A stretch of DNA of 41,381 nucleotides, from positions 1-41,381 of IMG/VR virus record IMGVR_UViG_3300032053_012243. One strand, 5' to 3'. Positions 1-41,381 of this stretch are shown here, piece by piece; the first letter of the stretch is position 1, and every line of letters starts with the position of its first letter. A program made the position numbers and the translations under genes. Source of the stretch: a virus. The notes under the pieces are model-generated. The model ran no database searches. It was not told the DNA's origin and saw nothing but the letters and a program-made list of their open reading frames with translations.

Positions 1-740
1 AACTTATCTTTAATAAATGAAATGTTTTTATTATATATAGTAAGTATTTTATCTGACTCTTCTTGTTCTTTTGTCAAGGAGACAAGTAATGTGTCCGGAT
101 CTCCAATAGTAGTTAAAATAACTTTTTGTTTTTCTAAATTAGATTGAACATTACTAAATTTATTTTTAGCTAATTTTTCATAATTAGCATAAACATTCAA
201 TTGTAAAACTTCCCGTAGAACAGATTTTCTTTTTTCTGGAGTAAGGTTTGGTAAATTACCAAAATCCTTCTGCACATTATTTTCAGAGCCAGATTGACTA
301 AAGAGCACTGATGCGCAAAAGGCTTTATAATTAAAGCCTACAATTTTGACAATCTCTTTTTCGGTATCTGAGACTCTTCTTTGCGTTAAGTCTTGCCACT
401 CATCATTATCTTTTTTGAAGAGCCGAACATCAGTTCCAGTTTTACGACTATTAGAACGAACTATTCTATAAATGGACTTATCTAATGACGATGTAAAGTC
501 AAATTCCACTCTACATACATCGCAACCATCTCTTATAATCTTTTCAAGGGCTGAAAATTGTATTTCATTAAATAATACATATTCAATAGCATTGAATATT
601 GTGCTCTTGCCTGCGCCATTTGAAAAGCGATCATTATCCTTTACTTTACCAATAACTAAAGCGCTTTGAAAATCATCAAAAGAGAATTCAGTATCTGCAT
701 GACCGCAGAAATTTTTAAGACTTAATCTACCTGGTAGCAT
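1..740 (-). CDS. sbcC: SbcC/Rad50-like (T4 gp46-type) recombination ATPase, N-terminal part
   Basis: This is the ATPase subunit of the SbcCD/Mre11-Rad50 (T4 gp46/47) nuclease, which processes DNA ends during phage replication and recombination. About 246 residues are visible; the window edge cuts the gene inside the coiled-coil region. The start (MLPGRLSLKNFCGH) is the usual SMC/Rad50 beginning. A Walker A motif ending in NGAGKST lies at residues 41-47, with an extra loop (GKVKDNDRF) before it that is longer than the usual GxNGxGKS. A Q-loop-like FSQSGS follows at about residue 127. The ATG overlaps the sbcD stop as TAATG, so the two genes are probably translationally coupled. Family assignment is firm. 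The C-terminal Walker B and zinc hook are outside the window. Confidence 0.9.
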   Translation of the reverse strand, partial: MLPGRLSLKNFCGHADTEFSFDDFQSALVIGKVKDNDRFSNGAGKSTIFNAIEYVLFNEIQFSALEKIIRDGCDVCRVEFDFTSSLDKSIYRIVRSNSRKTGTDVRLFKKDNDEWQDLTQRRVSDTEKEIVKIVGFNYKAFCASVLFSQSGSENNVQKDFGNLPNLTPEKRKSVLREVLQLNVYANYEKLAKNKFSNVQSNLEKQKVILTTIGDPDTLLVSLTKEQEESDKILTIYNKNISFIKDK

Positions 741-1927
741 TATGATTTTACATTTTCTTTATATTCTTGCACAATTAAAGAGGCTAAATTTACAAACTCT
801 TCTCGTAAATGCTCTTCTACTAGTGAAGCATAAGTTTTTATTGCAGATATCTCATTAACAGTATTATCAATTGTTTCATTAATTTGTTTTTTAAGTGAAA
901 CAAACGTTCGCTCTTCTGAAATTTTAGAAACGTGAAATGCTCCAGCTTTATATATAGCGTTTTCAATAATATTTCTATCTATTGCATATGAGGCATTTCC
1001 TGGTAAAATAATTGACATTTTAACAATACAATTACTCATTGAACCCATTTTTGCCAACTCTTCTTCAATAAAGGCTGTAGCATTTACATCTATCTCCGGC
1101 AATTGGAGAACAATATTTTTTAATGGACGCGTTGGCAATTGTATATACTTCAATATCTCATCTGCTTTCGGATCAATAATAGCGATATATTTTTTATGAT
1201 CCATTTCTCCAAAATCTGAAATATCCATACTTCCTATATGTCCTATATATGGATTTTGTGACATAATTTGAAATTTATGCACGTGTCCCATTAAAACATA
1301 ATCATAACCCTTAAATGAATCTAAAGATAGAAATAATTCATTAGATAATTCATCTAATTCATAACCTACAGGTATGGCGCCCTCCAACGCTAGGTGTCCG
1401 ACTAATACTTTTAACGAATTATTATCAATAGATGCAATTTCGTAGGGTAATTGATTTTGTAATAAAGTAATTGCAGTGCTATTTTCATTGGTATTAAATG
1501 AACGCCTATCTCGAAATGGCATAAATGTTATACCAACACCATCAAGATTTAAAGTTGTAATTCTTTTATAAACAAAAATATTTTCAATGTCTGCAGATGT
1601 AATAATATCTAATGGAGATGTGGTAAATTGTCCACTTCGCAAAATATCGTGATTGCCTACAATAATATGTATTGTAATATTATAATCGGCGCATTTTTTT
1701 AACCAATCTAAAAATAATACTACAAGATTATAATGAGGCTTTGGCTCTTCAAATACATCGCCAGTTAATATAATATGCCTAATATTATGTTCAACAGCCT
1801 GATCATATACCCAATCGAGTAAATTTACCTGATCAACTATGCGGCTATTAAGTGCGGAACCAATAGATTGTTTCCCAAGATTTTGGGAGCGCCCCAAATG
1901 CACATCGCCTAGAATTAATAAACTCAT
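740..1927 (-). CDS. sbcD: SbcD/Mre11-like (T4 gp47-type) nuclease
   Basis: This is a metallophosphoesterase-type exo/endonuclease, the partner of the SbcC-like ATPase that follows it. The motifs are in the expected order: GDVHLG (D7, H9-H10 region), LTGDVFE (about 55-60), GNHD (91-94), GHLA (177-180) and GHVH (214-217), a full set of two-metal ligands. At 395 residues it has normal length for the family. The second motif reads GDVFE where many members have GDxxD, so one ligand may differ. It starts 1 bp after a tiny HTH-like gene and its stop overlaps the sbcC start, giving a primase-part / sbcD / sbcC order like phage replication-recombination modules. Confidence 0.93.
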   Translation of the reverse strand: MSLLILGDVHLGRSQNLGKQSIGSALNSRIVDQVNLLDWVYDQAVEHNIRHIILTGDVFEEPKPHYNLVVLFLDWLKKCADYNITIHIIVGNHDILRSGQFTTSPLDIITSADIENIFVYKRITTLNLDGVGITFMPFRDRRSFNTNENSTAITLLQNQLPYEIASIDNNSLKVLVGHLALEGAIPVGYELDELSNELFLSLDSFKGYDYVLMGHVHKFQIMSQNPYIGHIGSMDISDFGEMDHKKYIAIIDPKADEILKYIQLPTRPLKNIVLQLPEIDVNATAFIEEELAKMGSMSNCIVKMSIILPGNASYAIDRNIIENAIYKAGAFHVSKISEERTFVSLKKQINETIDNTVNEISAIKTYASLVEEHLREEFVNLASLIVQEYKENVKS

Positions 1928-1928
1928 T

Positions 1929-2015
1929 TTAATCTTTCATACAATAAATTTTATTGTGTATAATATTTAATATTGTTCTTTTACTTACGTTATATTTAAC
2001 GTCGAGCTTATTCAT
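1929..2015 (-). CDS. tiny HTH-like protein (28 aa)
   Basis: A 28-codon frame lies in the 100-bp gap between the CHC2 gene and sbcD. It begins MNKLDVKYNVSKRTI and continues LNIIHNKIYCMKD. The pattern 'Y-x-V-S-x-x-T-I-x-x-I-x-x-x-K' resembles the short helix-turn-helix seen at the ends of phage HNH and transposase-like proteins, so it could be a stand-alone DNA-binding peptide or a gene remnant. An AGGAG overlapping the stop of the previous gene lies 11 nt before the ATG, a little far for an ideal ribosome site. Its stop is 1 nt from the sbcD ATG. The HTH reading is inference from a very short sequence. Confidence 0.4.
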   Translation of the reverse strand: MNKLDVKYNVSKRTILNIIHNKIYCMKD

Positions 2016-2029
2016 TCAATTAGTATCTC

Positions 2030-2593
2030 CTATTTATAATCTTCTAATTTCTTTTTTAAGACTGTATAAAGCCTATTTACACCTTCTGGTTCTAAAGGTA
2101 AATTCTTTCTTAAAGAATCAAATGTAGAGGATACATACTCGGCATAATCAATTGCCTGACTATTATCCTTATTTTGTATAATAAAACCTCTTACCAAATG
2201 TGAGAACTCCAAATATATATTATAATGATTGGCAGATCTTTCGATAGTCTTAGTAATATGAATGGCATAATTATTTATTATGGAAATAGCCGCATTATAC
2301 TTATTTAGAGTATGATTACTGTATGCTTCTATAAACTCTACTGGTCCTCCCCCAGTTTTACACCCATAGCAATTAAAACTATTTGTGTTGGCATAATACG
2401 TAAAAGAACCAGAGCGCTCATTACCTCCTTTATGAAAAGGAAACGGACAACAAGCTTTACGATTATATGTATCTATATTTACATTATGTTTATGTAGAAT
2501 ATCTAATAAATTAGCAGTATTAGCTTTATCGATAGTTTGTTTAATTACATCGATTTCAGCATATACTCTAGGGTTTCTGTTTTGATTGAACAT
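2030..2593 (-). CDS. CHC2-type zinc-finger protein (DnaG primase zinc-binding domain)
   Basis: This 187-residue protein carries a CHC2 zinc finger like the template-recognition domain of DnaG primases. It reads CCPFPFHKGG at 48-57 followed by NCYGCKTGGGPVEF at 74-87, with ligands C49, H54, C75 and C78. The C-to-H spacing is two residues longer than the usual CPFH. After the finger there is only a helical tail. No TOPRIM catalytic core is present, so this is either the zinc-binding half of a split primase or an accessory protein. It sits upstream of sbcD/sbcC in the same transcription direction, which suits a replication role. The catalytic primase partner is not in the window. Confidence 0.75.
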   Translation of the reverse strand: MFNQNRNPRVYAEIDVIKQTIDKANTANLLDILHKHNVNIDTYNRKACCPFPFHKGGNERSGSFTYYANTNSFNCYGCKTGGGPVEFIEAYSNHTLNKYNAAISIINNYAIHITKTIERSANHYNIYLEFSHLVRGFIIQNKDNSQAIDYAEYVSSTFDSLRKNLPLEPEGVNRLYTVLKKKLEDYK

Positions 2594-2709
2594 TTGGCTA
2601 GTGCTATTAAATCCGGTTCTATTTTATAATAGGTGCATAATTGCAGATATGCAGAATACTTATTTTTTTCTTCTGCAATTAAATCTAATATATGTTGTTT
2701 AGACAACAT
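2545..2709 (-). CDS. small protein of unknown function (54 aa), overlapping the CHC2 gene
   Basis: This 54-codon frame fills the gap between two minus-strand genes. It starts MLSKQHILDLIAEEK, 3 nt after the stop of the upstream gene, and runs 49 bp into the start of the CHC2 gene in another frame. The product is mainly helical with one mid-protein Tyr/Cys-rich stretch (LQLCTYYKIEPD). There is no convincing Shine-Dalgarno, so translation would rely on coupling to the upstream gene. Without it, a 120-bp gap would sit inside an otherwise gapless operon, which is the main argument for it. No function can be assigned. Confidence 0.5.
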   Translation of the reverse strand: MLSKQHILDLIAEEKNKYSAYLQLCTYYKIEPDLIALAKCSIKTETLEYMLKSM

Positions 2710-2712
2710 TCT

Positions 2713-3162
2713 TTATGCCGAAGGTATAATTAATTTTTTTTCAAACTGATCTACTTTACAAGATAAAATATTTATTGCATCTCTTTGCATTAACATACAT
2801 TTCATCAATAACATACACAACGCAGTGCTTCCCATACCCTGTTCGAGAAGTTCATCTTCATTCATTTCTGTAGATAATTGCACTAATTTATCTAATACTT
2901 CTTTTTCTAAATTATTAGAAATAGGTCCTCGATTAACCGGCAATATTTTATTATCAATAAAAGACTTATATTTAATAGATAAATCCCATATTTGCTGCTT
3001 ATATTCTTCTATTTTAGAAAATTGAGCATCAGCTTTATTTTCAAAATTAGCCTTAATATTATTAACATCATTTACATTAGAGGTTGTGGCATTTTCTTTT
3101 TTAACGCCAATTTTTCTAATTGGCGTAGGAATAATATCACTCTCATTGTCGTCAAATGGCAT
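2713..3162 (-). CDS. hypothetical protein (149 aa)
   Basis: I do not recognise this protein. It has an acidic, polar N-terminus (MPFDDNESDIIPTPIRK), a low-complexity Asn/Asp/Ala stretch to about residue 45, and then two long amphipathic helices. A Met/Cys-rich segment (ALCMLLMKCMLMQRD, about 114-128) looks like a helical packing surface rather than a membrane span. It lies in the middle of a run of small genes between the deformylase and the primase-like gene, with 1-3 nt spacing on both sides. Coding is supported by length and tight packing. Function is unknown. Confidence 0.75.
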   Translation of the reverse strand: MPFDDNESDIIPTPIRKIGVKKENATTSNVNDVNNIKANFENKADAQFSKIEEYKQQIWDLSIKYKSFIDNKILPVNRGPISNNLEKEVLDKLVQLSTEMNEDELLEQGMGSTALCMLLMKCMLMQRDAINILSCKVDQFEKKLIIPSA

Positions 3163-3163
3163 A

Positions 3164-3391
3164 TTAAGCCTTTTTTTCTACTAAAACATATTTATCAACT
3201 ACACTAACTTGATATGTTACACCTAAAGCCGTCTCTAATGCGGGCAATGCTGCTGAAGCTTTGCACGTTAGATAACATTTTGCCGGATCAATATCCACAT
3301 ATTCGCAATAATTAGCGACCGTTGAAGTCATTGCAAATACATCCATAGCCTTATCTTTAATCTCATCCCAAACTTTTTTACCACTTGTCAT
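3164..3391 (-). CDS. small hypothetical protein (75 aa)
   Basis: I do not recognise this protein. The start was placed at the internal ATG (MTSGKKVWDEIKDK) because AGGAGAG sits 7 nt before it; a longer frame begins 30 nt upstream but has no ribosome site and would overlap the previous gene. The product has an N-terminal amphipathic helix, a central region with two Cys (NYCEYVDIDPAKCYLTCKA) and a beta-rich C-terminus (VSVVDKYVLVEKKA). Its stop is 1 nt from the next ATG. It belongs to the small-gene run between the deformylase and the primase-like gene. Confidence 0.7.
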   Translation of the reverse strand: MTSGKKVWDEIKDKAMDVFAMTSTVANYCEYVDIDPAKCYLTCKASAALPALETALGVTYQVSVVDKYVLVEKKA

Positions 3392-3417
3392 ATAATCTCT
3401 CCTATTGTAAGTATATA

Positions 3418-3612
3418 TCAAGAATTTTTGATAGTTGAAGATAAAATATCAGGTGATAGTTTTTTAAATTCTTCAACTAAATCTTTAGAAATAGATGCCA
3501 TTTCCGTATGAACTTCATCATCGGTTAATAACCCCTTTTTAACTAAAAGTTTATTTATGGCTGCCACTTTAACGATAGTCTCTATTAACAGTAAATCTTT
3601 TGCCTTATCCAT
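3418..3612 (-). CDS. small hypothetical protein (64 aa)
   Basis: I do not recognise this protein. The chosen start is MDKAKDLLLIETIVK, 1 nt after the deformylase stop, with AAAGGTG about 8 nt upstream inside the end of the deformylase gene. A longer frame reaching 60 nt further would overlap the conserved zinc tail of the deformylase and has no ribosome site. The product is a small all-helical protein (KVAAINKLLVKKGLLTDDEV) ending in SSTIKNS. The neighbouring gene order suggests co-translation with the deformylase. No function is proposed. Confidence 0.65.
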   Translation of the reverse strand: MDKAKDLLLIETIVKVAAINKLLVKKGLLTDDEVHTEMASISKDLVEEFKKLSPDILSSTIKNS

Positions 3613-3613
3613 A

Positions 3614-4132
3614 TTAAGCACCTTTACAGCATCTTTTGTATTTTTTATTAGAACCACAAGAACACGGATCATTTGGTCTTATCTTTATATTTGCTATAGT
3701 TTTTTTGATCATTCTATCAAAAAATAGAATACCATCCAAATGATCTAATTCGTGTTGTATTGCTACAGACATTAATCCAGTAGCGATAAAGGCGTATGGT
3801 GGGACGGCATTATCTGTTACGTGAATTTCTTGATAACGCATCGTATCATTCAACTGTCCATTAAATGACAGGCATCCCTCTTCTTTAAATACAAATGGAG
3901 TATATCCCTTTTTAATTTTAGCATTAACTAAATTAACAGATAAATTATTAATTCGCACAATAGCTACTTTTTTTTGTATGCCTATTTGCGGACAAGCAAG
4001 CCCAATGCCAGGTCTGCCCATTAACATAGAATAATTTAATTCTTTTTCAAGCAATTTAATTAAATCATTAGCTTCTTCTATTTTAGCGTCTTCGTTGGAG
4101 CGGCGCAATAATACTTCATCTACAATTATCAT
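3614..4132 (-). CDS. def: peptide deformylase with C-terminal SEC-C zinc motif
   Basis: Peptide deformylase removes the formyl group from the N-terminal Met of new proteins. All three family motifs are visible: GIGLACPQIG (42-51; the usual GLAAPQ with one Ala replaced by Cys), EEGCLS (84-89, metal ligand C87) and QHELDHLDG (126-134, metal ligands H127 and H131, catalytic E128). After the catalytic domain comes a SEC-C zinc motif, PCSCGSNKKYKRCC (156-169), known from SecA and other proteins as a zinc-bound interaction tail. Deformylases are known from cyanophages and pelagiphages; the SEC-C fusion is less usual. It overlaps the upstream zinc-ribbon gene by 4 bp (ATGA). Confidence 0.93.
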   Translation of the reverse strand: MIIVDEVLLRRSNEDAKIEEANDLIKLLEKELNYSMLMGRPGIGLACPQIGIQKKVAIVRINNLSVNLVNAKIKKGYTPFVFKEEGCLSFNGQLNDTMRYQEIHVTDNAVPPYAFIATGLMSVAIQHELDHLDGILFFDRMIKKTIANIKIRPNDPCSCGSNKKYKRCCKGA

Positions 4133-4335
4133 TTATTATTTCCACAATTACCGCAATTTGATTTAGGCTTTACTGCTGGATTATATAATTTTTTTAAACA
4201 AATAGAACATAATTTCTCTGTTTTAGAACAATTATCACATATGACTGAAAGATTAATATATATGAAACTATTACAACGAAGGCAGGTTTTTTGTGTATTC
4301 ATTGAAGCTAATTTCGAACAGGTATTACATAACAT
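4129..4335 (-). CDS. small multi-zinc-ribbon protein (68 aa)
   Basis: This 68-residue protein is packed with CxxC pairs: CNTC (3-6), CLRC (18-21), CDNC (33-36), CSIC (43-46) and CGNCG near the end. That is enough for two zinc ribbons. Such proteins in phages are usually nucleic-acid or protein-binding adaptors, but nothing points to a specific partner. It is translated just ahead of the deformylase, with an ATGA overlap between the two genes. No ribosome site stands out. The zinc-binding reading is direct from the sequence; the role is unknown. Confidence 0.7.
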   Translation of the reverse strand: MLCNTCSKLASMNTQKTCLRCNSFIYINLSVICDNCSKTEKLCSICLKKLYNPAVKPKSNCGNCGNNK

Positions 4336-4372
4336 TATAAGCCATAATTTGCTATTATTGTAGGTGATTAAT

Positions 4373-4531
4373 ATGTCTATTTTTTGGAATTTTATCTATG
4401 AAAAAAAGAAAAAGAAAGATAACCAATTACAACAAGTATATGTTAATATTGAGCAATTACCCCCTCTTCCAATTGAAGAGGAAATTTTATCAGAAAAAAT
4501 TATTATTATAGATTTAATTGGTGAAGAATAG
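4373..4531 (+). CDS. small plus-strand protein (52 aa), convergent with the HNH gene
   Basis: A plus-strand frame lies in the only sizeable gap of this minus-strand block. It starts MSIFWNFIYEKKKKKDNQL and has AGGTGAT 6 nt before the ATG, a good ribosome site. The product has a hydrophobic N-terminus, a Lys-rich patch, a Pro/Glu segment (QLPPLPIEEEI) and a hydrophobic tail (KIIIIDLIGEE). The last 18 bp overlap the 3' end of the HNH gene tail to tail. It could be a small inhibitor or membrane-associated peptide, but this is a guess. Supporting evidence is the ribosome site and the fit to the gap. Confidence 0.5.
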   Translation: MSIFWNFIYEKKKKKDNQLQQVYVNIEQLPPLPIEEEILSEKIIIIDLIGEE

Positions 4532-5014
4532 CCAATCATCGTGCCATTCTATTTCGCTTGGGAAATAACATAAATATTTATTAGGAGCAGACGGTTGTAT
4601 CTTTAATACCATTCCAGCCTGCTCCGGCGTTCTATTTCTTTTTTTCCTATTGCAAGAGAGACAGGCGGTAACACAATTAGTAAATGAATTAATGCCTCCA
4701 ACACTTTTAGGTATTACGTGATCAATAGTTAAATTAGTATGTTTATACTTTTTATAACAATAACAACACGTATATTCATCTCGACGCAATACTAATTTAC
4801 GTGAAAATATTAGTTTTGTAGGACGTAATGCTACATGATATTTCATTTTTAATGTGGCAGGATGTTCTATAAACCCATTGCTTGAATAAATTTTTCTACC
4901 TATCCATCCAGAAAGCATTTCTGCCTTACCTTTTAATAGGAGTTTTATAGCCTTTTTTTCTGTTATAAAAGCAATAATTTGAAAATTATCATTTAATAAT
5001 AATGTTTTAATCAT
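4514..5014 (-). CDS. HNH endonuclease
   Basis: This is a stand-alone HNH nuclease of the common bacterial/phage type with a structural zinc. Two CxxC pairs (CCYC and CLSC) flank the catalytic core LTIDHVIPKSVGG, and the tail CNRKKRNRTPEQAGM is typical of the family. I placed the start at ATG 5014 (MIKTLLLNDNF), 4 nt after the previous stop with AAAGTGAT about 8 nt upstream; a GTG 12 nt earlier would overlap the upstream gene. Such genes in large phages are often mobile homing nucleases, although here it is embedded in an operon with no visible intron or split gene. Confidence 0.88.
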   Translation of the reverse strand: MIKTLLLNDNFQIIAFITEKKAIKLLLKGKAEMLSGWIGRKIYSSNGFIEHPATLKMKYHVALRPTKLIFSRKLVLRRDEYTCCYCYKKYKHTNLTIDHVIPKSVGGINSFTNCVTACLSCNRKKRNRTPEQAGMVLKIQPSAPNKYLCYFPSEIEWHDDWLFFTN

Positions 5015-5018
5015 TAAA

Positions 5019-5342
5019 CTAATCACTTTTATTTAAAGTGTTGCTAATTTTAGCAAGTAAATCTTCAATGGCAAGGATTTTCATTTCTCTTAAATTGGTA
5101 TCTGCAATATCGGTTAATTGTGCGTATTCTTTTTTAATTCTTAAATGTTTAGAAAACGTATCTATGCCAAAACCTCGAGATAATGGATTAGTCCAAGACG
5201 CAATCCATTCATCCATTGAGCGAGGAATTTTTGGTAAAACAGCAATCTCTTCGGCTATTTCTTTTAATCTTAAATTTACTTTAATTTGATTACTTGAATA
5301 TAATTTAAATTGATCTAATTTAGAGTATCCATCTATAGGCAT
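5019..5342 (-). CDS. hypothetical protein (107 aa)
   Basis: I do not recognise this protein. It is a mainly helical 107-residue protein (MPIDGYSKLDQFKLYSS at the start, an amphipathic C-terminal helix EMKILAIEDLLAKISNTL). A central stretch SMDEWIASWTNPLSRGFGID looks like a conserved surface or binding loop. It is separated from the structural candidate upstream by only 7 bp and is followed immediately by the HNH gene. Both position and direction suggest the same transcript. Function is unknown. Confidence 0.72.
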   Translation of the reverse strand: MPIDGYSKLDQFKLYSSNQIKVNLRLKEIAEEIAVLPKIPRSMDEWIASWTNPLSRGFGIDTFSKHLRIKKEYAQLTDIADTNLREMKILAIEDLLAKISNTLNKSD

Positions 5343-5349
5343 TGGTATT

Positions 5350-5988
5350 TTATCTTTTAATAATGGCTATTGGAAGCTGCAAAGATTTCATCTGCGGAGT
5401 AATCTCTATTTCCTGAAGAGATTCAATCTTATTGAATGTTACAGAGTCTGTTATTTTAGTAATAGATATAGAATATCTACCAACTGATAGATATGTTTGC
5501 CATTTTCCTACTGCATTTGTTTTTGATTTGTTAATAACTTCTTTAGTATCCAAATTAGTTATAATAACATCCGCCATAAATAAATCTTTACCTTTATTAT
5601 CTGTGATACGTTGTCCTACAGGAATTTTAGGCAGATTTAATTGCGTTGCTTGGGTGGAGACTTTAGTTTCTTTAACTAAAGGTTCAACTTGTATAATATT
5701 TTTTTTATTAATTATGGGAGCTTGACTCACTTCCATCGGAGATGGCGGTGAAAATATTTTAGATGCACCGGATCGTGTTACGTCGGCGGTAACTGATGGC
5801 ATTGTCATAGCAGTAGGCAATTGCTCTGGGAGAGCCGTGGGCTTAGCGAGTAATTTATTAAGTCTATCTAATATAAGTTTATTATTCATATCATTGGCAG
5901 ATACTGCTTTAATAAGTGTAAGCACTTTCTCTTCGAGAGAAATCAATACATCACTGGCTTTTCGTAAATCAATATCTACTTCACTCAT
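5350..5988 (-). CDS. coiled-coil protein with carboxypeptidase-regulatory-like (Ig-fold) domain
   Basis: The 212 residues fall into three parts. An N-terminal helical/coiled-coil segment covers about 1-50. A Pro/Ser/Thr-rich linker covers about 50-125. The C-terminal beta-sandwich (about 125-212) contains GQRITDNKGKDLFMADVIIT and GKWQTYLSVGRYSISI, the pattern of carboxypeptidase-regulatory-like or Big-type domains ('added information ... G-x-Y ... xVGxY'). Such domains are common in phage virion and baseplate proteins, so a structural role is likely but not proved. It overlaps its upstream neighbour by 8 bp. The alternative is a non-virion adhesion or scaffolding protein. Confidence 0.65.
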   Translation of the reverse strand: MSEVDIDLRKASDVLISLEEKVLTLIKAVSANDMNNKLILDRLNKLLAKPTALPEQLPTAMTMPSVTADVTRSGASKIFSPPSPMEVSQAPIINKKNIIQVEPLVKETKVSTQATQLNLPKIPVGQRITDNKGKDLFMADVIITNLDTKEVINKSKTNAVGKWQTYLSVGRYSISITKITDSVTFNKIESLQEIEITPQMKSLQLPIAIIKR

Positions 5989-6436
5989 CTAAAAATACTC
6001 CTATTTTTAATCCAATTCTCTTTAAAATTACAATTTCATTTAATTGAACTTTTGTATTCAAAAATAACGGATGTTCTCTATATAGAATAGATTTAGCTTC
6101 AGATAAAACATATTCGTGACTTCCGTGTGAAATAGTTTTACCAGATACCATTAATATAAATTCTCCTATATTCGGAGAAGTATTATTAGTTTTCGGAGGC
6201 TTGACACCAAAGCCATAACTTACGTGCTCATTATTATCTAATATATGAGATTCAACAACATTAGCTTCTATAATTGGGGAAGCAAGAAACTCCCCATCAA
6301 GAGAGGAAAAATCCTGTATAATAGGATCTTTGCCCAACCTCTTATATTCGGGAATATAAGAGGATGGAATTATATCTTCCTTATTTCTATAAGGATTTTT
6401 AATAATATTATCTTCTTCTTGATGAGGAGTAGTCAT
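5981..6436 (-). CDS. hypothetical protein (151 aa), possible structural neighbour
   Basis: I do not recognise this protein. The first 60 residues are polar and probably disordered (MTTPHQEEDNIIKNPYRNKE). The second half is beta-rich, with IGEFILMVSGKTISHGS followed by VQLNEIVILKRIGLKIGVF. The short polar N-terminus plus beta C-terminus resembles small virion or baseplate accessory proteins, and the next gene has an Ig-like domain, but this is context only. It lies 3 bp after the bS21-like gene and overlaps the next start by 8 bp. Confidence 0.65.
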   Translation of the reverse strand: MTTPHQEEDNIIKNPYRNKEDIIPSSYIPEYKRLGKDPIIQDFSSLDGEFLASPIIEANVVESHILDNNEHVSYGFGVKPPKTNNTSPNIGEFILMVSGKTISHGSHEYVLSEAKSILYREHPLFLNTKVQLNEIVILKRIGLKIGVFLDE

Positions 6437-6439
6437 TGT

Positions 6440-6859
6440 TTAATCTTCTTTACGACGAACATCTTTCAATTGTTTTTTGAGATCTTTTAATTTCTGCTTT
6501 TTAAGCAGCTCTTTTTCGAACTCTCCTGAGATTATTTTTGCTTGTTTAGCTTCTAACTCCAATCGCTTCTGCTTCATTTCATTGCGTTTTCTACGACGCT
6601 TAATTGAAGGTTTTTCGAAAGTTTGTTTTTGCTTATATAATGACAGAATTCTTTCTTTCTGAACTATTGCACGGAATGCTTTAAAAGCTTTATCGAAATT
6701 ATATCCGTATACCTTCACCTCAAGGGGAAGGAAATCTTTAAGATAAGAATCGTCTAAAAGATTGGCTTGTGTCCTTACAATATCACCTCCCTTCAATTGG
6801 ACCTGCTCGCCGCGCAGAAAGGAGTTTATCAACTCGTCTTTATTCATATTGTTTTTCAT
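6440..6859 (-). CDS. rpsU: bS21-like ribosomal protein with N- and C-terminal extensions
   Basis: Ribosomal protein bS21 sits on the 30S platform near the anti-Shine-Dalgarno and helps choose mRNAs. The core is clear at about residues 47-100: V-x-V-x-G-x-x-FDKAFKAFRAIVQKERIL (54-72) then KQTFEKPSIKRRRKR (78-92), which matches bS21's 'F-x-x-A-L-x-x-F-K-x-x ... Y-E-K-P-S-x-x-R-R-x-K'. At 139 residues it is twice the usual size: about 45 extra residues precede the core and a Lys/Glu-rich coiled tail follows. bS21 genes are known from large phages, where they are proposed to steer host ribosomes. The ATG lacks a Shine-Dalgarno and is preceded by a promoter and hairpins. Confidence 0.85.
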   Translation of the reverse strand: MKNNMNKDELINSFLRGEQVQLKGGDIVRTQANLLDDSYLKDFLPLEVKVYGYNFDKAFKAFRAIVQKERILSLYKQKQTFEKPSIKRRRKRNEMKQKRLELEAKQAKIISGEFEKELLKKQKLKDLKKQLKDVRRKED

Positions 6860-6872
6860 TACTGAAAATCAT

Positions 6873-6890
6873 CAGGATTATTGTATCCTG
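6873..6890 (-). promoter_or_regulatory. leader hairpin just upstream of the bS21 start
   Basis: The transcript of the bS21 gene would contain CAGGAT-ACAATA-ATCCTG, a perfect 6-bp stem with a 6-nt loop, ending 13 nt before the ATG. Since the gene lacks a Shine-Dalgarno, a structured leader at this distance could be a site for autoregulation by the ribosomal protein. The fold is read directly; the function is inference. Confidence 0.4.
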
Positions 6891-6907
6891 CCTCTGTTTA
6901 ATGTTAC

Positions 6908-6944
6908 GGATACAAATCGTATCCAACGATCTATATATCGTCAA
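6908..6944 (-). promoter_or_regulatory. sigma70-type promoter with overlapping inverted repeat, upstream of bS21 gene
   Basis: On the minus strand TTGACG (6944-6939) and TACGAT (6921-6916) are separated by 17 bp, close to the sigma70 consensus. The -10 element lies inside an inverted repeat, GGATAC-GATTT-GTATCC (6924-6908), which could be an operator or the first transcribed hairpin. It would drive the run from bS21 toward SbcC. Confidence 0.55.
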
Positions 6945-6971
6945 ATTTTAGTTTATATAAAAAATCATTCA

Positions 6972-8768
6972 CTATGCGCAGTTTTTTAATTCTACAGGAG
7001 CAGAGAAATTACAAAACGGATAGAGACTACAACCCCAAAATTTAGTATCATTTTTTCCATTTTTTAAATACATAGGTGCTGAACATTGGTCACACATTTT
7101 GCCGTGATGTGCTAGGTGGGCTTCTTTTAATTTATTTTGAAATCTTAAATAGAAATCAGTAAGCACTGTTAAATTATTTAATTTACCCTCAGAAATATCA
7201 TCCATCTGTTTTTCTAATTCGGCAGTATAATCATACTCCATAAAATCAAAATATTTAGTTAAAATTGTAGTAATATGATCGCCTAATTTAGTGCCGTGAT
7301 AAGTATTACCTTGTTTTTCTACATAATGTCTACTAGTAATTTTACTAATAATTTCGGTATAAGTGCTCGGTCTTCCAATTCCTTTACTCTCCAACTCTTT
7401 AATTAAAGAGGAATAATTGTATCTTGCCGGTGGTTGAGTAAATTTTTGTTCCAATGAAATTGATTTATCATCTAATAAATGTAATAAATCTTTTGTATTT
7501 ATAGTTGGAAATTTTTCTTCCGATACGGTCTTACCTTCTAATAAAGATAAGTAGCCGGGAGATACTAATAGTTTGCCTGTTAATTTAAACTGATGCTTAT
7601 CAAGCAAAGTGTGAATAATTTTCGCCTCTAATGTATCATATACGGCTGGACACATTTGCGATGATACGAAATATGACCAAATAGTTTTATATAGTAACCC
7701 CATATCGCCACTCAAATGCATCTTATCTGGCACGTTATGTAAGATGGTTGGTCGAATACATTCGTGGGCATTTTGCGACGCGTCTTTATTTTTAAAAGTG
7801 TTTGGTTTTGCTGGTATCTCAAATTTATTATTTACCAACCATTCTCGCACATTTGTTAATGCCGCATCAGAGGCTCGCACTGAATCGGTTCTAATATATG
7901 TGCAGTGTCCAGCTTCATATAATGACTGGGCGGCAGCCATCGTTTGTTCGCCCTCAAATCCGTATTTGGATGCCATCACTTGTTGCATCTTTGCGGTAGT
8001 TAATGGAGCGTCTGAATTTTCTTTCTTTGGTTTCTTTGAGACCGATACAACTTCAAATAAAGAATTTGCTATATTGGGTTGCTCTATATCTAATTTAATT
8101 AGCTCGGCGGCGTCTTTTGATTTTACTTTACCTTGATATTTGGCAATAAAAGATTGCTTATCTTTAGTTAGATTAACATTTATATTCCAATATTCTTGTG
8201 GTTCAAATTTATTAATTTCTTGTTCCAACTCTACAACCATACGTGTTGCTACGGATTGAACTCGTCCAGCTGATAAATTAGCCCCATAAGCATTAATTAA
8301 AAATGGTGATACCATAAAGCCTACAAGCCTATCAAGTATACGCCGTGTTTCTTGAGCTTTAAATTTATTTAAATCAATTTCTGAAAATTGATTTAACCCC
8401 GCCACAACGCCTTCTTGTGTAATTTCGTGAAATTCGGCTCTAAAAATTGGCTTATTTAAATGTTTAAGTTTTTCAGCAATATGCCAAGCAATACCGTGCC
8501 CTTCAGTATCTGGATCGGTGCAAATAAATATTTTTTCAATATTATCAACATTAGATATGATCTTGTCTAAGAAATATACCTTATCGGGCATAAGTGTATA
8601 AAATGCTTTAAAATGATCGATAGGGTTAACTCCTATACCATACCTACCTCCTTTGGCTAAATTAACTATTTGCCCATTAGAGGCACAAACGATATATTGA
8701 TCGCCCAAATATTTTTGGATTGATTGAACTTTACCTGGAGATTCGACGATTATAATATTTTTTTTCAT
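6972..8768 (-). CDS. topA: type IA DNA topoisomerase I
   Basis: TopA relaxes negative supercoils by single-strand passage through a 5'-phosphotyrosine intermediate. The TOPRIM domain starts with IIIVESPGK (5-13) and has the acidic triad TDPDTEGHG (84-92; D85, D87, E89), where most bacterial enzymes read DPDREGEA. The catalytic tyrosine is Y291 in CTYIRTDS. A CxxC...C zinc ribbon closes the protein (CDQCSAPMYL ... WGCSLYPFC). At 598 residues it is shorter than cellular TopA because it keeps only one zinc ribbon. It starts 43 bp from a divergent plus-strand gene, so that short gap must hold both starts. Confidence 0.95.
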   Translation of the reverse strand: MKKNIIIVESPGKVQSIQKYLGDQYIVCASNGQIVNLAKGGRYGIGVNPIDHFKAFYTLMPDKVYFLDKIISNVDNIEKIFICTDPDTEGHGIAWHIAEKLKHLNKPIFRAEFHEITQEGVVAGLNQFSEIDLNKFKAQETRRILDRLVGFMVSPFLINAYGANLSAGRVQSVATRMVVELEQEINKFEPQEYWNINVNLTKDKQSFIAKYQGKVKSKDAAELIKLDIEQPNIANSLFEVVSVSKKPKKENSDAPLTTAKMQQVMASKYGFEGEQTMAAAQSLYEAGHCTYIRTDSVRASDAALTNVREWLVNNKFEIPAKPNTFKNKDASQNAHECIRPTILHNVPDKMHLSGDMGLLYKTIWSYFVSSQMCPAVYDTLEAKIIHTLLDKHQFKLTGKLLVSPGYLSLLEGKTVSEEKFPTINTKDLLHLLDDKSISLEQKFTQPPARYNYSSLIKELESKGIGRPSTYTEIISKITSRHYVEKQGNTYHGTKLGDHITTILTKYFDFMEYDYTAELEKQMDDISEGKLNNLTVLTDFYLRFQNKLKEAHLAHHGKMCDQCSAPMYLKNGKNDTKFWGCSLYPFCNFSAPVELKNCA

Positions 8769-8811
8769 TTATATTTCTTTTAATAATACTTTAATAAAAC
8801 TGTATTTAGTT

Positions 8812-9213
8812 ATGATAATTCATTCATCATCATTGCGGAATTATTTCGAAAATGCTTTCGAAACTTTGCCCGTGCAATATGAGCTCAAAGCATATATGGT
8901 AAGCATATTTGCCAAATATCAATATGCTAATTATGATTTATCTAAATCAAGTTTAACCCTTGAATATGCGTTAGCTAAAAACGAGAAAGATTTTGAAAAA
9001 TTTCAAAATGTTGGAGATTATATCTTTTTTGTGAATTCCTTATATCCTGAAAGTTTAAAGAATGCTTCCAAAGATTATTACTATTCAATAGGACAAATGA
9101 GCTACTCTCAATGTTATTCTATATTAAATAAACAATGGAAAATATATGAGCAACTGGCAGATCAATTCATCGATCTAAGCGCTCACGCGCGCCACATTAT
9201 TCATAATATTTAA
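8812..9213 (+). CDS. hypothetical protein (133 aa)
   Basis: I do not recognise this protein. It is one of few plus-strand genes in the first 16 kb, divergent from topA and overlapping the phosphatase gene tail to tail by 17 bp. It is aromatic-rich and helical (IFAKYQYANYDLSKSSL, KNASKDYYYSIGQMSYSQ), with no signal peptide or membrane span. No ribosome site is evident before the ATG; a promoter must lie in the 43-bp gap or within topA. Function is unknown. Confidence 0.65.
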   Translation: MIIHSSSLRNYFENAFETLPVQYELKAYMVSIFAKYQYANYDLSKSSLTLEYALAKNEKDFEKFQNVGDYIFFVNSLYPESLKNASKDYYYSIGQMSYSQCYSILNKQWKIYEQLADQFIDLSAHARHIIHNI

Positions 9214-9970
9214 ATTTATGTTTATAAATTCTTGATTTATTATGCTTAATCATAGCACAAGTCATTGAATTTAATTCAAATAAAATTAATTTAGATGGCG
9301 CGCCGCCGCCTAGCATAAAATATTTAGAATAAATAAATGGCAATTTACTTTTATAGTTATGTGCTCCGATATAAATTTTATCGGTTGGTAACAATATATT
9401 TTGTTTATTTTTTAAATAACTTTTAACTTTTTGAGAAGCGCTAGTATCAGATACCCACCTATAATCATTGTCATCTATTTGTGTTAGATCGAATCCGCCG
9501 TGAAATAAAATATAATCTTCTAATATAAGATTAGAAGGTAAGGTATTAAGAAATTCTATATGAGAATTTGGAACAATGTCTGTGAGACGAGAAAACGGAA
9601 AAGACTCCGGTTCAGATTTTAAATTCTGATTTTCTAAATAACTTTTAACTGTTGGAATGCCTCCCAACAATAACCAAGTTCTATAAGCTTCGGGTGACTT
9701 TAAAGCTTTTAAAAACAAATCTTCGTGATTACCTTTTAAGATAAAAAGTTTATTACCATATTCTTTTTTTAGAGAAATTAATAATTCTAATACTTTATAA
9801 GTATCATTACCTTTATCTATGAGATCTCCTAAAAATATAAGAACATCTTCCTGATCTTTAGAGAAGCGTAATGGAAGTATTCTATTTAATATAATATTAA
9901 GACTTTCAATATTTCCGTGAATCTCCGGAATAACATATTTACAAACAAATGTAGGTCTCCATTTTCGCAT
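9197..9970 (-). CDS. PPP-family metallophosphatase (lambda/ApaH-like Ser/Thr phosphatase)
   Basis: The protein has the layout of PPP phosphatases such as lambda phosphatase and ApaH: PEIHGN (15-20), LGDLIDKG (47-54), LKGNHE (79-83) and FHGG (about 155). The first motif is normally GDxHG, but here the metal-binding Asp is replaced by Glu (E16); the other metal ligands (H18, D49, N81) are intact. The substrate could be phosphoprotein or a dinucleoside polyphosphate; sequence cannot decide. The 257 residues are normal length. The start lies just after a GC-rich alternating inverted repeat and has no Shine-Dalgarno. A later start is unlikely because the first motif begins at residue 13. Confidence 0.85.
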   Translation of the reverse strand: MRKWRPTFVCKYVIPEIHGNIESLNIILNRILPLRFSKDQEDVLIFLGDLIDKGNDTYKVLELLISLKKEYGNKLFILKGNHEDLFLKALKSPEAYRTWLLLGGIPTVKSYLENQNLKSEPESFPFSRLTDIVPNSHIEFLNTLPSNLILEDYILFHGGFDLTQIDDNDYRWVSDTSASQKVKSYLKNKQNILLPTDKIYIGAHNYKSKLPFIYSKYFMLGGGAPSKLILFELNSMTCAMIKHNKSRIYKHKFKYYE

Positions 9971-9974
9971 TTTT

Positions 9975-9996
9975 ACACACGCACGCGTGTGCGTGT
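9975..9996. repeat. 22-bp alternating purine-pyrimidine inverted repeat
   Basis: The 22 bp between the FtsK stop and the phosphatase start alternate purine and pyrimidine without a break. They contain the 8-bp inverted repeat ACACGCAC-GCGT-GTGCGTGT. In an AT-rich genome this GC-rich block stands out. It can form a stable hairpin in RNA or Z-DNA/cruciform in supercoiled DNA. No T-run follows it on either strand, so it is not a classic terminator. Confidence 0.6.
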
Positions 9997-9997
9997 C

Positions 9998-11008
9998 CTA
10001 AAGTAAAGAAGATAATAGGCTCATTATATCATTGGGCGACGAGTATGATACTTGAAATTTTTCAAAATTATATTTATAATTATTAATTATAGCTTCACCA
10101 ACATTAGTGATAGCCTCCGCCCCATTCTGGTCTAAAATAATTCTGGAATCTATTTTAGATGAAACTTTACAGGCGATACGAGCTGGAAAATTTGCCTTAA
10201 TAACACCAGTAATTATATCTACTGAAGGTCTTTGTGTAGCTAAAATGCAATATATACCGGCAGCCCTACATTTTTGTATTAATCTGCATAATAAGATATA
10301 ACCTTCTTTAGAAGGATCTTGCATCGTTAAATCTGCAAATTCATCAATTACTAATACAATTGGTTTAAAACTATCATTATTAATGATATTAATATCAGGA
10401 TTATCTTTGAGAAGAGAATATCTTTGCTCCATTATAGAGAGTAGGTAATGTAATAAGTAATTGTACTCTGTATAAGAATTTATAATATTAACTCGAGAAG
10501 TTAATTTGGCATAAGGCGAAAATTCAATAGCTTTGGTATCAACAATAAAAAGATTTGCATCTGTTGCAAGTAATAAATTACTAATTATAGTGTGCAATAA
10601 ACTGCTTTTACCTGACCCTGTCGATCCTCCTATTAACATATGCGGATTTTTATCCACATCAATAATAACTTTATTGCCTTGATAAGTGTTACCTAAAATA
10701 AGTTGTAATTCTTTTTTATTAGATATTATTGTAGACAAATCTTCTATTAGATTTGAAGCTGGTAATTTTTCTACCACCGTTTCAATTTGAAGTAAGCCAC
10801 TATCTAATTTAAATTTAGTTATAGGAATTGAAAACGACTTTAGCACAAGCATCAGCTCTTTTGAGAGAGCTGAAAATTTGGCTAACCTAAAATTATTTTC
10901 GATTTTAACATCAAAAACATTCATACAACCTTTTTTGGTTACATCAATGCATTTGGCGTGCAATTTATTTGCTGTTAAAAAACTATTGAAGACTTCTATT
11001 TTTTCCAT
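9998..11008 (-). CDS. FtsK/SpoIIIE-like DNA translocase motor
   Basis: This is a RecA-fold DNA pump of the FtsK/SpoIIIE/HerA group. Walker A is GGSTGSGKSS (127-136) and Walker B is IVLVIDEFADL (217-227). The FtsK signature ILATQRPSVDIITGVIKANF follows at 255-274. The 336 residues cover the alpha/beta motor only. There is no membrane domain at the N-terminus, and the sequence stops just after NGAEAITNVGEAII, so the gamma domain that reads KOPS sites is missing. It could act in genome packaging, segregation or conflict with host DNA. The ATG lies 6 nt after a perfect TATAAT, suggesting a leaderless mRNA. Confidence 0.9.
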   Translation of the reverse strand: MEKIEVFNSFLTANKLHAKCIDVTKKGCMNVFDVKIENNFRLAKFSALSKELMLVLKSFSIPITKFKLDSGLLQIETVVEKLPASNLIEDLSTIISNKKELQLILGNTYQGNKVIIDVDKNPHMLIGGSTGSGKSSLLHTIISNLLLATDANLFIVDTKAIEFSPYAKLTSRVNIINSYTEYNYLLHYLLSIMEQRYSLLKDNPDINIINNDSFKPIVLVIDEFADLTMQDPSKEGYILLCRLIQKCRAAGIYCILATQRPSVDIITGVIKANFPARIACKVSSKIDSRIILDQNGAEAITNVGEAIINNYKYNFEKFQVSYSSPNDIMSLLSSLL

Positions 11009-11014
11009 ACTAAC

Positions 11015-11020
11015 ATTATA
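11015..11020 (-). promoter_or_regulatory. TATAAT -10 element directly before the FtsK-like gene
   Basis: A perfect TATAAT lies on the minus strand with only 6 nt between it and the ATG at 11008. No good -35 is seen at the usual distance (TTTCTT). If used, the transcript would be leaderless or nearly so. A phage-specific sigma factor that needs only the -10 could explain the missing -35. Confidence 0.3.
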
Positions 11021-11062
11021 ATACTCGTTAGCGGATTAAGAAATCGTGTATTTCAAAATAAA

Positions 11063-11461
11063 TTAAACAGCAAGTAATTTACCAAAAGCCTCTTTAGATA
11101 AACTCATCTTAACATCATCACCAATTTTGAAACCAAATCTGTTATGAATATTAACCGGAAACTCCAATACCAAATCAGAATATTGGTCCTTACCCACTAA
11201 TCGTGTAGAGTATGCTTGTGCCTTAACAATTTCAATAACTTTACCTTTGTAACAAAAAAGAATATCTAAATCATCATTCACATTTTTCATCCAAAATTTA
11301 TTTATTTGTGGCTTCGTATATACGAACGCCATAGATGTTAAAGGCGGTTCAATATGCATTAGACCATTTGTTTGTTCATTTTCATCAATAGCAAGTGAGA
11401 CTACAAACCTATTGCCATTTATAATGACAAAGCCTTTATTCATCAATTTAGTATTATTCAT
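11063..11461 (-). CDS. DUF192 family protein
   Basis: DUF192 proteins are small beta-rich proteins of unknown biochemical role, found in bacteria, archaea and some phages. The signature is present: ENEQTNGLMHIEPP (27-40, usual 'R-x-x-GLM'), MAFVYTKPQINKFWMKNV (44-61, usual 'M-x-F-x-F ... FWMKNT') and LDILFCYKGKVIEIVKA (65-81, usual 'LDIxFI ... G-x-V'). There is no signal peptide, whereas many bacterial members have one, so it acts in the cytoplasm. It starts 1 nt before the stop of the next upstream gene's spacing region and is in line with that operon. Confidence 0.8.
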   Translation of the reverse strand: MNNTKLMNKGFVIINGNRFVVSLAIDENEQTNGLMHIEPPLTSMAFVYTKPQINKFWMKNVNDDLDILFCYKGKVIEIVKAQAYSTRLVGKDQYSDLVLEFPVNIHNRFGFKIGDDVKMSLSKEAFGKLLAV

Positions 11462-11462
11462 T

Positions 11463-12971
11463 TTACCAGCCCGGTTTATCTATATCTTGCTGTATTTGTT
11501 TATTGAAGAAGCGCCCCGCGGGATCTAATATATTTACATTACGTTTATTTGAACCTGGTTCATAATATTTATCCTTATATAGCATATTTAAAAGGTGAAG
11601 TGGTTCATTTATTGTTAATATTAATGTTAATAATTCAGTAATTTTTACATTTAATTCTTCTGAATTAAAATCTTTATTTTCTAAAAGATTCATAATTTTA
11701 TCAACTATAATTTTCATTTCTCGTATAATATTATATACTTCTATACGTGCGGCGGATGACGGATCTTTCCCACGCTTATGTTTGTATTTATTCCATAAGC
11801 GTGACAATAAGTGGCTGGATAATTTAGTTAAATCTAAATTGAGTAGAGATGCATTTTTTTGCAGATTACGAATTTCATCTAATGAAATATTTTCCGGTAA
11901 CTTCTGCTCTATTTCTATTTCTATTTGTTTTTTAAACTTATCAAATAATTCATCAAATTTTTCTTGTAAAATATCTGCAATTATATCTATTTTATTTTTA
12001 TCTTTCTCTAATTTATTTTGATGATAAATAGCTAAAAATCTCTGCATATCATCTTTCGATAACCCTAAACTGCCCATATAAATAACATCATCTTTTAATT
12101 TATGTATTGATGAAGGGGAAGGTGGTGATACTTGAGAGGTTGCGGCAGGCGGAGCGGCAGGCGGAGCGGCAGGCGGAGCGGCAGGCGGAGCGGCAGGCGG
12201 AGCGGCAGGCGGAGCAGAAGGTTTATTAGCTATAGGAGGTTTGTTTGCGTCAGGTGGCGTATCAGAGGAAGTATCAGAGGAGGTGTCAGGCGACTTATCT
12301 GCGGGTATGATGCCAACTTTCGAAGCGTCTAGCCCCTTAAGTTTAAATAATTTAATTACAGAAACTTTTAATGAATTTAAATTATTAGATATGCGGAAAT
12401 AAGAATTTAAAACATCCTTAAATGACCCCATATCTTTAGATAAGATATGATCTTCAAATTCAACTAAATTTTTAAATAAAGTATGACTTAAACTTAATGC
12501 CGATAAGCGTTGTAATTTTTGTTGTTTTGTTTCTTGAGAAAATAAAGAAGGCAATTTTGCCCAATATCTAGTAATTAGATTAGAGCCCTCTACAACTAAC
12601 GCATTATTATCGGGGGAGGCGTGCGTTTGACGTCGGTGAGATGCATATTGCGATTGTTCTTGAACAATTCCATTAGCTTCTGACACTAATGTAGCAAATT
12701 CGGCAGCTAATTCATTGAACTCACCGCTTACCAATCCCAAATAACCGCCAATTTCTGCCGGTAACGGCTCTTTAATGGTAGAGATTGGCAATCCGGCTTT
12801 AGCGTCCCCCCGACCGTTTAAACCACGTTTAAATGATATGAGGGCAGGTTTAAAGGCATTCAATCTTGCAATAAAGGCAGAACAGGCTTTATTCCAAACC
12901 GCCTTGCGTTCACGAAGATGTTCTTGCGCGGGGTCTTCAGAGTGGGATCTTGCAGTAATTATTACAGGCAT
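11463..12971 (-). CDS. large protein with six-copy Ala-Pro repeat linker, unknown function
   Basis: I do not recognise the family. The 502 residues split into two helical halves joined by a flexible linker at about 233-285. The N-terminal half begins MPVIITARSHSEDPAQEH and is helical. The linker starts with Asp/Thr/Pro/Ser repeats (DTSSDTPPD), then has six exact PPAA/APPA-type units encoded by a 12-bp DNA repeat. The C-terminal half is again helical (coiled-coil-like to the end, DIDKPGW). Such linkers usually keep two folded domains apart. It could be a virion or host-takeover protein. Base composition of the repeat differs sharply from the rest of the window. Confidence 0.75.
   Translation of the reverse strand: MPVIITARSHSEDPAQEHLRERKAVWNKACSAFIARLNAFKPALISFKRGLNGRGDAKAGLPISTIKEPLPAEIGGYLGLVSGEFNELAAEFATLVSEANGIVQEQSQYASHRRQTHASPDNNALVVEGSNLITRYWAKLPSLFSQETKQQKLQRLSALSLSHTLFKNLVEFEDHILSKDMGSFKDVLNSYFRISNNLNSLKVSVIKLFKLKGLDASKVGIIPADKSPDTSSDTSSDTPPDANKPPIANKPSAPPAAPPAAPPAAPPAAPPAAPPAATSQVSPPSPSSIHKLKDDVIYMGSLGLSKDDMQRFLAIYHQNKLEKDKNKIDIIADILQEKFDELFDKFKKQIEIEIEQKLPENISLDEIRNLQKNASLLNLDLTKLSSHLLSRLWNKYKHKRGKDPSSAARIEVYNIIREMKIIVDKIMNLLENKDFNSEELNVKITELLTLILTINEPLHLLNMLYKDKYYEPGSNKRNVNILDPAGRFFNKQIQQDIDKPGW
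12142..12213. repeat. six perfect copies of a 12-bp GC-rich tandem repeat
   Basis: Six identical 12-bp units (gcggcaggcgga on the plus strand) lie inside the minus-strand gene and encode the Pro-Pro-Ala-Ala repeat. The units are about 83% GC in a 30% GC genome. Exact copies at the DNA level, including third positions, mean the array expanded or was corrected recently, and copy number is likely to vary. Confidence 0.9.
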
Positions 12972-12995
12972 CTTAAAATATACGAGATTATGATA

Positions 12996-13553
12996 TTATA
13001 AAATTTTATCGATAATACCGTATTTTAAGGCGCCTTTAGCATCTAGATATAAATCTCGTTTGGAATCTTGTGAAATTTTATGAATAGATTGCTGTGTATG
13101 TTTAGCAAGTATCTTTAATATTCTTTTATTAAATGATTCCAAATAGTTATAATAAATTTTGGAATCCACTTGATCAGACATTGGCATTTCTGGAAATGAA
13201 CACTGTAATCCGTGGATCATTACTTCGGCATTTTTAAACATAAATCGTTTACCCTTGGTGCCTGCCGCCAGCAAAAAAACACCCGCCGAGTAGACTTTAC
13301 CTATACCAATAGTCGAAATTGGGGCATCAATTAAACCCATTACATCATAAATACTCGATAATGCTGATGCGTCTCCCCCAGATGTATGAATAAATAAATT
13401 AATATCTTCTGTTGAACTAATTGCATTATAATAAATTAGTAATCCACATATTGATGAGGCGAGCTCTTTGGTTAAATCTTCGGCTAAAAAGATAGTTCTA
13501 TCTTGAGATAGGGAGGTATAAACATCGGCATATTTATTTGATTCTAAATTCAT
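12996..13553 (-). CDS. clpP: ClpP protease subunit (catalytically intact)
   Basis: ClpP forms a barrel of two heptameric rings that degrades proteins fed by an AAA+ unfoldase. The catalytic triad is intact: S89 in GKVYSAGVFLLAAGTKG (usual GQAASMGAFLL), H114 in VMIHG, and D167 in SKRDLYLDA. The oxyanion glycines (TSGG, 57-60) are also present. It has 185 residues and no propeptide. The ATG overlaps the stop of the dead paralogue as TAATG, so both are made together, probably as a mixed ring. No ClpX/ClpA-type unfoldase is seen in the window, so it would need the host's or one elsewhere in the genome. Confidence 0.93.
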   Translation of the reverse strand: MNLESNKYADVYTSLSQDRTIFLAEDLTKELASSICGLLIYYNAISSTEDINLFIHTSGGDASALSSIYDVMGLIDAPISTIGIGKVYSAGVFLLAAGTKGKRFMFKNAEVMIHGLQCSFPEMPMSDQVDSKIYYNYLESFNKRILKILAKHTQQSIHKISQDSKRDLYLDAKGALKYGIIDKIL

Positions 13554-14125
13554 TAGACAACCTTATCGGCTATTCCATATTTTACCGCCTCCGCAGCAGT
13601 CATAAAACATTGACGCTCTGTATCTTTTTTTAACTGCACAAGCGATTTGCCGCTATGATTAGATAATGCTTTTAGAAAAGCTTCATTGTCTCTAATGGTT
13701 TTGGTATGAGAAATTTTAGTATTTGTTAAATCAGAATGACCCATTGATTGAGACATTACCTGTGAAATACAGATGCCGGCATTTTTAGTAATTAATCGAT
13801 ACCCTTTGGTGCCAGCTGCCAATAACAAGACCGCTTCACGCATTACGGCTCCAATGCAAAAAGTTTCAAGCGGCGATGATAATAGCTGCATTCCATCATA
13901 TATAGCAAATACATTGCGTATGTCTCCATCTTCGGCATTAATAAAGATGGTAATTTTATTTTGATTTTCTTTATCTAAAACAAATAAGGCAGCCAATACA
14001 TCGACAGATGCCTTATCTGTTAATAAATCATCTATAAAAATAATTCTATTTTGTAGAAGTCTTGAAAAGACATCTACACGAACCTCTTCAACATTTCCCA
14101 TCTTTTCCAAGATAACAGTATTCAT
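13553..14125 (-). CDS. catalytically dead ClpP paralogue (ClpR-like)
   Basis: The protein aligns with its neighbour over the whole ClpP fold: IGAVMREAVLLLAAGTKGYR (91-110) matches the active-site strand, and AAEAVKYGIADKVV the usual end. All three catalytic residues are changed: Ser to Arg (R96), His to Ser (S121, in ICISQ) and Asp to Gln (Q172, in TERQCF). The SGG oxyanion motif is EDG (65-67). The fold residues, including LLLAAGTKG, are kept. This is the situation of ClpR subunits in cyanobacteria and plastids, which mix with active ClpP. The TAATG overlaps with both neighbours argue for stoichiometric expression. The heteromer itself is inference. Confidence 0.88.
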   Translation of the reverse strand: MNTVILEKMGNVEEVRVDVFSRLLQNRIIFIDDLLTDKASVDVLAALFVLDKENQNKITIFINAEDGDIRNVFAIYDGMQLLSSPLETFCIGAVMREAVLLLAAGTKGYRLITKNAGICISQVMSQSMGHSDLTNTKISHTKTIRDNEAFLKALSNHSGKSLVQLKKDTERQCFMTAAEAVKYGIADKVV

Positions 14126-14484
14126 TATCGCCTTTTGTGTTGTTTCTTTTCAGCCTCTAATTGTTCAGCGCAACTAATGCAAATTGCAAATGTTGGATTA
14201 ATAAGTAATCTTTTTTCAGCAATTAATTCCCCACATTCTTCACAGTGACCATAGGTATTTTCTTCGATTTTTTTAAGCGCTATATCTATATTTTTTAATT
14301 TTATCTTATCTCTTAAAGATAATTGAGCCTGTATGTTAGCGAGAATTTTTCCTTGAATTTCATCAACCTCGTCACCTGATATATCTATATCAATGGGTAT
14401 TAATTCTTTTGAAGAAATTAATTCCTTTTCTTCGAGAAGAATTTTTTTAATTTTTATTATAAATTTTTTCACTTCAATCTCCAC
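14125..14484 (-). CDS. DksA/TraR-type C4 zinc-finger protein
   Basis: The C-terminal half has the DksA/TraR C4 finger: CEECGELI (C-x2-C) and, 17 residues on, CISC, framed by the family's 'YGxCxxCGExIxxxRL' and 'P-x-x-xxCxxC' pattern. The first 75 residues form helices, as in the DksA coiled-coil that reaches into the RNA polymerase secondary channel. At 119 residues it is between TraR (73) and DksA (151). Phage members can mimic DksA-ppGpp to reset host transcription. It leads the ClpR/ClpP pair and overlaps the dead ClpP start by TAATG. Confidence 0.88.
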   Translation of the reverse strand: MEIEVKKFIIKIKKILLEEKELISSKELIPIDIDISGDEVDEIQGKILANIQAQLSLRDKIKLKNIDIALKKIEENTYGHCEECGELIAEKRLLINPTFAICISCAEQLEAEKKQHKRR

Positions 14485-14813
14485 TATAAAAATGTTTTAA
14501 TTAAATCCATATTTTGGATTATTTTGTTACGCAATGATTTAGATAATTTTATTTTTAATAAAATTTTACCTTCTGAAATAGCAAATCTTTGTTTTTGTAA
14601 ATTATGAAACTTACGCGGTTTACTCATTTCTAATTTAAAATGACAAAAATTAGGAATATTGATATTTTCTTTTTGCTGTAAATTAAGCAAAAATTCATCA
14701 ACAAATATCGAAATCACATTAGCTATGTGTATGTGATGAATATTATGTTTCAATCTTTTAGTGACTAAAAAAGTCAGCTTACGTTTATTGAGGGTTATGG
14801 ATGGTTTCTTCAT
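14484..14813 (-). CDS. HU/IHF-like DNA-binding protein (divergent), copy 1
   Basis: This 109-residue basic protein follows the HU/IHF plan: a helical N-terminal half (IHIANVISIFVDEFLLNLQQ), the turn motif INIPNFCHFKLEM (51-63) where HU has 'V-x-L-x-G-F-G-x-F', the start of the DNA-bending arm at SKPRKFHNLQKQ (64-75) where HU has 'RKGRNPxTG', and KLSKSLRNKI (89-98) where HU has 'FKPGKALK'. The glycines of the turn are replaced, so it is distant. It probably coats or bends phage DNA. It overlaps the upstream gene by 29 bp and its stop overlaps the next start. Confidence 0.65.
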   Translation of the reverse strand: MKKPSITLNKRKLTFLVTKRLKHNIHHIHIANVISIFVDEFLLNLQQKENINIPNFCHFKLEMSKPRKFHNLQKQRFAISEGKILLKIKLSKSLRNKIIQNMDLIKTFL

Positions 14814-15288
14814 AATTCATAAAACTAATTAAATGTTGGTATAATTCCTGATAATTAGTTATTGGCTGATAATCAATGAACAATTCATTCATTTGTTCAA
14901 TACCTACCAGTAATTTGGCTAAAAGTAAATTAGATAATTCTATCCAAATTTCATCATTATGATTAAAATAAGCTCTATTAATTCCTTCATCAATCATTTC
15001 TAATTTTAGAATATAAACAGATAAAGCGTCAAGCTGTAATAATAGAATATATTCCGTTATATTCGCATCAGTCGTAATATCAGCTACCAAAACCCTTATG
15101 GTTGATGTGCCTACTTTGCCTGTGGCGCCCCAAATAGAATTTTGTAATTGTTCGCCATCTTCCAATTCGATTGATAATTTTTTATCAATCTGATATTTAT
15201 CAGATAATATTGTAAAAAGAGGAACATGTCCCGCGACCCATATTCCAAAATAATTAAAAATATGTCTTATAATTGCATTAGAAATCAT
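14785..15288 (-). CDS. hypothetical protein (167 aa)
   Basis: I do not recognise this protein. It starts MISNAIIRHIFNYFGIWVAG, moderately hydrophobic but not a convincing signal or membrane anchor. A middle beta region contains GATGKVGTSTIRVLVADIT (about 54-72), followed by long helices (ELSNLLLAKLLVGIEQM). AAAGGA 5 nt before the ATG is a good ribosome site. The ends overlap both neighbours (4 bp upstream, 29 bp downstream). Function unknown. Confidence 0.72.
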   Translation of the reverse strand: MISNAIIRHIFNYFGIWVAGHVPLFTILSDKYQIDKKLSIELEDGEQLQNSIWGATGKVGTSTIRVLVADITTDANITEYILLLQLDALSVYILKLEMIDEGINRAYFNHNDEIWIELSNLLLAKLLVGIEQMNELFIDYQPITNYQELYQHLISFMNYEETIHNPQ

Positions 15289-15569
15289 TTAATTCCTTTT
15301 AAAGCAGAAAGGCTATAACCGACGTGCATTTTTTGCGTTAAATTAACTTTAAATTCTGGTAATTTTTTTAATTGACTTTCAATAAATGATTCGTAATCAA
15401 ATACGTCGCCATTTTCTCGTCTGGCAGCCAACTCTTGCATACACATAATCGCTTCTTGATTTAAGGAGCCTAAATAGCGATCTACAACTATAATATCGCA
15501 TAATTTTTGCATTGAAAATTGATTCAGATTTTTTGTAAAATCTGCAAAATATCCATCATTTAATGACAT
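15285..15569 (-). CDS. small hypothetical protein (94 aa)
   Basis: I do not recognise this protein. It is a helical 94-residue protein with a central segment SLNQEAIMCMQELAARREN followed by GDVFDYESFIESQLKKLP. That mix of a short amphipathic helix and an acidic-aromatic patch is common in small phage accessory proteins but is not diagnostic. It starts 14 bp inside the end of the second HU-like gene and ends in an ATGA overlap, so it is part of the same transcript. Confidence 0.7.
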   Translation of the reverse strand: MSLNDGYFADFTKNLNQFSMQKLCDIIVVDRYLGSLNQEAIMCMQELAARRENGDVFDYESFIESQLKKLPEFKVNLTQKMHVGYSLSALKGIK

Positions 15570-15894
15570 TATTGTTTCTTATTTTTCGAGGGGTGTTGAC
15601 TTGAACTTTAGTATTAAACATTAATTTATTATTGCGTAATTTACAAAATGTATATAACTTCATATTCAATAAAAAATTTTTGATATGAATACCATTACCA
15701 TGAATTAATTGCTCTCTTATTTCTTCCATAAATGTTTTAATTATAATACTAATTTCGCTCTTTTTAAGAGATGGGTATTTTTGCACAATAATATTGATTA
15801 AAGGCTCTAACTCTTTAAGATTAAGGGGCAAATCTACATTTAGATCATTTATATCAAATGATTTGAAATGTGTTTTATTATATTTCCGCTTCAT
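15556..15894 (-). CDS. HU/IHF-like DNA-binding protein (divergent), copy 2
   Basis: This basic 112-residue protein has the same plan as the HU-like gene 700 bp downstream. Helices SLKKSEISIIIKTFMEEIRE (about 41-60) are followed by GNGIHIKNFLLNMKLY, in the place of the HU turn, and a basic tail NTPRKIRNNN. The arm region is short and lacks the usual Pro at its tip. The two copies are far diverged from each other. The first 40 residues (MKRKYNKTHFKSFDIND) have no HU counterpart. HU membership is inference from pattern only; a structure prediction would settle it. Confidence 0.5.
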   Translation of the reverse strand: MKRKYNKTHFKSFDINDLNVDLPLNLKELEPLINIIVQKYPSLKKSEISIIIKTFMEEIREQLIHGNGIHIKNFLLNMKLYTFCKLRNNKLMFNTKVQVNTPRKIRNNNVIK

Positions 15895-16279
15895 CTTCGA
15901 CTTCTTGTATATTTATATCTTTGGATTTCATCAACCAGCGTTTGTAGTAGAAATTATCTGTGGCGGGTTCATTCAATGTTTCTGTGCCACATAAAACGTG
16001 ATACAGCTTCTTTCCTTGCAGAAATGCGGGAGTACCCTGTTCGACGAGTTCGTCGCATTTGGTGCATTTATTGGCAAAGTTCGTTGCTTCAAGAAAGGAG
16101 GTTTTGTCAGCATATTTGATAACTTTAGGGGTTTCAGTAGCGACAAGATGTTTAACTTCTTCCTTTTCCAGATATTTAGGACCAAGCATATTTAAAATAT
16201 CATCCGCAAGATCAACCAATCCTCTGTTTTTACAGACACTTACAATTTTGTTAAAACACTTTAATTCTCTTGATTGCAT
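15878..16279 (-). CDS. zinc-finger protein (133 aa), first gene of the minus-strand operon
   Basis: I do not recognise the family. The first half is helical (MQSRELKCFNKIVSVCKNRG). The second has a treble-clef-like zinc site, CTKCDELVEQGTPAFLQG then YHVLCG (C-x2-C ... H-x2-C), resembling the entry of a PARP/LIM-like or HNH-adjacent finger. An acidic tail follows (EVEDEAEI). AGGAAAG lies 5 nt before the ATG, an excellent ribosome site. It is the first gene after a 600-bp intergenic region, so its promoter should be just upstream (16280-16370). Confidence 0.72.
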   Translation of the reverse strand: MQSRELKCFNKIVSVCKNRGLVDLADDILNMLGPKYLEKEEVKHLVATETPKVIKYADKTSFLEATNFANKCTKCDELVEQGTPAFLQGKKLYHVLCGTETLNEPATDNFYYKRWLMKSKDINIQEVEDEAEI

Positions 16280-16541
16280 AGCTTTCCTATCGGTGAATTT
16301 GAATATTAATACCTAATATGATTTTAAACAATATGCAGTATTACTAGGTTGGTAAGAGAGTCTGCCCAATCTATATCTACATTATACATTCTGTTATGTA
16401 AGTTCTGTTAATGTATATCACGTATGTTACCTACGTCACACCTATATCACCTATACGCGCGAGAGAAAAATTTAGCACAAGCCGGCAATCTATTTGGGTT
16501 TGACGCACAGGAGATATTCAGAAATGCCACTTGCGGCTTAC

Positions 16542-16570
16542 AGGCTTAATTCTACAAAAGCCTAGAATTA
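16542..16570 (+). promoter_or_regulatory. two mutually exclusive hairpins, attenuator-like
   Basis: On the plus strand TAATTCTA (16547-16554) pairs perfectly with TAGAATTA (16563-16570). An alternative AGGCT (16542-16546) pairs with AGCCT (16559-16563) and would disrupt it. A short frame MPLAAYRLNSTKA with AGGAG upstream ends between the arms. This is the geometry of a translation-linked attenuator, but no T-run follows either hairpin, so it may act on translation or be chance. Confidence 0.25.
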
Positions 16571-16654
16571 GATACGTCGCTTTGCTTATCTCAATTATTG
16601 GAACGTTTTAAACGCATCCTGGAAGGAATATTTTATGTAAGTATAATTTTATCA

Positions 16655-16801
16655 ATGTTTGATATAATATACTATATGAGTATTAGAACAGCTTATAAGA
16701 AACTATGTGAATACAAATACACTTCTGTATCTGACGATAATTCACAATACATTTGCACTTACTGTGGGATGCCCGCAGATTCCAATTTCAATTATGGCTA
16801 A
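16655..16801 (+). CDS. doubtful small ORF with one CxxC pair (48 aa)
   Basis: A plus-strand frame (MFDIIYYMSIRTAYKK...) includes YICTYCGMPADS, a CxxC knuckle as in rubredoxin-like or zinc-ribbon tips, near its end. There is no ribosome site before either ATG (16655 or 16676), and the frame overlaps a TATAAT. It may be a real small gene or the remnant of one whose second half is out of frame. Confidence 0.25.
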   Translation: MFDIIYYMSIRTAYKKLCEYKYTSVSDDNSQYICTYCGMPADSNFNYG

Positions 16802-16885
16802 ATTGGCTGATTTATCAATCGATGTATAATTTAATTGAAGAAATATTGGATAGGGATATTTTACCATTTTGGTATCGAGGCATAA

Positions 16886-17677
16886 GTGAATATAAAAGAA
16901 AATTGTGCAAAATATGTAGCGTTTTTACGAGCCTTATATTTACTTCATCAAAATCATCATTGGCTTACTTATGGCGCAAATGCCTACGGTAAACATCTTC
17001 TTTTTGAAAGAATTTATAAATCTGCCGCAGATAATGCGGATACGGCGGCTGAAAAATTCATTGGCTTATTTGGACGTGAATATTTGGGTGTTCAAGAACA
17101 GCCCGCTTTAATTCAAGAATTTTTAACCAAATATTCTCATACATCAGAATTTATAAAATATTCATTAGAAGCCGAGCAAGACTTTTTAACATTTTCTAAA
17201 GAATTTTATGAAGCAATGTCGCAAGACATGTCCTTGGGGCTTGATGATATGATAATGTCAATAGCCGGCGAACACGAGACAAATGTCTATTTATTAAAAC
17301 AAACTGCAGGAGACGATATGAACAAAGTGAGTAGGTTAGCTAAAAAGTTTCAAATTAAATTAGCACAAGTTGCCCCTGCCGCGGGTCAAGATATGCAATT
17401 ACAACAACAAATAAACAGTGCTCTTACAGTTTATTTAGCCAATAAAAGTTGGGGCGAAGTAGGATTTGATAACTTTCACGTCCTCAGGGGAGAGGGTGGA
17501 AAAATAAATATTAATTGTAATATACTTATTCCATCTAACAGTCCACCATTTACGAATAAAGTAAAATATCCACAAGGATTAAATCAATTTAAACAAGAAA
17601 TAATGAATCTTATATCAGAACAAATACCTGATGAAAATGCAGGAGTAGTTCAAATAGTTACAGTTAATGGTAAATAA
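16886..17677 (+). CDS. Dps/ferritin-like domain protein (DUF5856-like)
   Basis: The N-terminal 150 residues match the Dps/ferritin-like helical bundle found in large phages. Key helix: LLHQNHHWLTYGANAYGKHL (19-38, cf. 'H-W-N-V-x-G-x-x-F-x-x-L-H' of Dps) followed by ADNADTAAEKFIGLFG (47-62, cf. 'D-x-x-A-E-R-I'). The last 110 residues (NKVSRLAKKFQIKLAQVA onward) are a separate, Gln/Asn-rich part ending in a beta region. The start is GTG with GAGG 5 nt upstream; no ATG is available that keeps the first helix. A strong terminator follows at 17750. A role in iron or DNA protection or in the virion is possible. Confidence 0.75.
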   Translation: MNIKENCAKYVAFLRALYLLHQNHHWLTYGANAYGKHLLFERIYKSAADNADTAAEKFIGLFGREYLGVQEQPALIQEFLTKYSHTSEFIKYSLEAEQDFLTFSKEFYEAMSQDMSLGLDDMIMSIAGEHETNVYLLKQTAGDDMNKVSRLAKKFQIKLAQVAPAAGQDMQLQQQINSALTVYLANKSWGEVGFDNFHVLRGEGGKININCNILIPSNSPPFTNKVKYPQGLNQFKQEIMNLISEQIPDENAGVVQIVTVNGK

Positions 17678-17678
17678 T

Positions 17679-17951
17679 TTATTCTTGTTTCATAAGATAT
17701 TGCACTTCTAATTGTAAGGCTGCAAACGTATTAATATTATCAACTTTCGAAAGCTCGGCGATTTTAAATAAAATCTCTCCGAGCTTTTTTGTTTTTAAAA
17801 TATTTTGAATTTCTTTTGAAGGTATATTGTCAAGTTTGGAATATTCTTCAAGTTCATATTTTAATTTAATAAATAATTCATTGCGAGTCGTTGGAGATTT
17901 TTCTGCAACCCGCTCCGCCTCTTCCCACAATTGTTCAAAATGTAAAGTCAT
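17679..17951 (-). CDS. small helical protein (90 aa)
   Basis: I do not recognise this protein. It is all-helical and charged (MTLHFEQLWEEAERVAEK ... FAALQLEVQYLMKQE). It converges on the Dps-like gene with a 1-bp gap. The notable point is that its coding sequence contains, on the other strand, a long perfect hairpin and T-run terminating the plus-strand transcript (17750-17796). The hairpin encodes part of the helix KLGEILFKIAELSK, so amino-acid and RNA structure constraints overlap. Its start overlaps the previous stop by 4 bp. Confidence 0.75.
   Translation of the reverse strand: MTLHFEQLWEEAERVAEKSPTTRNELFIKLKYELEEYSKLDNIPSKEIQNILKTKKLGEILFKIAELSKVDNINTFAALQLEVQYLMKQE
17750..17796 (+). 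terminator. strong rho-independent terminator inside an antisense gene
   Basis: AAAGCTCGG (17750-17758) pairs perfectly with CCGAGCTTT (17779-17787), and the inside pairs again (GATTTT-AAAT-AAAATC, 17760-17775). The stem runs into TTTTTTGTTTTT. It would end the transcript of the Dps-like gene 73 bp after its stop. It lies entirely within the coding region of the minus-strand gene 17679-17951. On the minus strand no T-run follows, so it is one-directional. Confidence 0.85.
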
Positions 17952-18175
17952 TGTATTTTCTTTTTAATAGTATATACTTTGGGTTCTTTGGGTTTATTGG
18001 ATTTTTCAAGATTACAAATTTGCAACTCTTCTTCGGATTCATCACTTATGAAAACCAAAAATGCAATACCCTTTTCGCAATCAATAGTAATTGGAGATTC
18101 AATTTTTCCTATATAAAATGTTTTACCATAACTGTCAACTCTTTTATCAAGAGATATTTTTAATTTACCATCCAT
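17948..18175 (-). CDS. small hypothetical protein (75 aa)
   Basis: I do not recognise this protein. It is a compact beta-rich protein of the kind common in large phages: MDGKLKISLDKRVDS, then GKTFYIGKIESPITIDCEKG and AFLVFISDESEEELQIC, ending in a basic tail (YTIKKKIQ). The strand pattern suggests a single small barrel or sheet. It starts 1 nt after the stop of the RmlD-like gene and its stop overlaps the next ATG (ATGA). Function unknown. Confidence 0.7.
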   Translation of the reverse strand: MDGKLKISLDKRVDSYGKTFYIGKIESPITIDCEKGIAFLVFISDESEEELQICNLEKSNKPKEPKVYTIKKKIQ

Positions 18176-19048
18176 TTATTTTATTCCTTGCACATAGCTC
18201 GCCATGCATTCTTCTAATGCCTGTAAAGAAGGAGTCATAGTAAAACCTTCCGATGTAAGTTTATCAGTATTAAGAAAACAATTAGAGCGTGGGGCAGAAA
18301 TAAATTCTTGTAATTGTTCTTCGTTAATTTTATTATACTTATGTTCTGGATGATATTTTCGATATTCTTCGAGAATTTGAATATGAGTAAGTGGGGTAGG
18401 ATTGGTCACGTGATAAATTCCTGTTTTATTATTTTCAATAACCCAATCAATTACATTTACTAAATTCTTGATGAATGTGACTGAATTTTCAGCTTCTAAT
18501 ATATTTTCATATTTTAATAATTTATTGATTAAATTTCTTGGAGCATTTTTATCAGAGATTGGCATACGAATGCGTAAAACACAAACATTTGGAAGACTAC
18601 TTATTGCAAGATCACAAGCATATTTTGTTTTTGAATAAAATGATTTAGGATTTGCGATATCTTCTTCTGTCCACCCGGTATCAATGAAATGATCGTTTGA
18701 TTGACAATCTTTAAAACACTTACTACGATCTATTTTATCATTTGGCGATTTACCCATAAATATACAACCAGATCCTATATGGATCATTTTAATATTTAAT
18801 TTAGCGCATTCTGTAGCTAATATAGTGGGAATTGTTAAATTAGTCAAAATAGTTTGTTCTTTATTTTTTTCACAAGCATCAATATTGGGATTGCCACAAT
18901 ATCCAACACAATTTATTATTACATCTGGCTTATATACTTCAAGTATATGATGTCGTATTTGATAGTCATCAGCACATAATCGGGTCGAAATAACCTCATA
19001 TCTTATATGAGAAGTGATAAACCCATCGCCTATAATCATTATTTTCAT
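18176..19048 (-). CDS. RmlD-like NDP-sugar reductase (SDR family)
   Basis: This is a short-chain dehydrogenase of the extended/atypical RmlD group, which reduces or epimerises 4-keto nucleotide sugars such as dTDP-4-dehydrorhamnose. The N-terminus KIMIIGDGFITSHI is a shortened nucleotide-binding loop, and the catalytic YxxxK is YSKTK (about 142-146). The middle sequence (INCVGYCGNPNIDACEKNK) and MIHIGSGCIFMG are typical of RmlD and of the UDP-4-keto-rhamnose synthases of plants and giant viruses. It overlaps its RmlA-like neighbour by 4 bp. The 4,6-dehydratase (RmlB) and 3,5-epimerase (RmlC) needed for dTDP-rhamnose are not in the window. Confidence 0.85.
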   Translation of the reverse strand: MKIMIIGDGFITSHIRYEVISTRLCADDYQIRHHILEVYKPDVIINCVGYCGNPNIDACEKNKEQTILTNLTIPTILATECAKLNIKMIHIGSGCIFMGKSPNDKIDRSKCFKDCQSNDHFIDTGWTEEDIANPKSFYSKTKYACDLAISSLPNVCVLRIRMPISDKNAPRNLINKLLKYENILEAENSVTFIKNLVNVIDWVIENNKTGIYHVTNPTPLTHIQILEEYRKYHPEHKYNKINEEQLQEFISAPRSNCFLNTDKLTSEGFTMTPSLQALEECMASYVQGIK

Positions 19049-19815
19049 TCTTTACCTTTAATAAAATTGTCTTCTAATTTTGTTTCTTTGGCTAATTGAC
19101 GAGCCACATCAATAGTTTCAAATGTTCCTGCATCTAACCATTGACCATTTACAAATGTATATTCTAAATTATCATCTGCAAGATATTGAGAAAGAATTTC
19201 TGTAATTTCATATTCGTCTCTTGCAGAAGGTTTTACTTTTTTAAAATATTCAAAATATTTATTAGTAAATATATATAGCCCCGTAATAGCCAAATTGGCA
19301 TCGCATTCCGCATATAATTCTTTTGGTTTTTCTTCTATATGAACGATTTTTCCATTTAATAATGAAGCGCAGCCAAAACGATGAATTTCTTCGGTATTGT
19401 ATAATACAATTTGTGCTTTTGGTCCGACTAAATATTTTCTTGTTTTAGAAGAAGGCTCTAATTGTATGGGTTTTTCAAAAATATTATCACCGAGAATTAC
19501 CGCAAACTCATCTTCCTTATTGAAATAAGGCTCGCATAAATTAATGGCTTGAGCTATTCCAGAAGGTTTATTCTGATAAATATAATTAAAATGCACATTA
19601 CGATCGGAGCCGTCTTGTAAATACGCCACTATTTGAGAAAAATGCTCACCGCCAAGAATGACTGTAATTTCTTTACATCCTAATTGTATTAGCGTATTTA
19701 TAGAATAATCTATAATTAGTTTTCTATTAATTGGTAATAATTGCTTATTAGTAATGCTTGTTAATGGTAAAAGGCGCGAACCAGTGCCACCCGATAAAAT
19801 AATGCCTTTTTTCAT
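19045..19815 (-). CDS. RmlA-like sugar-1-phosphate nucleotidylyltransferase
   Basis: The enzyme joins a hexose-1-phosphate to a nucleoside triphosphate. The signature KGIILSGGTGSRLLPLT (3-19) then KQLLPI (24-29), and VILGDNIF (106-113) for the metal site, place it with glucose-1-phosphate thymidylyltransferases (RmlA). The 256 residues are shorter than the usual 290 because the C-terminal regulatory extension is missing. It sits directly before the RmlD-like gene on the minus strand, apart from the heptose cluster. This may be a second, hexose-derived sugar branch, or feed the epimerases in the plus-strand cluster. The nucleotide used cannot be told from the sequence. Confidence 0.88.
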   Translation of the reverse strand: MKKGIILSGGTGSRLLPLTSITNKQLLPINRKLIIDYSINTLIQLGCKEITVILGGEHFSQIVAYLQDGSDRNVHFNYIYQNKPSGIAQAINLCEPYFNKEDEFAVILGDNIFEKPIQLEPSSKTRKYLVGPKAQIVLYNTEEIHRFGCASLLNGKIVHIEEKPKELYAECDANLAITGLYIFTNKYFEYFKKVKPSARDEYEITEILSQYLADDNLEYTFVNGQWLDAGTFETIDVARQLAKETKLEDNFIKGKE

Positions 19816-19827
19816 TTATTGCCTAAT

Positions 19828-20307
19828 TTATAATTTTTTAATGTAGTTTGGAACAATATTTAATTTTAAATATTTTTCTTTATCTTTATCAGATAGGTTA
19901 GGAAATCCGCTAATGCTTTTTCTGCAATTCCATTGCTCACATTTGCACGCCATTGACCATTCTTCAAGATTTTCAGTAGAAGTAATTGAATAATCGAAAC
20001 ATAATTCTTCATTGGGCGCAATAGGGCGTGTAGAAATTAAAAAAACCGTTTGTGAAATAATTTTAACTTGTGTATTAGGATTACAGCTATGATTAATAAA
20101 GAAAGATATATCTTTATTTAAATTTAAATACATATTAGAACCTATTTGTAAAAATAGTTCAGATACCGTATCTGGTAATTCATATGTTGTTTTTTTATCA
20201 AATATTTTGCCTCTAAAAGTTAATAGAACTTGGTTGGCAGCAAAATGCACCAGAGAGTATAGCCCCTGTCCTTTATTAACCGTATTGCGAATTTCAAATG
20301 AAGTCAT
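19828..20307 (-). CDS. SET-domain lysine methyltransferase-like protein
   Basis: A compact stand-alone SET domain (159 aa). It has KGQGLYSLVHFAANQVLLTF (12-31, the 'G-x-G-L-x-A' strand), the AdoMet motif FINHSCNPNTQ (70-80), LCFDYS (102-107) with the catalytic Tyr, and a post-SET zinc cluster CKCEQWNC (121-128). These are all the elements of an active protein-lysine methyltransferase. Most known SET proteins are eukaryotic, but they occur in bacteria (for example Chlamydia) and some viruses. The target is unknown; candidates are the phage's own HU-like proteins or host proteins. It follows the Thg1-like gene in the same direction. Confidence 0.88.
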   Translation of the reverse strand: MTSFEIRNTVNKGQGLYSLVHFAANQVLLTFRGKIFDKKTTYELPDTVSELFLQIGSNMYLNLNKDISFFINHSCNPNTQVKIISQTVFLISTRPIAPNEELCFDYSITSTENLEEWSMACKCEQWNCRKSISGFPNLSDKDKEKYLKLNIVPNYIKKL

Positions 20308-20338
20308 CGTATCTTACCAAATATTATAATATCATACA

Positions 20339-21112
20339 TTATATATCACGTTTTTTTAAGATATTAGCTAAAAATATTTGGTCCTTATTAAAAAAAGGCA
20401 AGGCGTCATTTATAGTTAATTTATATTTTATTTCTTCGCCAAAATCAGTTTTCATAAGTTTTGGAGCCCTATAACACGCAACACCTCTCCAAAAGGCCAG
20501 GGGAAAACTTTGCAAATCTACATCACATTCCTTCATTAATAAGTCATACTTTTCAGTTATAGTAAGATTTTTAGTAATTTTTAATACCTTTTCAGCATTA
20601 TATATTTTTAATAATTCATAAAAACAAGCCATAGAAATTGCAATATGTGAAGCCTGATGCTGTTTGGCGATTAAATAATTAATAGCCTCTGTAAGAGAAG
20701 GAACGATAAATGCTTTACTTAAAAATACGGGCTCACCTAACAGTTTGATATTTTTATTCTGCGCTGCGGTGAAAAAAGCAATACTGGCTATGGAAGCGCT
20801 GGCAGAAATAATCTTTTGTATATTATTATCATACCAAGGCTCACTATCTAAAGTCTGATCGTTTCTACAAATAATATTGATTTCATCATTAAATGAATAT
20901 AAGAATACAGCTCCTTCAATTTCAGAAGCCAAACGTATAAGAGTCTGTCCCATTATTTCTATAAAATCTTCAGAATAGGGTTTATGCAAGATAGAGGTGG
21001 TTTTACGAAACCCCCTACCATTTAAACTTATAATAATAGGTAATTTGCGTGTTAATTTAAAATCACTTACACTTTCGTAGGTAAGTATGCGGTCTTTAAG
21101 CGTATCAATCAT
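20339..21112 (-). CDS. Thg1-like tRNA 3'-5' polymerase family protein
   Basis: Thg1 adds a G to the 5' end of tRNA-His, and the Thg1-like proteins repair truncated tRNA 5' ends by 3'-5' polymerisation. The family pattern is visible: LPIIISLNGRGFRKTT (24-39; usual 'xxRxDGRxF'), HKPYSEDFIEIMGQT (43-57; 'KPxD...M') and FLYSFNDEINIICR (70-83; usual 'YxxSDExS'). The first metal-binding Asp is replaced by Asn (N31), whereas D76 and E77 remain. The protein is otherwise the expected length (257). If active it may restore host or phage tRNAs cut by defence nucleases; if not, it could be a binding protein. Confidence 0.82.
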   Translation of the reverse strand: MIDTLKDRILTYESVSDFKLTRKLPIIISLNGRGFRKTTSILHKPYSEDFIEIMGQTLIRLASEIEGAVFLYSFNDEINIICRNDQTLDSEPWYDNNIQKIISASASIASIAFFTAAQNKNIKLLGEPVFLSKAFIVPSLTEAINYLIAKQHQASHIAISMACFYELLKIYNAEKVLKITKNLTITEKYDLLMKECDVDLQSFPLAFWRGVACYRAPKLMKTDFGEEIKYKLTINDALPFFNKDQIFLANILKKRDI

Positions 21113-21131
21113 TCCATATACAATATATCAA

Positions 21132-24100
21132 TTAAAGGATGGCTGACCATTTATTTAATATATTTATTAATTGTGGCTTAATATCTTGCGCCTCTGGTTC
21201 TGGAAAATCAGAAGAATTCATATCATTAATTAGTTCAGCTATAATATTTTTTGAATCATCTACCGTATATGGTTCTGGTTTATCTGTTGTTACAATTCCC
21301 CATAATTTAATTGAAAGCTTAAATAATGCCTTTAGCCCGCCTGTAAAGCGAGTTATTCCGGTGGGATTTTTTACCACAGTTTGAAAGTTAATGGTTTGAT
21401 TTCCTAACTTTTGCCCTTGTCCTAATTCAAATAATCCTGAATTTAATTCATTCATATATTGATTAATAAATAACCAACTTTGAGGTCCAAAAATATTAGT
21501 TTTAACACCAGATAAAGTTTTAATATCTTGTATTGGTGCGTCTGGTTGTGTTGCAGGTTTTGGATCAGTTATTTGTGATACTTTAATAAATTTATTAGCA
21601 TTTAAAATAGATTTTATAAATCTGCGCATTTGTAAATGTGCTTTTTTAACTTCTTCTACCAATACTTTATTTTTTGCTGCATCAATATTAAAAGTAGGAT
21701 TCAGTAAATCCATACTGTTCTCTTCGTCATAGTCCGAATAATGGTCGCGCTTATATTTAGTTAAAGCGCGATCGTCTAAAAATCTAGGATCTTCTTTTCT
21801 CCGATCTGTTTGAAATTGGTATGCTGATATTTTAGAATATCCTTTGCCAGCCAAGAAATATGCAACATCAAATTTATTCTTAATTTCAACAGCATATGTC
21901 GCATAAACTTCTTCTAATGAGAGATCTGTATTGGTTGCTTTAAATAAAGGAACATTATTCTTATTATGCTCTATATTATCCAATATGTAGCCATTGTCTT
22001 CTGGCACATAATGAAAATAACTTTGTGTTAATAATTTCCATTCATTATCTGACGGATCTTTCCATTCAAGAATTACAACGCTTGATAATGGATTCATAAA
22101 AGAATCTCGCGCTGCAATTTCTCCAAATCCGCCCAAGCGCTGACAACAATCAGTTTCAATACCAATTCGTAAAATTCTCGGATCTTTATCTTTCAATACT
22201 CGAAAACGCAAATCATTTCTTAACGAATAATCTAAATCAAATAGTTTGGGACTTTTAATCTTATATCCCTTTAATAAATCTTTAAGAGCGTCGCCCATTT
22301 CAAGGATGCTGAGGTCGCTTTCTATTTGAGAAGCAACTTCAAATAATTTGCCAAATACAGGACTTGCAGGGCTGATATCATCATTAGATTCAAAAAACTT
22401 CGTTATTAAAAATATATTTTCTCTAAAAGTTTCGCTAATATATTTTCTTTGGCGTAAAGTTGCTATAATTTTTCCATATTTAGAATAGATGCCTTTAGCG
22501 CCACCCTCATTTTGTATAGACGTATAAGATTTAAATAATTTTTTTACAATTCCACTTTTATTAAAATTAATGAAATTTTTATTGCGTATTATTTTTATAA
22601 TGATCTTATCAGATAACGAACCAGCCTCATTATGAACAAACTTGGCGAAAACAACTAAATTAGTTAAATCTTGATCTATAGTTTGATGATTTCTTACACT
22701 GCCAGCAATAGTTTTTAAAAGCTCCTCATCATTAAATACATTTGGAAAATTACTGCGTAATTCTCTATATATGGCGGTATATGTGTTAATTTTTTTAAAT
22801 ATTTTATATAAATTATCGTGATTTAATTTATTATCTTTTTGTAAAATATATACAATAGCTTGTATTGTATTTTTTAAATCTTTTTGACTTAATAGTGCAA
22901 CTTGATTTAAAGATTTATAATCTAATTCTCTAAACATTGCTTTAATTAAAGCTAATAGTATTTCTTTTGAAACAAATGGAATATGTTGAGAAGCAAAATT
23001 AACAAATGCTTCAATAGAAAATTTTCCACTTGATTCGGTTACCACTTTGCCAATGCCCCCAAATCCTGGCTGCTTGACCACAAGATCTTGCGACAAGTGC
23101 ATATGCTGATAATTAAATTCTGATTCATTTAATCCAACAATAGATTTCATTATATATTTAAATATAAATTGAATTGCAATTTGCTCAAAATCACGAGCAT
23201 TCATTTTTAAGAATTTAGAATATTTTTCGGTATCAATTCTATAATCAGTTCCAACAACTTTAGTAACCAATTCTTCAACGGCGCTCTTAAATCCCCACCT
23301 AGACACCCAAGTATCATCTATTTTTTTTTCTAAAAAGTGATGTATTAATTCTCTAAGATTTTTTATAAACTTACTGTAAATCAAATCGATATCTACTGCC
23401 ATTCGGCTTGCAACATTACTCTTGTATTCTATTATTCTTTTTTCATCCTCACCAACGAAAGTGGGACCAGATGCATAAAATGCAAGGAGATTTTTCTTTG
23501 AAGCGCTAACGGCAAATGTAAAAATAGAGCGAATATCTATATTTAAAGATTTTCGTAAAAACGAAATTATTTGATTACATTGCTCTTCGGCCGAAGAGGA
23601 GTTTGTTGGTGGCTGAGCCTCAACCAACCCATTCAGGGTCGGGCGTGGGACGGCAACGAATCCCCCATCACTCATATATTGGGCTAATGAAATAAAAATA
23701 TGAGATATCTTTTTGTATAACTCTCCGTGTATAGCGGTTTTTACATCTCGCATTACATTATATTGAATTGCATCTTGTAATGTATAAGTGGCAGTGTGTT
23801 GAGCTTTTTCATATATCGATTTATAAGTTTTAAAATTTACTAAATCTGAAAAAATAATTATTCGAGAAGATGAGCGAGAATATGAATGTGATGAAAGTGT
23901 TGAGATTGTTGAATTAACAATATCTTGTTTATAATTAGGAAAATATTCATCCATCCAAGCAAAAAATTTAAGCGCTTCTGGTTTTTGTAATAACTTATCG
24001 GCTTCCGCTTGTATGTTTGGACCAAGTTTTTTTAATAATTTAACACGATGTTCGTAATTTTTGCTAACATCGTTCATATAGTTGGTAAGCCATATTAATT

Positions 24101-24725
24101 CGTGACGTTTTTCCTCATAATTTTCACTAGTAATATTGAAAATATTAATACCATTATCTAAATAACGCTGAATACTTGAATAGTGTTGTCGTCGCGCTCC
24201 TCGGTGTCCAAATAATCTACCTATTTCTTGTGTTAATTTATGTGTAACTAATTTTCCATAATTGGCAAATAAATCAGCATAAGTTCCGCTTAAATCTAAT
24301 TGATAATCATCAGATGAGGCAAGTTGATTTGCTTCTTGATAATGGGCATAAAATATAGCGGCTGCCTTTCGTAATTGATTATATTTGGCGAAAATATCAT
24401 TTCTGGCTTTATCATTTGATTGACGATTAGCCGTCTCCGTATCGTGAGCTTCCTCACTGGTAGGAGGACCTTCGTCTTTTTCTGTTCCTGGAAAAGGGAC
24501 GAAAGGAACGTTCGTTCTAATATGCCCTGGTTCAATTTCTGGATATTTTAAATTTACTTCTTCGGGCTCTTTCTCTGGCTCTTCTACATCTTCCTCTTTA
24601 TAGGCGTCTGAATAAGAATATTCGGGCTTTTCTGGGAAAAGAAGGCGCTGTTGTGGCTTTGCCTTATAGGCGTGATCCTCCTGCACAAGCTTATCAAAAT
24701 TCGTATATTGAGCAACCTTAATCAT
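21132..24725 (-). CDS. very large protein (about 1197 aa) with a CCQ/DNIE-type core, function unknown
   Basis: This is the largest gene of the window. I placed the start at MIKVAQYTNFDKLVQ (24725); the frame extends 54 nt further to a GTG, but that part lies over a GC-rich hairpin and has no ribosome site. The first 100 residues are acidic, Pro/Glu-rich and disordered. A long helical middle covers about 130-840. A conserved-looking core at about 855-920 has TDCCQRLGG, SVVILEW and YILDNIE, followed by SKISAYQF. This 'Cys ... exposed strand ... Gln-Ser ... D-N-I-E' arrangement resembles the PcfJ-like/polyvalent protein domains of phages and conjugative elements, but I could not confirm it. It could be injected with the genome. 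Confidence 0.8.
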   Translation of the reverse strand: MIKVAQYTNFDKLVQEDHAYKAKPQQRLLFPEKPEYSYSDAYKEEDVEEPEKEPEEVNLKYPEIEPGHIRTNVPFVPFPGTEKDEGPPTSEEAHDTETANRQSNDKARNDIFAKYNQLRKAAAIFYAHYQEANQLASSDDYQLDLSGTYADLFANYGKLVTHKLTQEIGRLFGHRGARRQHYSSIQRYLDNGINIFNITSENYEEKRHELIWLTNYMNDVSKNYEHRVKLLKKLGPNIQAEADKLLQKPEALKFFAWMDEYFPNYKQDIVNSTISTLSSHSYSRSSSRIIIFSDLVNFKTYKSIYEKAQHTATYTLQDAIQYNVMRDVKTAIHGELYKKISHIFISLAQYMSDGGFVAVPRPTLNGLVEAQPPTNSSSAEEQCNQIISFLRKSLNIDIRSIFTFAVSASKKNLLAFYASGPTFVGEDEKRIIEYKSNVASRMAVDIDLIYSKFIKNLRELIHHFLEKKIDDTWVSRWGFKSAVEELVTKVVGTDYRIDTEKYSKFLKMNARDFEQIAIQFIFKYIMKSIVGLNESEFNYQHMHLSQDLVVKQPGFGGIGKVVTESSGKFSIEAFVNFASQHIPFVSKEILLALIKAMFRELDYKSLNQVALLSQKDLKNTIQAIVYILQKDNKLNHDNLYKIFKKINTYTAIYRELRSNFPNVFNDEELLKTIAGSVRNHQTIDQDLTNLVVFAKFVHNEAGSLSDKIIIKIIRNKNFINFNKSGIVKKLFKSYTSIQNEGGAKGIYSKYGKIIATLRQRKYISETFRENIFLITKFFESNDDISPASPVFGKLFEVASQIESDLSILEMGDALKDLLKGYKIKSPKLFDLDYSLRNDLRFRVLKDKDPRILRIGIETDCCQRLGGFGEIAARDSFMNPLSSVVILEWKDPSDNEWKLLTQSYFHYVPEDNGYILDNIEHNKNNVPLFKATNTDLSLEEVYATYAVEIKNKFDVAYFLAGKGYSKISAYQFQTDRRKEDPRFLDDRALTKYKRDHYSDYDEENSMDLLNPTFNIDAAKNKVLVEEVKKAHLQMRRFIKSILNANKFIKVSQITDPKPATQPDAPIQDIKTLSGVKTNIFGPQSWLFINQYMNELNSGLFELGQGQKLGNQTINFQTVVKNPTGITRFTGGLKALFKLSIKLWGIVTTDKPEPYTVDDSKNIIAELINDMNSSDFPEPEAQDIKPQLINILNKWSAIL

Positions 24726-24759
24726 TAATACAATATGAAAATATGAGAGTAGGCAACCC

Positions 24760-24776
24760 CCACTCGCGCCGAGTGG
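24760..24776. repeat. GC-rich hairpin in the leader of the giant gene
   Basis: CCACTC-GCGCC-GAGTGG forms a perfect 6-bp GC-rich stem with a 5-nt loop, 35 nt upstream of the ATG at 24725. On the minus strand it is followed by GGGTTGCC rather than a T-run, so it looks more like a regulatory or mRNA-stabilising element than a terminator. Confidence 0.45.
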
Positions 24777-24890
24777 CACCTATCCCCTCTACAAGAACCC
24801 CATAGACAATGTAATGTCCCTTATTTATCGATGTTCCATAATATTCATTAGAACACATCTATACCGACGAATCTGGACTTTATGGTGTAA
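24777..24890. other. non-coding spacer between the giant gene and the lipoprotein gene
   Basis: About 110 bp with no frame of any length that looks coding on either strand and no hairpin with a T-run. A minus-strand promoter for the giant gene should lie here or further upstream, but no clear -35/-10 pair is seen. Confidence 0.5.
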
Positions 24891-25109
24891 CTATTTGAAT
24901 TTATGAATAATTACAATATACACCTCATTAAGGGATCCACTACCACATACTTTTGTGCTATTTGTCTCATCGTAACAGCATTTTCCGGATTTACAAGAAA
25001 ATGAATTTGATAATTGTGGATCGTTTAAATTAGAGATGCAGGAAGACAGCGATATAAAGCTTATCACAGCGAATATTTTACTCGCTTGGTTAAAATAACA
25101 CCATTGCAC
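24891..25109 (-). CDS. small predicted lipoprotein, Cys-rich (72 aa)
   Basis: The N-terminus has a short polar region (MQWCYFNQASK), a hydrophobic core (IFAVISFISL) and a lipobox LSSC (21-24), the pattern of a type II signal peptide cleaved before Cys24. The mature part, CISNLNDPQLSNSFSC and then KSGKCCYDETNSTKVCGSGS, has five further Cys and could form disulfides in the periplasm. Phage lipoproteins of this size are either o-spanins or superinfection-blocking proteins such as T5 Llp. The gene has no ribosome site and lies divergent from the nuclease/methyltransferase pair. The signal peptide is good; the role is inference. Confidence 0.5.
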   Translation of the reverse strand: MQWCYFNQASKIFAVISFISLSSCISNLNDPQLSNSFSCKSGKCCYDETNSTKVCGSGSLNEVYIVIIHKFK

Positions 25110-25138
25110 ATAATATATGCAATTCTTATAAGATAAAT

Positions 25139-25687
25139 ATGATAATAAAATTTACATCTCAAGATATAGAAAAGTGTCAAGATTTTGCTAACAAAATAGA
25201 TACTGGCTTTTATTCCACTCGCGGTCAGTTTAATAATGAAAAAAGAGCCAAAGATCAGATTGTCGGGAAAATCGCCGAAATAGTGGTTTTTTCTTATTTT
25301 AAAGAAAAAGGAATTGAAACCACCCCTCCAGATTTTAATATCTATACCAAATCTAAAAAATCGTGGGATCACGATATTAAAAATCAAGAACTGAATTTAC
25401 ATATTAAATCTCAAAGCGTTGAGCAAGCCAAAAAATATGGCACCTCATTTGTGTTTGAGAAAACAGATAAAAAAATATTTAAAGATTTTACAGAAAAAGA
25501 TTATGTAGTTTTTGTTTCAGTTGATTTAACCAATCAGTCCGCAGAGATTAAATCAATTCTTAAATTAGAAGATTTGCATAAACACAATTTATTTAAACCA
25601 ATGAAATTGGCGCACTTGACGAGTAAGTCCGCAATCTACTTTGATGATGTAGAAGCGGCTTTTAAAGATCGTTTATTAGCAAAATGA
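25139..25687 (+). CDS. putative PD-(D/E)XK-like restriction endonuclease
   Basis: No family is recognised outright, but the order of elements suits a PD-(D/E)XK nuclease. An N-terminal helix has a Glu (GKIAEIVVFSYF, E47). Then comes a strand with acidic residues (PDFNIY at 64-69, SWDHDI at 75-80), followed by LHIKSQS (87-93), in which the catalytic Lys (K90) would follow an atypical His in place of the usual Glu/Asp. Its stop overlaps the start of an adenine methyltransferase by 4 bp (ATGA), the layout of a compact restriction-modification pair. The function rests mainly on that neighbour, so it may instead be an unrelated protein. Confidence 0.6.
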   Translation: MIIKFTSQDIEKCQDFANKIDTGFYSTRGQFNNEKRAKDQIVGKIAEIVVFSYFKEKGIETTPPDFNIYTKSKKSWDHDIKNQELNLHIKSQSVEQAKKYGTSFVFEKTDKKIFKDFTEKDYVVFVSVDLTNQSAEIKSILKLEDLHKHNLFKPMKLAHLTSKSAIYFDDVEAAFKDRLLAK

Positions 25688-26493
25688 AATCAATTTTTCG
25701 TTTTCCAGGTGGAAAGACAAAATTACTACCGCAAATAATGCCATTTATAGAAAAATCATTACAAGATACACATATATTTTGTGATGCTTTTATAGGCGGC
25801 GGAAGTGTCTTTTTAAAAGTAGCCGAAAAATATCCACAAATGCACTTATTTTGTAATGACAAAGATTATTCAATATTTAGTTTTTGGGAACTAATGGGAA
25901 ATGGAACTGATACCGATATAAGTGAATTAAAAAAATTAATACGACAAATTCCAACTATTGAATTATATTATCAGCTACGAGCAACACCGCCACAATCAAT
26001 TATAGAAGCTGCATATCAATCGATCTTTTTTAATCGTTGTTCGTTTAGTGGTGATATGCGGCATTCGGCATCCCCCATCGGGGGCAAACTACAAAAATCA
26101 AAATGGGCTATCGGATGTCGCTACAATGAAAAAAAACTACTACAACAAATAGATCATATACACGAGTTATTATTTGGTAGAATTACAGTATCTAATAAAG
26201 ATATTAGCGATTATGCTACAATAAGAGATCAGGGTATTACTATATATCTTGATCCGCCTTATGTAAAGGCTGGAAAACAATTATATCAACAGTATATGAA
26301 ATATGATGAGCATAATAATTTAGCCAATATACTAAAATTCCAAAATAATTGGATATTATCTTATGATAATTGTGAAGAGATTAGAGAATTATATAATTGG
26401 GCGAACGTTCAACTTATAGATGCTTCTTATTGTATTAAGGGTAGTAAGACTAATTGGAATAAAACCAAAGAAGTTTTAATATTGCCGAGTTAG
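25684..26493 (+). CDS. dam: D12-class (Dam-type) DNA adenine-N6 methyltransferase
   Basis: Type II adenine methyltransferase of the D12/Dam group. It has the AdoMet motif FRFPGGKTKLL (5-15), FCDAFIGGGSVFLKV (32-46; the F-x-G-x-G loop), and the catalytic DPPY (190-193) in IYLDPPYVKAG. At 269 residues it is near E. coli Dam in length. GATC sites are plentiful in the window, which is compatible with GATC methylation but does not prove it. It overlaps the nuclease-like gene by 4 bp. It could serve in a restriction-modification pair, or protect phage DNA from host restriction, or both. Confidence 0.92.
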   Translation: MKSIFRFPGGKTKLLPQIMPFIEKSLQDTHIFCDAFIGGGSVFLKVAEKYPQMHLFCNDKDYSIFSFWELMGNGTDTDISELKKLIRQIPTIELYYQLRATPPQSIIEAAYQSIFFNRCSFSGDMRHSASPIGGKLQKSKWAIGCRYNEKKLLQQIDHIHELLFGRITVSNKDISDYATIRDQGITIYLDPPYVKAGKQLYQQYMKYDEHNNLANILKFQNNWILSYDNCEEIRELYNWANVQLIDASYCIKGSKTNWNKTKEVLILPS

Positions 26494-26578
26494 AATTGTC
26501 AGTGGAAGAGGGTTAATAATAGAATGAAAAAAATAACTAATGAAATTATATAATGAGAATTATTAATACGGAGTTAAG

Positions 26579-27304
26579 TTGCAGTGCATAATTCTCTCCG
26601 GTGGGCTGGGCACACGAATGGCTACGCTATTTCCTAATATTCACAAATGCCTCATACCAATTAATGGTATTCCATTTATAGATTATCAATTAAACTACCT
26701 CGCTAACAGCGGTATTACCAAAGTTGTGTTATCCGTTGGGCATTTAGCCGATCAGGTTAGAGAATATGTCCAAGATGGCGCCAAATGGGACTTGCACATA
26801 GAATATATTGAAGACGGCAAAGTTTTGCTTGGCACAGGCGGAGCAGTGCGTAAAGCTTTTGATGCCAATATGCTTGACGAGGAGCTTCTCATCACATATG
26901 GCGACTCATTTTTACCAATTCATTTTGAATGGGTATTTGAATGTTTTAAGCAACAACCATTGCCAGCACTGATGACAGTTTATCATAATGAAAATAAATT
27001 AGATAGTAGTAATGCCATATATGAAAATGGATTAGTCTTTTATGATAAGCAAACAAATTCAAAACCTAAATCAGATTTTACTTATATCGATTACGGTTTA
27101 ACTATATTGAATAGAAATATTATTAAAGATTATATTCCAAAAGAGCAAAAATATGATTTATCTACATTATTTCATCAATTAAGTATTGATAAAAAATTAG
27201 CCGGATATATTATTACTGATAGGTTTTACGAGATTGGTTCGCCAACTGGATTACAAGATTTTACTGATTGGATAGATGATGCAAAAAGCACTTATAATAC
27301 TTGA
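26579..27304 (+). CDS. hddC: HddC-like D-glycero-D-manno-heptose 1-phosphate nucleotidylyltransferase
   Basis: This enzyme makes GDP-heptose from heptose-1-phosphate. The N-terminus CIILSGGLGTRMATLFPN (3-20) and KCLIPINGIPFIDYQLNYL match the sugar-nucleotidyltransferase family, and GDSFLPI (109-115) supplies the metal site. The start is TTG: GGAG lies 5 nt before it, no ATG exists upstream in frame, and the first internal ATG would remove the nucleotide loop. It is the first gene of the heptose operon, with GmhB, transaldolase, GmhA and HddA following. Membership is clear; GDP rather than ADP is inferred from the presence of HddA. Confidence 0.88.
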   Translation: MQCIILSGGLGTRMATLFPNIHKCLIPINGIPFIDYQLNYLANSGITKVVLSVGHLADQVREYVQDGAKWDLHIEYIEDGKVLLGTGGAVRKAFDANMLDEELLITYGDSFLPIHFEWVFECFKQQPLPALMTVYHNENKLDSSNAIYENGLVFYDKQTNSKPKSDFTYIDYGLTILNRNIIKDYIPKEQKYDLSTLFHQLSIDKKLAGYIITDRFYEIGSPTGLQDFTDWIDDAKSTYNT

Positions 27305-27851
27305 TAGAGATGGAATACTTAATAACCTTGTAAGTAATTCTATTACTGGTATGATTGATAGTCCCAAAACCATTGAAGAAGTGGAAGTTTTTCCTTGGGC
27401 TGCGGCTTCTTTGAAAGAATTGAAAAATTTAGGATTTTCTCTATCAGTAGCTACCAATCAACCCGGCGCATCAAAAGGATCAATAACAAAAGAATTAACA
27501 ACAGTAATACATAATCATATTTTAACTATGATTACCCAAGAGGCTGGGGTATTATTTGGAAGTAGTCATATTTGTTTTCATAAAACAGAAGATAAGTGTC
27601 GATGCCGCAAGCCTTTAACGGGTATGTTAGAGCAGGCTTGGGTTAATATTTTTGATAAATCTAAAAGTTGGATGATTGGCGATCTTCATACGGATGTAAT
27701 GGCTGGCAATACATTTGGGTTAAATACAGCTTTAATAAATTCTTCGGATCCAAAAAGTATGAAAATTTTAGAAGAACAAAATATAGTTCCCACTTTTATA
27801 GGAAAAGATTTAAGAGATTTCGTAGATATGTTAAAGGATAAAAATGATTAA
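27276..27851 (+). CDS. gmhB: GmhB-like heptose-1,7-bisphosphate 7-phosphatase (HAD)
   Basis: This HAD phosphatase removes the 7-phosphate from heptose-1,7-bisphosphate. The motifs are IILDRDGILNN (7-17, nucleophile D10, acid D12), SVATNQPGAS (57-66, usual NQSG), the zinc loop CFHKTEDKCRCRKP (99-112), and MIGDLHTDVMAG (132-143). The zinc cluster is characteristic of GmhB and HisB-N rather than other HADs. It overlaps the end of HddC by 29 bp and the next start by 8 bp. The motif NQPG in place of NQSG is a mild variation; activity is expected. Confidence 0.9.
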   Translation: MMQKALIILDRDGILNNLVSNSITGMIDSPKTIEEVEVFPWAAASLKELKNLGFSLSVATNQPGASKGSITKELTTVIHNHILTMITQEAGVLFGSSHICFHKTEDKCRCRKPLTGMLEQAWVNIFDKSKSWMIGDLHTDVMAGNTFGLNTALINSSDPKSMKILEEQNIVPTFIGKDLRDFVDMLKDKND

Positions 27852-28557
27852 AGATTTGAAAATTAAAATATTTGCTGATGGGGCTAATATATTAGATATT
27901 ACTAAATTATCTCAAGATGTAAATATTAAAGGTTTTACTTGTAATCCAACTTTAATGAAACAAAGTGGAGTAGTAGATTACAAAAAATTCGCCCAAGATG
28001 TTTTGAATGTAATTGGTGATAAGCCAATTTCATTTGAAGTGTTCGCTGATGATTTTCCAAATATGGAACGACAAGCTATGGAAATTGCAAGTTGGGACAA
28101 AAATTCCAACGTGTATGTAAAAATACCGATTACTAATACGGTAGGCGAAAGTTCTTGCGATTTAGTTCATAAATTATCACACGCCGGCGTTAAAGTCAAT
28201 GTGACAGCGGTATTTACTTTATCCCAAGTATTACAATCTACGCAGGCATTAGCTGGTGGGGCACCAAGCGTTTGCAGCGTTTTTGCTGGACGAATTTTTG
28301 ATGCCGGAGTGGATGCCATTCCAATAATGAAAGGCGCATCGGAAATTTGCAAAATGCACGAAGGTATCGAGCTATTATGGGCGAGTCCGAGACAGATTTT
28401 CGATGTTGTCCAAGCTAATGAAATGTGCGATATCATAACGGTAGGATATGACATATTGAAGAAGTATAGTTCCCTGGGTAAAAGTTTAACAGAATTTAGT
28501 TTAGATACGGTAAAGATGTTCGAGAGAGACGCGAAAGCAAGCGGGTATCAATTATGA
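27844..28557 (+). CDS. transaldolase (TalC/fructose-6-phosphate aldolase-like)
   Basis: Class I transaldolase/FSA of the TalC type. It has FTCNPTLMKQ (31-40), the Schiff-base Lys K93 in YVKIPIT, VFAGRIFDAG (usual 'FVGRIxD') and WASPRQIFD (usual 'ASxR'). At 237 residues it is close to cyanophage TalC. Placed inside a heptose locus it probably supplies sedoheptulose-7-phosphate from fructose-6-phosphate and erythrose-4-phosphate, the substrate of GmhA in the next gene, with which it overlaps by 4 bp. An alternative is general pentose-pathway rerouting as proposed for cyanophages. Confidence 0.9.
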   Translation: MIKDLKIKIFADGANILDITKLSQDVNIKGFTCNPTLMKQSGVVDYKKFAQDVLNVIGDKPISFEVFADDFPNMERQAMEIASWDKNSNVYVKIPITNTVGESSCDLVHKLSHAGVKVNVTAVFTLSQVLQSTQALAGGAPSVCSVFAGRIFDAGVDAIPIMKGASEICKMHEGIELLWASPRQIFDVVQANEMCDIITVGYDILKKYSSLGKSLTEFSLDTVKMFERDAKASGYQL

Positions 28558-29156
28558 CATTATCATTTTCGCACGAATACATAATGGAATCGATGACAAT
28601 ATTATCTCAACTTGATCGCGATGCTATTGAAAAATTAGCAACTGGATTGGCGCAAGTTAGATCGCAACAGGGAAGATTATTCGTATTAGGTATGGGTGGC
28701 AGTGCAGGAACAGCGAGTCATTCTTGCAATGATTTTCGCAAAATATGTAATATCGAAACATATTGTCCAACAGATAATTCATCCGAATTAACCGCACGCG
28801 CGAACGATGAAGGACTAGAAACGATTTTTTCAGCCTATTTGCAAGGTTCTCGCCTTACTGATAAGGACGCAATATTAGTTCTTTCGGTCGGTGGCGGAAA
28901 TGCTGATAAGAATATTTCGGTTAGTCTTATCAAAGCGGTAGATTATGCCAAATCAGTCAATGCAAAAGTTCTTGGTATTATTGGGCGAGACGGTGGTTAT
29001 GTAGCTAAAAATACTGACGCTTGTTTGATAATTCCAACATTAGTAGATGATAGGATCACGCCTCACGTCGAGGGATTATGTTCGGTAATTCTTCATTTAT
29101 TGGTTAGTCATCCAGCGCTTAAAGTTACTGCCACCAAGTGGGAAAGCACTAAATAA
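28554..29156 (+). CDS. gmhA: GmhA-like sedoheptulose-7-phosphate isomerase (SIS domain)
   Basis: GmhA converts sedoheptulose-7-phosphate to D-glycero-D-manno-heptose-7-phosphate. The SIS domain has LGMGGSAGTASHSCNDFRKI (45-64), the loop that binds the phosphate (usual 'GNGGSAxxAxHxAxEL'), and SVGGGNADKN (108-117) at the sugar site. The acidic residue at the usual E65 position is Asp in this loop, as in other SIS-type proteins of heptose loci. It is one of four enzymes that complete the GDP-heptose pathway. It overlaps transaldolase by 4 bp and the next gene by 1 bp. Confidence 0.87.
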   Translation: MTLSFSHEYIMESMTILSQLDRDAIEKLATGLAQVRSQQGRLFVLGMGGSAGTASHSCNDFRKICNIETYCPTDNSSELTARANDEGLETIFSAYLQGSRLTDKDAILVLSVGGGNADKNISVSLIKAVDYAKSVNAKVLGIIGRDGGYVAKNTDACLIIPTLVDDRITPHVEGLCSVILHLLVSHPALKVTATKWESTK

Positions 29157-30127
29157 TGAAACATAATAAATGGTTTATTGTGGGTGGAGCAGGCGGGATT
29201 GGCTCTCACTTCATTGATAAACTGCTATCCGATCCATCAACAACAAAGCTAACAATTTACGATAATTTTTCTTCCGGAAGGGAATGGCACTACGAAAATC
29301 ATATTCGCGATTTAAGGTTTGAAGTAATTAGAGGTAATGTAGAAGATACCGTAAAACTTACAGAAGCAATGCGACATCACGATGTGGTAATCCATTTGGC
29401 TTCCAATCCTGATATAGCAAAAGCTGCCACACAACCAGATATAGATTTTTGGCAAGGCACCGTATTAACTAATAGTGTTCTTGAAGCTATGAGAATATCA
29501 GGTGTTAATAGATTATTATATGCAAGCGGTAGTGGCGTATATGGAGATATTGGTGAAGAAGAGGCACAAGAAGATCGTGGAAAGTTATTACCTATTTCAA
29601 CATATGGAGCTAGTAAATTAGCAGGAGAAGTATTAATAAATTCTTATTGTTATATGTTTGGACTATCGGCTTGCGCATTTAGATTTGGTAATGTTGCCGC
29701 CAATCGCGCGACCCACGGAGTTTATTTAGATTTTATCAGACAATTAATTAATAATCCATCAGAATTATTTATTTTGGGTAACGGACTTCAATCCAAATCA
29801 TATGTTGCAGCTTCTGATATAATTAGTGCCGTCTTATTAGCTAATAAAAAATTAGATAAATCATTTGAAATATACAATGTTGCTACAAAAAATTATTTAA
29901 CAGTAAATGAAATTGCTGATATGGCAGTAGAATGCTTACACTTGAAAGGTGTAAAATATAAATACAGTGGCGGGGACAGGGGTTGGAAAGCAGATATACC
30001 CATAGTAAGAATGAGTTCAGATAAAATTCGCTCATTGGGATGGAATAATTTATTATCTTCAAAAGAAGCAATTAAATTATCAATAATAAATATTATTAAT
30101 AATATTAAAAATAGCAAAATAAAATGA
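29156..30127 (+). CDS. NAD-dependent epimerase/dehydratase (extended SDR), copy 1
   Basis: An extended SDR that acts on nucleotide sugars. It has WFIVGGAGGIGSHFIDKL (6-23) at the NAD-binding site and the catalytic YGASK (150-154), with substrate-loop sequence ACAFRFGNVAANRATHG. It is in the UDP-glucose 4-epimerase / GDP-mannose 4,6-dehydratase superfamily, but the substrate is not decided by sequence; in this context a GDP-heptose is likely. The middle (EEAQEDRGKLLPIS) is typical of epimerases. It overlaps GmhA by 1 bp and the GIY-YIG gene by 4 bp. Confidence 0.86.
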   Translation: MKHNKWFIVGGAGGIGSHFIDKLLSDPSTTKLTIYDNFSSGREWHYENHIRDLRFEVIRGNVEDTVKLTEAMRHHDVVIHLASNPDIAKAATQPDIDFWQGTVLTNSVLEAMRISGVNRLLYASGSGVYGDIGEEEAQEDRGKLLPISTYGASKLAGEVLINSYCYMFGLSACAFRFGNVAANRATHGVYLDFIRQLINNPSELFILGNGLQSKSYVAASDIISAVLLANKKLDKSFEIYNVATKNYLTVNEIADMAVECLHLKGVKYKYSGGDRGWKADIPIVRMSSDKIRSLGWNNLLSSKEAIKLSIINIINNIKNSKIK

Positions 30128-30831
30128 TAAATGCTATATATAAAATAACAAACATTATAAATAATAAATGTTATATAGGTCAAACTTGGAAATCATTAAA
30201 TATAAGATTTAATCAACATATTAAAGCAAATAATAATAGATATTTAACTAATGCCATAAACAAATATGGTAAAGAAAATTTCAAAATAGAATTACTTACA
30301 ATTACACACTCTCAACAATGTGCGGATTTTTGGGAAAAATATTTTATTACATTATATAATAGTATGGATACGAAAATAGGGTATAATTTAAAACAAGGCG
30401 GATCACAAGGTAAATTATCAAAAGAAGTTAAAGAAAAAATATCCAAATCTCATATTGGTATGACATATTCAGAACAAACAAAAATAAAATTATCAGAAAT
30501 AAATACAGGAGAATTAAATTCGTTTTACGGAAAACATCATACAGATGAAGCCAAACAAAAAATTGCAGATGCTAGAAAAGGACATACTCCTTGGAATAAA
30601 GGTAAAACTGGAATATATTCTGAAGAAACATTAAAAACTATGTCCTTATCTCACCGAGGGCAGCAAACTTGGTTAGGTAAATCTCATACCGAAATATCTA
30701 AAATTAAAATGTCAGAAGCACATAAAGGACAACAAAATTGGTTGGGCAAAACTCATACAGAAGAAAGTAAGCGCAAAATATCAGAAGCTCAAAAAAAACG
30801 ATTTTTAGATAAAAAGAAAGAACAATTATGA
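30124..30831 (+). CDS. GIY-YIG homing endonuclease with NUMOD3 repeats
   Basis: A free-standing homing endonuclease. The GIY-YIG module is AIYKITNIINNKCYIGQTWK (4-23), then a Lys-rich helix with NRYLTNAINKYGKENF. From about residue 95 there are repeated NUMOD3-type units (SKEVKEKISKSHIG, YSEQTKIKLSE, TDEAKQKIADARKG, SEETLKTMSLSHRG) that bind DNA. The gene is inserted between an epimerase and HddA with ATGA overlaps on both sides, so expression of the operon is not interrupted. AT content is higher than its neighbours and Asn/Lys-rich, consistent with separate origin. Confidence 0.93.
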   Translation: MINAIYKITNIINNKCYIGQTWKSLNIRFNQHIKANNNRYLTNAINKYGKENFKIELLTITHSQQCADFWEKYFITLYNSMDTKIGYNLKQGGSQGKLSKEVKEKISKSHIGMTYSEQTKIKLSEINTGELNSFYGKHHTDEAKQKIADARKGHTPWNKGKTGIYSEETLKTMSLSHRGQQTWLGKSHTEISKIKMSEAHKGQQNWLGKTHTEESKRKISEAQKKRFLDKKKEQL

Positions 30832-31802
30832 TTATAACGAGAAGTCCATTAAGAATTTCATTAGGTGGTGGAGGTACTGATTTACCTTCTTATTATGAAC
30901 AATATGATGGATTTTGTATTTCGGCAGCCATCGATCAATATGTATATATTGCATTACATAATACTACTGTCAATGAAATTGTTCTACGATATTCTCAAAT
31001 AGAAAAAGTTCAAAATATAAAGGATATTCGCCATCCAATAATTAAAGCAGCTTTACAATTAAATAATATTATAAATACAAATATCGAACTTACCAGTATG
31101 GCAAATTTGCCGGCGGGCACCGGACTTGGATCATCAGGAAGTTTTACAACCGCTTTATTAAAAGCTTTATTTAGATTTAAAAATAAATCTATTTCTCAAC
31201 ATCAATTAGCCGAAATGGCGTGTCATATAGAAATAGATATATTAAAAGAACCAATAGGCAAACAAGATCAATTTATTGCAGCATATGGAGGATTAACTTC
31301 TTTTGAATTTAAAAAAGATGGACAAGTTATTGCGAAGCCAATAAATATTAGTAATGAAACTATTGGGCGATTAGAAGAAAATCTAATAATGATACCAGCC
31401 GGAGTATCTCGTTCAGCATCAGAAGTTCTTAAAGAGCAAAATGATAAAAGTAAAGCTGCCGATCCAGATATGATTAATAATCTTCATTATGTCAAAGAAA
31501 TGGGATATAGAAGTTTAGAACTATTAGAAAGCGGAAACCTTGTTCAGTTTGGTATATTAATGCACGAACACTGGGAACATAAAAAGAAACGCTCTACTAA
31601 AATGAGTAATCCGTATATCGATCAAATATATCAATTATGTTTGGAAAATGGAGCAGTCGGAGGAAAACTAATTGGTGCTGGAGCTTCTGGTTTTCTTTTG
31701 TTCTATACAGAAGATAAAAAACAATTATTATCTACATTAAAGGGTGCCGGATTACACGATATCAAAATTAAATTTGATTATGAAGGAACTAAAATCTTAT
31801 GA
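30828..31802 (+). CDS. hddA: HddA-like D-glycero-D-manno-heptose-7-phosphate kinase (GHMP family)
   Basis: A GHMP kinase giving heptose-1,7-bisphosphate. It has the N-terminal RSPLRISLGGGGTDLPSYYE (5-24), typical of HddA, and the ATP-binding LPAGTGLGSSGSFTTAL (94-110). The C-terminus has GGKLIGAGASGFLLFY, the usual GHMP motif 3. At 324 residues it has normal length. It is coupled by ATGA to the inserted endonuclease gene, and the next gene starts 4 bp before its stop. Its presence defines the alpha-branch (GDP-heptose) rather than the beta-branch (ADP-heptose). Confidence 0.9.
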   Translation: MIITRSPLRISLGGGGTDLPSYYEQYDGFCISAAIDQYVYIALHNTTVNEIVLRYSQIEKVQNIKDIRHPIIKAALQLNNIINTNIELTSMANLPAGTGLGSSGSFTTALLKALFRFKNKSISQHQLAEMACHIEIDILKEPIGKQDQFIAAYGGLTSFEFKKDGQVIAKPINISNETIGRLEENLIMIPAGVSRSASEVLKEQNDKSKAADPDMINNLHYVKEMGYRSLELLESGNLVQFGILMHEHWEHKKKRSTKMSNPYIDQIYQLCLENGAVGGKLIGAGASGFLLFYTEDKKQLLSTLKGAGLHDIKIKFDYEGTKIL

Positions 31803-32758
31803 AAAAAATAGCCATTACAGGGTGTGCAGGATTTATAGGATCGTGGATTTGCGATAAAGCTTTAGCTGCCGACTATGAAGTTATTGGAATAGATAACCTT
31901 ACCAGTGGTGTAAATTTTACGCCAGCCAAAGTGGACTTTCATAAAGTAGATATAAATGATAATATCAAAGATTTATTATCAAACGTTGATGCCGTAATAC
32001 ATACGGCAGCATACGCTGAATTGCGTCATAATTGGGAAAGTAAGACAGAAAGAGATCGTTTATTTCTTAATAATGAAATAGGAACTCGAAGCGTTTTAGA
32101 ACAAATGCCATCGGTTCCTATTATATTTTTATCAACAGCGGCGGTTTATGGATCCCGTTCTAATAGCGCTGATGCAAAGAAATTTAATTATGCATTAATA
32201 GAATCGGATGCCGATCCTAGTGCTGTAGAATCTCCGTATGCTGCTTCTAAATTGGCTTGCGAAGCATACCTTGCTGCTTGGTCATTTAAAAGAAAAACTC
32301 CTTGGTATGCGTTGAGATTAGTTAATCAGATTGGTGCAAGAACACATCGTGGAGTTATAGTTGATTTTTTGCGTATGATAAAAGAAAAACAACATATTCA
32401 CGCAGCAGATAATGGCGCCCAAACCAAAAATTGGGTTAATGTAGAAGATACAGCAAATGTAATTTTACGATTATTAGATAATGAACATCCGGTGCCATCT
32501 GGCATTTATACAGTTACATCTGAAGAAAGATGGAGTTGGCGAGATATAGTTACTATTATGACTAAAATGTATGATGAAAAATATCAAAATAGAACAGAAC
32601 CATTTGGCTTAACTTATGAAGAAAGGTTAGCCGGTTCGGTTGGAGATCCTATTAATCTTTATGTAAGTGGAGATAAACTTAAACCATATTATCATTGTAA
32701 TAAATCTGTAGAACAAGCTGTAAGGGATGCATTAACATTTTTGGGTTGGGCACAATGA
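31799..32758 (+). CDS. NAD-dependent epimerase/dehydratase (extended SDR), copy 2
   Basis: A second extended SDR, distinct from the copy 2.6 kb upstream. It has KKIAITGCAGFIGSWICDK (2-20) and the catalytic YAASK (147-151), with ALRLVNQIGARTHRGVIVDF as the substrate loop. Sequence identity with the first copy is limited, so they are not a recent duplication. Together with the dehydrogenase-like gene it may carry out a 4-keto reduction or epimerisation on the activated heptose. Substrate is inferred from context only. Confidence 0.86.
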   Translation: MKKIAITGCAGFIGSWICDKALAADYEVIGIDNLTSGVNFTPAKVDFHKVDINDNIKDLLSNVDAVIHTAAYAELRHNWESKTERDRLFLNNEIGTRSVLEQMPSVPIIFLSTAAVYGSRSNSADAKKFNYALIESDADPSAVESPYAASKLACEAYLAAWSFKRKTPWYALRLVNQIGARTHRGVIVDFLRMIKEKQHIHAADNGAQTKNWVNVEDTANVILRLLDNEHPVPSGIYTVTSEERWSWRDIVTIMTKMYDEKYQNRTEPFGLTYEERLAGSVGDPINLYVSGDKLKPYYHCNKSVEQAVRDALTFLGWAQ

Positions 32759-34029
32759 AAATTTGTGTTCAAGGATTATGGCATCTTGGAACGGTTACCG
32801 CAGCCTGTTTAGCTTCTATTGGACACGATGTAGTTGGTTTAGATTATGATGAGAAAATTATTACCTCTTTAAATAATGGCAAGCCAACTATTTTTGAACC
32901 AGGCTTAGAAGAATTATTAAAAAATGGACTAAAATCTAACAAATTAACATTTGCATCAGAAGTTAAAGATATTGAATTTTTATGGATTACTTATGATACT
33001 CCAGTTGATGACGACGATAATGCAGATGTAGATTTTGTAGTTGAACAAATTTTAAAAACAATACCATTTTTAAAAAAAGACGCAACCGTATTAGTTTCAT
33101 CTCAAATGCCAATAGGTTCTATTAAAAAATTAGAAAATATTGTAAAAGAACAATATATAGAAAAAAATATTAATTTCGCTTGCTCTCCAGAAAATCTAAG
33201 ACTGGGTAATGCTTTAAATGTATTTTTAAAACCAGATCGTATTATAGTTGGAGTTCGTTCAAATATAACTAAAGAAATTATTCAAAATATATTAGAACCA
33301 CTCGCGGCTAAAATAGAATGGATGTCAGTAGAGTCCGCCGAAATGACAAAACACGCCATTAATTCATTTTTAGCTACATCTGTGGTATTTGCAAATGAAA
33401 TAGCAACGATTTGTGAAATGACTGGTGCCGACGCAAAAGAAGTGGAACGAGGATTAAAATCTGAACAAAGAATTGGTTATAAAGCTTATTTATCGCCTGG
33501 AGTAGCTTTCTCTGGCGGCACATTAGCTCGTGATATAGAGTTTTTAAAAAATGTTAGCAATACATATAATATTAATATTCCTCTTTTACAATCAGTAAAA
33601 ACAAGTAATGATATACATAAATCTTGGATGCAAAGAAAGATACAGCAAATATTTCCAGCATTACAAGGTGTAACTATAGCTATATGGGGCATTACATATA
33701 AATCAGGAACTGACACATTAAGGCGCTCAATGCCCGTAGAATTATGTAATTGGTTAATTTCTCAAGGAGCAATTATCCATATATATGATCCTGTTGTTAA
33801 GTTATTGCCAGAAATATGGAAGGGGGTAGTGCAAAGATTTGAAAATCCATTAGCATCTCTCAATCAAGCTGATATATTATTGCTTGGTACTGAATGCAAA
33901 GAGTACAAGGAAATTTTTTCAAATTACGAATTCACTAAACCATTAACTATTATTGATCCTAATAGATTTCTATTAAATATAGATAAAACAAACATTAATT
34001 ATATTTCTATAGGCGCCCCGCTTATTTAA
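32755..34029 (+). CDS. UDP-glucose/GDP-mannose dehydrogenase-family protein lacking the catalytic Cys
   Basis: Nucleotide-sugar dehydrogenases oxidise C6 in two steps through a Cys thiohemiacetal. This one has the full fold: KICVQGLWHLGTVTAACLA (NAD site), FLWITYDTPVDD, ACSPENLRLG and the structural TKHAINSFLA. In the active-site loop, however, the usual GGSCFPKD is SGGTLARD (about 253-260), so the nucleophile Cys is Thr. It is therefore unlikely to make a uronic acid in the normal way and may do a single oxidation or act as an epimerase. The ATG at 32755 overlaps the previous stop (ATGA); a TTG 9 nt earlier is less likely. Confidence 0.85.
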   Translation: MKICVQGLWHLGTVTAACLASIGHDVVGLDYDEKIITSLNNGKPTIFEPGLEELLKNGLKSNKLTFASEVKDIEFLWITYDTPVDDDDNADVDFVVEQILKTIPFLKKDATVLVSSQMPIGSIKKLENIVKEQYIEKNINFACSPENLRLGNALNVFLKPDRIIVGVRSNITKEIIQNILEPLAAKIEWMSVESAEMTKHAINSFLATSVVFANEIATICEMTGADAKEVERGLKSEQRIGYKAYLSPGVAFSGGTLARDIEFLKNVSNTYNINIPLLQSVKTSNDIHKSWMQRKIQQIFPALQGVTIAIWGITYKSGTDTLRRSMPVELCNWLISQGAIIHIYDPVVKLLPEIWKGVVQRFENPLASLNQADILLLGTECKEYKEIFSNYEFTKPLTIIDPNRFLLNIDKTNINYISIGAPLI

Positions 34030-34039
34030 GTTAACAACT

Positions 34040-34771
34040 ATGACAACTGCACCATTTATAACAATTTATACAATTACATATAACGAAGAGGCGTTAATGA
34101 AATTTATGATTGATCATTATAGAAGTAGATTTCCCGGATGTCATATAGTTGTATATGACAATAATTCTACCGATCGAACTCCAGAAATATGTTCCAATAA
34201 TGGATGTGAAATTAGGCATTATAACGCCAATAATCAGTTAGATGATGGGTTACATATGCGTATTAAAAATACATGTTGGAAAGATGCTAATACTGATTGG
34301 GTATTAATGTGCGATTTAGATGAATTATTAGAAATTAATGAAGAACAGCTAAAACAAGAAGAAGCTGCAGGAGTTACAAGAATTAAATCAGAAGCTTGGA
34401 CTTTAGTAAATATGGTGGATGATGTTTCGCACGAAGCTCTTGCAAAAATAGATGGCGGCTTTAGAGATCCGGGATATGATAAATATTTATTGTTTAATAA
34501 AAAACATATTAAAGAAATTAATTATAATCCAGGAGCCCACGGATGTAGCCCTGTAGGACACATAGTTGATAGTAAAATATATTATTTATATCATTATCAA
34601 TATATACACGCTGATATTTTTGTAGCTAAAAGGATGGAAACTGCTAAAAGATTAAGCATTGCTAATAAAAAAAATGGATGGGGTGTTCCTCAGGTTTCTG
34701 GAACTGAACAAGATAAGAGAAATGATTTTCAATATAGAAGAGATCATATCATTAAGGCGCCGGGAAAATAA
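34040..34771 (+). CDS. GT2-like glycosyltransferase (DUF-type, Asp-Leu-Asp)
   Basis: A family-2-like glycosyltransferase: FITIYTITYNEEALMKFMID (6-25), DNNSTDRT and the metal/nucleotide-binding VLMCDLDELLEI (about 89-100). The 243 residues cover the GT-A domain only. It is a close paralogue of the N-terminal half of the next gene: both share IDHYRSRFP-x-CHIVVYDN-x-ST and DIFVAK. It ends (HIIKAPGK) just where its paralogue continues into a methyltransferase domain, so it looks like the same module with that domain cut off. It is probably cytoplasmic, using the nucleotide-heptose made nearby. Confidence 0.85.
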   Translation: MTTAPFITIYTITYNEEALMKFMIDHYRSRFPGCHIVVYDNNSTDRTPEICSNNGCEIRHYNANNQLDDGLHMRIKNTCWKDANTDWVLMCDLDELLEINEEQLKQEEAAGVTRIKSEAWTLVNMVDDVSHEALAKIDGGFRDPGYDKYLLFNKKHIKEINYNPGAHGCSPVGHIVDSKIYYLYHYQYIHADIFVAKRMETAKRLSIANKKNGWGVPQVSGTEQDKRNDFQYRRDHIIKAPGK

Positions 34772-36085
34772 ATGAAAATTACTATTCACACAGTAACTTA
34801 TAATGAAGAATTATTAATGCAACTAATGATCGATCATTATCGAAGTAGATTTCCAGATTGTCACATAGTTGTATATGATAATCAATCTACTGATAATACC
34901 GTAGCCATTGCTAAAGCTAATAATTGTGAAATTAGACATTATGATTCTGGTGGTCAAGTTAATGATCAAATGTTGTGGGAAACTAAAAATAACTGCTGGA
35001 AAAACGCCCAAACAGATTGGGTGCTTGTGTGTGATTTAGATGAAATGTTAGATATTACTGAGGCGCAACTCATAGCAGAAGACGCACAAGGCGTAACTAA
35101 AATTAAATCAGAATGTTATCATATGGTGAATATGGAAGATAACTTAAATGTATATAATATAAAGTATGGTTTAAGAGATCCTAGAGATACCGTATATGAT
35201 AAAGATTTATTATTTAATAAAAGATATGTCGATATTAACTATATAAATAATGATTGTCATTTTACTAATTCAATAGCTAAAGGTAAAGCTATAAAAAATA
35301 GTAAACCATATAAGATGTTACATTATAAGTATGTAAATTCTGATATTTTTGTTGCCAAACAACAAACAAGCGCTAAAAGATTAAGCCATATTAATAAAAT
35401 TAATGGGTGGGGATCGCAATGTTTGCGAGATGAGGGTAGTTTTCGAGCCGAATTTCAATCAGTAAGAGATAGAGCTATTAAAGTTATAATGGATGGTGAT
35501 ATGAAACATTTTTATCAAAATATTCAAGGGTGGTTTAGTTTTTCAAACCTTTATACCGAGATGGTTAATACAATATCAGACGGCGGACATATTGTTGAAG
35601 TGGGAGCCTGGAAAGGGCGTTCAACGGCATACTTGGCTGTAGAAATAATTAACTCCGGTAAAAAAATTAAATTAGATGTAGTAGATATTTGGACCGGAAC
35701 TGAAGACTTTTTAACATCAGATGCTTTTACCACTGATGCTGAATTTATGCAATATAATAAAAATATTTATGAATTATTCAAAAAAAATATAGCTCCAGTA
35801 TTACATATGGTTAATCCAATCCAATTACCATCAGTAAAGGCAGCCGGATTATATCCTAATAAAAGTATAGATTTTATCTTAATAGACGCCAGTCACGAAT
35901 ATGAAGATGTAAAAAAAGATATTTTAGCTTGGTTACCAAAATTAAAAGATAATGGAGTAATTGCTGGAGACGATTATAATCCTACATCTTTCCCGGGAGT
36001 TGTTAAAGCGGTTCACGAATTATTTACAAATGAACAAATTACATTTAAAGATAGTTGTTGGGTAATAAGAAAGAAAGAAAAATAA
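34772..36085 (+). CDS. GT2-like glycosyltransferase fused to a class I methyltransferase
   Basis: A two-domain protein of 437 residues. Residues 1-238 are the GT2 domain (TIHTVTYNEELLMQLMID, then VLVCDLDEMLDI). Residues 244-437 are a methyltransferase_24/FkbM-like domain with MKHFYQNIQGWFSFSNL and the AdoMet loop HIVEVGAWKGRSTAYLAV (273-290), then FILIDASHEYEDVKKDI. Its N-half is paralogous to the gene before it and its C-half to the gene after it. The fusion suggests a sugar is transferred and then methylated in one complex. It starts directly at the previous stop. The acceptor is unknown. Confidence 0.87.
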   Translation: MKITIHTVTYNEELLMQLMIDHYRSRFPDCHIVVYDNQSTDNTVAIAKANNCEIRHYDSGGQVNDQMLWETKNNCWKNAQTDWVLVCDLDEMLDITEAQLIAEDAQGVTKIKSECYHMVNMEDNLNVYNIKYGLRDPRDTVYDKDLLFNKRYVDINYINNDCHFTNSIAKGKAIKNSKPYKMLHYKYVNSDIFVAKQQTSAKRLSHINKINGWGSQCLRDEGSFRAEFQSVRDRAIKVIMDGDMKHFYQNIQGWFSFSNLYTEMVNTISDGGHIVEVGAWKGRSTAYLAVEIINSGKKIKLDVVDIWTGTEDFLTSDAFTTDAEFMQYNKNIYELFKKNIAPVLHMVNPIQLPSVKAAGLYPNKSIDFILIDASHEYEDVKKDILAWLPKLKDNGVIAGDDYNPTSFPGVVKAVHELFTNEQITFKDSCWVIRKKEK

Positions 36086-36089
36086 ATAA

Positions 36090-36674
36090 ATGGAACATTT
36101 TTATAAAAATATTTATGGTTGGTTTAATTATGAAGAATTATATTTGGATATAATTAATAAATTACCAACTAATTCTCACATTGTAGAAATTGGAGCATTT
36201 AAGGGAAAATCAACGGCATTTTTAGTTGTTGAAATTATTAAATCAGGCAAACATATTAAACTTGATGTAATTGATTCTTGGAATGGTCAAAATGAAACTA
36301 AAGAGCCGTGGGCGGATTATATAGCGGAGCCTACTAAAAATCAGATAAAGCCAGTTGGTGATATTTTTGAAGAATTCAAAAATAATTTATTACCAGTTTG
36401 GGGAAAATTTAAACCGATACAATCTTTATCTGCCACGGCAGCAATGCTTTATGAAGATAAAACTTTAGATTTTATTTTTATTGATGGAGACCATCAATAT
36501 GAAGGTATTAAAAAAGATTTAATTGCGTGGCGTCCAAAAATGAAAGATGGAGCTATTATGGCTGGCGATGATTATAATCCATCCTGGGGTGTTATTCAGG
36601 CTGTTGATGAATTTTTCGGTAAAAAAAATGTGCAACTATCAGGCGCAGGATCACAATGGTTGGTTAAATTATGA
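36090..36674 (+). CDS. class I methyltransferase (methyltransferase_24/FkbM-like)
   Basis: A stand-alone copy of the methyltransferase domain that forms the C-half of the previous gene. It starts MEHFYKNIYGWFNYEELYLD and has HIVEIGAFKGKSTAFLVV (28-45), LDFIFIDGDHQYEGIKKDL and GAIMAGDDYNP, the same order as in the fusion. It begins at exactly the residue where the fused protein has an internal Met, so it could arise by splitting or by duplicating a fused gene. It overlaps the next gene by 4 bp and lies 4 bp after the fused gene. Substrate unknown; a sugar methyl ether is plausible. Confidence 0.83.
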   Translation: MEHFYKNIYGWFNYEELYLDIINKLPTNSHIVEIGAFKGKSTAFLVVEIIKSGKHIKLDVIDSWNGQNETKEPWADYIAEPTKNQIKPVGDIFEEFKNNLLPVWGKFKPIQSLSATAAMLYEDKTLDFIFIDGDHQYEGIKKDLIAWRPKMKDGAIMAGDDYNPSWGVIQAVDEFFGKKNVQLSGAGSQWLVKL

Positions 36675-37258
36675 GTAATATAGCATCTACCGGATACTGG
36701 GATGGTAATAATCCAGAACACGCAATGTCTGAACCTTTATCTAATTGGATAATAGAATATCTCAAAGATCAAAAATCCAATCCAATTTATGATTTTGGTT
36801 GTGGCAAAGGGATGTATCTTGCAAAGTTAAGTAAAGCAGGATTTACATCGCTATGTGGCTTCGAAGGCGATCCTCCAAAAAATAAAGTATTTGAGAATAT
36901 TTTAAAACAAGATTTAACAACACCGTTTGTTATTCCAATTCGTGGCAACATAATCTCATTAGAGGTGGCTGAACATATACCATCACATTTAACTGATATT
37001 TATTTAACTAATATTTATAATGCCTGTATGAAAGACGGTATATTTATTTCATCGTGGGCCGTTAGGGGTCAAGGTGGACACGGTCATTGTAATGAATTAA
37101 ATAATGACGAAGCTTTAAAATTAATAATCGCTAAAGGTTTTAAATTTTTAAGTCAAGATACAGAGGCTGCCAGAAAAAATATTTCAATTCACCAAGATAT
37201 CCCAAATGGACATTTGCCGTGGTTTAAGGGCACGACTTTAATATTTAAGAAAGTATAA
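36671..37258 (+). CDS. class I SAM-dependent methyltransferase
   Basis: A compact 195-residue Rossmann methyltransferase: PIYDFGCGKGMYLAKLSKAG (38-57) for motif I, then ISLEVAEHIPSH (motif post-II/IV, EVAEHI) and CMKDGIFISSWA (motif VI region). The sequence is not related to the two FkbM-like domains next to it. N-terminal SNIASTGYWDGNNPEHAMSE is typical of sugar or small-molecule methyltransferases rather than DNA enzymes. It is coupled to the previous gene by an ATGA overlap and lies 1 bp before the SDR. Acceptor unknown. Confidence 0.82.
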   Translation: MSNIASTGYWDGNNPEHAMSEPLSNWIIEYLKDQKSNPIYDFGCGKGMYLAKLSKAGFTSLCGFEGDPPKNKVFENILKQDLTTPFVIPIRGNIISLEVAEHIPSHLTDIYLTNIYNACMKDGIFISSWAVRGQGGHGHCNELNNDEALKLIIAKGFKFLSQDTEAARKNISIHQDIPNGHLPWFKGTTLIFKKV

Positions 37259-37259
37259 T

Positions 37260-38021
37260 ATGTTAGATTTATTAATCATATCTGGCGCCAGTAAAGGTAT
37301 TGGCAAAAGTATAGCTGAAAAATGTTTCGATATATGTAATACTATGCTAGTTATTGGATCATCAGATAAAATAAATGATATTAAAACTACCAATACTGAT
37401 TGCAAAGTAATAAGATTAAAAATAAATTTAATTGATCATAAAAATGTATATGAAAAAATAAAAGATTTATTAAAAGTAATGCCAGATATTAAAAGTATCG
37501 GTATTGTATTATGTGGAGCGCAGATAGGCGAACCTGGCGGATTATTCGATGCTGACTTAAATGATTGGGACACATTATATCAATGTAATGTGTTAGGAAA
37601 TTTATCTATTGTTAAAGGGTGTGAATCGATAATTAAATCTGGTGTAAAAACTAGAATTGTATTTTTCGGTGGCGGGGGAGCTGCATTTAGTTATGTAGAT
37701 TTTTCTGGATATGCATTATCTAAAGTAGCTACAGTTCGAGCTGCCGAAAATCTTGCTATAGAATTATCTCAATATAATGTATCTGTAATTTCCGTTGCAC
37801 CAGGAGCTGTCGCAACAGATATTTTAGATAAAGTTATTGCAGCTGGCGGAGAAATAAGAACTAGAACAGATATTAGTGAGCCAACTAATTTTGTGTATAA
37901 TTTCCTAACTGACACCTTTCCTTCCAAAGAATTAAATGGAAAATTTCTACACGTTAGAGATGATATTAAATCAATAAATTTTGATAACAAAGATATATTT
38001 AAATTAAGGCGAATACAATGA
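37260..38021 (+). CDS. classical short-chain dehydrogenase/reductase (SDR)
   Basis: A classical SDR with the NAD(P) motif LLIISGASKGIGKSIAEK (4-21) and the catalytic YxxxK in DFSGYALSKVATVRA. A Ser is present in the strand before it (GGGGAAFSYVDFSG). The 253 residues are normal. It is in the sugar cluster, between a methyltransferase and a Gfo/Idh/MocA oxidoreductase, and may reduce a keto-sugar intermediate. Its start is 1 bp after the previous stop and its end overlaps the next start by 4 bp. The exact substrate is unknown. Confidence 0.85.
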   Translation: MLDLLIISGASKGIGKSIAEKCFDICNTMLVIGSSDKINDIKTTNTDCKVIRLKINLIDHKNVYEKIKDLLKVMPDIKSIGIVLCGAQIGEPGGLFDADLNDWDTLYQCNVLGNLSIVKGCESIIKSGVKTRIVFFGGGGAAFSYVDFSGYALSKVATVRAAENLAIELSQYNVSVISVAPGAVATDILDKVIAAGGEIRTRTDISEPTNFVYNFLTDTFPSKELNGKFLHVRDDIKSINFDNKDIFKLRRIQ

Positions 38022-39034
38022 AAGTAGCAGTAATTGGTGCAGGACTTATTGGGAAAGAAAGAATTGAAGCTCTTAAAATTCTTGAAAAAGAAACAAATGG
38101 CGAAGTAGAATTAGTAGGGGTATTTGATACTAATGAAAGTGTGTTGGCGACGATAAAAGAAAAATATCAAGTTCCAGTATTTGAATACATACACGAAATT
38201 TATAATTTGGAACCTGATTGGGTTTTTATAGCCGTTCCCAATGATGTTGCTGGCGATATGGTAAAACAAGCTTTTAAGGCGGGAGCTAATGTTGTAGTAG
38301 AAAAGCCCTTTGGGCGCACCTTAATTGAATGTGAAGAAATAATTCAATCTAAACCAGAACATTTAGAACTGCGTGTCGGATTTAATTATCGATTTTTTGC
38401 TGGTATTGAAGCCGCATTGCGTGATGCAAAAAATGGCAAATTCGGTAAATTAATTTCAGTTAATTTTATTTTGGGTCACGGCAATTCTCCCGGTATGGAA
38501 AAATCTTGGAAACTTGATCCGGTTCGTTGCGGAGATTGTGTCACTGATTTGGGCGTTCATTTATTTGATTTAATTTTACAATTATCAAACAGTAGTAAAG
38601 TATCTGTAGAGCACGCAAAATCTTGGTCAGGATATTGGAATACTGGCATTGAGGAAGAAACTCATATGTTACTTTCAGATGAAGTTGGAACTATTTTTAA
38701 TGCCCAAGTTTCTATGAACCGATGGCGTAGCACCTTTAAAATGGAAATTAATGGAACAGAAGGTTATGGGGTGGTAGATTGTCGTGGTAGAAGTTATGGA
38801 CCACAATCTTATAAAACTGGAGTAAGATGGGGCTGGTTAGATGGCAAATCACAAGTAGATACGGAGATACTTGTAATTGACAAGGACCCGTGCATCAATT
38901 CATTTATAAAAGAAACGGCATCTATATTAGGAGTTGGCACATCCGAATATAATTCTTCTTCTAAAGCTTGCACTCACCTTGAAGCTCATGGCGCTATGGA
39001 ATTATTAGAACAATGCAAAAGCATTATGAAATAA
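38018..39034 (+). CDS. Gfo/Idh/MocA-family oxidoreductase
   Basis: An NAD(P)-dependent sugar oxidoreductase. The Rossmann start is KVAVIGAGLIGKERIEAL (2-19) and the EKP motif is VVVEKPFGRTL (about 91-101), with EHLELRVGFNYRFFAGI next. The C-terminal half (from about residue 120) is the substrate domain. It could oxidise or reduce a keto-sugar of the same pathway, such as a 3-keto or 4-keto heptose. It overlaps the SDR by 4 bp and the next methyltransferase by 22 bp. The substrate cannot be told. Confidence 0.87.
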   Translation: MKVAVIGAGLIGKERIEALKILEKETNGEVELVGVFDTNESVLATIKEKYQVPVFEYIHEIYNLEPDWVFIAVPNDVAGDMVKQAFKAGANVVVEKPFGRTLIECEEIIQSKPEHLELRVGFNYRFFAGIEAALRDAKNGKFGKLISVNFILGHGNSPGMEKSWKLDPVRCGDCVTDLGVHLFDLILQLSNSSKVSVEHAKSWSGYWNTGIEEETHMLLSDEVGTIFNAQVSMNRWRSTFKMEINGTEGYGVVDCRGRSYGPQSYKTGVRWGWLDGKSQVDTEILVIDKDPCINSFIKETASILGVGTSEYNSSSKACTHLEAHGAMELLEQCKSIMK

Positions 39035-40032
39035 CTGTAGGTAGCATATCCTATAAAGATACCGAAGAGCATTTTGAAAACGGATTGTTGCGCCTATTGG
39101 CTATGGATCGTGCGACATTTGAGCGATGGTTGGGGTGTGCGAATGACAATAAAAAATCTTTATTAGAAAATCTGTCATATGGTTTTGCGACTATTCGTCA
39201 TCAAACGCTCCCGCCGCGCGGACACAGTATCGATAATGGAATTTTGAATATGCCCGGTGAGTTGTGGCGCTCACTTGATGAGCCATATCATATTATAAAA
39301 TCGCTTGATGGATCTATTGCTTGGTTAGCCAAATCCGCTAATAGTCAGTTACAGAGGGAAATAGAACCACCGATTTATGAAGAAAATTATTTTGAAGGCG
39401 ATCCAAAAGAAGATGGTGGCTACGGCAAATATACGGAACAAGCGTCTTGGAGACTTGAAAAAGCCTCAAGACAACTCAATGAAATTTATCAAACTGTCGG
39501 ATTAAAATCTGGCAAAGCATTAGATGTGGGCAGCGGTTATGGTTATTTTCGTCGCGCTCTTGATATTGCTGGATGGGAACACAGTGGGGTAGAAATTTCT
39601 ACCCACGCCCGTAACATAGCAAAATCTATGTATGGATATGATACATATTCCGATATGTTAAATCCAAACCTATCTCAATATGATTTGATCACATTATGGG
39701 ATGTAATAGAGCATATTGCAGACCCTATTGCTTATTTAAGCGATATTGTTAAATATCTTCGTCCTGGAGGGGTTTTGGCAATCAAAACGCCAAACATTAA
39801 TTGTCCAGAGGCTGATATTTTTGGAAGTCATTATCACTCTTTAAAAAGAGAACATTTAGTCTATTTTACAGATAGGTCTTTACAAGCAATAACCCTATTG
39901 GTAGGATTATCTACACACACTATTACATCAGTATCACATTTATTACAAGGTTTTGTAGGCAAAGATACAGTTCAACAGTGGGCGACACAAAATCGCGGAG
40001 CCGACCTTATAGGTTATTTTATTAATAATTAA
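39013..40032 (+). CDS. class I SAM-dependent methyltransferase with N-terminal domain (339 aa)
   Basis: The Rossmann methyltransferase covers about residues 150-270: SGKALDVGSGYGYFRRALDI (motif I), YDLITLWDVIEHIADP (motif II/IV) and LRPGGVLAIKTPN. The first 130 residues (MQKHYEITVGSISYKDTEEH onward) are a separate region of unknown fold. It ends the plus-strand operon, 4 bp over the stop of the opposing minus-strand gene; a 7-bp AT-rich stem including the stop codon (TAAGATT ... AATCTTA, 40030-40053) may act as a weak terminator. It is probably a sugar or lipid methyltransferase of the same cluster. Confidence 0.83.
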   Translation: MQKHYEITVGSISYKDTEEHFENGLLRLLAMDRATFERWLGCANDNKKSLLENLSYGFATIRHQTLPPRGHSIDNGILNMPGELWRSLDEPYHIIKSLDGSIAWLAKSANSQLQREIEPPIYEENYFEGDPKEDGGYGKYTEQASWRLEKASRQLNEIYQTVGLKSGKALDVGSGYGYFRRALDIAGWEHSGVEISTHARNIAKSMYGYDTYSDMLNPNLSQYDLITLWDVIEHIADPIAYLSDIVKYLRPGGVLAIKTPNINCPEADIFGSHYHSLKREHLVYFTDRSLQAITLLVGLSTHTITSVSHLLQGFVGKDTVQQWATQNRGADLIGYFINN

Positions 40033-40265
40033 GATTGTAAAAATAAAATCTTATAAAATTTTTCAATAGATTTTAAAGGCTCACCCTTATTAAAAGGAAT
40101 AATGGACTTAATTTCTTCAAAACTTATAGTTCCTAAATCATTATTATATTTTGTGAGTTCTGTTACTCCGGTTAAGAAAAATATCTTATACACATAATGT
40201 ATTTTTTTACCACTATGAATAATATATTTTTGCATTGAACCATAATCGTATGATAGTAATGACAT
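40029..40265 (-). CDS. hypothetical protein (78 aa)
   Basis: I do not recognise this protein. The sequence MSLLSYDYGSMQKYIIHSGK, then HYVYKIFFLTGVTELTKYNN, is a beta-rich start, and the second half ends in a helix (LKSIEKFYKILFLQS). It resembles the C-terminal half of NUDIX-type proteins only vaguely, without a NUDIX box. It ends tail to tail with the plus-strand methyltransferase (4-bp overlap). The next gene upstream is 7 bp away, so both belong to the last minus-strand run. Confidence 0.6.
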   Translation of the reverse strand: MSLLSYDYGSMQKYIIHSGKKIHYVYKIFFLTGVTELTKYNNDLGTISFEEIKSIIPFNKGEPLKSIEKFYKILFLQS

Positions 40266-40272
40266 ATAGCTT

Positions 40273-40626
40273 CTAACTTAATAATAGTAAATGGTTAATT
40301 GTTTTATTAACCGTCTCTATATCTTCTGCTGACCAATAAATGCGATTTATTGGTATAGTCCATAAATGACCCTCCTCCCAGGAGCCTTCTATAAAACATT
40401 TTGTAGGACTTGATGACCAAATAGATAATTTATATCTATTACCTATCCTATAGGTCGAGCCCCACCAATTAAAGTTCTTTTCAAAAATCCAAACTTTACA
40501 TTTGACACAATGATAAGAGGTCGAAATATTCGGATACATTCTTCCATCATCAAGGCTTCGCCACATTTTTTGATTGCAAATAGAGCATTTGCGCCCAAAG
40601 AAAAGACGAATAATTTTATCTATCAT
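40273..40626 (-). CDS. zinc-ribbon protein (117 aa)
   Basis: The N-terminal part has a zinc ribbon, CSICNQKMWRSLDD (16-29) and SYHCVKCKVWIFEKNF (37-52), i.e. two CxxC pairs. The rest is Trp/Tyr-rich beta structure (NRYKLSIWSSS, HLWTIPINRIYWSAED). No catalytic motif is seen. Such proteins are common in large phages and are often of unknown purpose. It overlaps the HAD gene by 11 bp. It may bind nucleic acid or protein. Confidence 0.65.
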   Translation of the reverse strand: MIDKIIRLFFGRKCSICNQKMWRSLDDGRMYPNISTSYHCVKCKVWIFEKNFNWWGSTYRIGNRYKLSIWSSSPTKCFIEGSWEEGHLWTIPINRIYWSAEDIETVNKTINHLLLLS

Positions 40627-41182
40627 ACGCCTTTTGTAATACTTGCAATAATTCTACTTTATTGTTGCCATTGTATCTAAATATATTGGATTGATACGCT
40701 TCTCCTCCCACAGCAAACATTTCATTCCAAGGATGCGCTACACATACGACAAGTCCTCTTGGCCGATGTTCTAACCATTTTAAAAAGTATGGACTAAAAT
40801 CATCTACCAATACACGACCATATGATAAAGATTTATCTTGTGTGATTGTAATGGGAATATCTGCCAAATGTTCTTGACACCATAATACCTTTTCACTCCA
40901 AGCATTAATACTTTTTCTTGGACCTTGCGTTAAAACATTTATAGAAAATCCAACATATTTAAGTACATTAATTACTTCAAAACCTAATTCTAATTTTTCT
41001 AGATTACGCCAAAATCCTGACTGATTTTGAATTAATTTACGGCGAGCATTCATAAATGTATCACCCGAATGTTTTATGTATGGCGGATCGCCAGGAGAAG
41101 CAATTTTAGCCATTTCGGCAGTTAATGCTTTATCATAATCAGCGCAAGTTCCATCTAAATCGAGCAAAGCTATTTTTGACAT
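40616..41182 (-). CDS. HAD-family 5'(3')-deoxyribonucleotidase-like phosphatase
   Basis: A HAD phosphatase: IALLDLDGTCADYDKAL (4-20), the nucleophile loop DxDGT, followed by INVLTQGPRKS in place of the second motif and VLVDDFSPYF for the third (DD). The C-terminal part (GLVVCVAHPWN) completes the fold. The length of 188 fits the 5'(3')-deoxyribonucleotidase (NT5C) group, which dephosphorylates dNMPs, and phages use such enzymes to shift nucleotide pools. It lies between two zinc-finger genes. The nucleotidase assignment is by similarity of pattern and moderately sure. Confidence 0.78.
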   Translation of the reverse strand: MSKIALLDLDGTCADYDKALTAEMAKIASPGDPPYIKHSGDTFMNARRKLIQNQSGFWRNLEKLELGFEVINVLKYVGFSINVLTQGPRKSINAWSEKVLWCQEHLADIPITITQDKSLSYGRVLVDDFSPYFLKWLEHRPRGLVVCVAHPWNEMFAVGGEAYQSNIFRYNGNNKVELLQVLQKAYDR

Positions 41183-41198
41183 TTGTATAATTTTCCAA

Positions 41199-41351
41199 TT
41201 ATTTGAATATTAAATATATATCTATTATAACTTTTATAGATTTCAAAACCTTAAGATCGCCATATCGAAGCCATTTACTATAACATATTCCACAAAAAGA
41301 TCTTTTTAATCTTATTGCGGTATTGTTACAATTAGAACAAATTTTATTCAT
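41199..41351 (-). CDS. small zinc-finger protein (50 aa)
   Basis: A 50-residue frame with a four-Cys zinc site: MNKICSNCNNTAIR (C5, C8) and FCGICYSKWLRYGDL (C20, C23). The sequence 'G-x-C-Y-x-K-W-x-R-Y-G-D' is the zinc-binding tail common in phage HNH nucleases and small regulators. The C-terminus is hydrophobic (SIKVIIDIYLIFK). It starts 30 bp from the window edge, with no ribosome site visible there, and ends 16 bp before the HAD gene. Too short for a firm function. Confidence 0.6.
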   Translation of the reverse strand: MNKICSNCNNTAIRLKRSFCGICYSKWLRYGDLKVLKSIKVIIDIYLIFK

Positions 41352-41381
41352 TCATTAAATCGAATTTTCTACCATATATAG

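What the first reader, a model, noticed from the sequence alone, without database searches (positions are those of the whole stretch)
12996..14484. Phage-encoded ClpP coupled to a catalytically dead ClpP paralogue and a DksA-like factor
The two ClpP-fold genes lie back to back with TAATG stop/start overlaps. The first-translated one has lost all three catalytic residues (Ser to Arg at 96, His to Ser at 121, Asp to Gln at 172) and the SGG loop but keeps the fold-defining LLLAAGTKG. The second is intact (S89, H114, D167). In cyanobacteria and plastids such ClpR subunits form mixed rings with ClpP. Here a DksA/TraR-like gene is fused to the same transcript by another TAATG. A viral, two-subunit Clp core, made in fixed ratio with an RNA-polymerase modulator, may remodel host proteolysis.
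Basis: partly seen in the sequence, partly recalled or inferred. Interest (0 to 1): 0.82.

Follow-up and report, generated by a model that had tools for sequence, protein, structure and literature searches.

The report
Conserved huge-phage active/dead ClpP pair
A widespread group of giant bacterial viruses carries two neighbouring genes for the ClpP protein-shredder, one working and one whose cutting site has been lost in every known copy yet kept under strong selection, which suggests that the viruses build their own two-part shredder, much as chloroplasts do.

Summary
Two complete ClpP-fold genes lie stop-to-start on the minus strand. The upstream one (13553-14125) has R96/S121/Q172 in place of Ser/His/Asp; the downstream one (12996-13553) keeps S89/H114/D167; a DksA/TraR-like gene (14125-14484) precedes them. 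This is not a one-off. I found the same order, DksA - dead ClpP - active ClpP, in 39 further viral contigs (up to 481 kb). In 33/33 distinct pairs the dead copy has none of the three catalytic residues. Every active copy keeps Ser and His (24 SHD, 9 SHE). Each forms one well-supported clade, both under strong purifying selection (dead dN/dS roughly 0.04-0.11). The dead copies keep the ClpP N-terminal axial hairpin; the active copies have lost it in all 33. The dead gene starts with TTG in 28/33. A head-maturation role is disfavoured: one relative has a separate head-maturation protease near portal and terminase, about 59 kb away. Most likely it is a virus-encoded hetero-oligomeric ClpP core with a non-catalytic gate/scaffold subunit, functionally like ClpR. 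Assembly, unfoldase partner and substrates are inferred; 23 of 24 large relatives carry no detectable Clp unfoldase. DksA co-occurs everywhere, but so does the whole gene block.

The parts
13553..14125 (-). Catalytically dead ClpP-like subunit (R96/S121/Q172 at the Ser/His/Asp positions), 190 aa, keeps the N-terminal axial hairpin
   Evidence: Pfam CLP_protease 1.6e-40; triad mapping; AlphaFold2 pLDDT 91.5, strands 4-9 and 12-18; 33-member clade, all lacking the triad
12996..13553 (-). Catalytically competent ClpP subunit (S89/H114/D167), 185 aa, lacks the N-terminal hairpin and has a Pro-containing handle loop (HGLQCSFPEMPMSD)
   Evidence: Pfam CLP_protease 3.7e-47; triad mapping; AlphaFold2 pLDDT 89.4; 33-member clade, SHD in 24 and SHE in 9
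14125..14484 (-). DksA/TraR-like protein with C4 zinc finger and GDEVDEIQ motif, GTG start; always immediately upstream of the dead ClpP
   Evidence: PF01258 3.6e-11 and phrog_54 3.9e-11; present in 40 of 40 loci; conserved GDExDeiQ and CxxC...CxxC
14484..14813 (-). HU/IHF-like DNA-binding protein, conserved upstream neighbour
   Evidence: PF00216 1.9e-08; conserved in the block
11463..12971 (-). 502-aa protein of unknown function with Pro/Ala-rich centre; conserved gene downstream of the active ClpP in nearly all relatives (possible partner or substrate, untested)
   Evidence: no Pfam family; conserved next to the pair
9998..11461 (-). Conserved block continues: DUF192 protein (11063-11461) and FtsK/SpoIIIE-like ATPase (9998-11008)

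Best explanation
The two genes encode the two subunits of a virus-made hetero-oligomeric ClpP core (inferred). One subunit cuts. The other has lost its active site but is kept because it supplies the axial gate/docking collar and ring contacts, a role like that of ClpR in cyanobacteria, plastids and apicoplasts, or like the ATPase-facing ClpP2 ring of mycobacteria. Shown here: loss of the triad once at the base of the dead clade, obligate pairing, purifying selection on both, an N-terminal hairpin only in the dead subunit, and subunit-specific handle loops. Inferred: they form one mixed barrel, most likely a dead ring stacked on an active ring; a host AAA+ unfoldase (ClpX/ClpA/ClpC) feeds it through the dead face; the product changes protein turnover during infection of the host by a huge phage. 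The weak TTG start of the dead gene in most relatives may tune the subunit ratio.
For: Same order DksA-dead-active in 39 contigs plus the window. 33 of 33 distinct dead copies have no triad residue; 33 of 33 active copies keep Ser and His. Monophyly: dead 100/99, active 96/100, one change each. Purifying selection: dead dN 0.06-0.14 against dS 1.2-2.8 in close pairs, and mean pairwise identity of the dead copies about equal to that of the active ones (55.5% and 53.7%). Dead and active distances correlate at r = 0.85 (expected for co-inheritance). Dead copies align with mature E. coli ClpP from its N-terminus, the active copies do not, and the models show the hairpin only in the dead one. Both models are canonical ClpP folds, top matches tied around Z 28 and including M. 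tuberculosis ClpP2 (dead) and ClpP1 (active). Precedents: ATPases dock only on ClpP2 of M. tuberculosis ClpP1P2 (PMC4416901); apicoplast ClpP and ClpR form separate heptamers (PMC7966870). TTG start in 28 of 33 dead genes against nearly all ATG at mapped starts of neighbours.
Against: 23 of 24 large contigs have no ClpB_D2-small unfoldase, and the single hit looks ClpB-like without an obvious IGF-type loop, so ATP-dependent use relies on an unidentified host partner. Arg192, required for E. coli ClpX docking (PMC7112951), is absent from the active copies and present in only 2 of 33 dead ones; Leu114 is Thr in all dead ones. The active subunit's handle loop is far from the canonical GGxQGQ sequence, so its own peptidase activity is not assured, and 9 of 33 carry Glu for Asp. 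Conserved adjacency is weakened by conservation of the whole gene block.
Confidence: 0.66

Rival explanations
1. Host poisoning or hijack: the phage subunits insert into or replace the host's own ClpP barrel, with the dead subunit acting as a dominant-negative, so that host ClpXP/ClpAP is shut down or redirected.
For: The dead subunit keeps the ClpP axial hairpin and core contacts. Nearly all relatives lack their own unfoldase, so interplay with host Clp is expected.
Against: A poison subunit would not need an obligate, co-inherited active partner; 40 of 40 loci have both. Dead and active are only about 30-40% identical to solved bacterial ClpPs.
Confidence: 0.15
2. Head-maturation function: the pair is this phage's prohead protease, since S14 ClpP-like proteases serve this role in other phages.
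For: Weak matches to PHROG head-maturation families. Only one of 24 relatives has a third S14 hit; no S77 or S78 protease was found in 12 genomes, although the S77 search had no positive control.
Against: In relative G009 a 1226-aa ORF with a head-maturation protease domain (phrog_18299, 1.2e-11) lies near portal and terminase, about 59 kb from the pair. The genes around the pair are HU, DksA, FtsK-like and topoisomerase, not structural. NCBIfam head-maturation scores are 31.5 and 43 against a cut-off of 120.
Confidence: 0.08
3. Independent functions: the active ClpP is an ordinary viral ClpP, and the dead paralogue has been exapted as a non-proteolytic chaperone, adaptor or structural ring that does not assemble with it; adjacency merely reflects the conserved gene block.
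For: The whole block is syntenic. The dead copies have acquired new near-invariant residues (R70, E97, Q122 in window numbering), compatible with a new role.
Against: Obligate pairing even where neighbours such as p125, p155 or DUF192 are missing, and complementary loss and retention of the N-terminal hairpin.
Confidence: 0.11

Closest known systems
ClpR of cyanobacteria, plastids and apicoplasts (ClpP3/R, ClpPR cores)
   Same: ClpP fold without the catalytic triad, partnered with an active ClpP; in the apicoplast ClpP and ClpR form separate homo-heptamers thought to stack (PMC7966870).
Mycobacterial and Listeria ClpP1P2 hetero-tetradecamers
   Same: Two paralogous subunits with division of labour; ATPases dock on one ring only in M. 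tuberculosis (PMC4416901). Best fold matches include ClpP2 for the dead and ClpP1 for the active model, tied with many others.
   Different: Both mycobacterial subunits are catalytic (established knowledge); here one is dead in every member.
ClpP of jumbo phages (e.g. Serratia phage BF, Lak, RaK2-like, Bacillus phage G)
   Same: Phage-encoded ClpP, previously suggested to be deployed against the host (PMC7824862).
   Different: The records searched whole have one ClpP proper; two 636-642 kb phages have two intact ones 53-79 kb apart. None has an adjacent dead partner.
TraR / lambda Orf73 DksA-like phage proteins
   Same: Small DksA-fold zinc-finger RNA-polymerase modulators encoded by mobile elements (PMC9239242).
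   Different: Longer (about 118 aa) and always upstream of a ClpP pair; RNA-polymerase binding untested.

Membership tests
S14 ClpP peptidase (active subunit) | CLP_protease domain over curated cut-off | tested here: met
   161 bits against 20.2
S14 ClpP peptidase (active subunit) | Ser-His-Asp triad in place | tested here: met
   S89/H114/D167; family SHD 24, SHE 9
S14 ClpP peptidase (active subunit) | Curated clpP equivalog score (TIGR00493) | tested here: not met
   131.5 bits against cut-off 308.6: a divergent ClpP, not an equivalog
S14 ClpP peptidase (dead subunit) | Ser-His-Asp triad in place | tested here: not met
   R96/S121/Q172; 33 of 33 family members lack all three
ClpR (non-catalytic ClpP-type subunit) | ClpP fold without triad | tested here: met
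   AlphaFold2 pLDDT 91.5, Z about 28 to ClpP chains; triad absent
ClpR (non-catalytic ClpP-type subunit) | Common ancestry with cyanobacterial/plastid ClpR | tested here: inconclusive
   No ClpR sequence could be put in the tree; NF009204 (probably the cyanobacterial ClpR model, from memory) scores 96 against cut-off 263 and below general ClpP models; dead copies form their own clade
ClpR (non-catalytic ClpP-type subunit) | Assembles with a catalytic ClpP into a tetradecamer | not testable with these tools
   Only monomer prediction available; obligate genetic pairing is indirect
Mycobacterium-type ClpP1P2 | Both subunits catalytic | tested here: not met
   Dead subunit lacks the triad
ClpP-related head maturation protease | NCBIfam NF045542 cut-off 120 bits | tested here: not met
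   31.5 bits (dead) and 43.0 bits (active)
DksA/TraR family (14125-14484) | C4 zinc finger PF01258 over cut-off and acidic coiled-coil-tip motif | tested here: met
   43.3 bits against 24.9; conserved GDExDeiQ and CxxC...CxxC
DksA/TraR family (14125-14484) | Binds RNA polymerase | not testable with these tools
   needs biochemistry

The most novel reading that the evidence does not exclude
Huge phages independently evolved a ClpR-type pseudoprotease: a virus-encoded asymmetric Clp barrel in which the dead ring carries the axial gate and the active ring has lost it, fed by captured host unfoldases or working without any, as a conserved core component of a clade of roughly 0.2-0.5 Mb phages.
Probability: 0.5. 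Interest if true: 0.82.

Novelty: new variant of a known kind. Interest (0 to 1): 0.72.

Why it matters
Catalytically dead ClpP subunits that work with active ones are known from photosynthetic bacteria and their organelle descendants. A viral counterpart that is conserved in every member found of a widespread huge-phage group would show that this architecture evolved outside cellular lineages. It would also give a minimal two-gene system for asking why a Clp barrel keeps a dead subunit. The nearest viral structure record to the dead copy (43% identical) is simply labelled ClpP protease subunit, so its inactivity may be masked in annotation.

Tried and rejected
Single-protein scans of viral contigs with either ClpP found nothing, probably because exact 8-mers were too strict. 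A degenerate DNA pattern for the R-E motif at the lost serine gave two chance hits in tape-measure-like genes. The topoisomerase relatives L026 and L027 show no ClpP, but their contigs end just short of where the pair would lie, so this is uninformative. Bacterial origin: a scan of 84,980 species genomes with the dead profile returned only five generic ClpP-like proteins; one of them, in a Clostridia MAG, is a solitary independent triad loss without an active neighbour. Own unfoldase: AAA_2 hits in most relatives are MoxR-like ATPases of about 370 aa, not Clp unfoldases. Head-maturation role: disfavoured. Promoter and terminator scans were at background level, so operon limits remain unknown. 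The sister relation of dead and active clades is only weakly supported (88/50). Literature searches found no report of a phage dead/active ClpP pair; the main huge-phage paper does not mention Clp in its text. The library lacks most subscription papers.

Full report
What is there. The window is a 41,381-base fragment of an uncultivated virus record. On its minus strand the genes HU-like, DksA-like, dead ClpP, active ClpP, a 502-aa protein, a DUF192 protein and an FtsK-like ATPase follow each other tightly. The dead ClpP (13553-14125) and the active ClpP (12996-13553) overlap through TAATG, and the dead one overlaps the DksA-like gene (14125-14484, GTG start) in the same way. Both ClpPs match Pfam CLP_protease over their full length. 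Alignment to E. coli ClpP and to solved ClpPs puts R96, S121 and Q172 of the first protein, and S89, H114 and D167 of the second, on the catalytic Ser, His and Asp.

It is a conserved system, not a decaying copy. Profile searches of 2.9 million viral contigs, one started from the dead and one from the active family, led to the same arrangement in 39 further contigs, many of 200-481 kb. All 40 loci have DksA, dead and active in this order and next to each other. After removal of identical sequences there are 33 pairs. None of the 33 dead copies has Ser, His or Asp at the catalytic positions: Asp or Asn in 26 at the serine site, a residue other than His in all (mostly Ser, Gly or Thr), Arg or Lys in 25 at the aspartate site. 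All 33 active copies keep Ser and His; 24 keep Asp and 9 have Glu. As a control, 65 of 67 other resolvable ClpP-like sequences fetched here keep Ser and His. The dead family was not found in 84,980 bacterial and archaeal genomes.

Selection and ancestry. The tree puts all dead copies in one clade (100/99) and all active copies in another (96/100), with the two subtrees roughly parallel; the triad was therefore most simply lost once, before this phage group diversified. Among close relatives the dead gene has dN 0.06-0.14 against dS 1.2-2.8, as low as the active gene, and overall conservation is about equal (55.5% and 53.7% mean pairwise identity). The dead copies also carry new near-invariant residues of their own.

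Division of labour. The dead copies align with mature E. coli ClpP from its N-terminus, and the AlphaFold2 model shows the two strands of the axial hairpin; the active copies have variable, unrelated N-termini and no hairpin. In ClpXP these hairpins form the axial collar (PMC7112951). The active copies have an invariant HGxQ...F(P) handle loop in place of the canonical HQPxGGxxGQ. Both models are otherwise ordinary ClpP folds, Z about 28. The natural reading, an inference, is a barrel in which dead subunits make the gate and docking face and active subunits cut. Stacked homo-rings, as described for apicoplast ClpP/ClpR (PMC7966870) and mycobacterial ClpP1P2 (PMC4416901), are the arrangement I think most likely, but the evidence here does not decide between stacked and mixed rings.

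Expression. The dead gene starts with TTG in 28 of 33 copies, two with GTG and three, including the window, with ATG. At mapped starts of the neighbouring families, including DksA and the active ClpP, ATG dominates almost completely. A conserved weak start at one subunit suggests tuned stoichiometry; it argues against a simple 1:1 'fixed ratio'. Start sites were inferred from alignment, not measured.

Unfoldase. Of 24 larger relatives, one has a ClpB_D2-small protein, ClpB-like and without an obvious IGF-type loop by eye; the other AAA_2 matches are MoxR-like. Contigs may be incomplete. Arg192, needed for E. coli ClpX docking, is absent in the active and nearly all dead copies, and Leu114 is Thr in all dead copies; position 192 varies among bacteria (my own knowledge), so this speaks only against E. 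coli-type docking. A host unfoldase, or unfoldase-free use, both remain open.

Rivals. A head-maturation role is disfavoured: neighbours are replication- and regulation-type genes, and in relative G009 a separate head-maturation protease domain lies near portal and terminase, about 59 kb from the pair. Poisoning of host ClpP cannot be excluded but does not explain the obligate active partner.

DksA. It is a zinc-finger DksA/TraR relative with a conserved acidic motif, and phage members of that family do reprogram host RNA polymerase (PMC9239242). Its place upstream of the pair is invariant, but the HU-to-TopA block is conserved as a whole, so a functional tie to the ClpPs is a hypothesis.

Verdict. 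ClpP in jumbo phages is known (PMC7824862). A conserved dead/active ClpP pair in huge phages was not found in the papers searched. I class it as a new variant of a known kind: it works, most probably, like ClpP/ClpR, but membership in the ClpR lineage was not established.

Noticed in passing
Dead-ClpP genes in relatives, e.g. L130:8001-8003, L120:8001-8003: A TTG start codon is conserved at the dead ClpP gene in 28 of 33 copies while ATG dominates at neighbouring genes.
   Followed up: partly
L181:1998-2561 (Clostridia MAG contig JAFSBD010000133.1): A solitary ClpP-like gene with Gly/Thr/Lys at the catalytic positions beside ComEC/metallo-hydrolase-like genes, no active ClpP within the 8.5 kb held: an independent loss in a bacterium.
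   Followed up: partly
LR756504.1 and LR756502.1 (636-642 kb phages): Each encodes two intact ClpPs 53-79 kb apart, plus a third S14 protein of head-maturation type.
   Followed up: partly
L187:6827-10507 (contig G009): 1226-aa ORF with a head-maturation protease domain at residues 106-215 near the portal gene; probably a fusion.
   Followed up: no
window 20339-21112: tRNA-His guanylyltransferase (Thg1) homologue in the phage; Thg1 relatives in only three of the loci compared.
   Followed up: no
window 19828-20307: SET-domain protein in a phage genome.
   Followed up: no
window 28554-40032: A plus-strand run that includes nucleotide-sugar, glycosyltransferase and methyltransferase genes, interrupted by a GIY-YIG/NUMOD3 homing endonuclease-like gene at 30124-30831.
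   Followed up: no
L026:929-1627: HNH-endonuclease-like ORF inserted between the 502-aa homologue and the DUF192 gene in the closest relative.
   Followed up: no
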